Source of the DNA: Amphiura filiformis
Lineage: Eukaryota > Echinodermata > Ophiuroidea > Amphilepidida > Amphiuridae
Direction of reading: 5' to 3'
Length of the DNA stretch: 64,000 bases
NCBI RefSeq assembly: GCF_039555335.1
Contig: NC_092628.1
Span: 77,874,713-77,938,712 of the forward strand
Shown here: one piece after another, positions 1 to 64,000 of the stretch
Layout of the letters: every line of letters begins with the position of its first letter
How positions within the stretch are numbered: position 1 is the stretch's first letter
Program-made: the position numbers and the translations under genes
The notes under the pieces: model-generated
The model's input: the letters and a program-made list of their open reading frames with translations, nothing else
Databases searched by the model: none
Told to the model about the DNA's origin: nothing

Positions 1-940
1 TGTCCATTGCTTTGGTCAAAGAACTTGTTTATTCTAAAAAACCAATGTTCTTTGTTTAATTTTTGGCCATGAATTTATGCTGCCATTTTTATGCTATAAT
101 TTTTGCAAACATATACAGAATGTCCCACAAATCTTAATACTCGGATGGTAAATATTATTGAAAAGCGGAGAAAAATGGGGTATTAAAAAGAGAGAAATCA
201 TCACGCTTTGACACAAATTTTATTTCACTTCTATCGGTGGTCTAGAACCAAAGTTATGCTTCATCTGACAAAGCAGTCAAAATTCGACCTCTGGAGATTT
301 AGCCAAATATTCACAGTTTTGGCCTTGTTTGGTCAATAATTAAAAAACAAAATCAGGCCAATATAAAAACATTCCCTGGAAAGGAGTTTCTAAAATAACA
401 AAAAAATACATAGAAGCAAAATTTTGGATTTTCCTTTTTCTATTATGTTCCCTAACATTTATGCAAAACATGTGGTTGATTTTCGTCCAAACTGTAGTTT
501 TTACACCAAGGGTCTTTTTATCTTTTCAGTTTCCGTAAGTCTTTTGTTCAGATACGAAAACGCAAGGGATTCAGTAAGTTACTGTAATCTGACTTCATTA
601 ATTATTATTATTATTATTCATTGTTAACTCTGAAGTACCCATCAGCTTATTTCAATAGACGTGATTGCTTATGTCAATAAAATCGGGAGAGAACAGATTA
701 TGTTAACACCAGTGTTTTTAATGGCCTAGCGCCCTCTCGTCTTTAACATTGGCAAATCTATATTAATTTGACAAAATGCATGCCAATCCGAATGACAAAG
801 TCCACTTTTTTCTGTAAAAACGTTGCAAATAAGCCCTAAAATCACAAAAGGTCCGCTTATGAGCCTGTCGAACCCCAAAGCACGTGTGCATGGCCACAGT
901 GTCGCCCTTCCATCAATGTCTATCTCCCTATTTTGCTTCC
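1..940. other. AT-rich intergenic DNA, no gene seen
   Basis: I see no conserved coding frame, RNA gene or obvious repeat family here. The short open frames have no recognisable motif and AT-biased composition. A short (ATT)n tract lies at about 600-618. Confidence 0.5.
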
Positions 941-941
941 T

Positions 942-1120
942 CTTGCCCCCCCCATGATCAGTCTCCCACCTCCCTCCCCAGTCCCTACTCTCCTCTCGAG
1001 TTCTTCTCTTTCTAGTCTTTCAGTCTCTCCCTCTCCTCTCTTTCTTCCTCACCCCTCCCACTCTCACTTGTTCAGTCTCAAGTATTTCCCTCCCTCCCTC
1101 CCTCCCTCCCTCTCCGTCCC
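942..1120. repeat. CT-rich low-complexity tract with (CCCT)n core
   Basis: The plus strand is almost pure pyrimidine. A clean CCCT microsatellite occupies about 1088-1112. Open frames on both strands here are compositional artefacts (proline/serine-rich on plus, glycine/arginine/glutamate-rich on minus). Confidence 0.8.
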
Positions 1121-1998
1121 TTGCGGAATTTATCAGTATGATCCATGACTGAAAATAAGCTCTGCAAAAATAAACATTTAAAATAAACCCGAGCCTTGCA
1201 TATAGACCCAACCAATTATCAGATTAGCTTGCCAGTGATACGAATGAATAGAATACATTATCTTTGCTCCAATGCAATTCTTTTGTTGTATTTCAATATA
1301 AAACATGATTACCAAATCACCACTTGTACGCGCCTCATTAGGAGATATTTGACTATTTTAGACGCTCGTTTCATCGCCAATATGAAAAACTTTTGCTTAT
1401 AACTTGGCAAATGGTTAGTATATATTTCAATGCAAGACAATTTTTACGAGCCACTTACGTCTAGGCGTAAGTGCATATACACCAAACACAAGTCAATTGA
1501 AGCCGTACAATTTACCGCGAATTTAGGACCGTAAAATTTAGACTCTTCTTTTGTCTAGATTAGCACCCAACCGCACATCTCAAGGTTTTATGTAAAAAAT
1601 CTATATAACTTACCAAAACGAAAACTGAAATTCACGAGCTTCAAATTTTCAGTAACTAACAAAAGGCTAGAATAAAAGATTGGCCACACCTGGGAGACTA
1701 CCACTTCAGAATAACAATGACTTACAAAAACTATTACGGTTACAGAAAAAGAAACTGAAAAGATAAAACGACGGCAAGCATTTGCCAAATCTATGTTTAT
1801 ATTTAGATTTCTTGACTACTTTACTTTCCCAGAAATGTATACTTTTATATTATGTTGCATAAATAATTAAGAAGTTATCACTTTAAATTAGTGCGGCATT
1901 TCTGGGAGTGCACAGTCCCCATCCATGTTGATTGCAGAATTCTCCCCGAGTTTTGATGCCTTTGTTTGCTGAATCATATCTTTTGTTCTAAACACCCA
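1121..1998. other. Gene-free stretch
   Basis: AT-rich sequence without a supported gene. Short open frames on both strands show no family signature. Confidence 0.4.
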
Positions 1999-2096
1999 TT
2001 GGCGTAGCGTGAGTCATCCAGCAACCATGATGGGAGAGGGGCGCATTTTCAAAACGATTGGGGCCGTGGCCCCCGTGGCCCTGACGTTACGCTACT
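1999..2096. repeat. Short dispersed-type repeat with inverted ends
   Basis: It begins with TTGGCGTAGCGTGAGTCA and ends with TGACGTTACGCTACTGAA, near-inverted ends around a G/C-rich middle (GGGGCCGTGGCCCCCGTGGC). Similar 'gcgtagcg...cgctacgccactg' ends occur in many invertebrate interspersed repeats. A related right-hand end (GGCTACGCCACTG) occurs at about 12273-12287. Confidence 0.45.
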
Positions 2097-2289
2097 GAAT
2101 AACCACCGATTGAAGTGAAATAAATTTTCTATTAAAGCTTTATTCTTTTTCATTACGGTACACACATTAACAAAACGATGGCATAAAGTTGGGTGGACCC
2201 TATCTAAGCTGCTTGGGTGGACTCGATTTAATATTATTCTCAATTTTTTATCAACCTTCTGATCTATATAATCATGTATACGAGGCAAA

Positions 2290-3110
2290 AACTTACCATC
2301 TGAACAAGGTTTTTGAACAGTGGGCGTATTGTAACTTTTGTTAATGTAGAAGTGTGTTTCACTGGTCTGATGAACACATCGCCGTAATTCGTCATTAAGT
2401 GATCTCGTAACTGCTGATGAGGTGATCCCTTACAATCTGAGGATTAAGAATTTTTAAAGATAGTAAAATACGACCGCCGGGTACGACACAGTCACTTAGC
2501 TTAGAGGGCTTAGACCCTATATACAGTAAGCCAAATAATTAAGGTACCAGTTACGTTCACCCCTGTATATCCTAAACAAATGCAGATATGTCATAATTGG
2601 AACCAACAGCCAATAGCTGCATCTTTTGGCTCGAATTTAAGACCCCATTCGCGTCGAAATTGTTCAAGAAATAAAGACATGACGATCCAAAAACCCAAGG
2701 AAGATGCCAATTTAAAAGTTGCAGTATACCACATTGCATGCCCTATTGATTTGTACACAAAGCGAACAAGAGAACTAGCGCCAGTGCTTTCATTGATTAG
2801 AACACAAAAGTGCAACTTTTTATTTCGTATCTTCATTAGGTTTTGGATCACCGTTTCTTTAATTCTCAACCAATTTCAACAAATAAGGTCTTAAATCAGA
2901 GCTAAAGAGTACAGGCGCCGACTGCTTGTTTTAATTTTGACACATTTGTCTTTATTTAGGATATACAGGGGGGGACACAACTGGTACCTTAATTCTTTTG
3001 CTTACTGTATTATTAGAATTCCATTGATGAATGTTTTTTGAATGTTTTCACTATTTTGTTATTATGACTTGCCAAAACAATTTGCATGGACTACAATGAT
3101 TGACTACTAC
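2290..3110 (+). repeat. Duplicated segment copy A, interrupted by a MITE
   Basis: About 230 bp (2297-2521) are closely similar to 53368-53588, including CACTGGTCTGATGAACACAT and TGCTGATGAGGTGATCCCTT. Weaker similarity resumes after the inserted element (TTTTTTGAATG..., TGCCAAAACAAT) to about 3100, matching 53655-53745. The interruption at TAGACCCTA is exactly where the MITE at 2524-3007 sits. This is either a dispersed element or an old segmental copy; I cannot tell which. Confidence 0.75.
2524..3007. mobile_element. Tc1/mariner-like MITE, 484 bp, TA duplication
   Basis: Its termini are inverted: the left end starts CAGTAAGCCAAATAATTAAG, and the right end read on the other strand starts CAGTAAGCAAAAGAATTAAG. 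Similarity continues through GGTACCAGTT and CCTGTATATCCTAAA, giving arms of about 60 bp. TA dinucleotides flank both ends (2522-2523 and 3008-3009), as is usual for the Tc1/mariner superfamily. Open frames inside (about 2580-2894 on both strands) have no transposase motif, so the element is non-autonomous. The paralogous segment at 53.59 kb lacks it. Confidence 0.8.
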
Positions 3111-5930
3111 TATATATTTCTGTATAATACAGTTTACAATGAAACAAGAAATGTCTTTAAAAAGACAACGCCATGGATGCAGATCATGTTTCATAATTTT
3201 ACATTGCAAGTACGTTGAATACTAGTAAATTTGAATGTTTGGTACAACTAACTGGGTGCGAAATATTGGCATTTATTGGTAAATACCACCAATGACATAC
3301 TAGGAAATACTCAAAATTTTCATGCTGAAAGCGGAATTGAAAAATGTGTGCTAAATAGGTCTACATATATTTTAATTCATACCTGAACAAATGGCTTTAA
3401 TTGAAATCACATCCTCTGAGTTTTACAACAATACAACAGTCTATATTTAGACAACCTTTAAGAATGTTTGCTGCTTAAGGGATTTCATATCAACCAAGTT
3501 TCATGACAATCCAACTATCTATTATCAGTAACTTTAACCTTGATATGACCTTGATGGTTTCCACAATCTGACAATCTATACTCAATTCACCTTGGATGAC
3601 CTTGACCTGACATTCAACATTTTCCGCTTACTAACTCATCATGTCCATAACCCCCATAACAATCTGTCCTTTTACCTTTTCTGTGTTTTACCATTTACCA
3701 ATATTTAGTAAATTACACTTAAAATCCATTAAAAGCATGGTATTTTATTTAAGATATATTTATTCACAATGTATAGTTTACTGGTAGTTACAATCTACCC
3801 CAATTACTGGTATTTACCCTCCCCCCTGACGATTAGTGTCACTCCCAACATCAATTATTGATGGTAGTAGTGGCACCTGCACTGTTTATACCCAGCTTGT
3901 TTCCTTGTTTGGTCAGATCAGGGAATGGTCACTCAGATTAATGCTCACTATTATTGTTGAATTAGTGGTCACACTTGTTGCAGCTTATCAGTAGCCTGGA
4001 TCAGCAGGAGTGCAATTGTATCCTTTTTCATAGAGCAATGGTTGTTCAAAATGTTTAATATCAAATGGTTCCTAAAAACCTTATTTGTGAATGGATTTCC
4101 ATCGTTGAAAAAACAAAATGTATGTTTAATATATTAATTATTTCATTAATAGCAATTTCCTAAGTTTCCATCCATAAATAACCACAGAGCATTATCTGTT
4201 TACAAAATAAGTGTTTATTTCAGATTTCCAATTATAGCCATGTTATCAATAAATACTGATAAGAGGTCAAATCCAGACCTTCTGGTCATATTTACATTGT
4301 TATAGTCAAAATGGTAGTGCCTGGCAACCCAGTCTGCATGTGGCTCAGTCACAAACATACACGACAGAAACTGGCTGTGAAGGAGCCTATATGCACGTAA
4401 ACAACTTTAATTCTTATTATAAAATCCGTTTTTGAGTATAATAGGAAAACACTCAGATACCATGGATGGATACTGACTATATATTTAGAGAACTTTGCCT
4501 ACTAGGAATTTCATTGAAACATGGGATAGGTGGAAAACAATCGGACAAGTATTAATTCAAAAGAAAATATCCTATTTTGGTCAAAATTTAACCAATTTGA
4601 ATATGTTGGGTGTCAATCTGGACTGAAAATGAGCCATTCGCCAGATTTCGTTGATTACAGCAAAATTTCATCCATAGACAAAAAACTTATTCAGCACATT
4701 TCATATCTACCTAAACTCTTGAACAACCTCATCCTTTTTTCTGAAAATAACCACATTTTGAAGGTTATCACAAGAAACTCATGCATATGCAAAATGAAGC
4801 AATTCCCTATTGCTAACTTGGTAAAATGCACACTTGTAGCCCAATCTCGTACGTCATAGCACCCAATTTTGGTTTGTTGTTTCAAAATATTGCAATTACA
4901 CATTAGTTCTTTCAAACATAAAACGCTAAAATCCAAATCTAGAACAATCGAACATAGCTGATCATTATATTTATAAAGATATAGCAAACTTTCCATGATA
5001 GAGATTCGACCCAAGATAAATTACACCTAAATTGAGTGTCAATTCAGTATTATACCCGCCTGGCGGGAACAAAATATTCTAAGTCATTGAATCCTAAGTT
5101 AATATTATATTACAATACTTTTGGTTTCCTTTTATATTTCAAAAAATTAATTATAAGATAGGATTCCCCAATTTTGCGCATTTGTATATGGCGACATAGT
5201 GATGTCATATGCAGAATGTTGGTGCTTATTTTGGTATAAAACAACATCTTGGATCGTACAGATGCCCAGAATCAAGCATGTAACCAAAATACCTCAGTAG
5301 TACATTAGTATAAATTAATTGATGGCAACCACGTGATGGATCATCTAAATGGGGTCTCTTGAGTGAATGTAAAATTCATGAATTTTGAAACCTCGTGCTC
5401 GTTATGTGACACATTTCACCAATCTTATGGACTAATATAATTATATGGACAGATATTAGGTTGTGTAATACAAATAAAACAGTAAAAATGTTCTGAACAG
5501 CATATCAGAAGTTAGGAAATAATTATAAACTTACTGTTTTTTAATGTTAGCCTAGACAGAAAAATAGCATACATAGATAAACAAATAGTGTACTTTAATA
5601 TACACAAAATGAAAATCATCCCATAAGACATAATAGATAGAGAAAAAATTTAAAATGATTTCTAAAATATTTTGTATTTTATGGTACATGTATATCATGA
5701 ATGTCCAAAGATACTGGATTAGAATTATAACAATTAGAATCATATTGATTTTTCATGACCCCTGAATCATGTTTAGAATTAACAGAGTCAAGAAGTAAAG
5801 ATGATATTAAACTTAAGTAAAAATATAATCTTTTGTAATCAAATTTACGAATCGAATACATTAGGGGAGAAGATAAAAGAGGAATATTGAATATTTTTCA
5901 CTCTCTTGTTTTCTACTTTACCATGTTTAC
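3111..5930. other. Gene-free stretch with diverged repeat traces
   Basis: No gene is supported. The piece at about 4055-4200 resembles 15385-15500 (shared order: CTAAAAAC, GTTGAAAA.ACAAAA, ATTTCATTAATA/ATCAATA, CCATAAA), and the ends near 3765 and 14990 share CAATGTATAGTTTA. That suggests two old copies of an unnamed repeat. Remaining open frames look like chance. Confidence 0.4.
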
Positions 5931-5932
5931 TA

Positions 5933-6164
5933 CAGGACGGTCCAAAAAGAACTTTAATCAATTTAAAATGTTAATTGATCACGGAGTTTAGACCAGCTAT
6001 TCACAATACTGTCACATATTCTACATATCTTTCTATGAATATGTGGTGAAAACTTTAAACATAAAATTTAATTTTAAAAGAGCATCATTTTTTTAAATAG
6101 CTGTTCAAAACTCTGACAAATGAAGCTTTAAAATAATGGATAAAGCTCTTTTTGGATCACCTTG
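5933..6164. mobile_element. Short TIR element (MITE), 232 bp, TA duplication
   Basis: The left terminus is CAGGACGGTCCAAAAAGAAC. The right terminus on the minus strand is CAAGGTGATCCAAAAAGAGC. These are imperfect TIRs of about 24 bp. TA flanks both ends (5931-5932, 6165-6166). There is no coding capacity. TIRs of this style are seen in Tc1/mariner-type non-autonomous elements. Confidence 0.75.
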
Positions 6165-6257
6165 TATTTACAATAAAGTATTTGCAAAATGCAATTCAGT
6201 CTTCAGCGGAAGCTGATTCGAGTTTATATACCAATTAATCAATTATTTTTAGATTAA

Positions 6258-6514
6258 TGGCTCGGTTAGCGCCTGACGTTTTAACGTATTTTTGTGAGAC
6301 CTGAGAACACATATCGAATTGCATTTTGAATACGAGTTATGCCCTTCTTATGTCAAATAATTTAGATTTTTTGGAATTTTATGACAAATGATATTGTCAT
6401 TTTATTATTTAAATTATTTGAAGGACATTCTTCGTATTCAGAATGCAATTCGATATGTCTGATGTGCTCTCATGTCCAACTAAAAATACTGTCCAAACGC
6501 TCATACCAGAACCC
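6258..6514. mobile_element. TTAA-flanked MITE, family I, short copy
   Basis: It is flanked by TTAA at 6254-6257 and 6515-6518. Inverted arms share CATATCGAATTGCATT and the region GTATTTTT...GAGA.CACAT. The same arms appear in the larger copy at 41934-42538. TTAA target sites are typical of piggyBac and Kolobok elements; the superfamily is inferred from the target site only. Confidence 0.7.
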
Positions 6515-6518
6515 TTAA

Positions 6519-6886
6519 AGCCATAATGTACGATCTTATAATATGAATTTCGTTAATTTTTTTCAAACCCGATTTTTTTGCATATTTGTAATGTTTACAC
6601 ATGTTCTGACTTGCACCTAAATGGAATCTGCCAAATTTTTTGTCTTTGTAGGTTAACAGAGCAAAGTTCGACATATTATCATAATTTAAAAATTATGATA
6701 ACATGTCCTCCCATAGAACTGCGTGTTAAATGGCCAAAATAACCAGTGGGGTTTCTTTCACTTTACCTTGTTTTTTCAACTTAAAATGGACGGCAACCCT
6801 TCCCGTCAGTTATTACTAAAATTATTTTAACATTTTGAATAAAGAATAACAGAATTAAAATTTGACGGAAATCGTACATTAAGGCT
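6519..6886. mobile_element. TTAA-flanked MITE, family II, abutting family I
   Basis: It starts AGCCATAATGTACGAT and ends ATCGTACATTAAGGCT, inverted ends with a 1-bp length difference. TTAA flanks it at 6515-6518 and 6887-6890, and the left TTAA is also the right target site of the preceding MITE. A hairpin-forming segment lies at about 6672-6705 (TATCATAATTTAAAAATTAT). A sequence starting like its end, TTAAAGCCATAATACATGAT, recurs at 41181, just past the receptor stop codon. Confidence 0.7.
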
Positions 6887-7309
6887 TTAACCCTGTTAAA
6901 TGTTGTTAAACTTGAATTGGTAAATGTCAGACAATCAGACATACTCTGTTTTTACAGGTACCCATGGTAACGGTAACATCTCGATCCTACAAGTACAATG
7001 ATATCTATTTTTGGTTTAAAGATCACGGTACTTCTTTAGACCAATGAAGATGTATCCATTAATATCATATTCCCATTGTTACGAGCTGTCTCGATACAGA
7101 TGAATGTGAGTTTGACTCCTGAAAATCATTCAATTCCTACTCATCATATGTGAGAGTGGCAACGAAAAACGTAATTAACGTATAAGTCATGTTATATAGT
7201 TTATAGAGTACCGTATGTGGAAATATACGTTTCTTATTGAAGTATGGTGGGGTGGAAATATCAGATAATATGCTAATTAGTATAATATAACTATCGTTAG
7301 CATAATTAT
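6887..7309. other. Gene-free stretch
   Basis: AT-rich, with no supported gene or repeat family. Confidence 0.4.
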
Positions 7310-7590
7310 AAATGTAGCACTGTTTTCGGACATTATTTTTTCTTGCTATACTGAGCGCTAATTATAGCACTTATTGCGCCCTCTCGAAATCAATACGATG
7401 TAATGTAGTTAAATTAGTGTTAGCATAATTAGCGCGGTTTTCAGACTTTTCCTCGCTACAAACATCTTCGTACTTATCATTCTTGGTTTCAAAGAACGTG
7501 GTTCTAGACGACAACATGGTGCCAATTCATTTAATTTATAGCGTTAGCATAATTAGCGCGGTTTTCGGACATTTTTTTCTTGCTACAAAG
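7310..7590. repeat. Degenerate tandem repeat, period about 110-125 bp
   Basis: Three copies of a phrase resembling AATTAGCGCGGTTTTCGGAC followed by TTTT..CT(C/T)GCTA occur near 7318, 7430 and 7554, each with a preceding GTTAGCATAATTA-like segment in the later copies. Confidence 0.6.
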
Positions 7591-7752
7591 CGAGTATGAT
7601 AACAAAATATTTAATTGATAGAAAGTGACATAGATAGACATGTACCTATACCTGGCAGTGTTTATTGGGTGTTCACAGATTGGGCAAAAGGTTAATTGAA
7701 ATACCACGACTAGGCCATGTTATGTGAATACAACACGTCTTTTTTTTTTCAA

Positions 7753-8006
7753 GTTCGAATTAGCGACGTGTTTGTCGAATTCGGAAGTGCTTTTCAAATT
7801 CGGACTAGCAAAGTGCCTTTCAAATTCGGACTAAAAACGTGCTTTTCAGATTCGGAGTAGCGACTTGTTTTTTATTTTCGAACTACCGAAGCTTTTTTTC
7901 GGACTAACGAACCTAAAATGACCTTCTGACTGACGAACCCCGGAAAGGAAATTTGCACTTCGGACTGCCGACGTTTTGGACTGCCGACGTTTCGGACTGA
8001 CACCAT
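7753..8006. repeat. Degenerate minisatellite, about 27-30 bp period
   Basis: Successive variants of a phrase like TTTTCAAATTCGGACTAGCG (GTGCTTTTCAAATTCGGACT, GTGCCTTTCAAATTCGGACT, GTGCTTTTCAGATTCGGAGT) decay to the right into CGGACTGCCGACGTTTYGGA units. No coding is supported, although a minus-strand frame crosses it. Confidence 0.7.
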
Positions 8007-8640
8007 GTATCCCTTCTTTGATGGTGGAGACATTAGAATTAATTTTACAATATAATTATTTACTGTTAAGACACTATTAAAATTTGACGATGGTCCGTAA
8101 TTTTTAACACAATAAAAAGCAATAAAATCGATATGAACGTGTTGGAGCACACTTGTGTAAAAGGAAATCGGGATGCTCGAGATATCAATCACTGAACATT
8201 AGTGCAATCAGAAAATGCTGCAACGTCTATACGTATATAACTGTGATAAAAGAGATGATAGATGATAGCTGTGGCACTATTCAGTGATATCCGCGAAAGC
8301 GTAAAACTATATTTGCAAGGTGTAGGAATAGTTTCAATTCAAAGTTATGGATAAAGTGTATATCGTATTGAAAAAAATAGCTAAAGGGTAGAAAACTGCT
8401 GAGAAAACAATGGAAGCTCATTTTATATACATGTATATCATCAGCATTACATGCACCATTACCCAAATGAGTTTAATATGAACCCAAGCTACCCAGTGAC
8501 TTTTTCAGAAGGGGCAAGGGGGGAGGGGGCAAGGCAAATTTAAAGGGGGGGGGGGAACTTTGACGAAAATTGTCAAAAATGTGCTAAAAATTACAAAAAA
8601 GGCCATTCATAGGGGGGATTGAAGTCATATCTTCCATAGA
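8007..8640. other. Gene-free stretch ending in a G-rich repeat half
   Basis: No gene is seen. At about 8508-8560 there is a G-rich segment (GGGGCAAGGGGGGAGGGGGC). A comparable segment resumes after the LINE at about 12221-12290 and ends in CCCCTTGCCCTGGCTACGCC. The LINE therefore appears to sit inside an older dispersed repeat. Confidence 0.5.
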
Positions 8641-11600
8641 TTAATAGGTGTGCACCCTTGTGGTAGCACCCTGAACCTCTCTCCAGAGCAGATAGTGATT
8701 TTACCAGCTCTAGCTATCTGCTAATCTTGTATTTGCATCTATTGTCTTTGGATAGTGTTTCTGATCATTGTGGACATAAAATTTGGGCTGTGCTGTCAAC
8801 ATTTGGGCGGAAATAACATTGACTTGTTTTTCTACATCATCCTCCCTACTGTAGCCCATGGCCACCATATTTATACACAGTGTTTGGATATCATTGCTTG
8901 TGGTGTCATCTATTTCAATTGGATACCTATGGATTGATCAGTCTAATCCTCTTGACTGTACACTGAACCCATGTATTGATCAGATTAATCCACTTCAGAG
9001 TACTCACCCTATTGATGGACTAATTAGCTACAGGACAATCACAATGTGTTATAGCAGGAGTGATATCTTATCATGTAATAGTGGTAACTCTACTAGACTT
9101 GATCAAGCCGTTTGGAATAATATCAAGTCACTTGGTATTAATTCACACAAGCCAACCAGAAGGGGGAAAAAGAAGAAATTACCAGCTACTGTACATTCTG
9201 TGTTACAATCAAACTCATCACATTCTGCTTCCATTGACGCAAATCATGATCTATCCTTCTGCGTTTGGAATGCACGTTCCATCCGTAACAAAGTCACAAT
9301 GTATTTGGACTTTATGCTCGAGCACGACATCTACTTCACGATTCTCACGGAAACATGGTTAAATGATCCCGTCGTCATAGCAGATCTAACGCCTGCAGGT
9401 TACTCCTTCATAAGTGTACCACGCAATTCAGAAAACTATGGTGGAGGTATTGGGGCTTTATTTAAAGATGACCTGAAATTACAGCTCATTCCGACGGGAC
9501 ATCACTTCACCACCTTTGAGCATGCATGCTTTACCAACATAAGTAAAAGCGTGTATTTCATTGCTGTGTACAGGCCCTATCCATCCCCAGTCAATGGCTT
9601 CAAAACATCCACTTTCTTGGATGAATTTGATACTTTCATAGGAGGCTTTGTGAACACTCTCAACCGTAAAGTTGTATTTCACGTTAATAACCCGACAAAA
9701 TCAGATGTGTCCAATTTTATGACTACACTCGGCAATTCAGGTTTTGAGCAATACGTTACATTCCCAACGCATCGATCTGGGAATACATTGGATCTTGTTA
9801 TCTCACGTCCTGAAGACAATCTCATCAAGGACTGCATCCAAGAATCAATGCTTTCCGACCATCATGTTGTTTATTGCTTGGTCGCGATGTCAAAGCCAAA
9901 ATATCAGAAAACCGAGTTTGTCACACGCAATTTCAAAGATATTGATCTCAAATCATTCCATGATGATCTTATCTCTGACTTTGATTCTCAAAGTGACACT
10001 GTCAATGATCTTGTTGAACTCTACAATAACACCATAAAGAACACTCTTGATAAGCATGCTCCTACCACTGTCCGATCTCGTACCAATAGACCACATCAGC
10101 CTTGGTACAATACTGACATCCATGTTGCCCGTCGCCTCCGCCGCAAATATGAGCGTAAATGGAGGACAACCGGCCTTGAAATTCACCGTCAGATCTACAT
10201 TGACCAAAGAAAGCTGGTTAATGAAATGATAGACAAAGCCAAAAAGGAGCATTACAGATCTGAATTTGAACAAGCTGACTCTAAAACAATGTTCAAGAAA
10301 GTAAATTCCCTCCTCGGTAAAGGCACAAAAATACTGCCTGCACATGAATCTGCACAAGATCTCAGTAATGACTTTGCCACCTTCTTTACTGATAAAGTCA
10401 ACATAATCTACCAAGGCATTGAAAAAGAACTTGAGAATGCCAATGTTGCTAGTGATGTAGCTCCGTCCTCACCTGTTGATTGTAGTTTTCATGAATTCAA
10501 CCCAGTGAGTGAAGAAGAAATCTTAGCTCATATCAACAAAGCACCATCAAAAACTTGTCTTCTGGACCCGTTGCCAACATGGTTCATAAAACAAAACCCA
10601 TCAATGTTTGTTCCAATGATCACCGAGGTTGTCAATACATCTCTCAGCTCAGGAGTGTTCCCATCCTCATTGAAGCACGCTGTTGTTGCTCCTATTATCA
10701 AAAAACAATCGCTGGACCCCAACGAGTTAAGAAACTATCGCCCAGTATCAAACATACCATTTGTGTCGAAAGTCATCGAAAAACATGCTGTCAATAACAT
10801 CAATGATTACATGACCAGAGAAAATCTACGTGAACCCTTACAGTCGGCTTACAGGACTTCACACAGTACTGAGTCAGCCCTGCTGAAAGTTAAAGACGAC
10901 ATCATGCAGCATGTTTCTCAGCGCAGAGGTGTATTCCTAGTCCTTTTGGACTTAAGCGCAGCGTTTGACACTGTGAGCCACTCAATCTTGCTTGATCGCC
11001 TTCATCACGACATCGGTGTAACAGGGACTGCGCTGGAGTGGTATGAATCTTACCTGTCGGAGAGAACATCATGTGTTTGTATTGATGGGGTGTTCTCCAA
11101 CTCTCATGTTTTGAAGTATGGCCTACCTCAGGGGTCGATCGTGGGCCCACAGTCATTCACCATCTACTCTGTTCCCATTGGTCGCATAGTACGGCAGCAC
11201 AGGCTGCAATTCCATATGTATGCTGATGACATACAACTGTATTTGCCATTCAATCCATGTGACCCACAATCCATCACAACTTCGCTCTCGCAGCTCTCTT
11301 CGTGCATTTTTGACATTAAGTCATGGATGACGAAGAACATGCTCAAGCTTAATGAAGAGAAGACAGAGTTTTTGTTGCTGTTCCTGAACATCTCAAGTGC
11401 AAGATGCCTCCTGTATCCTTGCAAGTTTGTGGTAAGACAATAACACCTTCTGAGAATGTCCGTAATCTGGGAGTTGTCTTTGACACTTCAATGACAATGT
11501 CTTCTCATATCACAAGTCTCTGCACCAGTCTCAACTATCAACTCAGAAATATATCGCGCATTCGCAAATATCTTGACTTTGATTCTTGTCACTCTGTCAT

Positions 11601-12219
11601 CCGGGCTCTAGTTCTGTCAAGACTCGATTATGGTAATGCTTTATTGCTTGGCTCCAACAAAACGGACATCAAACGGCTCCAACGCATACAAAACTGGTCT
11701 GCGAAATTAATTTGTGGTGCGCTGAAATTTGACCATGCCACGCTGTGCTTACAACAACTGCACTGGCTACCTGTCAAAGACCGTATAACATTTAAGATCA
11801 TTGTACTCGTCTATAAGTGCCTCCATGGAGCTGCGCCCGACTATTTAGCATCTTGCCTGACTCTGTACCAGCCGCTACGAGCTAGTCTTCGTTCAGCTTC
11901 TGACATCACCCGGCTATCCGAACGCACTCCTACTAAAACACTCATATCTGCTCATAACCGGACTTTTTCATATATCGCTCCGCACATCTGGAACAACTTA
12001 CCAGCTGAAATCAGAAACTGTGACACACTCTCCAAGTTCAAAAAATGTCTGAAAACACACTTGTATCCAAATGATGAATAATGTTTTTGCTTGTATTGTA
12101 TAATATATATTTGCCATTCTCTCTTATTGCCGTTTTTCACTGGTTCATACTGCGCTTTGATCTTGATGTAACAGCGCTATATTAAATGCACTTTTGTATG
12201 TATGTATGTATGTATGTAT
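8641..12219 (+). mobile_element. CR1/L2-type non-LTR retrotransposon (LINE), nearly full length
   Basis: The element carries an APE-type endonuclease and a reverse transcriptase in ORF2 order. It ends in a 3' UTR with AACAGCGCTATATTAAATGC and a (TATG)n tail at about 12196-12220, the microsatellite-style 3' end typical of L2/CR1 elements. The 5' limit is uncertain; the coding region is open from 8858, and 8641-8857 may be 5' UTR. No ORF1-like protein is recognised. It is related to the minus-strand LINE at 13124-14580. Clade assignment rests on domain order and tail style, without a phylogeny. Confidence 0.8.
8858..12081 (+). pseudogene. LINE ORF2: endonuclease plus reverse transcriptase, frameshifted, endonuclease motif deleted
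   Basis: The first frame (8858-11443) begins with a hydrophobic, unassigned N-terminus of about 125 residues. The APE endonuclease follows: WNARSIRNK near residue 136, LTETWL near 166, TFPTHRSGNTLDLVIS and SDHHVVYC. The segment that should read '(L)GDFN-HVNN' reads KVVFHVNNPTKSDV, so the catalytic GDFN is gone by an in-frame loss of about 15-18 bp. The reverse transcriptase follows with LRNYRPVS, LLDLSAAFDTVSH (motif A aspartate), GLPQGSIVGP and MYADD (motif C) near residue 788. Around 11375-11400 the frame shifts; the C-terminal part (in frame from PEHLKCKMPP, to 12081) continues with RNLGVVFD, VLSRLDYGNALL, IQNWSAKLI, LHWLPVKDRI and WNNLPAEIR. This copy is dead by two independent lesions. 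The first methionine was taken only because it opens the frame. Confidence 0.85.
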
Positions 12220-12386
12220 GGGGAGGGGCAAGAGGGGGCAAGACTTCTAACGGGGGGAGCTGTCCCCTTGCCCTGGCTACGCCACTGTAGCTACCTCTCT
12301 ATCCCTGACCTGAACCAGCTAAGATGCGAAATATCCGCAGGTCATGCAGGTAGGCGATTTTAACAATCCTACATAAATAAGCTTAA

Positions 12387-12735
12387 GGGGGTACACCCCT
12401 GCCCAATTTTGTGCATATTTTTGCATTTTTCTCAAAAACTATAGCGCATTGGTGACAAGTAAGATATGTATATTATAGGGGCAAGGAATACAACTACTGC
12501 ACTGGAAATTTTATTTCGGCACAGACAACAGTTGTGGAGTTACAGTCAAAACTGAGGGAAAACCAATATTTGATCAATAAATCAATAACTACTTGCCTTG
12601 AGTTGCTGAATTTTCAGTGCAGTAGTTGTAGTCTTTGCCCCTATAATATACATATCTTACCTGTAACCAATGCGCTATAATTTTTGAGAAAAATGCAAAA
12701 ATAGGCACAAAATTGGCCAGGGGTGTAGTACCCCC
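12387..12735. mobile_element. Fold-back MITE with TTAA target site, 349 bp
   Basis: TTAA at 12383-12386 and 12736-12739 flanks termini GGGGGTACACCCCTGCCCAA and (minus strand) GGGGGTACTACACCCCTGGC. The arms are about 130 bp with high similarity, including AAAAACTATAGCGCATTGGT against ATTATAGCGCATTGGT and the shared ATGTATATTATAGGGGCAA. The element is non-coding. The TTAA site and G-run start resemble Kolobok or piggyBac derivatives. Confidence 0.8.
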
Positions 12736-12739
12736 TTAA

Positions 12740-13123
12740 AGAGGAAACAGCCATGGCCGGATTTACCTTTTTTTTACCGTGAGGAAGGTATGTGCACTCA
12801 AGTGGCGAAGTTTGGGTTTAGATACAAGTTCGACGGTGTCGGCGGGAGCAAATTCAATATTAGACTATTGTAGCCCAAATTGTAGACTTCTCCGTAGTCC
12901 ATTTGCCAATTGTGCATACTCTGGCTATTACATTTAAGCTTAAAACTCTGATTTAACTAATGTGTGCACAATTGATAGATTTTCACAACTGATCTTTTCA
13001 GTCACCGTACACCCTCTGTTTGTTAGTTTCCCAAGTGGACTACTGACTTTGGATTGCAGTTAACATTTTTAACACGGGACTCTATGGAGAGTTAGGCCAA
13101 TTTCTGGCCTAACTAAAATTGGT
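12740..13123. other. Gene-free stretch
   Basis: No gene or clear repeat is seen. Normal-composition intergenic DNA between the fold-back MITE and the 3' end of the minus-strand LINE. Confidence 0.4.
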
Positions 13124-14580
13124 CATTACATTACATTACATTACATACAAGGCATTTATAGGGCGCCATTTCATAAAGACCACGGCGCCAAGATGGAACA
13201 CAAAAATAATTGAAAGGCAAAATAAAGCTGAAACAAAGCCACCAGATTATTGTGGGAACAGGAAGGTTTTGAGACCTTTCTTGAAACTTGGCAGAGAAAC
13301 AGCAGTACGGAGTTCAGATGGAAGTGAGTTCCAGAGTGCAGGTGCGGCGAGAGAAAAACTCTTGTCGAAAGCTGATTGCAGGCCTTTGGGGTTGAATTTT
13401 GGTACAGAGAGACGTGTAGTGTCTGTTGCAGAACGCAAGCCGAGACGAGTTTGGTTGTATAATGAAATTGATTCAATGAGATAATTTGGTCCATATCCAT
13501 GCAGACATTTTAACACATAGAGCTTGATCTTATATAAAATTCTCTGCTTCACAGGGAGCCAATGAAGTTCTTGCAAATACTGGCTGGCATGGTCGTACTT
13601 AGAAGCAGAGAAAATTAATTTTGCACTCCAGTTCTGCAAGCGTTGTAATTTCATGATGTAAGTTGCATTAGTTCCTGCTAATAGTACATTCCCATAGTCT
13701 AGACGTGACAGCACAAGAGATCGAACAACATGGGTGCATGTTTCATTATCAAGAAAACGACGGATCCGAGTAATATTGCGTAAGTGATATGTGATGTTCT
13801 TTGACAGTGAAGTTATATGCGGCAACATACTCATAACATCATCAAAGATAACGCCCAGGTTTCTGACACTAGTGGAGGGGTGGACGATGTCATCTCCAAT
13901 GTGAAGGCATATATCAGGCATCTGGCGTTTGAAGTGAGGTGATGATATAACCAAGAATTCCGTTTTGTCGTTGTTTAATTTCAAGAAATTAAATGTCATC
14001 CATGTTCTGATTTCTTTGATACAAGATGTTATTGATGACAAAGCGGTTTCAATTGATGATGGGTTTGATGGCTCAAAACTACCGAAAATCTGTATATCGT
14101 CCGCGTACATGTGGTATGAAAGCGAGTGTTTTTTGATGATCCTGCCTATTGGAATTGTATACACTGTGAAACCTCGGGGGCCCAAAATTGAGCCCTGAGG
14201 TAGTCCATAGTCCATGGTCTTTGCCATTGAGTAGACGCCATCAATCACAATAGTTGTTGTTCTACCAGTAAAATAGGACCTCAACCAGTCAAGAGCAATC
14301 CCAGTCACCCCGATCTCATGCGACATTCTACTCAGCAGAAGGTCGTGATTCAGGGGGGTTTATGACGGCATGTTTCAGTGAGCTGGGAAATACACCTGAG
14401 GAAATGGATGTATTTATGATGCAAGTTATTACAGGCAAAAATACAGACATGTTTTCTTTCAGTAACCAGGTAGGAATAGGATCTAACAAGCAACTTTTTG
14501 TTGCACTACCTTGTACAAGATCTCTAACATCATCTTCTGTAACATGATCATAATAAAAATTCCCTTTAAAGGGAAAGCCA
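13124..14580 (-). mobile_element. CR1/L2-type LINE, 5' truncated and internally deleted
   Basis: On the minus strand the 3' end reads GGCGCCCTATAAATGCCTTG followed by a (TGTAA)n tail at about 13124-13147. The upstream coding part (14520 to about 14365) reads SCLLDPIPTWLLKEN and SGVFPSSLKHAVI. It then jumps directly to DLLLSRMSHEIGVTG, so about 90-100 residues of the RT fingers/palm, including the motif A aspartate, are missing. The remnant at 15930-16200 covers the preceding part of the protein and probably belongs to the same insertion. Confidence 0.8.
13247..14326 (-). pseudogene. LINE reverse transcriptase C-terminal half
   Basis: A 359-residue open frame contains DWLRSYFTGRT, YGLPQGSILGP, HMYADDIQIFG (catalytic motif C), FLKLNNDKTEFLV, VRNLGVIFDD, VLSRLDYGNVLLAG, LQNWSAKLIF, LHWLPVKQRI and a C-terminus LKTFLFPQ. 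It aligns along its length with the C-terminal part of the plus-strand LINE at 8858-12081, in which the equivalent region is frameshifted. The methionine at the start is internal to the RT domain, so this is not a gene start. Motif A is absent because of the deletion just upstream; catalysis is not expected. Confidence 0.85.
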
Positions 14581-15929
14581 GCCTCAATGTAGAAGAGGTC
14601 TTGTAATTAGTTTTGGTCAATGTGAAAGGCATTTTTAGGATCACGCTTACATCTACATGACAGTCCACCAAACCATCAACGATGAGAACATGCACACTGA
14701 AACAGCAGAAAACATTAATTCCTAATCTCATGTCAACTCTTTTAATTCATTACATGTACTCCAAATTGTTCTGGTCTGTTTGTTTTGTTGTTGTTGTTGT
14801 TGTTGTTGGTTTTTTTTTTTTTTCAGCTTTTTACCCACGATATCTCAATTTCCAATTTTGTAATACCAGAACTTACGAACTCAATATCTTCGCTTAGGAA
14901 TGTCCGATTTCACTGCTTTCGATATATACACTGCCGGTTTGAGTTAACTTACATGTACATTTTATTTTAAAATAACTTAATTAATTCGCAATGTATAGTT
15001 TAAGCCTACTATATTATAATAGATAGTGGCCAGCACATTTATAAAGGACTGGTTACTCACTACAATCTTCACTCTTAAACTGTGTTTTTCTGAATGTGCT
15101 GATCATGTTGATTGCTAGTCGGAAACTCCTGCGAAGCTATGGACATGGCATCTTACATACTCCATTCTATAACAGTCTGCCTAGTGCCTTGTGTGTTTTC
15201 TCTTCAATCATTTTGTTGAATGTAATTTTATGAATCAAATAGTTATGTGTCATTTTATTTATAATAAAGAAGTTATTAAATTAATAAAGTAAGACAATTT
15301 ATTTATCTGTAAGTGCATGTCAAATGGGGTACATTGTTCAATACTATATGCATAAATTATGCCCATATTATAGCTAGGCCCTAAAAACTTTATTTTGCAT
15401 CGGATTTTTCCCGTTGAAAAGACAAAACTGATGTTTATGATAGCAACCATTTCATCAATAACATTTTGAGTCATTTTTATCCATAAAACGACACAGGATA
15501 TGATAGATAACTACTTTCACATCAATATGGTCCATATGATCACAGATTGTTGAGAATCTGTGATATGATCCGGGGATATGATGAAGATTTTGATTCTATA
15601 GATCTGTTATCAACATGATATCACGCTGTTCAGTGGTCAAGGAGTAAGGACCCCGGTCAAGGACACTGATATGACATCATAGATAATGTCAGATTTTCTT
15701 CTGCTGACCATATGATGCTATATATATTAACTATTATTGTTACATTTAGGCCTTTAAACTTTTAAAGTCATAATTAATTAGTTCAAACATAACTTTGGTA
15801 ATACTCACTCGTTTTCGTTCGTTGAAACGGCAAAACATACTTACTTTTCCTAACAAATCGAATTAAAATATTTATAAAAAAATTTAACCACAAAAAGTAA
15901 AAAAAAAAAAAAATCATTCCAATACCACT
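14581..15929. repeat. Insertion-like block separating two parts of one LINE
   Basis: The block holds a (GTT)n/T tract at about 14785-14823; a fragment at 14830-14920 nearly identical to the interior of the MITE at 61354-61766 (GATATCTCAATTTCCAATTT, AACTCAATATCTTCGCTTAG); a short hairpin near 15538-15572 (GATCACAGATT...AATCTGTGAT); and the diverged repeat at 15385-15500 that resembles 4055-4200. No gene is seen. Confidence 0.55.
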
Positions 15930-16200
15930 AAAATATAATCTCTTGAGTAAACTGACCCCAAACCTGAAACAGGTACCAGCCCCGAATGGGCTGGCGAAAA
16001 GAGAGTTCACATATATTAGAAACATCATGGTCATACATGTCAGTGTTCACCCTTACTGTACCAGTGCAAGACACTTCTTGTTCAAGATCTTCATAGATTT
16101 TAGCCATTTTGTTTTGGAAATATGTAGCAAACTCATTACTCATATCTTCAGCTGACTCATGTCATGATGTAATGCATCTTTAAATGAATCTGGCTTGTGA
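15930..16200 (-). pseudogene. LINE fragment upstream of RT domain
   Basis: A minus-strand frame reads SNEFATYFQNKMAKIYEDLE, which parallels SNDFATFFTDKVNIIYQGIE in the plus-strand LINE (about 10365-10425). It then runs to DMYDHDVSNICELS before similarity fades. Just upstream, KPDSFKDALHHDMSQLK may also belong. In protein order it ends where the fragment at 14580 begins. Confidence 0.65.
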
Positions 16201-17114
16201 TTGGTCGCCCAGATCTCGTTATTGTTTAAATCCTCCCGACACGTACTGGTACCATTAACTATACATGGTACACAACTATCTAGGGAATGCGGCGCTTTTG
16301 TGCTGGCGGATGAACGTACGCATCTAGCGCGTATTGTACCACCATGCTTAGTCTTGTGGTTAGATTTTGTTGATAAACAAGTATGATTGACAGTGTGTTT
16401 TAGAGAACGAAGTCCCGGGGTAAACAGGGGGTAAAGTTCTGCTTAAAAGTGAAAGTCCATAGTCGGTTTTTCGGATAATAAACTGGCAGATTCTAAAATT
16501 AGAATTGTTCAGTATTGAAGTGTCATTATAATTATGCCATTATGATATGTTGCATTCAATAATATAAGCCTACGTAGGGCCTATACTTTACTTTTACTGT
16601 CACAAATATAATTATATAAACTTTTTCATAACCATTTTATACTAGTATTTTGATGTAATAAATATCAGTATAATTTCGAGTTCAACTGAATGCGTTCATC
16701 ATGATTAATAACATTTTTATTTATCAAAAATCGACTATGGCATAGTCTACCCAAATTGAAGCTGAATTATTTTGCTACGTAACAGGCCAGTGCGCGCGAA
16801 GCGCGAAAAAATTTACAATTTTGTCCCCTATTTTTGCCCATAAACATGGTGTTTTTGGGTTAAAATGGAAGATGCACAGGGCAATTTTGGGGCCCAAAAA
16901 ATTTGGTGGCAATGGGCCCAGGCTCATCTGGCCCAATGGTAAATCCGGCCCTGGAAACAGCGCACATATGGAATTATTCATAGTGTTTATACAACAATCT
17001 TCTCCAGATTAAATCATATGTTTTGGGAGTTCTTATTGAGTACTACTAGCTTTAAGCATGCTCGTTATAACAAAAAGGTGAAAAACTTTTTAAATATAAT
17101 TATGCATTATTTAC
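16201..17114. other. Gene-free stretch with one repeat-like segment
   Basis: At about 16780-16965 there is a repeat-like G/C-richer segment (AGTGCGCGCGAAGCGCGAAA ... GGTAAATCCGGCCCTGG). A similar 'cttcgcgcgcatcgc...ttttggggcaattt' phrase occurs at 63783-63835. No gene is supported. Confidence 0.4.
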
Positions 17115-17650
17115 CTGTAAAACTAACATGAGCCCAAACCAAGATCGCCAATTTAAATATCAATGACACATTCGCAACTCTTACTAGTCTTAGTACAGTA
17201 TCTGCAGAGGTATAAAAAAATTCAAAATAAATAATTAAATAAACAGATACATATATTAATTTAAAATATTTGCTTTCTATCATCAAAACAAAATACGTTA
17301 AATTACTCCAGTGGTTTAGATAGCAGGGATCACAGTAACGATCTTGGCGAGTATTATACCATACTACCATCTTTTTTGTTCACACCAACTATTTTACAAT
17401 TTTACCCGGGTTATGAGAAATGATGCCAAAATCTCATTTGATGCCCAAATCTCAAATATGATAGGGTATCTCGGATGAGTCACATTTAAAAAAAAACTTG
17501 TTCAACGATGCCAAATAGCAATTTTATACTTACATGATTTTTTTTCAAAAATATAAATAAAATATCATTAGAATGCTTCGCCCTGTTCAAAATTTTTAAC
17601 ATACCAAATGACAAAAGAAGAATGAATAGCTTACCTTTTTTGTTAAACAT
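17115..17650 (-). CDS. Orphan signal-peptide exon pair, paralogue of receptor 5' end
   Basis: Exon 1 (17635-17650) is ATGTTTAACAAAAAAG followed by donor gtaagc. Exon 2 (17115-17201) follows acceptor CTCTGCAG and ends at donor gtaaat. Spliced, they encode MFNKKDTVLRL, then VRVANVSLIFK, then LAILVWAHVSFTG: a basic N-terminus, hydrophobic core and small residues at the end, hence a secretory signal peptide. The same two exons with identical phases, intron edges and flanks occur at 56705-57284. The ending (VS-x-x-G, phase 1) resembles the first exon boundary known in vertebrate CHRNA7. I found no receptor exons downstream (below 17115), where LINE debris sits instead. It may be a 5' fragment left by duplication or the start of a gene whose other exons are lost or unrecognised. 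Confidence 0.55.
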
Positions 17651-17835
17651 CCTTGATTTTTTGATGCTCTTTTTGCCAATAGGGCAGAATAACACATAAA
17701 GAATAAATGCAAGCATTTGATGTAGCACAAGATGCTGACTAATTCTTTAATAACATTGTCCTCACATTTGAGAGATGCCAGTAATGAAACTGAAAACATA
17801 ATATGCACATGCGTAAACGGTAACAGATTTCACTT
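17651..17835 (-). promoter_or_regulatory. Conserved 5' flank of the orphan exon pair
   Basis: This stretch aligns with 57285-57480 upstream of the receptor start codon, including CACATGCGTAAACGGTAACA against CACATGCGTAAATGGTAACA, and ACATTGTCCTCACA. Shared upstream sequence could be 5' UTR or promoter retained after duplication; no core element is clear. Confidence 0.4.
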
Positions 17836-18149
17836 GATTGACTACTATTATAGACATAGATGAGACGACAACAATCTCAGATTTGGCAAATGCACAAAGA
17901 TGATTGAGGCATCTTGAGTCGGCGATGACCATGATAACTATTATCTTATTATTTTTTTTAAATTTGAGTATGCTGAATTCACATTTACTCAGGTTTACAA
18001 GTTGTATTTGATTATGATCCTCCAAAAAATTACCTCCAAAATACAAAGTATAAATTTAACGTCATTTGAGACTAACCTCCCTAATTTTTCTATTATAATG
18101 TCATATAGCCGCCGCCGCCGCCGCCTTCGGTCTATAGATGGATGATAAT
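17836..18149. other. Gene-free stretch with (GCC)n
   Basis: No gene is seen. A short GCC trinucleotide run lies at about 18108-18126. Confidence 0.4.
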
Positions 18150-18800
18150 GACCTACAGCCCTTCTTGAATGACATGGCTTCCATGTAGGTGGAACAGAAC
18201 CCTGATCGAGTGAAACTTGACAGAGAAGCGTGATGGCTGGTCAACTTCTTCAGCTATTTGTTTCAGCAGCATGGCTGGGACACCATCTGGACCAAGTATG
18301 GGCCTCAGTTCACTTTTCATTGGCGGATGGAGACCAGGTCGAATGTTAGGAAGCTCAGCGGTTTCATCATTGGTGAAAACTGATGAGAACTGGCGGTTCA
18401 AGATGGTGGTTTCACTGGTTTGGACAACATGTCACTGGGCAGCAGGTTGCCTTCTTTGAGCATGTTGAGGTAGTGCTACACCGGCCTGATCACAGCGCCT
18501 AGCTTTAATCAGAGCTCCCAGTCCCTTGTTGTTTCCTGGGTCGCTACATTTCATGTTGGTTAGGTATATAGTTGCTGTAAGTCTGACGGTACTCTGTCTG
18601 CGACTCCTTCAAACGCCTGTAACTGAGCCAGTCTCTCTGCTTGTTGGTCTTGCGGGCTGTCTTGAAGGCACGAGCTTTTCTGCGGCTAGCTCTTTTGGTG
18701 GCAGTACTAAACTGCGGTTGGTTAAAGCTAGAGCTGATGAATTTAGATGCTATGCTCTCCTCGAATGGCTTCACCAGGAAGTCTTTGATCTTAACTAAAG
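18150..18800 (-). pseudogene. Remnant of another LINE, linker between endonuclease and RT
   Basis: The upstream part (18790-18544) reads SSSFNQPQFSTATKRASRRK, RAFKTARKTNKQRDWLSYRR and LKESQTEYRQTYSNYI, the basic linker seen after the endonuclease in many LINE ORF2 proteins. The downstream part (18401-18153) reads NRQFSSVFTNDETAELP and GPDGVPAMLLKQIAEEV, matching the conserved 'LN.QF.SVFT' and 'GPDGIP...L' stretch before the RT core. Intervening frames are broken and the RT core is absent. It differs from the CR1/L2-type copies at 8.6-16.2 kb, so it comes from another lineage. Confidence 0.7.
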
Positions 18801-18899
18801 ATATTAACAGGAGTAAGAGTGGAGTAGATATGAAGTCTTCAGCCCAGAGCTTAGTTTCAGATCTTATATCAGCAAAGCCTACATGTTCCACAAAAATAT

Positions 18900-21079
18900 C
18901 TTATGTTTCATAGGTTTCAGACCAATGTATAACTATGGGTCGTCTCTATCTAGTGACACCAAAATAAGTACAAACATGTCCCCATATTTTGAAATAGTCA
19001 TTTTCTTTTATATTTAGAAGAAACTTTGGTGAAAAACCGCATTTTCGTAGAATTTTGCCTATACTTTTGTACATAGCCAGAACTTCCCAAATTTCGCATG
19101 GGCGCCCTCACATTATGACGTCATAGCGATATTATATGGGGAATGTTTGTACTTTATTTATCACTTGAGAAGAAACCCATATTGGTACCAAATATAACGG
19201 TATTATGACGTTCATAATTGAAAATAACGGCGTTGCAACACCCCCTCGTAGTCCGTGTTATAAAATAATGGCTCAGTAGTTCTAGGGTTAAACCTAACTC
19301 TCATGTAAAATGTCGATATCTTTTGCAATAATTTTACAAGAGTGAAATCAAAATCATGTAGTTTATAATAGATACCTATGGTGGATCTCACGACCACTAC
19401 TACTGGGGTAGCAATTTGTTCACTTGAATGAGCGCAAAGGATGGATCTACGATTAGCTTACGTCGTTTGGGCGCAAACGCCCGCGTCTTATGCCGGATGA
19501 ACCCCTCCTCCTTTCATAGTATTAGGGTTAAAGGAATTAAATACCTCGTAAAAGACTAAGCCTGAAGTGCTTTAATTACATTCAAATTTAACATTTTTGA
19601 TTAAAACAGGGGAATTTGCCAAATCCTCCATAGAGCTCCACAGTTAGGCGGTCCTTCAATTTTACCTCGTTATCATCAGAAAACCTCACTGATAGTAAGT
19701 TGTTACTAATAATATATAATAATTTTGGCAAAGTATAGCAAACTTAAAATTTGGCCCAAGCCCAACTGATTGGTAAAAACTGTGCCACTGGAAACACTCC
19801 AAAACCTGTAACAGCTAGGACGTCTAACAAATACCCGGCCAAAATCACCTCTTCCAAGTTTCCAAATATACACAACAACAACACTGATAAAGTCACAACA
19901 AGTGAATACTTGATGAAAAGTATAGTATGATTGTACAGTACTTTAATATGTAAACATATATAGGATAATAATAACTGCTTTAGGATATTAATTACTACAA
20001 CAAGGTAATAACAATCTTTATAACAGTGATACTCAAGTCAACCCCAAAGTCTTGTCCTTGTCCACTGTAGACTTGGAGACAACAAGCATAATTCTTTACA
20101 TACGAAGTCCTTGTACAGTTGACAATTTGAAACCAAACCAAAAATTGCTTTCATAAACCAGACTTTAGCATGTAAACATTAAGAAAATATTCCCTTTTGA
20201 GAAAGATACGCACTTCCGGCGTACTCTAAATCTTCATTCTAGCCGGATTACAGCTGCAATTACATTAAACAGATTCCAAATGATTATGTTGCACGCAACT
20301 TGCACAAAACATTACGACGCAGAAATTTCTTGTCTTATGCAATGACATTATCTTTTTATGTCTAGATTATTTGTTTGATGTCTCTCCAAACGTTCGTGCT
20401 ATTTTATACATATAATTCCCATTCAATCTTTACCAAATGTGTATGTTAACAAAGAAAATAAACACAGCATTTTGAAGTTTATATTATATTTTACTTTATC
20501 TTATTCAAGTGCCTAATTAACGCAGTAAGGCGTCAGACTTTAAGTAAGAAAGCCATGGAAACTTTTTTCTCTTCATGATGCATGAATGCATTCCAATTCA
20601 TAAATGCATTTTGAGCAGGAGGATCTCTAGTACCCTTAGGGAATAACATTTTTGAGAGCAAGTAAGTTTGTGTTGGATTATCATGTTCAATAATATTGTC
20701 GTAACAATAAAAATAGGAAATGGGTTCTATTGTAATCTGCAACTTTTAAAATATCGTCATATCCAGCAAACCCAAAATGTTTTTAAACCGTTTTAAACAG
20801 GATATATTTTGGGTTTTGGTTTTGAAAACACAATTGGTAAAACATTTTTTTCAAACACTTTCGCCAACACTTAAAGAACATTATGTTAGACTATATTGCA
20901 GTTTTAATAATTTGGAAGGATTTTTCCCCTTGATGTAGAAGGCGGAAAAACTGACAATTAACTGTTCCCCTAATTATTCACCTGTGGCTACTGAAAATTT
21001 CTTAGCTGTTTTATACATGTAAAATTCTGTCGAAAATGTTACTACCGGGTGTCCTTAAAAGAACTGTATCGTCGGAAAC
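18900..21079. other. Gene-free stretch
   Basis: No coding exon is recognised. At 20762-20860 there is a phrase rich in TTTTAAAC/GTTTTAAA and AAACCCAAAATG that looks like the end of a dispersed element. The rest is AT-rich without visible structure. Confidence 0.4.
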
Positions 21080-21740
21080 TTCATTGTTTGGGTATTTTAA
21101 CGCCACGACTAAACATAACCAAATAATTGGTGTGGTTGAGGAATAAATCAGCTATCATATACTTTTTGATTTTTGACAATTAACCTCAACGTTCTTGAAA
21201 TATAAGAATTTTATGAAACTAACTCATTTTCAAACCTTTCCAGAGATTCAATCGATGATCTGTATTCGCAGTGTAATCACTGCGCATCATCACAGTTAGC
21301 AGCCTGGACAACCGATTCTTTTGTTTAGCAAGGCTCACTCAGTCATTTAATGTGGCAATACAAACGATCGAATTTGGTGTTGAAACGAGCTAAATTTTGA
21401 GTTACACCTTTTCAATGTAAAATTAATTTTCTCGGCCAAATGAAATGCAATCATTTTCATTTTTTCAGTAAATGTCAGGTCAAATTGTAGTGCTTGATAC
21501 TTATTTTTTTTTTTTCAAATCCTAGTGTTAAACTTAGGCGTGAAATTCAGTCATTTCGTGTAAGATTTTCGATTTTGATAGGCTTAAACTCTGCCCGCGA
21601 GCCTTTTCTTGGATCAACCTTTTACCTTTTCAAAGTAATATAGTACGCTAATGAAGGATTTTTCCCAACTTTCTAACGCACATCACCGCGAGCGATATAT
21701 CATAGTTTTGTCAGAATTTACGTTTTGATTTCACCATTTT
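21080..21740 (+). repeat. Left arm of a diverged 0.6-kb inverted repeat flanking the array
   Basis: Read on the plus strand it aligns with the reverse complement of about 39640-40250. Shared anchors include CCTGGACAACCGATTCTTT, TCATATACTTTTTGA against TCACATACTTTTTGA, ACTCATTTTCAA against CCTCATTTTCAA, and AAATTAATTTTCTCGG. I judge identity at about 70% by eye. No coding potential is seen. Confidence 0.7.
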
Positions 21741-22194
21741 TTCACCGGCTGAAATTTTTTCAAAATCAACGCGTGAAATATAAGGCTAATAATACTAGCA
21801 TTGTGGATCGATATCCCTGGGTTTAATAGGAATACCGGCATGATACAGTGTTGCCAGAACTTCAATATAGCAACGAAATTCCCAGGCCTAATAGCGCTCC
21901 TATACTGATCATGTTTATAGCACGATGAGGATATTTCATCATCACGTGAGTGATTCGGACCAATGTGTTGAAATTTACTTCTCCTCAAAACAACTTTGCC
22001 CGAAGGCTTACATGCAATTGGGCAATATTTTAAACAAAACTTTCTTTTACAAAACATTATATTACGCTGTATGTTTTATGATCAAGCAAACTGTTTGGAA
22101 CACACTTCCAAAGAAATAACCTTCGTAACGCCCCGGCGTAACGCCCCAGACTTTCGTTATTTAAACGCCAGAAATAGATTGTCCTTATAAGAAC

Positions 22195-22435
22195 CATCAG
22201 AGATTGTGGCTTATAAGAACCGTTCATTATCATTGTTAACTGAAACAGGTTTTTGTTTTTAAACATCTTTATAAATTGATTGTTTTTATGTTTGTTTGTA
22301 AATTTCGTGCTTTACGCGCTTTGAGTTCCTCATCAGAGATTGTGCCTTATAAGAACCATTCATTTTCATTGTTAACTTAAACAGGTTTTTGTTTTTAAAC
22401 AAAAACCTGTTCAAGCAATTATTTAAAATTGCTTG
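22195..22435. repeat. Duplicated LINE-tail-like segment plus two hairpins
   Basis: A roughly 70-bp phrase (starting CATCAGAGATTGTGGCTTAT) at 22195-22264 recurs at 22331-22400 with few changes, 136 bp apart. It resembles CR1/L2 3' ends (GCGCTTTGAGTTCCTCATCA precedes the second copy). The second copy runs into a hairpin at 22381-22410 (14-bp arms ACAGGTTTTTGTTT) and then another at 22412-22435 (CAAGCAATT...AATTGCTTG). Confidence 0.65.
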
Positions 22436-23117
22436 CCTAAAAACAGAATAACTTGGATGTTAATACTTGACGTAGTGTTTCAATTGTCATGAAGGTGACT
22501 GGGTATGGTGCCTTTTGTTTGTGTTTGTTTGAAACTGCTTTTGGAAACCCACCGAAAGTCATAGGCCCTAATGAAGCAGCCAAAACAATACCAGGTTAAA
22601 CATGGAAGTTTATAAAAACTTATTAAATAACCGTAAGGAAAAAAAAAACATTTGTGGCAACAATAAGCCTTGCATTGAAAGTCATGGTTAAAGTGTGTTG
22701 ATTACCACACCAAAGTTTCCCTACATACACCCCACTACCCACCTTACACACCTCTGCACCCACCCCACCCTATAGGCCTACATGTACATGATATTACATA
22801 ATAATATATAGCATAGCTATACATTTAGGTATAGCGCTTAATTATGACAAATATGGTTAGGCCTATATATAGGCCTACATGTCAAATTAAAACAAACCCG
22901 AACACTGATGAATCTCTACAGAAACCCGAACACAAGTCTGAAGGGTGTAATGAAAATGGCAACCCGCGATGGGGGGGGGGGGGGTAGGTCATACAAAATT
23001 CACATGGAGATAGGAGGGACAGAAGATTAAAATCCCCTATAATAACACGCTAATTTTTCTAGGTTTGGACCGTGGATTTTCATGAACCTCAAGCGTGCGT
23101 CTCTTAATACGGACTAA
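22436..23117. other. Gene-free stretch
   Basis: No gene is seen. A G run of about 14 bases lies at 22971-22984. The last three bases, TAA (23115-23117), match the TAA after the array's right end. Confidence 0.45.
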
Positions 23118-23395
23118 CCTACAATCAACGAAAAAAGTCTTGGAACGCTTGCGTGTAAATAACGGAAAACTGTCACCCCTCTCCCCCGTGCAATGTTGAG
23201 AAATGCCAATGTCTTCAGCGGTTCCCCAATGTGTTCCAACATTGCTTGATGGGGAGAGGGGAAGGGTAAATCATTGTTGTAGATGTCATGTTTCTTCTCA
23301 AACACAGTATAGGTCATTTCCATGAACATAAGAAATTCTGCACGGAATTTCGACAGAGTGTGCCAAGCGTTCCAAGGACTTTTTTCGTTGATTGT
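23118..23395 (+). repeat. Spacer S1 (array left end)
   Basis: It has outer inverted ends (CAATCAACGAAAAAAGTCTT / GACTTTTTTCGTTGATTG) and an inner inverted pair around CTCTCCCCCGTGCAATGTTG and CAACATTGCTTGATGGGGAG, so the single strand can fold almost end to end. It is non-coding, although open frames cross it on the minus strand. Confidence 0.8.
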
Positions 23396-23439
23396 CTCTA
23401 CATATTGCAAAATATTTCATCTAAATTTCGTTTTTGTCT

Positions 23440-24047
23440 CATAACTCAAAAACGGAATGTCGTATGAGCTTCAAATTTCACACGATTTGAGAGTGGATTA
23501 TATACTTTGCAATCATAATAACATTGTTGATAAAGAATTTGGTTTATTTAGGGAGTGGTCACCGAAAACACCCCATATGCTAAATTACACACGTTTCATA
23601 ATTATGGCTCTAAACTGCTCTAAAATGTCGTTTTTGTCCATAACTCAAAAACTGAATGTTGTATGAGCTTCATATTGCACACGATTTGAGAGGGGATTAT
23701 ATGCTTTGCAATCATAATAAAATTGTTGATAAAGAATATGGTTTATTTAGGGAGTGGTCACTGAAACCACCTCATATGCTAAATTACACACGTTTTATAA
23801 TTATGGCTCTAAACTGCTCTAAAATGTCGTTTTTGTCCATAACTCAAAAGCAGAATGTTGTATGAGCTTCATATTGCACACGATTAGAGAGTAGATAATA
23901 TCCTTTTGAATCATAATAAAATTGTTGATAAAAATGTTGAGTTATTTAGGGAGTGGTCACTGACAACACCTCCTTTGCTAAATGACACAAGTTTTGTAAT
24001 TATGGCCCTCTTCTGTATGATACTGAGTCAATTTTCGTTTTTGTCTC
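23440..24047 (+). repeat. 199-bp tandem subrepeats within unit U1
   Basis: The phrase CATAACTCAAAAACGGAATG (with variants) starts at 23440, 23639, 23838 and 24047, giving periods of 199, 199 and 209. Each copy contains CACACGATT.GAGAG, CATAATAA.ATTGTTGATA and TTTAGGGAGTGGTCAC. The period is not a multiple of three, so the 69-residue open frames in each copy cannot form one continuous protein. The same set occurs in every unit. Confidence 0.8.
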
Positions 24048-24364
24048 ATAACTCAAAAACACTACAAATGCATTTTTCGTACAATATCGCAATGTTTTGC
24101 AGCATGTTTTCCAAAATGTTTTTTTGAATGTTATTAAAACGTTTGGTACCCTTTATGATATAACCTAACGTGTAAAATTTATGTTTTCTCTAAAACTTGT
24201 GTTTGCTGAGTATAGGCACATCCGAGCGAATCAGAAAGATTATGATGTAACAATTTGAAACAACTCATTTCTGAATATTATTTATAACAAAATACGGCTT
24301 TGCGATGAGAAAAAAATTAAATAAAAAAGAAACAACAATTTGATACACTTAAAGAAAAAATATA

Positions 24365-24450
24365 GACCACCATTGGGACTCGAACCATGCACATCAGTCA
24401 ATAGCCAAAAGGTTAACAGTCTGAGGACTAATCCGCTACGCCACGCTGCC
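24365..24450 (-). ncRNA. tRNA-like Pol III unit, U1 minus copy
   Basis: A-box TGGCGTAGCGG, B-box GGTTCGAGTCC, then TCTATATTTTTT. The anticodon-arm-like stretch reads CTGTTAACC, as in tRNA-Asn(GTT), but the acceptor ends (GGCAGCG / GGTGGTC) do not pair, so this is not a canonical tRNA. Confidence 0.6.
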
Positions 24451-24755
24451 ATTTCGAATCGAAATAAATATATTGTGTTTTTTTCAATAGTCAAAATCGG
24501 TAAAGTGTTAAAAATTTATATATAGAAATCAATGTTTCATTTTTTGCATAAAACATTTTTAATTGGTATAGCAAATGTAAACGAACGTGACGCTTCATTA
24601 GATGCGGCCTCAAAAACATAAAATGTCGATTTTGGACCATTTTGTCATTATGGTAAACTGATACATGTAACCATTTCAAGCATAAAGTTTACACTTTCCC
24701 TTATGATACCTGACTACTATAAAAGAACACAACTTGTTACTTTCGATTGCGAAAT

Positions 24756-24837
24756 GGCAGCGTGGCGTAGCGGATTAGTCCTCAGACGGATAACCTTTTG
24801 ACTATTGACCGATGTGGTTCGAGTCCCATTGGTGGTC
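24756..24837 (+). ncRNA. tRNA-like Pol III unit, U1 plus copy 1
   Basis: Same A- and B-boxes. This 82-nt form has GACGGATAACC in the middle, lacks the 4-5 nt before the B-box found in the longer form, and is followed by seven T. Confidence 0.6.
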
Positions 24838-25166
24838 TTTTTTTAAAAGTATATTCAATTGTTGTTTTCTTTTTTCTTCTCTTGTTTTTTTTTCTCATCG
24901 CAAAAGCGTATTTTAATATAAATAATATTCAGAAATGAGTTGTTTATGCGTATTTATTTCAATTGAAATTGGTAAACGTAACTGTTAACAAATTTCATAT
25001 ATGAAACGAATGTTTCATTCCTTTTGCAATAAAACATTTTCAATTGGTATAGCAAATGTAAACGAACGTGACGCTTCGTGAGATGCGGCCTAAAAACATA
25101 AAATGTCGATTTTGAACCATTTTGTCATTATGGTAAACTGATACATTTTGCTGTTTCTACTATAGG

Positions 25167-25362
25167 GTGCTTGCATGGAAGATCATAAAGTTCAAACCAT
25201 CCTAAAGACACGCGCCAGAGGACATGCAAATGCACGGAGTACAATACCAATCACCTGTTTAACTGGTTTTGATCAAAGTAATTCTTTGTACTCCATGCAT
25301 TTGCATATCTTATGGAGCGTGTCTGGAGGATGATTTGAACTCATGACCTTTCGTGCAAGCAC
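25167..25362. repeat. 196-bp hairpin in U1
   Basis: Arms start GTGCTTGCATGGAAGATCAT and end ATGACCTTTCGTGCAAGCAC; pairing continues through CATGCAAATGCACGGAGTAC / GTACTCCATGCATTTGCAT. Each arm carries an octamer (ATGCAAAT). The same 196-bp length occurs in the other four units (28082, 31320, 34591, 37924), and the sequence appears unchanged by eye. The right arm read on the minus strand has a weak B-box-like GAGTTCAAATC. Confidence 0.75.
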
Positions 25363-25434
25363 TCTTCAAGTTTACACTTTCCCCGATACCTGACTACTAT
25401 AAAAGAACAAAACTTGTTACTTCGATTGCGAAAT

Positions 25435-25521
25435 GGCAGCGTGGCGTAGCGGATTAGTCCTCAGACTGATAACCTTTTGACTATTGACCGATGTGAATGG
25501 TTCGAGTCCCAGTGGGTGGTC
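25435..25521 (+). ncRNA. tRNA-like Pol III unit, U1 plus copy 2
   Basis: The 87-nt form: CTGATAACC in the anticodon-arm position, AAT before GGTTCGAGTCC, and TTTTG after the end. Confidence 0.6.
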
Positions 25522-26231
25522 TTTTGTTTTCAAAAGTATATTAAATTGTGGTTTTTTTTCTTGTTTTTTCTCATCGCAAAAGCGTGTTTTAATATAAATA
25601 ATATTCAGAAATGAGTTGTTTCAAATTGTTACATCATAATCTTTCTGATTCGCTCAGATATGCCTATACTCAGCATACACAAGTTTTCCAGAAAACATTT
25701 ATATATGCCTATACTCAGCAAACACAAGTTTTAGAGAAAACATTTGCATGTTGGGTTATATCATAAAGGGTACAAAATGTTTTAAGTTTTAATAACATTG
25801 AAAATATTTTGGAAACATGCTGCAAAACATTGTGATATTATAAAAAAAATGTATTTGTAGTGTTTTTGAGTTACGAGACAAAAACGAAATTTGACTACAG
25901 TAGAGGGCATAATTACGAAACTTGTGTAATTTAGCATAGGAGATATTTTCAGTGACCACTCCCTGAATAACCCAACATTTTTATCAACAATTTTATTATG
26001 ATTCAAAAGGATATTATCTACTCTCAAATCTGGTGCAATATGAAACTCATACAACATTCTGTTTTTGAGTTATGGACAAAAACGACATTTTAGAGCATTG
26101 ATTAAGAAACGTGAGTAATTTAGCATAGGGGGTGTTTCCAATGACCACTCCCTAAATAAACCAAATTCTTTATCAACAATTTTATTATGATTACAAAGCG
26201 TATAATCCACTCTCAAATCGTGTGCAATTTC

Positions 26232-26389
26232 AAGCTCATACGACATTCCGTTTTTGAGTTATGAGACAAAAACGAAATTTAGATGAAATATTTTGCATTC
26301 GGTAGAGACATGTCTCTACCGAATGCAAAATATTTCATCTAAATTTCGTTTTTGTCTCATAACTCAAAAACGGAATGTCGTATGAGCTT
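26232..26389. repeat. 158-bp perfect palindrome at the U1/U2 junction
   Basis: The centre is GTAGAGACA|TGTCTCTAC between 26310 and 26311. The two 79-bp halves are exact reverse complements by eye out to GAGCTT. The spacer expected here is missing. Elsewhere units start CTCTACATATTGC, but U2 starts CTCTACCGAATGC, the exact inverse of the U1 end. Confidence 0.8.
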
Positions 26390-27281
26390 CAAATTTCACA
26401 CGATTTGAGAGTGGATTATATACTTTGCAATCATAATAACATTGTTGATAACGAGTTTGGTTTATTTATAAAGTGGTCACCGAAAACACCCCATATGCTA
26501 AATTACACACGTTTCATAATTATGGCTCTAAACTGCTCTAAAATGTCGTTTTTGTCCATAACTCAAAAACTGAATGTTGTATGAGCTTCATATTGCACAC
26601 GATTTGAGAGGGGATTATATGCTTTGCAATCATAATAAAATTGTTGATAAAGAATATGGTTTATTTAGGGAGTGGTCACTGAAACCACCTCATATGCTAA
26701 ATTACACACGTTTTATAATTATGGCTCTAAACTGCTCTAAAATGTCGTTTTTGTCCATAACTCAAAAGCAGAATGTTGTATGAGCTTCATATTGCACACG
26801 ATTAGAGAGTAGATAATATCCTTTTGAATCATAATAAAATTGTTGATAAAAATGTTGAGTTATTTAGGGAGTGGTCACTGACAACACCTCCTTTGCTAAA
26901 TGACACAAGTTTTGTAATTATGGCCCTCTTCTGTATGATACTGAGTCAATTTTCGTTTTTGTCTCATAACTCAAAAACACTACAAATGCATTTTTCGTAC
27001 AATATCGCAATGTTTTGCAGCATGTTTTCCAAAATGTTTTTTGAATGTTATTAAAACGTTTGGTACCCTTTATGATATAACCTAACGTGTAAAATTTATG
27101 TTTTCTCTAAAACTTGTGTTTGCTGAGTATAGGCACATCCGAGCGAATCAGAAAGATTATGATGTAACAATTTGAAAAAACTCATTTCTGAATATTATTT
27201 ATAACAAAATACGCTTTTGCGATGAGAAAAAAATAAAAGAAAAAAGAAACAACAATTTAATACACTTAAAAAAAAAATATA

Positions 27282-27366
27282 GACCACCATTGGGACTCGA
27301 ACCATGCACATCAGTCAATAGCCAAAAGGTTAACAGTCTGAGGACTTTCCGCTACGCCACGCTGCC
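27282..27366 (-). ncRNA. tRNA-like Pol III unit, U2 minus copy
   Basis: One base shorter than the other minus copies, with a changed D-arm region (GCGGAAAGTCC); the B-box is intact. Confidence 0.55.
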
Positions 27367-27672
27367 ATTTTGAATTGAAATAAATATATATGCGTATTTC
27401 TTTCAATTCAAAATGGTAAAGTGTTAACAAATTTCATATATGAAATCAATGTTTCATTCCTTTTGCATTAAAACATTTTTAATTGGTATAGCAAATGTAA
27501 ACGAACGTGACGCTTCATTAGATGCGGCCTCAAAAACATAAAATGTCGATTTTGGACCATTTTGTCATTATGGTAAACTGATACACTTAACCATTTCAAG
27601 TATACAAGTTTACACTTTCCTCGATACCTGACTACTATAAAAGAACACAACTTGTTACTTCGATTGCGAAAT

Positions 27673-27754
27673 GGCAGCGTGGCGTAGCGGATTAGTCCTC
27701 AGACTGATAACCTTTTGACTATTGACCGATGTGGTTCGAGTCCCATTGGTGGTC
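27673..27754 (+). ncRNA. tRNA-like Pol III unit, U2 plus copy 1
   Basis: The short (82-nt) form, but with CTGATAACC instead of CGGATAACC; followed by a T run. Confidence 0.6.
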
Positions 27755-28351
27755 TTTTTTAAAAAGTATATTCAATTGTTGTTTTTTTTTCTTCTCTTGT
27801 TTTTTTTTCTCATCGCAAAAGCGTATTTTAATATAAATAATATTCAGAAATGAGTTGTTTATGCGTATTTATTTCAATTGAAATTGGTAAACGTAACTGT
27901 TAACAAATTTCATATATGAAACGAATGTTTCATTCCTTTTGCAATAAAACATTTTCAATTGGTATAGCAAATGTAAACGAACGTGACGCTTCGTGAGATG
28001 CGGCCTAAAAACATAAAATGTCGATTTTGAACCATTTTGTCATTATGGTAAACTGATACATTTTGCTGTTTCTACTATAGGGTGCTTGCATGGAAGATCA
28101 TAAAGTTCAAACCATCCTAAAGACACGCGCCAGAGGACATGCAAATGCACGGAGTACAATACCAATCACCTGTTTAACTGGTTTTGATCAAAGTAATTCT
28201 TTGTACTCCATGCATTTGCATATCTTATGGAGCGTGTCTGGAGGATGATTTGAACTCATGACCTTTCGTGCAAGCACTCTATACAAGTTTACACTTTCCC
28301 CGATACCTGACTACTATAAAAGAACAAAACTTGTTACTTCGATTGCGAAAT

Positions 28352-28438
28352 GGCAGCGTGGCGTAGCGGATTAGTCCTCAGACTGATAACCTTTTGACTA
28401 TTGACCGATGTGAATGGTTCGAGTCCCAGTGGGTGGTC
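28352..28438 (+). ncRNA. tRNA-like Pol III unit, U2 plus copy 2
   Basis: The long (87-nt) form, matching the second plus copy of U1. Confidence 0.6.
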
Positions 28439-29232
28439 TTTTGTTTTCAAAAGTATATTAAATTGTGGTTTTTTTTTTTTTTTTTTCTCATCGCAAAAGC
28501 GTGTTTTAATATAAATAATATTCAGAAATGAGTTGTTTCAAATTGTTACATCATAATCTTTCTGATTCGCTCAGATATGCCTATACTCAGCATACACAAG
28601 TTTTCCAGAAAACATTTATATATGCCTATACTCAGCAAACACAAGTTTTAGAGAAAACATTTGCATGTTGGGTTATATCATAAAGGGTACAAAATGTTTT
28701 AAGTTTTAATAACATTGAAAATATTTTGGAAACATGCTGCAAAACATTGTGATATTTGTAAAAAAAATGTATTTGTAGTGTTTTTGAGTTACGAGACAAA
28801 AACGAAATTTGACTACAGTAGAGGGCATAATTACGAAACTTGTGTAATTTAGCATAGGAGATATTTTCAGTGACCACTCCTGAATAACCCAACATTTTAT
28901 CAACAATTTTATTATGATTCAGAAGGATATTATCTACTCTCAAATCTGGTGCAATATGAAACTCATACAACATTCTGTTTTTGAGTTATGGACAAAAACG
29001 ACATTTTAGAGCATTTTAGAGCCATGATTAAGAAACGTGAGTAATTTAGCATAGGGGTGTTTCCAATGACCACTCCTAAATAAACCAAATTCTTTATCAA
29101 CAATTTTATTATGATTACAAAGCGTATAATCCACTCTCAAATCGTGTGCAATTTCAAGCTCATACGACATTCCGTTTTTGAGTTATGAGACAAAAACGAA
29201 ATTTAGATGAAATATTTTGCATTCGGTAGAGA

Positions 29233-29504
29233 CAATCAACGAAAAAAGTCTTGGAACGCTTGCGTGTAAATAACGGAAAACTGTCACCCCTCTCCCCGTG
29301 CAATGTTGAGAAATGCCAATGTCTTCAGCGGTTCCCCAATGTGTTCCAACATTGCTTGATGGGGAGAGGGGAGGGTAAATCATTGTTGTAGATGTCATGT
29401 TTCTTCTCAAACACAGTATAGGTCATTTCCATGAACATAAGAAATTCTGCACGGAATTTCGACAGAGTGTGCCAAGCGTTCCAAGGACTTTTTTCGTTGA
29501 TTGT
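29233..29504 (+). repeat. Spacer S between U2 and U3
   Basis: Same orientation and inner hairpin as the array's left spacer; small homopolymer differences (CTCTCCCCG, GGGGAGGGT). Confidence 0.8.
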
Positions 29505-30471
29505 CTCTACATATTGCAAAATATTTCATCTAAATTTCGTTTTTGTCTCATAACTCAAAAACGGAATGTCGTATGAGCTTCAAATTTCACACGATTTGAG
29601 AGTGGATTATATACTTTGCAATCATAATAACATTGTTGATAAAGAATTTGGTTTATTTAGGAGTGGTCACCGAAAACACCCCATATGCTAAATTACACAC
29701 GTTTCATAATTATGGCTCTAAACTGCTCTAAAATGTCGTTTTTGTCCATAACTCAAAAACTGAATGTTGTATGAGCTTCATATTGCACACGATTTGAGAG
29801 GGGATTATATGCTTTGCAATCATAATAAAATTGTTGATAAAGAATATGGTTTATTTAGGGAGTGGTCACTGAAACCACCTCATATGCTAAATTACACACG
29901 TTTTATAATTATGGCTCTAAACTGCTCTAAAATGTCGTTTTTGTCCATAACTCAAAAGCAGAATGTTGTATGAGCTTCATATTGCACACGATTAGAGAGT
30001 AGATAATATCCTTTTGAATCATAATAAAATTGTTGATAAAAATGTTGAGTTATTTAGGAGTGGTCACTGACAACACCTCCTTTGCTAAATGACACAAGTT
30101 TTGTAATTATGGCCCTCTTCTGTATGATACTGAGTCAATTTTCGTTTTTGTCTCATAACTCAAAGACACTACAACTGCATTTTTCGTACAATATCGCAAT
30201 GTTTTGCAGCATGTTTTCCAAAATGTTTTTTGAATGTTATTAAAACGTTTGGTACCCTTTATGATATAACCTAACGTGTAAAATTTATGTTTTCTCTAAA
30301 ACTTGTGTTTGCTGAGTATAGGCACATCCGAGCGAATCAGAAAGATTATGATGTAACAATTTGAAAAAACTCATTTCTGAATATTATTTATAACAAAATA
30401 CGGCTTTGCGATGAGAAAAAAATTAAATAAAAAAGAAACAACAATTTAATACACTTAAAGAAAAAAATATA

Positions 30472-30557
30472 GACCACCATTGGGACTCGAACCATGCACA
30501 TCAGTCAATAGCCAAAAGGTTAACAGTCTGAGGACTAATCCGCTACGCCACGCTGCC
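30472..30557 (-). ncRNA. tRNA-like Pol III unit, U3 minus copy
   Basis: Full 86-nt minus form. It is preceded on its own strand by AACTTGTTACTTCGATTGCG, the leader also found before every plus copy. Confidence 0.6.
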
Positions 30558-30912
30558 ATTTCGCAATCGAAGTAACAAGTTGTGTTCTTTTATAGTAGTC
30601 ACTTTACCATTTTGAATTGAAATAAATATATATGCGTATTTCTTTCAATTCAAAATGGTAAAGTGTTAACAAATTTCATATATGAAATCAATGTTTCATT
30701 CCTTTTGCATTAAAACATTTTTAATTGGTATAGCAAATGTAAACGAACGTGACGCTTCATTAGATGCGGCCTCAAAACATAAAATGTCGATTTTGGACCA
30801 TTTTGTCATTATGGTAAACTGATACACTTAACCATTTCAAGTATACAAGTTTACACTTTCCCGATACCTGACTACTATAAAAGAACACAACTTGTTACTT
30901 CGATTGCGAAAT

Positions 30913-30994
30913 GGCAGCGTGGCGTAGCGGATTAGTCCTCAGACGGATAACCTTTTGACTATTGACCGATGTGGTTCGAGTCCCATTGGTGGTC
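30913..30994 (+). ncRNA. tRNA-like Pol III unit, U3 plus copy 1
   Basis: Short form with CGGATAACC and a T-run terminator. Confidence 0.6.
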
Positions 30995-31589
30995 TTTTTT
31001 AAAAGTATATTCAATTGTTGTTTTTTTTTTCTTCTCTTGTTTTTTTCTCATCGCAAAAGCGTATTTTAATATAAATAATATTCAGAAATGAGTTGTTTAT
31101 GCGTATTTATTTCAATTGAAATTGGTAAACGTAACTGTTAACAAATTTCATATATGAAACGAATGTTTCATTCCTTTTGCAATAAAACATTTTCAATTGG
31201 TATAGCAAATGTAAACGAACGTGACGCTTCGTGAGATGCGGCCTAAAAACATAAAATGTCGATTTTGGACCATTTTGTCATTATGGTAAACTGATACATT
31301 TTGCCGTTTCTACTATAGGGTGCTTGCATGGAAGATCATAAAGTTCAAACCATCCTAAAGACACGCGCCAGAGGACATGCAAATGCACGGAGTACAATAC
31401 CAATCACCTGTTTAACTGGTTTTGATCAAAGTAATTCTTTGTACTCCATGCATTTGCATATCTTATGGAGCGTGTCTGGAGGATGATTTGAACTCATGAC
31501 CTTTCGTGCAAGCACTCTTTACAAGTTTACACTTTCCCCGATACCTGACTACTATAAAAGAACAAAACTTGTTACTTCGATTGCGAAAT

Positions 31590-31676
31590 GGCAGCGTGGC
31601 GTAGCGGATTAGTCCTCAGACTGATAACCTTTTGACTATTGACCGATGTGAATGGTTCGAGTCCCAGTGGGTGGTC
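31590..31676 (+). ncRNA. tRNA-like Pol III unit, U3 plus copy 2
   Basis: Long form, with the same ends as the second plus copy of U1. Confidence 0.6.
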
Positions 31677-32472
31677 TTTTGTTTTCAAAAGTATATTAAA
31701 TTGTGGTTTTTTTCTTGTTTTTCTCATCGCAAAAGCGTGTTTTAATATAAATAATATTCAGAAATGAGTTGTTTCAAATTGTTACATCATAATCTTTCTG
31801 ATTCGCTCAGATATGCCTATACTCAGCATACACAAGTTTTCCAGAAAACATTTATATATGCCTATACTCAGCAAACACAAGTTTTAGAGAAAACATTTGC
31901 ATGTTGGGTTATATCATAAAGGGTACAAAATGTTTTAAGTTTTAATAACATTGAAAATATTTTGGAAACATGCTGCAAAACATTGTGATATTTGTAAAAA
32001 AAATGTATTTGTAGTGTTTTTGAGTTACGAGACAAAAACGAAATTTGACTACAGTAGAGGGCATAATTACGAAACTTGTGTAATTTAGCATAGGAGATAT
32101 TTTCAGTGACCACTCCCTGAATAACCCAACATTTTTATCAACAATTTTATTATGATTCAAAAGGATATTATCTACTCTCAAATCTGGTGCAATATGAAAC
32201 TCATACAACATTCTGTTTTTGAGTTATGGACAAAAACGACATTTTAGAGCATTTTAGAGCCATGATTAAGAAACGTGAGTAATTTAGCATAGGGGGTGTT
32301 TCCAATGACCACTCCCTAAATAAACCAAATTCTTTATCAACAATTTTATTATGATTACAAAGCGTATAATCCACTCTCAAATCGTGTGCAATTTCAAGCT
32401 TATACGACATTCCGTTTTTGAGTTATGAGACAAAAACGAAATTTAGATGAAATATTTTGCATTCGGTAGAGA

Positions 32473-32745
32473 CAATCAACGAAAAAAGTCTTGGAACGCT
32501 TGCGTGTAAATAACGGAAAACTGTCACCCCTCTCCCCGTGCAATGTTGAGAAATGCCAATGTCTTCAGCGGTTCCCCAATGTGTTCCAACATTGCTTGAT
32601 GGGGAGAGGGGAAGGGTAGATCATTGTTGTAGATGTCATGTTTCTTCTCAAACACAGTATAGGTCATTTCCATGAACATAAGAAATTCTGCACGGAATTT
32701 CGACAGAGTGTGCCAAGCGTTCCAAGGACTTTTTTCGTTGATTGT
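32473..32745 (+). repeat. Spacer S between U3 and U4
   Basis: Same orientation as other spacers; one G replaces A in GGGTAGATCATTG. Confidence 0.8.
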
Positions 32746-33712
32746 CTCTACATATTGCAAAATATTTCATCTAAATTTCGTTTTTGTCTCATAACTCAAA
32801 AACGGAATGTCGTATGAGCTTCAAATTTCACACGATTTGAGAGTGGATTATATACTTTGCAATCATAATAACATTGTTGATAAAGAATTTGGTTTATTTA
32901 GGGAGTGGTCACCGAAAACACCCCATATGCTAAATTACACACGTTTCATAATTATGGCTCTAAACTGCTCTAAAATGTCGTTTTTGTCCATAACTCAAAA
33001 ACTGAATGTTGTATGAGCTTCATATTGCACACGATTTGAGAGGGGATTATATGCTTTGCAATCATAATAAAATTGTTGATAAAGAATATGGTTTATTTAG
33101 GAGTGGTCACTGAAACCACCTCATATGCTAAATTACACACGTTTTATAATTATGGCTCTAAACTGCTCTAAAATGTCGTTTTTGTCCATAACTCAAAAGC
33201 AGAATGTTGTATGAGCTTCATATTGCACACGATTAGAGAGTAGATAATATCCTTTTGAATCATAATAAAATTGTTGATAAAAATGTTGAGTTATTTAGGA
33301 GTGGTCACTGACAACACCTCCTTTGCTAAATGACACAAGTTTTGTAATTATGGCCCTCTTCTGTATGATACTGAGTCAATTTTCGTTTTTGTCTCATAAC
33401 TCAAAAACACTACAAATGCATTTTTCGTACAATATCGCAATGTTTTGCAGCATGTTTTCCAAAATCTTTCTTTGAATGTTATTAAAACGTTTGGTACCCT
33501 TTTATGATATAACCTAACGTGTAAAATTTATGTTTTCTCTAAAACTTGTGTTTGCTGAGTATAGGCACATCCGAGCGAATCAGAAAGATTATGATGTAAC
33601 AATTTGAAACAACTCATTTCTGAATATTATTTATAACAAAATACGGCTTTGCGATGAGAAAAAAAGAAAGAAAAAAGAAACAACAATTTAATACACTTAA
33701 AGAAAAAATATA

Positions 33713-33798
33713 GACCACCATTGGGACTCGAACCATGCACATCAGTCAATAGCCAAAAGGTTAACAGTCTGAGGACTAATCCGCTACGCCACGCTGCC
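33713..33798 (-). ncRNA. tRNA-like Pol III unit, U4 minus copy
   Basis: Full 86-nt minus form; its leader is shortened relative to U3. Confidence 0.6.
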
Positions 33799-34184
33799 AT
33801 TTCGCAATCAAGTTGAAGTGTTTTATAGTAGTCAAAGGAATGACACCTTTATATAGAAATTTTAACACTTTTCACCATTTTGAATTGAAATAAATATATA
33901 TGCGTATTTCTTTCAATTCAAAATGGTAAAGTGTTAACAAATTTCATATATGAAATCAATGTTTCATTCCTTTTGCATTAAAACATTTTAATTGGTATAG
34001 CAAATGTAAACGAACGTGACGCTTTTACATTAGATGCGGCCTCAAAAACATAAAATGTCGATTTTGGACCATTTTGTCATTATGGTAAACTGATACACTT
34101 AACCATTTCAAGTATACAAGTTTACACTTTCCCCGATACCTGACTACTATAAAAGAACACAACTTGTTACTTCGATTGCGAAAT

Positions 34185-34266
34185 GGCAGCGTGGCGTAGC
34201 GGATTAGTCCTCAGACGGATAACCTTTTGACTATTGACCGATGTGGTTCGAGTCCCATTGGTGGTC
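34185..34266 (+). ncRNA. tRNA-like Pol III unit, U4 plus copy 1
   Basis: Short form with CGGATAACC and six T after the end. Confidence 0.6.
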
Positions 34267-34858
34267 TTTTTTAAAAGTATATTCAATTGTTGTTTTTTTT
34301 TTCTTCTTTTTTTTTTTCTCATCGCAAAAGCGTATTTTAATATAAATAATATTCAGAAATGAGTTGTTTATGCGTATTTATTTCAATTGAAATTGGTAAA
34401 CGTAACTGTTAACAAATTTCATATATGAAACGAATGTTTCATTCCTTTTGCAATAAAACATTTTCAATTGGTATAGCAAATGTAAACGAACGTGACGCTT
34501 CGTGAGATGCGGCCTAAAAACATAAAATGTCGATTTTGAACCATTTTGTCATTATGGTAAACTGATACATTTTGCTGTTTCTACTATAGGGTGCTTGCAT
34601 GGAAGATCATAAAGTTCAAACCATCCTAAAGACACGCGCCAGAGGACATGCAAATGCACGGAGTACAATACCAATCACCTGTTTAACTGGTTTTGATCAA
34701 AGTAATTCTTTGTACTCCATGCATTTGCATATCTTATGGAGCGTGTCTGGAGGATGATTTGAACTCATGACCTTTCGTGCAAGCACTCTTCAAGTTTACA
34801 CTTTCCCCGATACCTGACTACTATAAAAGAACAAAACTTGTTACTTCGATTGCGAAAT

Positions 34859-34945
34859 GGCAGCGTGGCGTAGCGGATTAGTCCTCAGACTGATAACCTT
34901 TTGACTATTGACCGATGTGAATGGTTCGAGTCCCAGTGGGTGGTC
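34859..34945 (+). ncRNA. tRNA-like Pol III unit, U4 plus copy 2
   Basis: Long form with CTGATAACC. Confidence 0.6.
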
Positions 34946-35740
34946 TTTTGTTTTCAAAAGTATATTAAATTGTGGTTTTTTTTCTTGTTTTTTCTCATCG
35001 CAAAAGCGTGTTTTAATATAAATAATATTCAGAAATGAGTTGTTTCAAATTGTTACATCATAATCTTTCTGATTCGCTCAGATATGCCTATACTCAGCAT
35101 ACACAAGTTTTCCAGAAAACATTTATATATGCCTATACTCAGCAAACACAAGTTTTAGAGAAAACATTTGCATGTTGGGTTATATCATAAAGGGTACAAA
35201 ATGTTTTAAGTTTTAATAACATTGAAAATATTTTGGAAACATGCTGCAAAACATTGTGAAAAAAAAAAAAAATGTATTTGTAGTGTTTTTGAGTTACGAG
35301 ACAAAAACGAAATTTGACTACAGTAGAGGGCATAATTACGAAACTTGTGTAATTTAGCATAGGAGATATTTTCAGTGACCACTCCCTGAATAACCCAACA
35401 TTTTTATCAACAATTTTATTATGATTCAAAAGGATATTATCTACTCTCAAATCTGGTGCAATATGAAACTCATACAACATTCTGTTTTTGAGTTATGGAC
35501 AAAAACGACATTTTAGAGCATTTTAGAGCCATGATTAAGAAACGTGAGTAATTTAGCATAGGGGGTGTTTCCAATGACCACTCCCTAAATAAACCAAATT
35601 CTTTATCAACAATTTTATTATGATTACAAAGCGTATAATCCACTCTCAAATCGTGTGCAATTTCAAGCTCATACGACATTCGTTTTTGAGTTATGAGACA
35701 AAAACGAAATTTAGATGAAATATTTTGCATTCGGTAGAGA

Positions 35741-36011
35741 CAATCAACGAAAAAGTCTTGGAACGCTTGCGTGTAAATAACGGAAAACTGTCACCCCTCT
35801 CCCCGTGCAATGTTGAGAAATGCCAATGTCTTCAGCGGTTCCCCAATGTGTTCCAACATTGCTTGATGGGGAGAGGGAAGGGTAAATCATTGTTGTAGAT
35901 GTCATGTTTCTTCTCAAACACAGTATAGGTCATTTCCATGAACATAAGAAATTCTGCACGGAATTTCGACAGAGTGTGCCAAGCGTTCCAAGGACTTTTT
36001 TCGTTGATTGT
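35741..36011 (+). repeat. Spacer S between U4 and U5
   Basis: Same orientation; the A run in the left inverted end is shorter (CGAAAAAGTC). Confidence 0.8.
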
Positions 36012-36977
36012 CTCTACATATTGCAAAATATTTCATCTAAATTTCGTTTTTGTCTCATAACTCAAAAACGGAATGTCGTATGAGCTTCAAATTTCACACG
36101 ATTTGAGAGTGGATTATATACTTTGCAATCATAATAACATTGTTGATAAAGAATTTGGTTTATTTAGGAGTGGTCACCGAAAACACCCCATATGCTAAAT
36201 TACACACGTTTCATAATTATGGCTCTAAACTGCTCTAAAATGTCGTTTTTGTCCATAACTCAAAAACTGAATGTTGTATGAGCTTCATATTGCACACGAT
36301 TTGAGAGGGGATTATATGCTTTGCAATCATAATAAAATTGTTGATAAAGAATATGGTTTATTTAGGAGTGGTCACTGAAACCACCTCATATGCTAAATTA
36401 CACACGTTTTATAATTATGGCTCTAAACTGCTCTAAAATGTCGTTTTTGCCCATAACTCAAAAGCAGAATGTTGTATGAGCTTCATATTGCACACGATTA
36501 GAGAGTAGATAATATCCTTTTGAATCATAATAAAATTGTTGATAAAAATGTTGAGTTATTTAGGAGTGGTCACTGACAACACCTCCTTTGCTAAATGACA
36601 CAAGTTTTGTAATTATGGCCCTCTTCTGTATGATACTGAGTCAATTTTCGTTTTTGTCTCATAACTCAAAAACACTACAAATGCATTTTTCGTACAATAT
36701 CGCAATGTTTTGCAGCATGTTTTCCAAAATGTTTTTTGAATGTTATTAAAACGTTTGGTACCCTTTATGATATAACCTAACGTGTAAAATTTATGTTTTC
36801 TCTAAAACTTGTGTTTGCTGAGTATAGGCACATCCGAGCGAATCAGAAAGATTATGATGTAACAATTTGAAACAACTCATTTCTGAATATTATTTATAAC
36901 AAAATACGGCTTTGCGATGAGAAAAAAATTAAATAAAAAAGAAACAACAATTTAATACACTTAAAGAAAAAAATATA

Positions 36978-37063
36978 GACCACCATTGGGACTCGAACCA
37001 TGCACATCAGTCAATAGCCAAAAGGTTAACAGTCTGAGGACTAATCCGCTACGCCACGCTGCC
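36978..37063 (-). ncRNA. tRNA-like Pol III unit, U5 minus copy
   Basis: Full 86-nt minus form with the leader ACAACTTGTTACTTGATTGC on its own strand. Confidence 0.6.
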
Positions 37064-37511
37064 ATTTCGCAATCAAGTAACAAGTTGTGTTCTTTATAGT
37101 AGTCAATATGAAAAGGAATGACACCTTGAAAATCTTTTATGTTTTGATATGAAGCGTTTCGTTTACATTTTGCACCAATTTGTTTTACAAAAGGAATGAC
37201 ATTTTGAATTGAAATAAAATATATATATATGCGTATTTCTTTCAATTCAAAATGGTAAAGTGTTAACAAATTTCATATATGAAATCAATGTTTCATTCCT
37301 TTTGCATTAAAACATTTTTAATTGGTATAGCAAATGTAAACGAACGTGACGCTTCATTAGATGCGGCATCAAAAACATAAAATGTCGATTTTGGACCATT
37401 TTGTCATTATGGTAAACTGATACACTTAACCATTTCAAGTATACAAGTTTACACTTTCCCTGATACCTGACTACTATAAAAGAACACAACTTGTTACTTC
37501 GATTGCGAAAT

Positions 37512-37593
37512 GGCAGCGTGGCGTAGCGGATTAGTCCTCAGACGGATAACCTTTTGACTATTGACCGATGTGGTTCGAGTCCCATTGGTGGTC
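37512..37593 (+). ncRNA. tRNA-like Pol III unit, U5 plus copy 1
   Basis: Short form with CGGATAACC followed by a T run. Confidence 0.6.
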
Positions 37594-38193
37594 TTTTTTT
37601 TTAAGTATATTCAATTGTTGTTTTATTTTTTATTTTCTTGTTTTTTTTTTCTCATCGCAAAAGCGTATTTTAATATAAATAATATTCAGAAATGAGTTGT
37701 TTATGCGTATTTATTTCAATTGAAATTGGTAAACGTAACTGTTAACAAATTTCATATATGAAACGAATGTTTCATTCCTTTTGCAATAAAACATTTTCAA
37801 TTGGTATAGCAAATGTAAACGAACGTGACGCTTCGTGAGATGCGGCCTAAAAACATAAAATGTCGATTTTGAACCATTTTGTCATTATGGTAAACTGATA
37901 CATTTTGCTGTTTCTACTATAGGGTGCTTGCATGGAAGATCATAAAGTTCAAACCATCCTAAAGACACGCGCCAGAGGACATGCAAATGCACGGAGTACA
38001 ATACCAATCACCTGTTTAACTGGTTTTGATCAAAGTAATTCTTTGTACTCCATGCATTTGCATATCTTATGGAGCGTGTCTGGAGGATGATTTGAACTCA
38101 TGACCTTTCGTGCAAGCACTCTTTACAAGTTTACACTTTCCCCGATACCTGACTACTATAAAAGAACAAAACTTGTTACTTCGATTGCGAAAT

Positions 38194-38280
38194 GGCAGCG
38201 TGGCGTAGCGGATTAGTCCTCAGACTGATAACCTTTTGACTATTGACCGATGTGAATGGTTCGAGTCCCAGTGGGTGGTC
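38194..38280 (+). ncRNA. tRNA-like Pol III unit, U5 plus copy 2
   Basis: Long form with CTGATAACC and TTTTG after the end. Confidence 0.6.
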
Positions 38281-39075
38281 TTTTGTTTTCAAAAGTATAT
38301 TAAATTGTGGGTTTTTTTCTTGTTTTTTCTCATCGCAAAAGCGTGTTTTAATATAAATAATATTCAGAAATGAGTTGTTTCAAATTGTTACATCATAATC
38401 TTTCTGATTCGCTCAGATATGCCTATACTCAGCATACACAAGTTTTCCAGAAAACATTTATATATGCCTATACTCAGCAAACACAAGTTTTAGAGAAAAC
38501 ATTTGCATGTTGGGTTATATCATAAAGGGTACAAAATGTTTTAAGTTTTAATAACATTGAAAATATTTTGGAAACATGCTGCAAAACATTGTGAAATTAT
38601 AAAAAAATGTATTTGTAGTGTTTTTGAGTTACGAGACAAAAACGAAATTTGACTACAGTAGAGGCATAATTACGAAACTTGTGTAATTTAGCATAGGAGA
38701 TATTTTCAGTGACCACTCCCTGAATAACCCAACATTTTTATCAACAATTTTATTATGATTCAAAAGGATATTATCTACTCTCAAATCTGGTGCAATATGA
38801 AACTCATACAGCATTCTGTTTTTGAGTTATGGACAAAAACGACATTTTAGAGCATTTTAGAGCCATGATTAAGAAACGTGAGTAATTTAGCATAGGGGGT
38901 GTTTCCAATGACCACTCCCTAAATAAACCAAATTCTTTATCAACAATTTTATTATGATTACAAAGCGTATAATCCACTCTCAAATCGTGTGCAATTTCAA
39001 GCTCATACGACATTCCGTTTTTGAGTTATGAGACAAAAACGAAATTTAGATGAAATATTTTGCATTCGGTAGAGA

Positions 39076-39350
39076 CAATCAACGAAAAAAGTCTTGGAAC
39101 GCTTGCGTGTAAATAACGGAAAACTGTCACCCCTCTCCCCGTGCAATGTTGAGAAATGCCAATGTCTTCAGCGGTTCCCCAATGTGTTCCAACATTGCTT
39201 GATGGGGAGAGGGAAGGGTAAATCATTGTTGTAGATGTCATGTTTCTTCTCAAACACAGTATAGGTCATTTCCATGAACATAAGAAATTCTGCACGGAAT
39301 TTCGACAGAGTGTGCCAAGCGTTCCAAGGACTTTTTTCGTTGATTGTAGG
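39076..39350 (+). repeat. Spacer S6 (array right end)
   Basis: Ends with CGTTGATTGTAGG instead of the internal CGTTGATTGTCTC; TAA follows at 39351-39353. Confidence 0.8.
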
Positions 39351-39639
39351 TAATCAAACACACAGACAGACAAAATGGTTTTCATAATCATGGAATGCAT
39401 ATAAATTGAAATTGCAGGCTATCACGGGAGCAAATTTTTAAAATTCACCTCATTTACCAATTGGGGATTTGGGCTACCAAATCGCTAGTCGGGCAATCTT
39501 GATGATCTTTGCTTTTCAATGGAAAATTGCCCTGGATGACAACAATGAAAATATCGACTATTTCTGCTGGTTGCGCACGAGATAAAAGCACCGAGTTTGA
39601 CATTTTCAGAGCATGAAGGGAAAAAGGGTAAAATAAAAC

Positions 39640-40250
39640 GGAAATTCTGACAAAACTATAATATATAGACCCACACGATGTGCTTTACAGAGGTGGGAAA
39701 TATCTTTCTTTAGCAAACTATATTAGTTTGAGACGCTAAAAATCAATTCCGTAAAAAGCTCGCAGGCGAACTCAAGGCCTATAAAAATCAAAAATATCAC
39801 ACTAAAAGATACAATTTGATGCTTAATTTTAACACCAGGATTTAAAAAAAAATGTATATCCAAGCACCAAGTTTTTAACTGACATTACTGAAGAAAAAAA
39901 AATATTGCTTTATATTTGACCGAGAAAATTAATTTCATAGCAAAAAGGTGTATCTCTGAATTGTGCTGATTTTAACATGTATCGATCGACTTTTAGCGCG
40001 ACTAAGCATTTCTAAAGAATCGGTTGTCCAGGTAGGTGACTGATCAGCGCATGAGGCGTCTATTTATTGCCATCGATAGATATTTGACCACGTGGAACTG
40101 ATTGAAAATGAGGTAGTTTCGTATAATTCTTTTATTTCAACAACGAAGCGGTCAATTGACAAAATTCAAAAAGTATGTGATACCTGTTATATTCCTCAAT
40201 GACATCGGCTATTTAGTTATGTTTGGTGTATGCGTTATAATACCAAAATA
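39640..40250 (-). repeat. Right arm of the diverged inverted repeat flanking the array
   Basis: The reverse complement aligns with 21080-21740. It lies 0.3 kb from the array's right end, while the left arm lies 1.4 kb from its left end. No gene is seen in 39354-40250. Confidence 0.7.
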
Positions 40251-41023
40251 CCCTATAAATGATTTTGTAAAATTAAAAAATACATGACGTGAAATGTAAC
40301 CAGGATAGTTTACACCATTTTTGTAATTATTATATATCTTGAAGTAAAATAAAGCTCTAAAACCCAGGATTGATTGCTAAACAGTATTTTTACTTAGAGC
40401 ACATGTAAATTTTTGTTGCAGTTATTTAAAACATTAAAAAAATAAAGCCATATTATAAATTTTCCGAAGAAGACGCCCTCAAGTTTTTTCAAACTACTTG
40501 ATGTTTACGTGATTGTAATGTATTTTAGTAAACTGACATACCCTGCAAAAATCAAGGCTTTTGGTGCCGTAGTGACAAAATCCGAAATTTTGATTAAAAC
40601 AACGGGATACGTCGTTTAATTATTGTGATCGAAATATTAGTCGAACGCATACACGATTCTCATATAATACTGTACGTACACGGTGTGCAGGAAGGTCATA
40701 ACCATCAAAAGTACCGAACTTAGTCATGATAGACAGTGTCGAGCATAGTCTGTGCTACAGACCGTGTACTTATATTATCCATAGGGAGATAAACTACTGG
40801 GAACCACACATTATTGGAAATGCTCGCTCCGCTCGCTATTCGTGGGCCATCGCGGTTTGTGACTCGCAGCTTGTGTTCCCCTAAATCGCGAGTAGTCTTT
40901 GACAAAGACTATGTCGAGCATTGCCAACATTGTGTGCTGGTTTTCTGTGTTTTGCCTTATCTGTGGGTCAAAATTCCATCTCACGTACATGCATTGCTAT
41001 GCACTACGAAGCAGAAAAAACGA
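40251..41023. other. Gene-free stretch downstream of the receptor gene
   Basis: No gene is seen. Around 40724-40750 and 40900-40921 a phrase (ACAGTGTCGAGCATAGTCTG / GACTATGTCGAGCATTGCC) occurs in two variants. Confidence 0.4.
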
Positions 41024-41115
41024 CCTCAAACCCGCGAAATGGCATCTGCCGCAAACGAGCGCAGAAAGATCACAAACCCACGAAACGGCATCCGCCGCAA
41101 ACAGAGCAAAAAGAT
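41024..41115. repeat. Two-copy 46-bp tandem repeat
   Basis: CTCAAACCCGCGAAATGGCA and TCACAAACCCACGAAACGGC start two adjacent copies that both contain GCCGCAAAC. Open frames across it are not supported as genes. Confidence 0.6.
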
Positions 41116-41244
41116 CGCAAAAAAAAGATTCCATAGTTATTTGTCCCACCAAATCAATAATTACTGTCAAAATATGTTACTTAAAGCCATAATACATGAT
41201 AATATAATGCCACTAATATCTATGAAAAACACATTTTAAGCTGC

Positions 41245-41690
41245 TCACAACCACCGTTCTGTGAACAGTTTCCAGGAATTGTTTAATATCTCCATTTCAT
41301 TTTCAAATTCTCGCTCACTTCCTTTAAAAACTATTACAAGTACAGTAACTGTAATAACAACAGTGACTATGCTTAAGACTACCATCAGAAATCTATCCAC
41401 AACGAGAGAAACTAATTTCCAATCATGGCGATTCTGGTTCTCTTCCTCCATCTGATCATAAAAGCATTTGGATGGCAGCTTCTCAGATTCGGTGTCAGCA
41501 GGCTTGGTTTCAGAGTGATGACGGCTTGTTTTGATACCATCCAGGCATGCAAGCCGTGGTAATTTCTGCAATAATAACCAATGCACCCATCCTGGAACAG
41601 GTCTGTGGGAGATGCCATTTATATGTATCACAAAAATGGTTCCAACAACAGTTCCACTCACAATTGTTATCATTGATAGGAAGAAAGAGC
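41245..41690 (-). CDS. nAChR last exon: M3, cytoplasmic loop, M4
   Basis: Acceptor TTTTCCTTCAG. It completes the codon GGC with the previous exon, then [19 protein letters not shown] (M3), a loop ending in [12 protein letters not shown], and [19 protein letters not shown] (M4), with 22 residues to the TGA at 41247-41245. HDWK before M4 is a conserved feature of the family. Confidence 0.85.
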
Positions 41691-44600
41691 CTGAAGGAAA
41701 ATAATTGAGACGTGTTATTAGAACTCTTTAATGATTTTGATGATGAAAATCTTTGAAATTATGTCATTTACAGATAGTCATAATGAATGGCAACATGGCA
41801 TTAATTAAACCTTTGTGTTGCTTTCAATAAACAAACAAAAAACCTGGATTTATTCCATAGTCAGCATTACGTTTGCCGCATTTGTTTAACACTGTTGTTT
41901 ATGACAGATATCCGAATAATTTAATTTCTTTAAGGGAAGGGGTATGAACGTTTGGACAGTATTTATTGTGGGACATTAGAGCACATCAGACATATCGAAT
42001 TGCATTCTGAATACGAAGAATGTCCTTCTGATATCAATAATTGATATTTTTGATATTTAACAGTACTTGAAGTAAACTTTATAAATCTGATGATTTATAC
42101 TTAAAGTGTATGTAGGTGGGATGGAAAGCCGACGATCAATTGAAAATTTTGACCTTTCGTATTGAAGATATGGAGTTTTTTCCCCAAAACACCAAAAAAA
42201 AGGTCTTTTGGGAAAAAAAATCCATACCTTCAATATAAAAGGTCAAAATTTTCAATTGACCTTCGGCTTTTCCTCCCAGCTACATACACTTTAAGAATAT
42301 ATCATTAGATTTATAAAATTTATTTTGAGGACTGTTATATATCAAAATTTGAAAAATATCAAATTTTAATAATTTGTCATAAAATTTGTATTATATCGTG
42401 AATTTCAAAAATGAAAATTATTCATTCATGTCAGAAAGACATGCTTCGTATTCAGAATGCAATTCGATACGTCTGAGATTCTCTCATGTCCCACAAAAAA
42501 TACTGTCGAAACGGCTCAAAACGCTCATTCTAGATCCCTTAAGGAGTACAGCCTTGAGACAACATCTTCCATTACTGCACAGACTGCGACAACAAGTAGT
42601 GCTACTCTTTACGACTAAACTGCATGTAAATTTGTGGAATCAATTTACTTCTCTGAGCACAGGAAGGGTAGATTTATGCACTCTTATTAACATGATTGCA
42701 TACTACCATCGGTCAACACCCGCGTCCAATCTTTATAATTCGAATAAATTGATTGTGATGAAATCAGGGAATTCAGTCTGATAATGCTGATTAATGCAGC
42801 ACTTAATTTCGTACCTTTCTACATACTTTTCATGCTTCATTTGGCACAAAACCTAACCCAATCAAACAATTACAATAAACAGTAAGTAGCTGCAAAATTA
42901 TTACACAGAAAAAACAAAAGACCTTTGGATACATTCCAATATCATTTCGCAAATTTGATTGCTCTCCTTGGTCTCTTCGTCATTTACTTTAATTAGATAA
43001 TTCCAACACCAACCTTCCTAGTTCAATTCTTTCAATAAAAAAATCACTCCTCTCCTAATAATGACAAATGAAAACCGAAGTAACACTGTATTATCAATAT
43101 CATAACTATATACACCTTTATCTTGACAGTTCCTCATTTGCTCGCCCTATTCCTTTCAAAAGGAATTTTTATTGAAATAATTGCCTTGGAAAACAATGAA
43201 TAACTTGACTATAAGTCTACTACCTACCAATAATAGGTGATTCTGCACCACTTGGAGGCATATTATCAGAAATGATCTGCTGAAATACAACTAGTGCCAG
43301 CAGGTTGGTGATGCATAGTGTCACTTTTTCTCCGCTATCAGGTGGAAGGTAAAATACCATAGGTGACAGAAACGATAGTAGAGAGACTGGTATGATCAAA
43401 TACTTAATGAAAAAATCAGGTTGACGTTTAAATATCAACCGGTATTGGACTTCATACGAAGAAAAGTTGCAACATGAATAATACACTATCCTTTGTTTCT
43501 TATTAGTGGCGACCATGTCCCAAACACCATTTTCCAAGTATCTGGATAGGAGAAACAATTAAATCGACATACGCAAGTCCATTACTCAAAGCTGCTATAT
43601 TGATATAGGCCTACATGTAATAAGAATTTAATGCAATAAGGTGATTGCGTCCACATAGAGTAAACAATCTTGTCGGCCTGGAATTTCGGACGTAATGGCT
43701 AAAAACTGCAATTATTTAATTCACGGTTGTTTGATGGCATGTAAAACTGAGTCATTTTAAAGAAAAGTTGAACAATGCATGGTGCTATTTATCTAAAATC
43801 TTGTTTGTATCTTTACAAGGGGTAGACACTTGTAAAGTTATATTAATATTAGAAAACCAGCAAACAGACTAACAAATGACATGGGAATTTTCAAAAAACG
43901 TTTTATCATGAAATGTAAGGTAGAACTCATATTATTTGGATAACTTAAATTTAAAATATAATGTAAATAGCGCCCTGAATTTGCACAGAAATGCACAGTT
44001 TATAGAATTAAAATTATCACAAAAAAGCAGAAAAGATGAATAATTTGATATTTGATCATGCATTGACCACTATACAGAAAAGGATAGGAACTGCGGTAGC
44101 TAATATCACCAAATTTAAGTATTAATAATATTGAATAGCAAATTATTACACATTTTCGAATTTGTAATATGTTTATCAAAAACAACATTTTGAAAGTATT
44201 TGACGACGGAAAATAATATTCAACGACGGAAATGTTTACTATATAATCACAAAATTGAACAAAATAGACAATTTTGCTGCACAGTACTCTCATGTTGTTC
44301 CGCCTTTGCATTCAAATGTATAGGAAGACCACTCGCTATGTAGAAGGTTACTTCGAGACTTACTGTCTACAAGCTGTTATGGCAGCGCGGAGGTGGTCAC
44401 GTGCGTATCGTAAGCCATAGCTATCATAATTCGAGTGGGCCCAGTCGACCGGGAAATTTCTCGGTCGTCCGGGTAAAATACGAGCGAATGGCTGTTTTAA
44501 CCAATCAGCGCAAATAACCCACTCGTTCTTATTTTAGTTCACTCGCACGACATACTCACTAAATCGGACAGCCCATTTTTAGCTTTTGTTTCACTCGACC

Positions 44601-47600
44601 GGGATAAGAGGCGTGGCATGTCCACGTGATTAGCGCGGTCGTAGAGTACAGAATGTACTGGCTCCCAATACGATATCATTTACCAGACAAAGAAAAATAC
44701 GCATGTCTCACATGACGCATAGACCATGTGCGTATATTCATGATATTGTGACCATTGAACACAATTATTGCTGCATGATTAAATTTAAATATCAAAAGAT
44801 AGCACAGAAGATATCGACAATTAGGCATATGAAGTATATATTTTGAATGTTATGCATTACATGTCATAAACTGCGTTTCCGAGTTCTTATTGCATTGTTG
44901 AATTAACAAAGTACGCAGAGGAGACTTGACATGATAGTAGTCTGTTACTATGTTTTACTAAATAGGAACGACTAGAAATTTAAAAGTACAGGAATTATGG
45001 AGTAGACTTAAAGTAAAGCTTTGTTGTCTAATCACATACCTAAAAATAATGTAGCTACCAGATTTGGAAAAACGGTGCATTCATTGCATTCTAATTAGAC
45101 CTAAATAATAGACCTCCCGCTGTATACTTTTCTATACGTAGAAAGTTCGATGCAAAATGTTATTATTATATTTTCTTTTGAGTACCCCCCCCTTCAATTT
45201 ACAATATTAAATGCACTGTTCTCGCTTCAGTACAGCGCTCTATAGGCATACCGGGCTATCACCTTTTGACCTAGCAGAAGTAGCCGAGATAATTGGACAT
45301 AAATCTTCATTTACGCCTTGAACTTGAACTTTGAGAATCCCGTGTCCACATTTCAGTTATAGTTAACTCATCACAGGTGGTTGACATTGGAGTTGCCATC
45401 AGGGGATTTCCCTGCTAGCTGAGCTGAGATTGATTCCAAATGCCGTTAGTTTGTGTATCTTTACTTGTTCAACAACTTACTTTATTTGGTATTATTGAGG
45501 TATGAACTTTCTATGAAAGTCTTATGAATGACATTCTCTTGTAGTTGTTTTATGTACTATTATAAACGTTTGAGTCAAATGATGTTTAGATTGTTATTAA
45601 TTTTGATAATAATTATATTGTCATGAAGAGTGAATAATACCAATCAGGAAAAATAGGATAAACCAGGGGATTCAATAAGGCTACCCACTCGACTGGAATG
45701 TAATAAGACCAGCTTACGTTTCACTCGACCGGGCCACAAGACGAAACTCTATGTTTCGCTTGTCAATCATACATGTATGTTTCGCTTGTCAATACACGTT
45801 TCACATGTATTTGGTACGAATGATCCAATCAGCCAATCAGACCCGGTCGTAAAGTTTGCTTATTCATGATTGACACATGTGGTCACCTGAATCGGCATCT
45901 GAATCCCGCTCGTTAGCTCAAGTATACAGCACCTTTTATAATGTACATGCGACGTCGACCGGGATATACAATCTGATTGGCTACATAAACACACTCGTAC
46001 CGAATTCACTTGATACCTCCAGGGTTCACTCATGGGCCAGTTCTCGAAGCTTGTCTAGAGACAAAGCCTCTCAGACTTCAAACGGGGTTACCGGGGGCTA
46101 CCTCAATGGATATTATTTTTATGGATTTACCCCCTTAATTTATACATAATAAATATGACTAACACTAAATGTGTGAAATTAAATATCTGGCTTTTAGTAA
46201 AGTTACTAAACTGATTGGCACATGACTGATCATACGCCCAATGGGCTGAGTGGCCTACAACCAAGAAACCGGCCCTTTATCGTATTTTTTAGGTGGGCAT
46301 ACCAATTTTGAAGGCCACGTCTATAGTGTCACGGAAAATTACACGCAATATAAGATGATATGAAGGTAAATGAAGTTGCTGCATTACCGGACCTGTATAT
46401 TCTTTACTGTCTTATAGTTATACAGTCATGTTTAGTATTTTTGAGCTGTGTATAAGTGGAAAAAGGTATATACTTGTAATAATTATATTCATATATTTTG
46501 TTTAAATTATATGAATAGGCCTTCTCAACTTGCAGCACCCGGTAAAGTCATCCATCCATGTGTTGCATTCGACGTGTCTTATATAATTTTAGAATATCAA
46601 TATCAAATTAAGAAAGCGACAGTATTTAGAAATTTAGCTCTGCGATGCCTTTTATAACACAATACAATAATAATACAAATAGCATACAAAAAATTAAAAA
46701 AATCCCCGACCCCAACTTCCTAACCCCCCTCATTTGATGTCTAATGGTGCGTCCCTTATGGCATAGCGACTACCTGTTATATCAGATAGCCAATAAAATT
46801 ATTATCATGCTCTTTCCACGTGCCTTTTTCACAACATCCACGCTCTGTGGGCGGGTCAAAAGCCCGGTCGCATGGAAATTCACCGAGTCGATAATCTTGG
46901 CCGAATGGAAAACTGTAAGACCGAGTGGGCTCATTGCGTGATTGGTTAAGATGCTCGGTCGTGCGGATTTAGCCCGGTCGACCAAGAAAAATCCCACTCG
47001 ACCGGACCCACTCGAAAACTGATAGACATGGCCAACGATACGTGCGTTTTTGGATATCCAACACTTATGTTTCAAACAATCATTTATACAATACTAGTGA
47101 AAGCTTGTCAACGAATGACTTCAATCAGGCCTTCATTTCACAAATTATCGGTTTTTATAATAGTGCCAAAATAGTCCACCACGTAGCTTCAATTGTGCCT
47201 TCAGGTTTCTCACCTCTGAGTGAGGCACACCCTCCTAAGACACTCCCCTGCAATGGCCACAATATTATCAAATTATCTCTGCCCCTCCCACGCCCCTCTT
47301 TTTTAAAGGTTCGTCGCCCCTGTTGGCGCCACATTGGACGGATACATTGGTCATTTGCCAATCGTTGAACAATCGGATACATAAGACGTCTGCAGGATAA
47401 TTACCGGCCACAACTCATAAAGAAACGGTAATCGAACCCCAAATCCCACCCAAATCTTCTGCCGGACTGGTGATTTTGCCAACGGATAAAATGTTTGTGC
47501 ATACGGCGATGTACATCCACCCAATCCGTCTATGTGTGACAGAGGCATTACAGCTTTAACGGACGCATTGAACAAGCGTTTGCTCAGACGGTGAATCTCT

Positions 47601-50600
47601 AAGTTGCTTACAGCTCTGAATACTGAATATTTAGCTTTTATGCTTACCTATTTTGATTGGCCTCTATTCCAGTCGCTGGTATAAGCTCAATTTCTTTTCC
47701 AGAATAGCCAAAAGAAGCAAACGTCATATCACACACCTGAATATCATAGGGAAACCACGTGACTCTTATAGCACAACCACTAACGAACATAACTGGAACA
47801 AACCACATGACCTGGCCTGTTGATCTAACGTATACTACCGTGTCTGACTTAAATCTTTGGAAGGACAAGTCAACGCTAAAAAAAAAAAAAAGCACAAACC
47901 TGAATTGTAGTAATGTTGATGATATGGTTCTTATTTTGATAATTATTTTATGATATTTGTTTGGATCACAGATGGGTAATTTCCAGATTCACTGGAGGGA
48001 CTTCAATGGCTCATTTTTATAATGCGATTATTCATCGGCAGACAATATACTTATTGCAAGCTATTAATGTCACCTTGTCAGAAGCTTGCACAGGCATGAT
48101 GGGTAATTTCCAGATTCACTGGAGGGACTTCAATGGCTCATTTTTATAATGCGATTATTCATCGGCAGACAACATACTTATTGCAAGCTATTAATGTCAC
48201 CTTGTCAGAAGCTTGCACAGGCATGACATGGCTAATACGGGTGGCACTCGACTTGTGAATTGACGGGTGCGGACAGCGGCTCAAAACTACACTGTATAGT
48301 CCGTATGGTCAGTAAAGTAAAATATCAATGTTGAGATTTTCTCAAAATTTTTACAGGAATCTGTTATGCTAGTTCCTTTCATCATTTCCTTTCTGTAAAT
48401 GTATACTTTTATATACTTCTCATCATTACTATGATTACATTTAGAGATATAATAAAAAACAATATCTAAATTACTAGACCATTTTTAAAACCAATAACAG
48501 TGCTTAAAGACAAAAATGTCAAAGAAAGTAGTCTTATTGAGTAAAACTGACAATTATTTTTTGAGTTCAAATTACAAAATTCTGGTCTTTTAGAGAAAAG
48601 TGAGGGTCGTTTGGTAAGAGCTTATCTAAAATACCTTCATGACTATTTAAAGAGGAGGTCATAAGACATTGAGAGACAACAAAACAATAAAGAAGGTGAG
48701 ATATGGGTGAGAGGGAGTTGAAAAGGGGGGATCAATATTGCCACATATCCCCGATACCTTTATTTTTCTGCGGTTGTTATCTGAATGCATTCTCGTGATC
48801 ACGTTAAATATGTGATGTGACGTTCGTTCAGTTAGAACGAGACTAAGTGTTAAGTCATTCCGGAAATGCAGTTGGAACTTCCTTTCAAAAGCAACATTGC
48901 CAGAACCGCAATCAATTATAATGTTTACATTTTTTTGCAATACATTGCACTATTACTACACCATTACATTCCCATATAGTATTATAATTATTATGATTAT
49001 AAAACATACTTTTCGTAAAATGTTATATCTGGTTTCCAAACTGAGTCTGAAGGCAGGCGAATATCACTGGTTCCATTGTATTCAGCTGGATCCCATGTTA
49101 GAAACTCGTCGGTCCATGCCTAATTATTCAACAGAATATTTATTCGGCTGTACTTAGCTTGATAACTCACGTAATTGATTTGCTTATACACTTTTTTTAT
49201 CAACTTTATATCAACTTGAAATTGGTTTTAAGTGCGTTATGATTATTAAGTTTCAGTATTGTGAATTTTACTGATAAAACAAAACATTGCGCAGTAGTGA
49301 TATCTGTTTTCCCCTTGATAGTTCGTCCAGAAGCTATCCAGGTAGGAAAATATTAACCTGTTTGATGGGTATTCATACCCTCAAATCAATATTGTTGACA
49401 TGTTTCAAGCTGCTACGGAACTCTTCATCCGACTAGCAATCTTGCTTTTTATTCTTTCCGGACGTTGCTACTGTTGGTGGTACTAGAACCTGCTCCAAAT
49501 ATTTGGTAAGACATAGCTTCTTTATAAATATTTCAAGAAACACCTTGGATAATCAGAAAAACAAAATTAAAGAAAATCGCCATTCACCATTGTTCAAAAA
49601 TCTAGGAATGCTGTTTGTTTGTAGGCACCGAGGGGGAAACACCTTCAGAGCGAAGCTATGTCTCACCAAATATTCTAGGGCCAACAACTTCAGGAAAGAA
49701 GTAGAAGCAATGTTGCCAGTCTGATGAAGAGCTTCGTAGCAGATCGAAACTGTAACACGTGTTACAAGTAGCAAAGACCCAAGGCTGAAAACACCTTTTA
49801 CCTATCACTTTAATACACAACAAAACACACTGTTTGTTTAAGTCAACAAAAACTGGGTTTTTTTTCGAAGTATTATAGATTATGCATGGAAATGCGTGAG
49901 CATAAGCAAATCATATAGACCAGGTTAAAACTGAGCTAAGTACCACTTGGAGAACAAGACATTCTCATATGGTTTATCTGGACCAGTTTTGCATGGGGAA
50001 CAAGAATTTGTTGGGTAAAAAGCCCATAACCTGATAACTTTTCCGTGAGGGCGCTATTTCAAAATGGCCGCCAAAATCCAATGAAAAACATATTATATGG
50101 TTAAATTAGTCACTTTAGGGGCATATTTAACCAGATTTTAGATTTTTATTGGCAGTGAAATCCATAAGAAATGGCAAAAACTTGATTTTCAAACAGCAGA
50201 ACGTCGACGTGTACAGCGTAGATAGCGTCGTCATGCAACCGCTTGATCCATCACTACGGAAGTAGTTGTGACCTCGGCAGGAAGTGACATCGGACTACGA
50301 TAGTGAATATGAAGGTAACAGGAGGTCACAGCTGAGGGCGCCTTTTTTAAGTCAATGAAAAGCATATATGTTGTTAAATTAGTCACTTAAGTGGTATACT
50401 TCATCAGATTTTGGATGTTGCTATTGATAGCGGTAAAGCATTACTATTAGTCAGATTATTAATACGAAAGTAATAGGATGTCACAGGCGAGGGTGCTGTT
50501 TTCAAAATGACCGACAAAAATTGAAGGAAAGTATGATATCAACGAAAAAGCGTTAAGAAATGTTATTTAAGTTGAAAAAAAGTAATAGTTGTCTTTGACT

Positions 50601-53600
50601 TTTGAACCTATAATGAAGTACGTCAGGGTGTTAAATGTAGATTCTGATTTAAAATGGCGGCAATGATGACTACCAGAATTGCCTTTATGTGTTTGTGAAC
50701 TAGAATGCCGCAAAAGTGTTGCTTACAGTGTTATAAATTGTCCGTTTTTGTATGATTTCGCTGATGCATTTCTCTTTGTTTTAATCCTCAGGATCACTCA
50801 AATCGCTATTATCTGAATACCAATAGTTCTTGGACTTTCAACCCATTTAGGTTCCATGTTTTCCTTCCACCCATTGTCAACAATGGAGAAAAATTGAAGA
50901 GAAAGAAAAACAGGCAAACAGAAAAGGGGGACCATGCAGGAAGCGAAGAAGGAAATATCTACGTAACGGAAATGTACGGCTCGTACATAATCTCGCCCAA
51001 CAGGAGATACGCCCCTGTTTAAGAAAGGCCAATCTCTAAACATATAATGAGCATTTTTAAGCATTTTATTATACAAATTACATTACATGAAAATATTTGT
51101 ACATTTAGTACAAATATTTTATGTGGCATATTTTATGAGTAAAATGCATCAGTATAATACATTGTATCATGAATTTTGAGAGATGATCTAGTATACCGGT
51201 AAATTACAGATGAATCATGAACATAATCATGAAATAGTGCATTGTTGTGATGTTTTAAAATAACATCATTCATGTTAGATTTAGATGCCATTTTGTAATA
51301 CGTAATGTTTATGTTTTGATTTTATAAATTTTGATCAAGGTTTTCATTTCAGATGAGATTTGAGATATATAAACCATTACTATCCACATGTGGGAGTATC
51401 GAGTTTTCATTGTGGCGAATGAATGATGAGATCAATTTCTCTAGATCACTACTTGTTAGGCTTGCACTTTAGGGTTCATGATATTATTGAAAATAAGATT
51501 TAATCAGTCGTCAAAATATAATATTATTTGTGTAAAGACCATACATACCACTGTGTGATATACAATACATAAAAAATAATTTGTATTAGTATTAGTATTT
51601 GAAGTCACGAAAACCTTTGACACCTCATATCACCTGAAGTTCAATCATGGCGCCATATTTGTCTGTGTGTTCGTCTTCGTGTCCTCGTGTGAAACAAATA
51701 TCAATCTGCACTGCACAGATATGGTTCTATGCTCTCAGCATGAATTCTCAAGTTGATTTTATAAGAAGAAAATCACACAATATTGACTATGTAGAGCCCC
51801 AATGAACCAAAAATTGGGCAAGTCTGACAGAGGTCACAGGTTAGGGTGACGTGGCCGGGATTTCGCGTGAGTAGCATTTAAGATTCGCGGCTGGTTTACT
51901 TGTATACTCGATTATGTATCTTTGTTAATTAACATCTCTTTTAAATGCTGATCTGAGCGAACCAATGCAAATGTGTCGGTTCGCTAATGAAACTGACTGA
52001 ATCTCAAAATCAAAATTAGCAAAAATTAGAATATTGTCTCTTAGGATAGTCATACAGAATTACGTTTTAAGTCATATTAAAGATTTCAAAACATTTGAAA
52101 AAACAATAAAGATTATTCAAAATGGTTTAAAAAACCCATAAAATTGGTCTTATTTAACAGTAAAAGTATTATACGTAGGCCTATACTAGTATATATATTA
52201 TATGTTGATATACTTTTCTCAGATCTTTTGAACTTGTTGTGTCAAGCGCCATTTAAACCCCATGTCCAGCGCTTTGGCGAATTTTAGAACACGATTAAAT
52301 CGGTGTAAGCGGATTGACTATATACAGCTTACACTTAGAACACTCTGCCAAGATTGGTGTTTTTTCTCCTTTATATATTAAATAACAAATCAGGAATTCC
52401 CATGCCTAATTATGCATTACCATTTTACATTCACATTTAGCAACAGCGTTTGTCTATATATTCCCAAGATATTAATAGATCTGACTGACTTCGTTGCTGT
52501 GATTGAGAGGTAATATAATAGCTGAAAAGTGTAATAAAGTAAATTATCAAATTGAATTACTCATAAGGTACATGTATGTCATAAAAGATTTGATAGCATG
52601 AATTCCCATGAAGCAGTATTTACTGGTAATCCAAATGTACAGTAAATTAAGATAAATTGCTAGCAGGCCTACTCACAAGTTTAACCCGGGTGTCCATGAT
52701 GAAATACTGATTCTTCATATCCTGCAACAAAATTAACTGGTTAGATTTCGCTTCAATACTCCGTTGAAATCAATATTATATTATTGACACAGATAAAGAA
52801 AGTTTACATATGCATTGTGTTATAGGGCTTGCACCTGGAACTTAACTGAATGGGCTAAACGTGTTCCTTTATACCTATAAAGTATTAATTGTAATTCTCA
52901 AAATTAAATATATCACAATTTTTACTTTAGATTTCAAAAGCTTTACTTTTAAAATGCAGTAAAAGATATCCACAGCAAGCTGCAAGGCCCCGCTAATTAG
53001 TGTATTGCTTTTCGAGTGAGTGTACTGGAAACAAAACTCTGGTTTTACCTGAAAACAAATCGATTTTCTTGTAATAGAAACACCATATGGGGTACTAGAG
53101 CATGCACAAATCGTAATAATGTGTAGAATATAGAAACTCTGTTGTATCTCATATGATAGTCATGGTATGCTTAGCCTGAGTCGCTCGGCCTATCTCGAAC
53201 AAAATCGCGATGCGTAGCTGTTGAAAAACGAGAGGATTCGCTGTACTATCACGGCAATTTTTGACACGAAGATATAGGGATGATGACGATGTGTCCTGTT
53301 ACATCATCACTTCTACGGCGAATTTCAAAAATAAAAATAAAGCTTTAATTAATATGCTGCAAAAACCTACCATCTTAACAAGGTTGTTGAACAGTGGGCG
53401 TATTGTAACTTTCGTTAATGTTGAGGTGTGTTTCACTGGTCTGATGAACACATCGCCATAATTCGTCATCAAGTGATCTCGTAACTGCTGATGAGGTGAT
53501 CCCTTACAAACTGAGGATTAAGGATATTTAGAGATAGTACTATATACGACCGGGTACGACAGCCATTAACGTAGTTTAGACCCTATTATTAACAAGCTTG

Positions 53601-56600
53601 GTTTTACCAATTCTAGTATTGTTATTTTGCTTTATTTTTTTCTATTGAAAACATTTTTGAATGATTCATAATTTCATTTTATGTTTTATGACTTTTATTC
53701 CTCATTTGAACTGCCAAAACAATCATATCTCGTCTACATGGTTCCTCAAGGTCTGGTAAAACGTACTTTAATAGCAATATTTATTATTATGTTGTGTGGT
53801 AGATGTGTGTTCAATGTCATACATGTATTACACATTACAATTTACACAATTCGAATATATCTCCTCCCCGCCCAATACAAGCACTTTAGGAACAATGAGT
53901 ATTGCTCTTGACCTTCAACATTTGAAACAATCTGTATAAACATGCAAAAAAGTATATGATTTATTCATCGTCTATGGTAAAACCATATCCATATGTTCTA
54001 CCCAGTGAGGTAAACACTTAAAAGGGCATTTCGTGATCCACAGCCTCACCCCCCCCCCCCACTTTTCTCAACAAAAAAAGTAATATACCAATGGAAACCT
54101 CTGGCTACATAATGTACAAAAAATTCTTGCAGATTTATTCGCTTAGCAAAAATATTGAATTTCGTTCTGTTCTGGTATACCAGAACGAAATTACAACAGT
54201 GGCCTATGGAGCAGTGTAATGTACATAATCATGCAGAACTCGCAAACGCAAAATCGAAATTTCAGCTGAAATTTTGGGAGTAATCTTTTTCCGTGGATAT
54301 CTACTGAAACATGTCATTAAAAGAGGATGCTAGGATCACGAAATCTTCCTTTTAGTACTAAGGTACCAAATTATTTGAAACCAGGCATCAGCAGAAACAA
54401 TAAAGTCAATTTACGTTTGGAGTTACAAAAAATTTGAACATCAATGTTTTTAGTTGTTAGTATCTCCAAAAGACATCCCCAACAACATCCAAAAAGGGCA
54501 AAAAAGGAAATAGGAGAAAATGTGCTATATTTTGCAGAAAACAAAAATGACAACTCAAATTTTAAAATTGGTTGTGTAAACCCCATACCAATGTTTTCCT
54601 CCCACCATTAGAATTCAGAAAAAAGTATACGTTGACCTATCCCCGATATCATGGATATGTACAGTTCTTACAAATTTCAAATTTTGGTCTCCACCATTGT
54701 CCACAGGGGTAATCAAATCAAAAATGTTCCGATTTTGATCAAAGTAGTCTCAAACTGTTCCACTTCGAACAAACATTTAATCAAGTTATCTCAAATTGTT
54801 CCGCTTGGAACTAACTTTTAAACAAAGAGAGTTTGCCAAAATATGTGCACTGTGTAAATAATAATAATTCTATATAAATAAGGGATCTTTTGATCCTTGA
54901 ATTTGATGCAGGTAGCTATCTTAAAAATACCCAATTCTGTAAATAAATATCAAAGGGCGAAAATCACCATGCATCTAAGCAGTAAATGACTAAGGGTTTA
55001 TTGTTTTTAGTAATGATTTTATTCTTAGCTGGAGAGTGTTTGAATTTTGTATCACGTTTGAGCACCCGGCATTTTGCAAATTAAAATCCTTTGGGAAAGC
55101 TTATTATCAACGGACTGAAGAAATAATGTTAATATCTTTCATGTGAATAAAGGGTTCCTGACTTTAAAAACAAAATGCTTCCTTTTTCATTGGGCATATA
55201 TTGTCTTTTAAATAGTCACATTATTTCACGGAATCCTACTTAGCCATATAGGTACAAAGTCAATGTCCAAACTATAGCAGCAGCGATGAAAAATAATAAC
55301 ATTTCTTGCTGCTCCACTTACTTACTTACTTTTTCAGCCATTATCAATCCACTGCAGGATGAAGGCCTCAGCATAATGTCTTCATGTGTCTCTGTTTTGT
55401 GCTTCTTGGTACCAGTTCACTTCTCCCCAGTAGTTTTGCAGCTCGTCTCTCCATCGCTTCTGTTGGCGTCCTCTATTTCGCTTTCTCCCATAAGGTGTCC
55501 AATGTGTGAGTGTTGAGCTCCAACGATTGTCTTGTCTGCGGCTGATATTATGACCGACCCAGGTCCATTTTCTGCTTTTGATGGTTTCCAAGATGTCTTG
55601 AACTTGGGTCTGCTCCCTGATCCATTTGTTGGTTTTTCTGTCCTTGTAGGTGATTCTTAATATGCTTCTTTCCATGTTGTGCTGGGCTGCTGCTAGTTTT
55701 CTTTCCATTTTTGATGTTAAAGTCCATGATTCTGCCCCATATGAAATAGCTGGGAGGATGCATTTGTTGTATACCTTTCGTTTAATTCATTTTCGTTCAT
55801 GATGGTGCTGTATTTTCCAAAGGCTTGCCACCCGGCTTTAATTCTCCTTCGAATTTCGGAGTCTTGGTTTTTGTCTCGAAGAGAGAAGCGTTGTTCAAGG
55901 TATACATATGATATTCCCTGACCTGTTCAATTTCAACCCCTTTTACTTTCACTATCTTTGGGACTGTTTCTAATCCTATCATGACCTTTGTTTTCTTCAT
56001 ATTCATTTTTAGTCCGGTTACCCTGCTTGCCTCATCCAACTCTTGCAGCATTGTCTCAAGTTCATTTAAGTTGCTTGATATTGTGACAATGTCATCTGCA
56101 AAGCGTAAGTGACGCATGTGCTCTCCGTTTATGTTGATTCCTTTCTTGCTCCAGTCGAGTGTTTTGAAAATTCCTTCTAGGGTGGCTGTAAAAAGCTTCG
56201 GTGAGATAGTGTCTCCCTGACGCACGCCCTTCTTTATCATAATTCTGTTACTGCTCCACTGCCGAATCACAAATCACAACTCCAGTTCTATCATTTTTCA
56301 CCATTGGAAGAAAAGAAAATACCTTTTTGTTTTTAGATACGCTGCTTGTTTCTTGAGAAGATACTCCGCCCGATATTTTGACAGTGATCAAGTGTCCCAA
56401 GTGTACAGTAGGAGAGATTTTTGGAAGGTTATATTGATAGATAAAGGGGTTTTAATGTAACATGGCCTAAAACGGGCCCTGCTTTGTTTGATATGTGAGG
56501 GGGTCCCTTTTGGTGACATCATTATTAAAAAATAAGTCTTTATTCAGATAAACTTTGTACTTGAATGACAGAATTGAACAAAAACGAGGTCTAAAAAGAC

Positions 56601-57284
56601 ATTTTTAATACTGCACGTTTTATGCAAGGTCATAATAGAAAAAAGTGATAAATATTCCAAACATTTTTGTCCATGACTGTATCAATTATACGTTAATTAT
56701 TTACCTGTAACACTAACTTGAGCCCAAACCAAAAGCGCTAATTTCAATAACGATGATACATTCTTAACTAATATTACATCAGCATCTGCAGAGGTATAAA
56801 AAATGAATAATTATATTTACATTTAAAATATAAAATTTATTATACTCGATTTAAAATATCATCAAAACAATCTGTTATACCTTAGTACTCCAGCGGTTTA
56901 TATAACAGCTCACAGTAACTCTTACAGAACAGTATTGGCGATATACCACACGGTATACTACACTGCATTCTTTTTGTTCACACCATCGAAAGGAAATATC
57001 TTGGGCTTTTTACTAGGGTTATGAGAAATTATGAGCTTTCTTCTGATGACAAAATCTCAATTTGATAGGGTAACTTGGGGTCTCGGGGATGAAGCGGTCG
57101 ATCTGGTCACCCACACATTTAAAGTAAAACAACTTGTTCAACGATACCAAGTAAACAATTGTGAATAATTTGTTTTCAAAAATAAAAACAAAATACCATT
57201 AGCATGCATCGCCCTGTTCAAATATTTTAATACACCAAATGAAAAACAAAAAAGTATGAATTTCTTACCTTTTTTGTTAAACAT
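41245..57284 (-). CDS. Nicotinic acetylcholine receptor alpha-type subunit (spliced, one exon not found)
   Basis: A Cys-loop ligand-gated cation channel subunit of the plasma membrane. Coding exons in transcript order: 57284-57269, 56785-56705, [one unidentified], 52721-52677, 49119-49010, 47875-47648, 43541-43228, 41690-41245 (TGA). Evidence by part: signal peptide; [15 protein letters not shown] (45-bp exon, classical size); 110-bp exon with [11 protein letters not shown] and DIRLPSD; Cys-loop of 13 residues between cysteines; YSCC vicinal cysteines marking an alpha subunit; M1-M4. M2 keeps E at -1', has LLALVVFQ and ends MPPSG, closest by eye to alpha9/10-type M2. Phases sum correctly if the missing exon is about 140 bp, giving about 459 residues. 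The M3-M4 loop is short (about 80 residues). I did not find the missing exon, which should encode the N-terminal helix, between 52722 and 56704. An RTE-like LINE lies in that interval. Confidence 0.85.
41934..42538. mobile_element. TTAA-flanked palindromic MITE, family I, 605 bp
   Basis: TTAA at 41930-41933 and 42539-42542. Ends GGGAAGGGGTATGAACGTTT and (minus) GGGATCTAGAATGAGCGTTT. Long arms share GACATATCGAATTGCATTCT / GACGTATCGAATTGCATTCT; the centre pairs TTTGGGGAAAAAA-type sequence across about 42180-42225. It sits in the last receptor intron. A short relative is at 6258-6514, and interior-like sequence (CCCAGCTACATACA) recurs at about 58218. Confidence 0.8.
42539..43227 (-). other. Receptor intron sequence
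   Basis: Part of the intron between the M1-M2 exon and the last exon. No other feature is seen; open frames here have no family signature. Confidence 0.5.
43228..43541 (-). CDS. nAChR exon: loop C, M1, M2
   Basis: 314 nt. Acceptor CCTATCCAG, donor gtaggt. It begins with the third base of an arginine codon, then [26 protein letters not shown] (the vicinal cysteine pair of loop C), [19 protein letters not shown] (M1) and [20 protein letters not shown] (M2), ending SPIIG. Polar N7', Q15' and Q16' in M2 are less usual. Confidence 0.88.
43542..44429 (-). other. Receptor intron sequence
   Basis: AT-rich intron DNA. No repeat family is recognised. Confidence 0.45.
44430..44660. repeat. Repeat with ACTCGACCGGG motif, copy 1
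   Basis: Contains GTGGGCCCAGTCGACCGGGA (about 44435), CTCGGTCGTCCGGG, CCAATCAGCGC and CACTCGACCGGG (about 44592). G/C content is higher than the surroundings. Confidence 0.5.
45670..46060. repeat. Repeat with ACTCGACCGGG motif, copy 2
   Basis: CACTCGACCGGG at about 45722, CCAATCAGCCAATCAGACCC with GGTCGTAAAG at about 45825-45855, and GACGTCGACCGGGATA at about 45951. It also has a local duplication of TTCGCTTGTCAATCATACAT-like sequence near 45755-45795. Confidence 0.5.
46840..47010. repeat. Repeat with ACTCGACCGGG motif, copy 3
   Basis: AGCCCGGTCGCATGG, GACCGAGTGGGCTCATTG, AGCCCGGTCGACCAAG and CCCACTCGACCGGACCCACT, about 170 bp in all, in the intron upstream of loop C. Confidence 0.5.
47011..47647 (-). 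other. Receptor intron sequence
   Basis: No independent gene is seen. A pyrimidine-rich segment lies at about 47225-47310. Confidence 0.4.
47648..47875 (-). CDS. nAChR exon: Cys-loop region
   Basis: 228 nt, acceptor after a T run (TTTTTTAG), donor gtaagc. It encodes [20 protein letters not shown], then [13 protein letters not shown], then [15 protein letters not shown], the signature loop with 13 residues between cysteines and the WFPYD core, then [15 protein letters not shown]. In vertebrate subunits this stretch is split into two exons; here it is one. Confidence 0.9.
47971..48224. repeat. Two-copy 127-bp tandem duplication
   Basis: GATGGGTAATTTCCAGATTC starts at 47971 and again at 48098. 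By eye the copies differ by one base (AATATACTT against AACATACTT). It lies about 95 bp upstream of the Cys-loop exon's acceptor, in the intron. Confidence 0.85.
49010..49119 (-). CDS. nAChR exon: loop D/A region (110 bp)
   Basis: The classical 110-bp exon. Acceptor GAATAATTAG, donor gtatgt. It encodes [16 protein letters not shown], then [20 protein letters not shown], plus two bases that complete an asparagine codon with the next exon. WDP and LPSD..W.PDI are family signatures. Confidence 0.92.
49503..49800 (+). repeat. Retroelement-end-like segment with hammerhead-like core
   Basis: A 73-residue open frame (49503-49724) without a recognised domain runs directly into CTGATGAAGAGCTTCGTAGC. 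CTGATGAAG...CGAAAC phrases are common at the ends of Penelope-like and related retroelements. The parent element is not identified. Confidence 0.4.
49711..49775 (+). ncRNA. Candidate hammerhead ribozyme motif
   Basis: CTGATGA (49721-49727), then a weak stem II (GA-GCT / AGC...TC), then GAAA (49746-49749), then a strong stem III (ACTGTAACA / TGTTAC-A-AGT, one bulged base) closing with T16.1 and A17 (GTA, 49768-49770), which satisfies the NUH cleavage rule. Stem I is poor (GT/GC next to the core, then mismatches). It may be a decayed ribozyme from a Penelope-like element. Confidence 0.45.
50046..50560. repeat. Degenerate tandem repeat with 'gagggcgc...AAAATGGC' units
   Basis: Three variants start near 50046 (GTGAGGGCGCTATTTCAAAA), 50332 (CTGAGGGCGCCTTTTTTAAG) and 50488 (GCGAGGGTGCTGTTTTCAAA). 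The first two continue with GTTAAATTAGTCACTT and CCAGATTTT/TCAGATTTT. Confidence 0.6.
50561..52676 (-). other. Receptor intron sequence
   Basis: Gene-free intron DNA. The long minus frame at 50798-51076 does not resemble a receptor exon. Confidence 0.4.
52677..52721 (-). CDS. nAChR 45-bp exon
   Basis: Acceptor TTGTTGCAG, donor gtgagt. It encodes [15 protein letters not shown], matching the D-x-K-N-Q-x(3)-T/D region of nicotinic subunits. The exact 45-bp length and phase 0 at both ends are the classical arrangement. Confidence 0.88.
53368..53750 (+). repeat. Duplicated segment copy B, without the MITE
   Basis: Matches 2297-2521 and then, across the position of the MITE, the sequence following 3008. 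At the junction it reads GACCCTATTATTAAC where copy A reads GACCCTATA-[element]-TATTATTAG. Confidence 0.7.
54019..54354. mobile_element. MITE-like inverted-repeat element
   Basis: Left AAAGGGCATTTCGTGATCC and right (minus) AAAGGAAGATTTCGTGATCC. Inside is a 16-bp perfect palindrome TTCTGGTATACCAGAA at about 54171. A C run lies at 54049-54060. Target duplication is unclear. Confidence 0.6.
54355..55316 (-). other. Receptor intron sequence, searched for the missing exon
   Basis: I read the minus strand for the expected N-terminal helix ('LL..L...Y....RPV') and did not find it. No other feature is supported. Confidence 0.4.
55317..56272 (-). mobile_element. 5'-truncated LINE, RTE-like, with (TAAG)n tail
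   Basis: The minus strand encodes the RT C-terminal half: [31 protein letters not shown] (motif C, FADD), [12 protein letters not shown]. Then, after a frameshift near 55800-55900, [60 protein letters not shown] and [17 protein letters not shown], ending [11 protein letters not shown]-stop at about 55334. The tail is AAAAAGTAAGTAAGTAAG. The 'WTWVGH..RR.DNRW' C-terminus is typical of RTE/BovB-like and related LINEs; the exact clade is uncertain. It is inserted in the receptor intron, in the receptor's own orientation. Confidence 0.8.
56705..56785 (-). CDS. nAChR exon: signal peptide core
   Basis: 81 nt between acceptor CTCTGCAG and donor gtaaat. With the first exon it encodes [13 protein letters not shown], then [20 protein letters not shown]. 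The exon ends in phase 1. Assignment to the receptor gene rests on phase, position and similarity of the VSVTG end to the signal-peptide exon of alpha7-type genes. Confidence 0.65.
57269..57284 (-). CDS. nAChR first coding exon (16 nt)
   Basis: ATGTTTAACAAAAAAG then donor gtaaga. It is identical in sequence to the exon at 17635-17650. The start is chosen because it opens a clean signal peptide after splicing and is conserved in both copies. Confidence 0.6.
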
Positions 57285-57480
57285 CCTTGATGTATCCTCG
57301 CCAGTAGGGCAGCGTAACACACTAAGAATAAACAAAAGCAGTTGATCTGTTAACTAATTCTTTTATAATAAACATTGTCCTCACAATTTACGTGGTGCCA
57401 GCAATGAAACTGGCATAATAATTATGCACATGCGTAAATGGTAACAGATTTCAATTGTTCACTGCTAAAATAGACATAGA
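57285..57480 (-). promoter_or_regulatory. 5' flank of receptor gene, conserved with 17.7-kb paralogue
   Basis: Alignable with 17651-17835 (ACATTGTCCTCACA, CACATGCGTAAATGGTAACA, ATAGACATAGAT). It probably includes the 5' UTR. No TATA box is convincing. Confidence 0.4.
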
Positions 57481-57638
57481 TATTCAAAAAAGAACGAAAT
57501 CAAAATTCGACCTGTTATGAAAATGCTGACATTTCGTTTTTGAAGATATTTGGTCTAGAAGTTTCTCAAAAAACCTAAATAATTAGCATCTTTGGGAAAC
57601 TTCATGTAGGGCCTATACCTGCAGAACAAAAAGGCTAA

Positions 57639-57668
57639 CTTAATTAATTAATTAATTAATTAATTAAT

Positions 57669-57724
<56 letters not shown>
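57639..57724. repeat. (TTAA)n/(TTTA)n microsatellite
   Basis: TAAT repeats up to about 57669, then an uninterrupted TTTA tract to about 57724. Confidence 0.9.
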
Positions 57725-57725
<1 letters not shown>

Positions 57726-58136
57726 CTGGCACCTTTGTTTCCAATGGACATTTTATTGTGAAATGTCATTGTACAAGACATACATTAAACGCCCCCGAAT
57801 GAAAAGTATTTAATTATCTTTGTCATCACTCAAAAAGCATTTTGTGTGAATTTTACGTCCAAACTAAGAGCTATTAAATTTTTATGAGCCTTTTTATTTT
57901 ACATGTAAAGTCTATGGGGGTGACGATTAGAAATGGACGGCAATATTGAAAAACCCTCATTTTAGGCCATTTTAGACACTAAAATGCCAATAAAAAAGAA
58001 TAGCAATTAGTTTGAATATAAATTTCACACAAAATGCTACCTGAGTGAGTACAAACATAATTAAAATTAATACATTTCATTCGGGGGCTATAGCAAAAAC
58101 AAAAAAATGTCCTGTACCTTAAATGGAACAAAGGCT
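57726..58136. mobile_element. MITE-like inverted-repeat element
   Basis: Left CCTTTGTTTCCAATGGACAT, right (minus) CCTTTGTTCCATTTAAGGTA. Arms share GACATT, GCCCCCGAATGAAA and CAAAATG / TTTTGTGTGAATTT. It adjoins the microsatellite. The TSD is unresolved. Confidence 0.6.
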
Positions 58137-58787
58137 GGAGTGACCAATCAATGCACTGGCACTGTTGTCCCTTGGTTCCCAGGTGAGATTTTCATATCAG
58201 ATGGTAGACTTTTCATCCCAGCTACATACAAATACGTATAGCATTAGATGTATAAAGTCTATACCTATACTTAGGCCTACCTAGTTTACTTCGAAGACTG
58301 TTAAATGTAAAAAAATCATTTTCTAACTCTCCACACTGGATGGAAAATATAATGTCATAACCTATGAGTAGAAACTGGTCGTATGCTCTTTTACCTGGAA
58401 TGACAATGAAATATGACTATAATTATGGGCGTTTTTGATGAGGGTCTTCCCTTAACATGCTTAATAAGAAATAAATATCTATAGGAATTCTAATATTGAT
58501 GTTTGTTTCAGAAATTAATATTTGAATTGCTAATGATTAAACTAAAAAGTTGGCAAAGTTTAATATTTTAACCCAATCGAGCATCGCATAGAATCGTGTA
58601 ATTGCCTGGCGAGTAATGCCTCACGCTCTATGGACTTCAACAATATGATAATAATTAATATACTACCAGGTCATGCATTAATGATTCACAAGTTCAAGTA
58701 TACGTCGTACTACGAGCTGCACATTACACGTGTATTATTCGATAACAAAATAATATCAACAGTAAAACAACAGACAAGAGTGACAAA

Positions 58788-58895
58788 ATGGATGACGATT
58801 TGATTAATCCTGTATTGAATATGATAGGCATGGTTGGTACTATTATTGTGTTCTTCCTTATCTACGTTTTCATGCCTAACCCTGAGCCATTAAAG
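58788..58895 (+). CDS. SQLE-like exon 1: membrane anchor
   Basis: 36 codons ending NPEPLK, donor gtaggt, phase 0. The hydrophobic core is NMIGMVGTIIVFFLIYVFM. It ends cleanly before the FAD domain. Confidence 0.7.
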
Positions 58896-61800
58896 GTAGG
58901 TGCAGGTAATGCATGTGTATGTCAAAAGTACATATAGTCACACGGAGGTATATATACATGTATATATGTATATATGTGGAAATATATATACTTTAGTATA
59001 TGATGTGTCATGCACAACCACGAAAAAAAAGTGTCGAAAACATATGCCTTATATAGGTAACATTTAAGTTCGGAGAAAATATGAAGAGCTTATTTCCAAA
59101 CCATGTTAAGTCCACAAACACATGTATCTGATTTACCTGTGGGATAGGTGGGTTATAATGCTATATAGCCTTATAGGTTAATATAATTTCAGTTGGATGC
59201 ACCATTACAAAGCAAACAGTGGATGGATACACAGTAATAATACTGTGTGAAATCTTTGTTTTCCAAATGAGAACAATAGTCTGCACTTGTATGGTAGAAC
59301 TCATTATTGATAATGTCAAACTTGTCGAAGTAATTGTGATTGTATCACACAATGAGACACATGTGGTTTTGTACTTAACACGGTTTGGAAATAAGCTCTT
59401 CATATACAGATTTGATTTTGATCATCAAAGTTGATCGAAGTCCAATGTACGTAATCTAGTAAGATGCTCATGACGCATAGAATTAGACTTCTATCGGACT
59501 CGATTTCATGAACATTATCACCATTAAACACCAAAATGATATAGGCTAATAATGATAATTTATCAATCGCACAATTCAAATTCTTATAAGACGCCTTAGG
59601 CGCAAAAAACCCCAACAACCAAAAAAAAAAAAAAAAAAAAAAAAAACCACACACACAAAAAAATAAATAAAATAAGATAAACAAAACAAAACAAAAACAA
59701 ACAAAAAAGAAACTATGAAAAATATCTTACCATATACCATAAGCCTATCATGGACGTTTTATTACATTTTTTATACACAGCGAAATCGTTGTAAATTTTC
59801 TATCAGTGATCCTGAAGTCATTATCATTGGAGCGGGAATAACAGGCACATCTTTAGCAGCAGCATTTGGCAAACATGGAAGACGAGTTGTCGTGATAGAA
59901 CGGGACGTGTATTTGGATGATGCTGAGGCGGATATCAATGAAGATCCGGGTGATTGTTTATTTCCTAGCGGGATCAAGGCTTTAGAGGATATGATGGATC
60001 TAGGTAATCAACGGTTGAATTGAAAAGTTGAAGATGCTAAATAAATTTTCACTTATCTTGTCAATATTTAAAAGCTCTCCAAAGCAGAATATTATATATT
60101 CTAGTTTCCTAATTCTTATTCATAATAGCCATTTATTTCCCTTTAGCAACTCTATAATATTCAGGGAGTGTTATTACTTTCCCGGGTTACTTTCCAAAAA
60201 TATCTGACCCTTGTATCGCTAAAAGTGTAACGCACTTATTATTTCAGATGTTCTGAAGGACTGTCATAGTATACCATTGAATGGCTTCTTATTTATTGAC
60301 CACCAGACCAAGGAGGAGACCAAAGTAGATTTTGCAACCCCTGGAAAGACTGTTCCATACAGGAGTCTTCTAAAGGCGTTGAGAAAACATGCTGCAACGC
60401 ATCCTACGTGAGTGTTCACTTAGTCATGGTTTTGTCAGTTCAAAAAAGTGAAGTATTGTATTAAAAAATTTCTTTGAATTTTATCAGGATTTTAACAATG
60501 CATCTTTCATCGAAAATGTCATTCCAATTTCCTTTGGCTTATAAATGAAAGCGGCAGTGGTGGAGTGCCCTGTTATGCATGTGAGCCATCCAATTGGGAC
60601 ACCCATCACGAACTGGCTCTTTTTCACTTCGATCGGGTCCACGTGACGTCCTACAAATAATGTCCTAAGTAATAAGGAAAGAAAACGTGTTTTTTAACTA
60701 TTATACTTCTGTTAGGGAACAAACCAAAAGATCGATGACGTCCTATAAACGAAACTAGTTTTGTTTAGGGGGGAGGGGGTAAAAATACTCGATTACGTTT
60801 GTACAAAACAATGAAAACATCGGTCTGAATAACGTGTCATTATAATTATTATGTCAAAATTTTCAACATTTCATTGTTACGTTTCTGGCAGGGAGGGAGG
60901 GGGTCGGCTGAGAAACGAAACTAGTTACGTTCATAGGACGTCATCGATCTTTTGGTTTGTTCCCTTACTACCTTAGATTTTGAACTCGACATTAATTGTC
61001 GAGATGTAGTGCTGCAAAGGAAAGGAAACACGGGCCAAAACCCGATCCTTATTTTATTAGCATCGAGTTTTCATGTACATGTATATACGTGTGTTTTTAC
61101 CGTGTTACAGGGTTAAATTCATTGAAGGTGTTGGTACAAAGCTATTGGAAGAAAATGAGCGTGTTGTTGGAGTAAAATATCGATTAACCAATTTACAGGA
61201 GTTACAGGTAGGTCTAAATAAATTAAAAACAAGAAGGTGTATCATGAAGTCTTCAATACTTAAATTCGAGGCGAAAACACCCCCCCCCCCCCACACCCAA
61301 AAGTCAAAGAACTAGAAAGCATTAAATCCAACGCCATCAATCAAAATACGTAAATATGTGACGTGTCAAAAGCAGACACTTTTGGGCAGGATCGTAAATG
61401 GAGAAATAGCCAAAAATCTGCCCGGGGGTAATTTTTTCACAATTTGTGTTTTTTGCGAATTTGTGATGTTATCAATGTTAAAAATATTGTCTGATAGTTT
61501 CAGACCGGAATATAACTGCCATCTTGTATTTTTTAGCCATTTTTCAAGGAAATTCCTATTCTCAACATTGGCAATAATATTTTTAAAGGCCGATATCTCA
61601 ATTTCCAATTTTATAATACCATAACTTACGAACTCAATATCTTCGCTTAGGAATGTCCGATTTCATAGGGGAAACGGCGTTGTGGAGCAAAATATCTCTA
61701 CAATTAAAAACCTCAAAATTGATAACCCGCCCAAAAGTGTCTGCTTTTGACATGACACGTCACATATCTTCCATCAGTCACCACCTACCATGTCTACCCT

Positions 61801-63625
61801 GTTCTGAAATAATTTCTTGATCAGTTATCATGTCAAAGCTGGATGAAGATAACCTTCAATCCTCAAAATAAGTCTTGGAACGCTTGCGTTTAAATCTGTC
61901 ACCCTTCTCCCCCGTGCAATGTTGAGAAATGCCAATGTCTCCAGCGGTTTCCCAATGTGTTCAAACATTGGGAGGAGGGGAAGGGTAAAACATTGTTGTA
62001 GATGTCATGTTTGTTCCCAAGTACAATATACGTTATTTCCATGATCATTAGAAATTCTGCTCAGAATTTCGACAGAATATGCTTAGCGTTCCAAGTACTT
62101 TTTTTCGACGATTGTAGATGATTATATGATTTCTTCATTGGTACCTTCCGCGATTTCGATCATACAATTATTTTTATATTAGCATGGGAAACCGAAAGCA
62201 TAAAAAAGTGATTGCATATGACCAATGACCAATCCGACAATTCCTTCTTGATTGCGCGCAATGTTTGTGGGTTATTATCTTGTATTTCTGTTTGCTATAT
62301 ATAGTTCATACGTTTTTTTCTTTCTATTTTACTTGCATATTGTTACGAGTCGTACTTGACTCAAGGCCAAAATCAGCTTTTACCCGATCTCACACGAATA
62401 CACAACACAAATACACTTGTTTGATTAAGCTAACAAAATCTAAGTCTTTAATTGAAAGCAAGTTATGATTGGTACAATATATGACAACAAGTGCACATAC
62501 ACAATAATCAAATATAATCACTCTTTAACTATTTAGTACTTAGCCAGCATTCTTCTTGTTGGTGACCATAAAGAGTTCTTTCAATGTTCTGGACGGCTGA
62601 TGTATATACTCATTCTCTTGCCCTGCGAAAATCAGCGAAGTCCTTTGTACACTTGTATTGATAAATATCTTTGCGAATAAAATCCTCACACAAAAATGAC
62701 GTTGCTTTCTCCAAACTCTTATCTCCTTGCGCTGTTCTCCAAACGCTTAAATCCGTGCGATGCTTTCTCCACACTTAACTCCTTGCACTGCTTTCTCCAA
62801 AGTTAACTCCTTGCGCTGCTTTCTCCAAAATTGGTGCTATTTTCACCTTTCACACAATATCTTCAGGAAGCAGGACTGCGATGCAGTTGTACCCACTTAC
62901 GTATATTGACAGTTGCGTTGAATCAAAAAACCATAGATCATCATATTTAGATAATCTATGCATAAACCAGACTTCAGCAAGTCGACAGAAGAATATATAT
63001 TCCTTTCTTGGACGAAGTACGCTCTTTGACGTATTGTAGATCTTCTCCGACAACACTGGCAGGCAGTAGTACATTAACTACAAAATATATTTCTGGTTTG
63101 CAATTTCCTTTCTTTGAAGGAATTGGACTGTAAGCATGTTAGCTAGCTAGCCCAGATCAACACTATAAACTGTCTCAATGATAAAGGCTATTGCAGTCAT
63201 AATAAAGAAACTATTGCATGATTATACAGGTAACTTCCCCTATTTCATGAAATACACTTATACAGGGTACATCACAATATAAATAATTTAAATGTAATTA
63301 ATTGTACACCGTTTTTATTCTTCACCATGTCAGGTACTACGCGCTCCTCTCACTGTTGTATGCGATGGTTTGAAATCAGAACTTCGGAAAGACTTTACAA
63401 ATTCTAATGACACTGTTACAGATGCTTACGTTGTAAAAATCAAACTTGAACACTTTGTACCTCAACAAGAATTTTATCGAGAGATTCGTCTAGGGCTTCC
63501 TTTTGCACAAACTATTCTGGAAATGCTAGATGCAGAAACGTCCATTTTGCAACTAATAATTGAAGATAAACCACCCGATGATATCGGCTATTTTCTAAAA
63601 CATAAAGCCGCACCTACTCTTCCAG
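58788..63625 (+). CDS. Squalene-monooxygenase-like FAD enzyme, 5' five exons (partial)
   Basis: Squalene monooxygenase, an ER-membrane flavoprotein, epoxidises squalene to 2,3-oxidosqualene in sterol synthesis. Exons 58788-58895, 59781-60003, 60248-60407, 61111-61207 and 63334-63625 splice in frame to 293 residues and continue past the window. Residues 12-30 form a single membrane segment. The FAD-binding Rossmann motif IIIGAGITG is at about 50-58, VVVIERD ends the second strand at 72-78, and the DG motif VVCDGLKSELRK is at about 204-215, as in the SQLE family. The family's GELLQPGG equivalent reads GDCLFPSG (93-100), and VLKDCHSIPLNGFLFID matches the region after it. It is therefore divergent; it may be a paralogue with another substrate. 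ATG context is ACAAAATGG. The receptor gene is divergent, 1.5 kb away. Confidence 0.8.
59621..59712. repeat. A-rich simple repeat in SQLE-like intron 1
   Basis: A run of about 27 A, then CACACACA and AAACA-type repeats. It sits 70 bp before exon 2. Confidence 0.8.
59781..60003 (+). CDS. SQLE-like exon 2: FAD-binding motif
   Basis: Acceptor TTATACACAG, donor gtaatc, phase 1 at its end. Encodes SDPEVIIIGAGITGTSLAAA, then FGKHGRRVVVIERD, then DPGDCLFPSGIKALEDMMDL. Confidence 0.9.
60248..60407 (+). CDS. SQLE-like exon 3
   Basis: Acceptor TTATTTCAG, donor gtgagt. Encodes DVLKDCHSIPLNGFLFIDHQ, then KVDFATPGKTVPYRSLLKAL, then RKHAATHP, the conserved stretch leading to the second part of the FAD domain. 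Confidence 0.88.
60715..60964. mobile_element. Harbinger-like MITE, 250 bp, TTA duplication
   Basis: TTA at 60712-60714 and 60965-60967. Ends GGGAACAAACCAAAAGATCG in both orientations; arms continue through ATGACGTCCTAT(A/G)AACG and AACTAGT to about 54 bp. TWA target sites are the PIF/Harbinger habit. It lies in intron 3. Confidence 0.85.
61111..61207 (+). CDS. SQLE-like exon 4
   Basis: Acceptor CCGTGTTACAG, donor gtaggt. Encodes VKFIEGVGTKLLEENERVVG, then VKYRLTNLQELQ, matching the 'VKFIEGVV..LLEE...V.GV.Y' segment of squalene monooxygenases. Ends in phase 0. Confidence 0.9.
61354..61766. mobile_element. MITE-like inverted-repeat element in intron 4
   Basis: ATATGTGACGTGTC-AAAAGCAGACACTTTTGGGC at the left (given in two parts: ATATGTGACGTGTC, AAAAGCAGACACTTTTGGGC), and the same on the minus strand at the right with an extra ATGTC. 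The interior piece at about 61589-61665 recurs at 14830-14920. Target duplication is not clear. Confidence 0.75.
61869..62117 (+). mobile_element. Diverged solitary copy of the array spacer element
   Basis: AAGTCTTGGAACGCTTGCGT, then CCCGTGCAATGTTGAGAAAT, then TGTTGTAGATGTCATGTTTG, ending CGATTGTAG, follow the same order as the 275-bp spacers at 23118-39350 with about 85% similarity by eye. No palindromic unit or tRNA-like sequence accompanies it, so the spacer exists independently as a MITE-type element. Confidence 0.85.
62698..62832. repeat. Minisatellite, 28-33 bp period, about five copies
   Basis: Variants of AACTCCTTGCGCTGCTTTCT CCAAA repeat (CTCCTTGCGCTGTTCTCCAA, ATCCGTGCGATGCTTTCTCC, AACTCCTTGCACTGCTTTCT, AACTCCTTGCGCTGCTTTCT). 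It lies in the last visible intron of the SQLE-like gene. Confidence 0.75.
63334..63625 (+). CDS. SQLE-like exon 5
   Basis: Acceptor CACCATGTCAG, donor gtaatt, phase 1 at its end. Encodes VLRAPLTVVCDGLKSELRKD, then VTDAYVVKIKLEH and FVPQQEFYREIRLGLPFAQT, ending KHKAAPTLPG. APLTVVCDGL is the family's second FAD-contact (DG) motif; the part after it is more divergent. Confidence 0.88.
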
Positions 63626-64000
63626 GTAATTGATAATATCTATTTCAAATGTAAAACTTTTCTAAAGGAAGTATTTTTAGGCACTCTACATTCAATGACC
63701 CCCGTTTGTTAGGCACCTTATACCGAGTCTGTAATAACCTCTTTTTTCGAAAGTTTACACCAAATGTGCGCATTATTTACTCGCTTCGCGCGCATCGCAT
63801 TTTGAACAAATTTAACATTTTTGGGGCAATTTTAGCTTCAATATTTTTTGCAAACGTTTGCACATTCCAAGAAAGTTATTTTCACTGTCAATGACACCCA
63901 ATGTTCAGCAATTCCGCACTGAATTTCTAAGGAGCCCACCTCCTTTTTTCGAAAAGAAAAAACTCATATACCGAAAGACCCCTAGTATCGTACTTCCCCC
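63626..64000 (+). other. Start of the next intron of the SQLE-like gene
   Basis: No exon is recognised before the window ends. A repeat-like phrase (TTCGCGCGCATCGC) lies at about 63784. Confidence 0.4.

Follow-up and report, generated by a model that had tools for sequence, protein, structure and literature searches.

How a tandem block of large palindromes comes to be assembled, and whether it represents a satellite, a cluster of foldback elements or a single transposon grown in place, is the question raised by a ∼16 kb block of the brittle star Amphiura filiformis, located at positions 23118-39350 of the 64-kb stretch of DNA analyzed here (the window). The block is composed of five long units (U1-U5) and five short elements (S1-S5) in the order S-U-U-S-U-S-U-S-U-S, in which all five units are direct repeats in one orientation and all five S elements lie on the plus strand. 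Self-BLAST of the block returns 606 rows of 150 bp or longer, every pair being listed once per direction, and each of 20 first-order Markov shuffles returns none. The limits given by an earlier inspection of the letters (the sequence-only reading) are exact to the base, with the ends of the outer S tips, CCTACAATC on the left and GATTGTAGG on the right, falling at 23118 and 39350, and its spacers are indeed inverted-repeat elements facing one direction. The regular alternation of units and spacers that it describes is broken between U1 and U2, where S is missing; S is present at all the remaining unit boundaries. The copy number of five units is read from the assembly. The explanation that we favor, and hold to be probable, is that a single composite-like DNA transposon, non-autonomous and of the form S-U-S, multimerized in place to (S-U)5-S and later lost one S.

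Each U is a diverged palindrome on the plus strand. U1 (23395-26308, 2914 bp) was delimited by self-BLAST and unit alignment, and U2 (26313-29232, 2920 bp), U3 (29504-32472, 2969 bp), U4 (32745-35740, 2996 bp) and U5 (36011-39075, 3065 bp) by alignment; the differences in length are deletions at the palindrome center, which is fullest in U5. Pairwise identity is 98.1-99.0% in ungapped columns, or 7-20 substitutions in 2,661-2,673 columns with indel-rich blocks left out, and the five near-identical 2.9-3.1-kb units first reported are therefore confirmed. The forward and reverse-complement halves ascribed to each unit are present as a palindrome but are not near-identical; the arms measure ∼1.1 kb in U5, and when both arms of a unit are compared over their outer 455 bp, 49-52 differences appear in 444-453 columns (∼11%) across the five units.

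The 199-bp-class subrepeats are recovered by Tandem Repeats Finder (TRF) in all five units, with 2.9 copies on the left (23423-24006 in U1, plus strand) and 1.9-2.2 on the right, where the ∼2 inverted copies of U1 (25861-26283, minus strand) are also visible as self-repeats. The hairpin, previously put at 196 bp, measures ∼205 bp and is imperfect (25161-25365 in U1, with copies in U2-U5, from self-repeats and unit analysis); among the matches listed (200 of 314), it is inverted relative to the copies in other units, and it is self-inverted in U2 and U5. The tRNA-like sequences prove weak. ARAGORN at default settings finds no tRNA gene in the whole window (bacterial code) or in the array (standard code), and no Rfam tRNA family matches the window at E up to 1 or the U1 center at E up to 10, whereas relaxing ARAGORN to an 80% threshold yields a degenerate tRNA-Leu in four of five units (24747-24837 in U1, plus strand), the remaining 11 of its 15 calls being of other kinds. 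Stretches related to the tRNA-Leu-like one recur as self-repeats in U1 at 24258-24512 (minus strand) and 25368-25621 (plus strand). Genuine tRNA genes are rejected, as none appear at default thresholds. Rfam gives 14 matches in the window, all below gathering scores, and an RNA gene or microRNA at the U1|U2 joint is likewise rejected, for there microRNA hairpin models match a palindrome with sub-gathering scores. The array contains no stop-to-stop frame longer than 117 aa, and neither of the two translated array frames tried matches a Pfam family, in agreement with the non-autonomous element suggested at the outset. U, which occurs nowhere else in the window, is best described as an old foldback-like palindrome that forms the internal part of the element and contains, along with its 199-bp subrepeats, a hairpin and tRNA-like remnants.

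The S elements, defined in a six-copy alignment, comprise S1 (23118-23394), the inner copies S2 (29233-29503, abutted by U at both tips), S3 (32473-32744) and S4 (35741-36010), and S5 (39076-39350). Their cores are 270-273 bp in length (∼277 bp with tips) with inverted ends of 33-35 bp (at least 33 bp), and their MITE-like character, with inverted ends of their own, supports the sequence-only reading, as does a solo S in the window. They differ mutually by 0-2 substitutions in 270-272 columns and 0-3 gap columns, the outer copies being as similar to the others as the inner copies are. The solo S (61853-62118, core 61857-62114, plus strand) is the only further copy in the window and differs from those of the array by 30-31 substitutions in 254-257 columns. 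S is present at both outer ends of the block, a feature absent from the earlier account. Both outer tips, the left of S1 and the right of S5, read CCTACAATC inward with TAA outside and resemble those of the solo S, while inner tips differ and are uniform, with GAGA|CAATC at all four U-S joints and GATTG|TCTC at all four S-U joints.

The TAA at 23115-23117 matches the TAA at 39351-39353 beside the mirror-image tip and can be proposed, weakly, as a 3-bp target-site duplication, as TA with a tip of CAATC fits equally well. The solo S is flanked by TAA on the left and TGA on the right, or by TT/TA if it starts at CAATC, and the inner S copies have no flanking target duplication. MITEs of the Tc1/mariner type duplicate TA, which agrees with TA/TA at the array if S begins with CAATC but not with TT/TA at the solo S. 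Those of the PIF/Harbinger type are reported to duplicate TWA (PMC4482050), which agrees with TAA/TAA at the array but not with TAA/TGA at the solo S. An inverted repeat is also found between the flanks 16001-23118 and 39351-48000.

The composite transposon multimer is favored because S stands at both outer ends with the tips of a free element, which the suggestion of a satellite seeded by a MITE overlooks. S would be a short terminal-inverted-repeat element, copies of which flank U on either side as long direct repeats. The process may have started with insertion of S-U-S accompanied by a 3-bp duplication, or with entry of a U-S circle into a resident S, and growth to (S-U)5-S may have followed, either as S copies exchanged unequally or as U-S circles repeatedly recombined into S; rolling-circle copying of such a circle is possible, though unproved. 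No S-U-S monomer is seen within the 64-kb window. Fold-back replication, another amplifier put forward by the sequence-only reading, is rejected on the uniform direction of all U and S and on arms that are ∼50/453 apart, compared with 7-20/∼2,665 between units. Helitrons and Helentrons lack inverted ends and target duplications and possess a 3′ hairpin with CTRR. A rolling-circle Helitron is accordingly rejected, as S has 33-35-bp inverted ends and terminates in GATTGTAGG. Overall, the structure first observed is confirmed and its interpretation is supported in part.

Variation among the units is star-like, with 26 private substitutions and 3 others in 2,626 aligned columns, a pattern that suits one burst but equally any rapid expansion. 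Some small indels recur in several units with mutually inconsistent groupings, and U2 and U3 have one substitution pattern in common, so that exchange between units after amplification is likely. At the published neutral rate, and with gene conversion disregarded, (S-U)5-S would have formed ∼0.7-2 million years ago.

The joint between U1 and U2 keeps both U tips with CATG between them (26309-26312) and is a perfect mirror for 77 bases on each side, giving a 158-bp palindrome (26232-26389) in which the left tip of U2 matches the right tips of the units exactly in mirror image. Where S separates two units, all three joints show mismatches at offsets 8, 9, and 11. One S may have been excised here, or lost when a hairpin tip was removed, with CATG left behind, after which local correction would have produced the perfect palindrome. 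That CATG is a Tc1-type excision footprint is put no higher than a possibility, because the inner S copies are without TA flanks.

Pieces of U or S are also carried by three database proteins (P0060, P0061, and P0062), a point in favor of the sequence-only interpretation; all three are conceptual proteins from contigs of 529-650 bp. In P0060, 113 residues align with the U arm at 93% identity. A 100-aa frame read through S led to P0062, which was aligned to the window by tblastn. It derives from a 529-bp contig and continues from the U arm across the U-S joint, where its residues are those of the window, and through the whole of S; the 25-26 residues beyond form a foreign flank that matches nowhere in the window, and a second locus therefore appears to end in S. 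Its residues Ser-Thr-Ile are compatible with a tip NCTACAATC, so that an outer tip at the second locus is possible. A second U-S end elsewhere, known only from a protein translation, is thus strongly suggested. Three DNA patterns and one protein-guided scan, all run on viral contigs, gave no relative.

A comparable organization is that of KolobokP, for which Kojima and Bao (2022; PMC9587614) describe solo LTDR, LTDR-INT-LTDR, (LTDR-INT)n-LTDR, and LTDR-(INT)2-LTDR forms, with flanking target duplications usual for the solo and multimer forms. KolobokP is reported from three echinoderm classes (Asteroidea, Echinoidea, and Holothuroidea). Unequal exchange and circle integration, the two routes of growth considered here, are also those put forward for KolobokP (PMC9587614). 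As in KolobokP, long repeats in direct orientation (S1-S5), each with inverted ends, enclose an internal part, and solo repeats, multimers, abutted cores with one LTDR missing and non-autonomous families are common to both. The KolobokP LTDR, however, is ∼450 or 660 bp in length, compared with ∼277 bp for S, and its inverted ends are 11-18 bp rather than 33-35 bp (PMC9587614). Its termini are 5′-RR/YY-3′, where S has CCTAC...GTAGG or CAATC...GATTG; read as AATC...GATT, S fits RR...YY but then lacks a direct duplication outside. The KolobokP duplication is 3-5 bp, a range that includes the TAA on both sides of the array, though TA also fits there. The described DDD/E transposase and His-Me nuclease, absent from non-autonomous KolobokP families, have no counterpart found here, where the internal part is instead a palindrome, and INT-INT joints are reported almost always to lack 3-4 bp, whereas U1|U2 retains both tips and CATG. 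By the features tested, the array element is not a KolobokP.

A bolder proposal, unlikely but by no means far-fetched, is that S-U represents a composite "paired-end" design outside Kolobok, in a non-autonomous element belonging to another superfamily, with U-S circles that home into solo S copies. Through such recombination any solo S could be converted into a growing palindrome array, and the altered inner tips would prevent the transposase from making internal cuts, leaving the block to move as a unit. In bacterial composite transposons, defects of the inner ends similarly make the whole unit move together. A search of one open library found no composite "paired-end" design outside Kolobok.

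Rather improbable, in our view, is a satellite with the palindrome U as its monomer, in which S happened to insert at a U-U joint before being co-amplified, with U1-U2 as the original joint. The left tip of U2 mirrors the right tips as an ancestral joint should, the palindrome center would offer a symmetric target that accounts for the matching inner joints to either side of S, and satellites derived from complete transposons or their parts are on record (PMC12628747). Nevertheless, the array terminates in S on either side, its outer tips differ from the inner tips and have TAA outside, and P0062 suggests another S-ended flank. Nor is U1 the oldest unit, as it has 8 differences from each of U4 and U5, compared with 16-20 between U2 and the other four units. 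Searches of the same library for brittle-star satellite DNA and for palindromic foldback satellites returned no papers.

Independent insertion of a foldback family, with U copies landing side by side and beside S through insertion preference and later homogenized, is an improbable account of the block, although U shares with FB, Galileo, and Tetris the long inverted ends of tandem subrepeats. A parallel in described structure is the sea-urchin foldback element for which PMC4079207 cites Lieberman et al. (1983); this element, TU, reportedly has long repetitive inverted ends. Further parallels to the 199-bp-subrepeat arms and non-coding center are the F subfamily of Galileo (P superfamily) in Drosophila mojavensis, with inverted repeats of more than 1 kb and up to three direct ∼210-bp repeats (PMC3573991), and Tetris of Drosophila virilis, a non-coding foldback with ∼220-bp tandem repeats and inverted repeats of up to 1,735 bp that has ties to both a MITE and a satellite (PMC4079207); fly elements also form dimers by double insertion. 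Most Galileo copies, however, have 7-bp duplications and fuller ones a transposase (PMC3573991), whereas U is bounded by S or U, and no array copy of it is flanked by a target duplication, with none of the foldback-type 7-10 bp at eight of eight U-S joints or at the U-U joint. In Tetris it is the subrepeat, sharing its own inverted-repeat ends with the MITE, that is amplified into a satellite (PMC4079207), whereas the repeat in the block is the whole palindrome together with the MITE-like element. U also meets S at the same bases in all eight joints, which independent insertions would not lead one to expect.

Similarly hard to credit is an assembly artifact, in which fewer units were stretched by the nanopore assembler or by haplotype joining, even though the published A. 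filiformis assembly, the presumed source of the window, is described as built from R9.4.1 reads with Flye at 3.22% heterozygosity with haplotype purging (PMC11310086). Against this, every unit has its own center length and private changes, one joint lacks S, and no direct duplication is found between the flanks 16001-23118 and 39351-48000. LTR elements and TRIMs have TG...CA repeats and 4-6-bp duplications. Taking S as the LTR of a miniature LTR element (TRIM) would account for the S-U-S-U-S shape with shared direct repeats, and tandem TRIMs and LTR elements sharing LTRs are described (PMC11899658), but S ends in CAATC...GATTG, not TG...CA, as part of inverted ends at least 33 bp long, and the flanks ACCT and AGGT, taking S as ACAATC...GATTGT, form no direct repeat, which makes this highly improbable.

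Should the composite transposon multimer prove true, the long-direct-repeat design of KolobokP would not be tied to its transposase or homing endonuclease, since it would occur here with a non-coding foldback core, and an entire foldback palindrome, beyond its subrepeats, would have become a tandem array. With S at all unit boundaries but one, and the S-less joint as the sole perfect palindrome, the array is a clean place in which to ask how large palindromes survive.

As assembled, the array (23118-39350) is composed of five palindromic direct-repeat units, U1 to U5, and five MITE-like inverted-repeat elements with cores of 270-273 bp, S1 to S5. Self-BLAST (200 of 314 rows listed) and alignments of the units and of the S elements give the order S1-U1-U2-S2-U3-S3-U4-S4-U5-S5, with all ten parts on the same strand. 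The sequence-only reading had placed the array at these coordinates, and they are borne out, as they coincide with the outer S tips. The U lengths are 2914, 2920, 2969, 2996, and 3065 bp, and TRF finds subrepeats in both arms of all five units (2.9 copies in the left arm, 1.9-2.2 in the right). The arms of U5 are ∼1.1 kb long and share 83-88% identity. The U centre holds related stretches, one of them weakly tRNA-like, together with a hairpin of ∼205 bp, and varies among units through deletions, being fullest in U5. Self-BLAST returned 606 rows of at least 150 bp within the array, pairs being counted in both directions, and no rows of that length in any of 20 Markov shuffles of the array. By base counts the window has a G+C content of 35.4%, close to the value of 36.67% published for A. 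filiformis (PMC11310086).

The left edge of the array reads TAA followed by CCTACAATC, and the right edge GATTGTAGG followed by TAA. When the inverted ends (S1 left against S5 right) are compared over a slice starting at CTAC, all 33 aligned bases are identical and there is one gap. Inside the array, the U-S joints read GGTAGAGA followed by CAATC (4/4) and the S-U joints GATTG followed by TCTC (4/4). A solo S at 61857-62114 reads TAA followed by CCTTCAATC on its left and GATTGTAGA followed by TGA on its right; a free-standing S is thus resembled by the outer tips of the array and not by the inner ones. The candidate target-site duplication may be TAA or TA, as both fit and there are only two sites to compare. 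Among left U tips, four of the five (U1, U3-U5) have CATATTGC next to S where U2 (26313-26324) has CCGAATGC, a difference of three changes clustered in four bases.

Related sequence is found in three database proteins, all from short contigs. P0062, the one protein matched by a 100-aa frame through S, runs from 25-26 residues with no match in the window into S, across the U-S joint, where its residues are those of the window, and into a U arm, with 5/36 mismatches to the U2 left arm and 7/36 to the U1 right arm, stops counted. P0062 suggests that a U-S end exists at a second site; read as protein, its outer tip would be compatible with YCTACAATC. In P0060, 113 aa match the U arm with 93% identity. 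In P0061, 32 aa match the subrepeat with 91% identity, the adjoining sequence having no match in the window.

The array flanks (21087-21741 and 39621-40248) form a mutual inverted repeat of 650 bp with 72% identity, which may represent either a pair of ancient transposon copies or a larger old palindrome. Reverse-transcriptase domains occur in three frames, at 8858-12081 (+), 13247-14326 (-), and 55800-56273 (-). The first of these regions comprises two overlapping frames, the second lacking a Pfam match; frame 8858-11443 is 96% identical to an A. filiformis protein (56% query coverage), and of the 59 proteins that it matches, 4 are named as from this species. Together with the G+C content, these matches make A. 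filiformis or a near relative the most likely source of the window, which is eukaryotic. A 160-aa frame on the minus strand (41248-41727) resembles a neurotransmitter-gated ion-channel transmembrane region (Pfam, 27.5 bits, below the cut-off of 28.1) and is perhaps a gene exon adjoining the array. Other features are a long hairpin at 42131-42264, matching a microRNA model under the gathering score and perhaps another MITE, a 127-bp tandem duplication at 47971-48226 (99% matches), and a self-inverted element of 357 bp at 12383-12739 (81% identity).

The units differ from one another at 7-20 of ∼2,665 columns. With neutral change in A. filiformis taken as 1.885e-9 per base per year (PMC11310086), and ignoring gene conversion, this corresponds to 0.7-2.0 million years, against ∼32 million years for the outer arms. 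Among 2,626 columns 29 are variable and free of gaps, 26 of them private to a single unit (U2 13, U3 5, U1 4, U5 3, U4 1) and three not. Set against a pure star, 8 of the 23 indels listed place at least two units on each side, in conflicting groupings, two of the eight sitting at cut ends of the alignment. Judged from arm and unit divergence and from these conflicting indels, the palindrome is old whereas the array is young, and either some exchange or recurrent indel error has followed. If the window belongs to the published assembly, for which R9.4.1 nanopore reads were used and heterozygosity was 3.22% (PMC11310086), the small unit-to-unit indels may be sequencing error.

U1 and U2 meet without S at GGTAGAGA-CATG-TCTCTACC, forming a perfect palindrome of 158 bp with 77 mirrored bases per side; at the three S-bearing joints between two units, the sides mismatch at offsets 8, 9, and 11. 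Loss of S from a regular array is more likely than its original absence here, because U1 lies 8 substitutions from each of U4 and U5, about the same distance that separates U4 from U5 (7). U2, as the most divergent unit, leaves room for an S that may never have been present.

We take the basic element to be S-U-S. Because the outer ends of the array are S with a common 3-bp flank, the array would occupy the place of one S-bounded insertion, and either S-S exchange or the entry of a U-S circle would suffice for growth to five units. The U core matches foldback elements in anatomy, Galileo F being described with a ∼210-bp repeat in up to three copies and TIRs of 1,264 bp (PMC3573991) and Tetris with ∼220-bp repeats and TIRs of up to 1,735 bp (PMC4079207); U, however, has no target duplication of its own, and therefore no foldback membership is claimed. 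For KolobokP, composite-like DNA transposons with long direct terminal repeats, equivalent forms have been described and both growth routes proposed (PMC9587614). The array is like KolobokP in shape and forms but unlike it in S length, termini, and coding content; it is therefore classed as working like KolobokP, not as a member.
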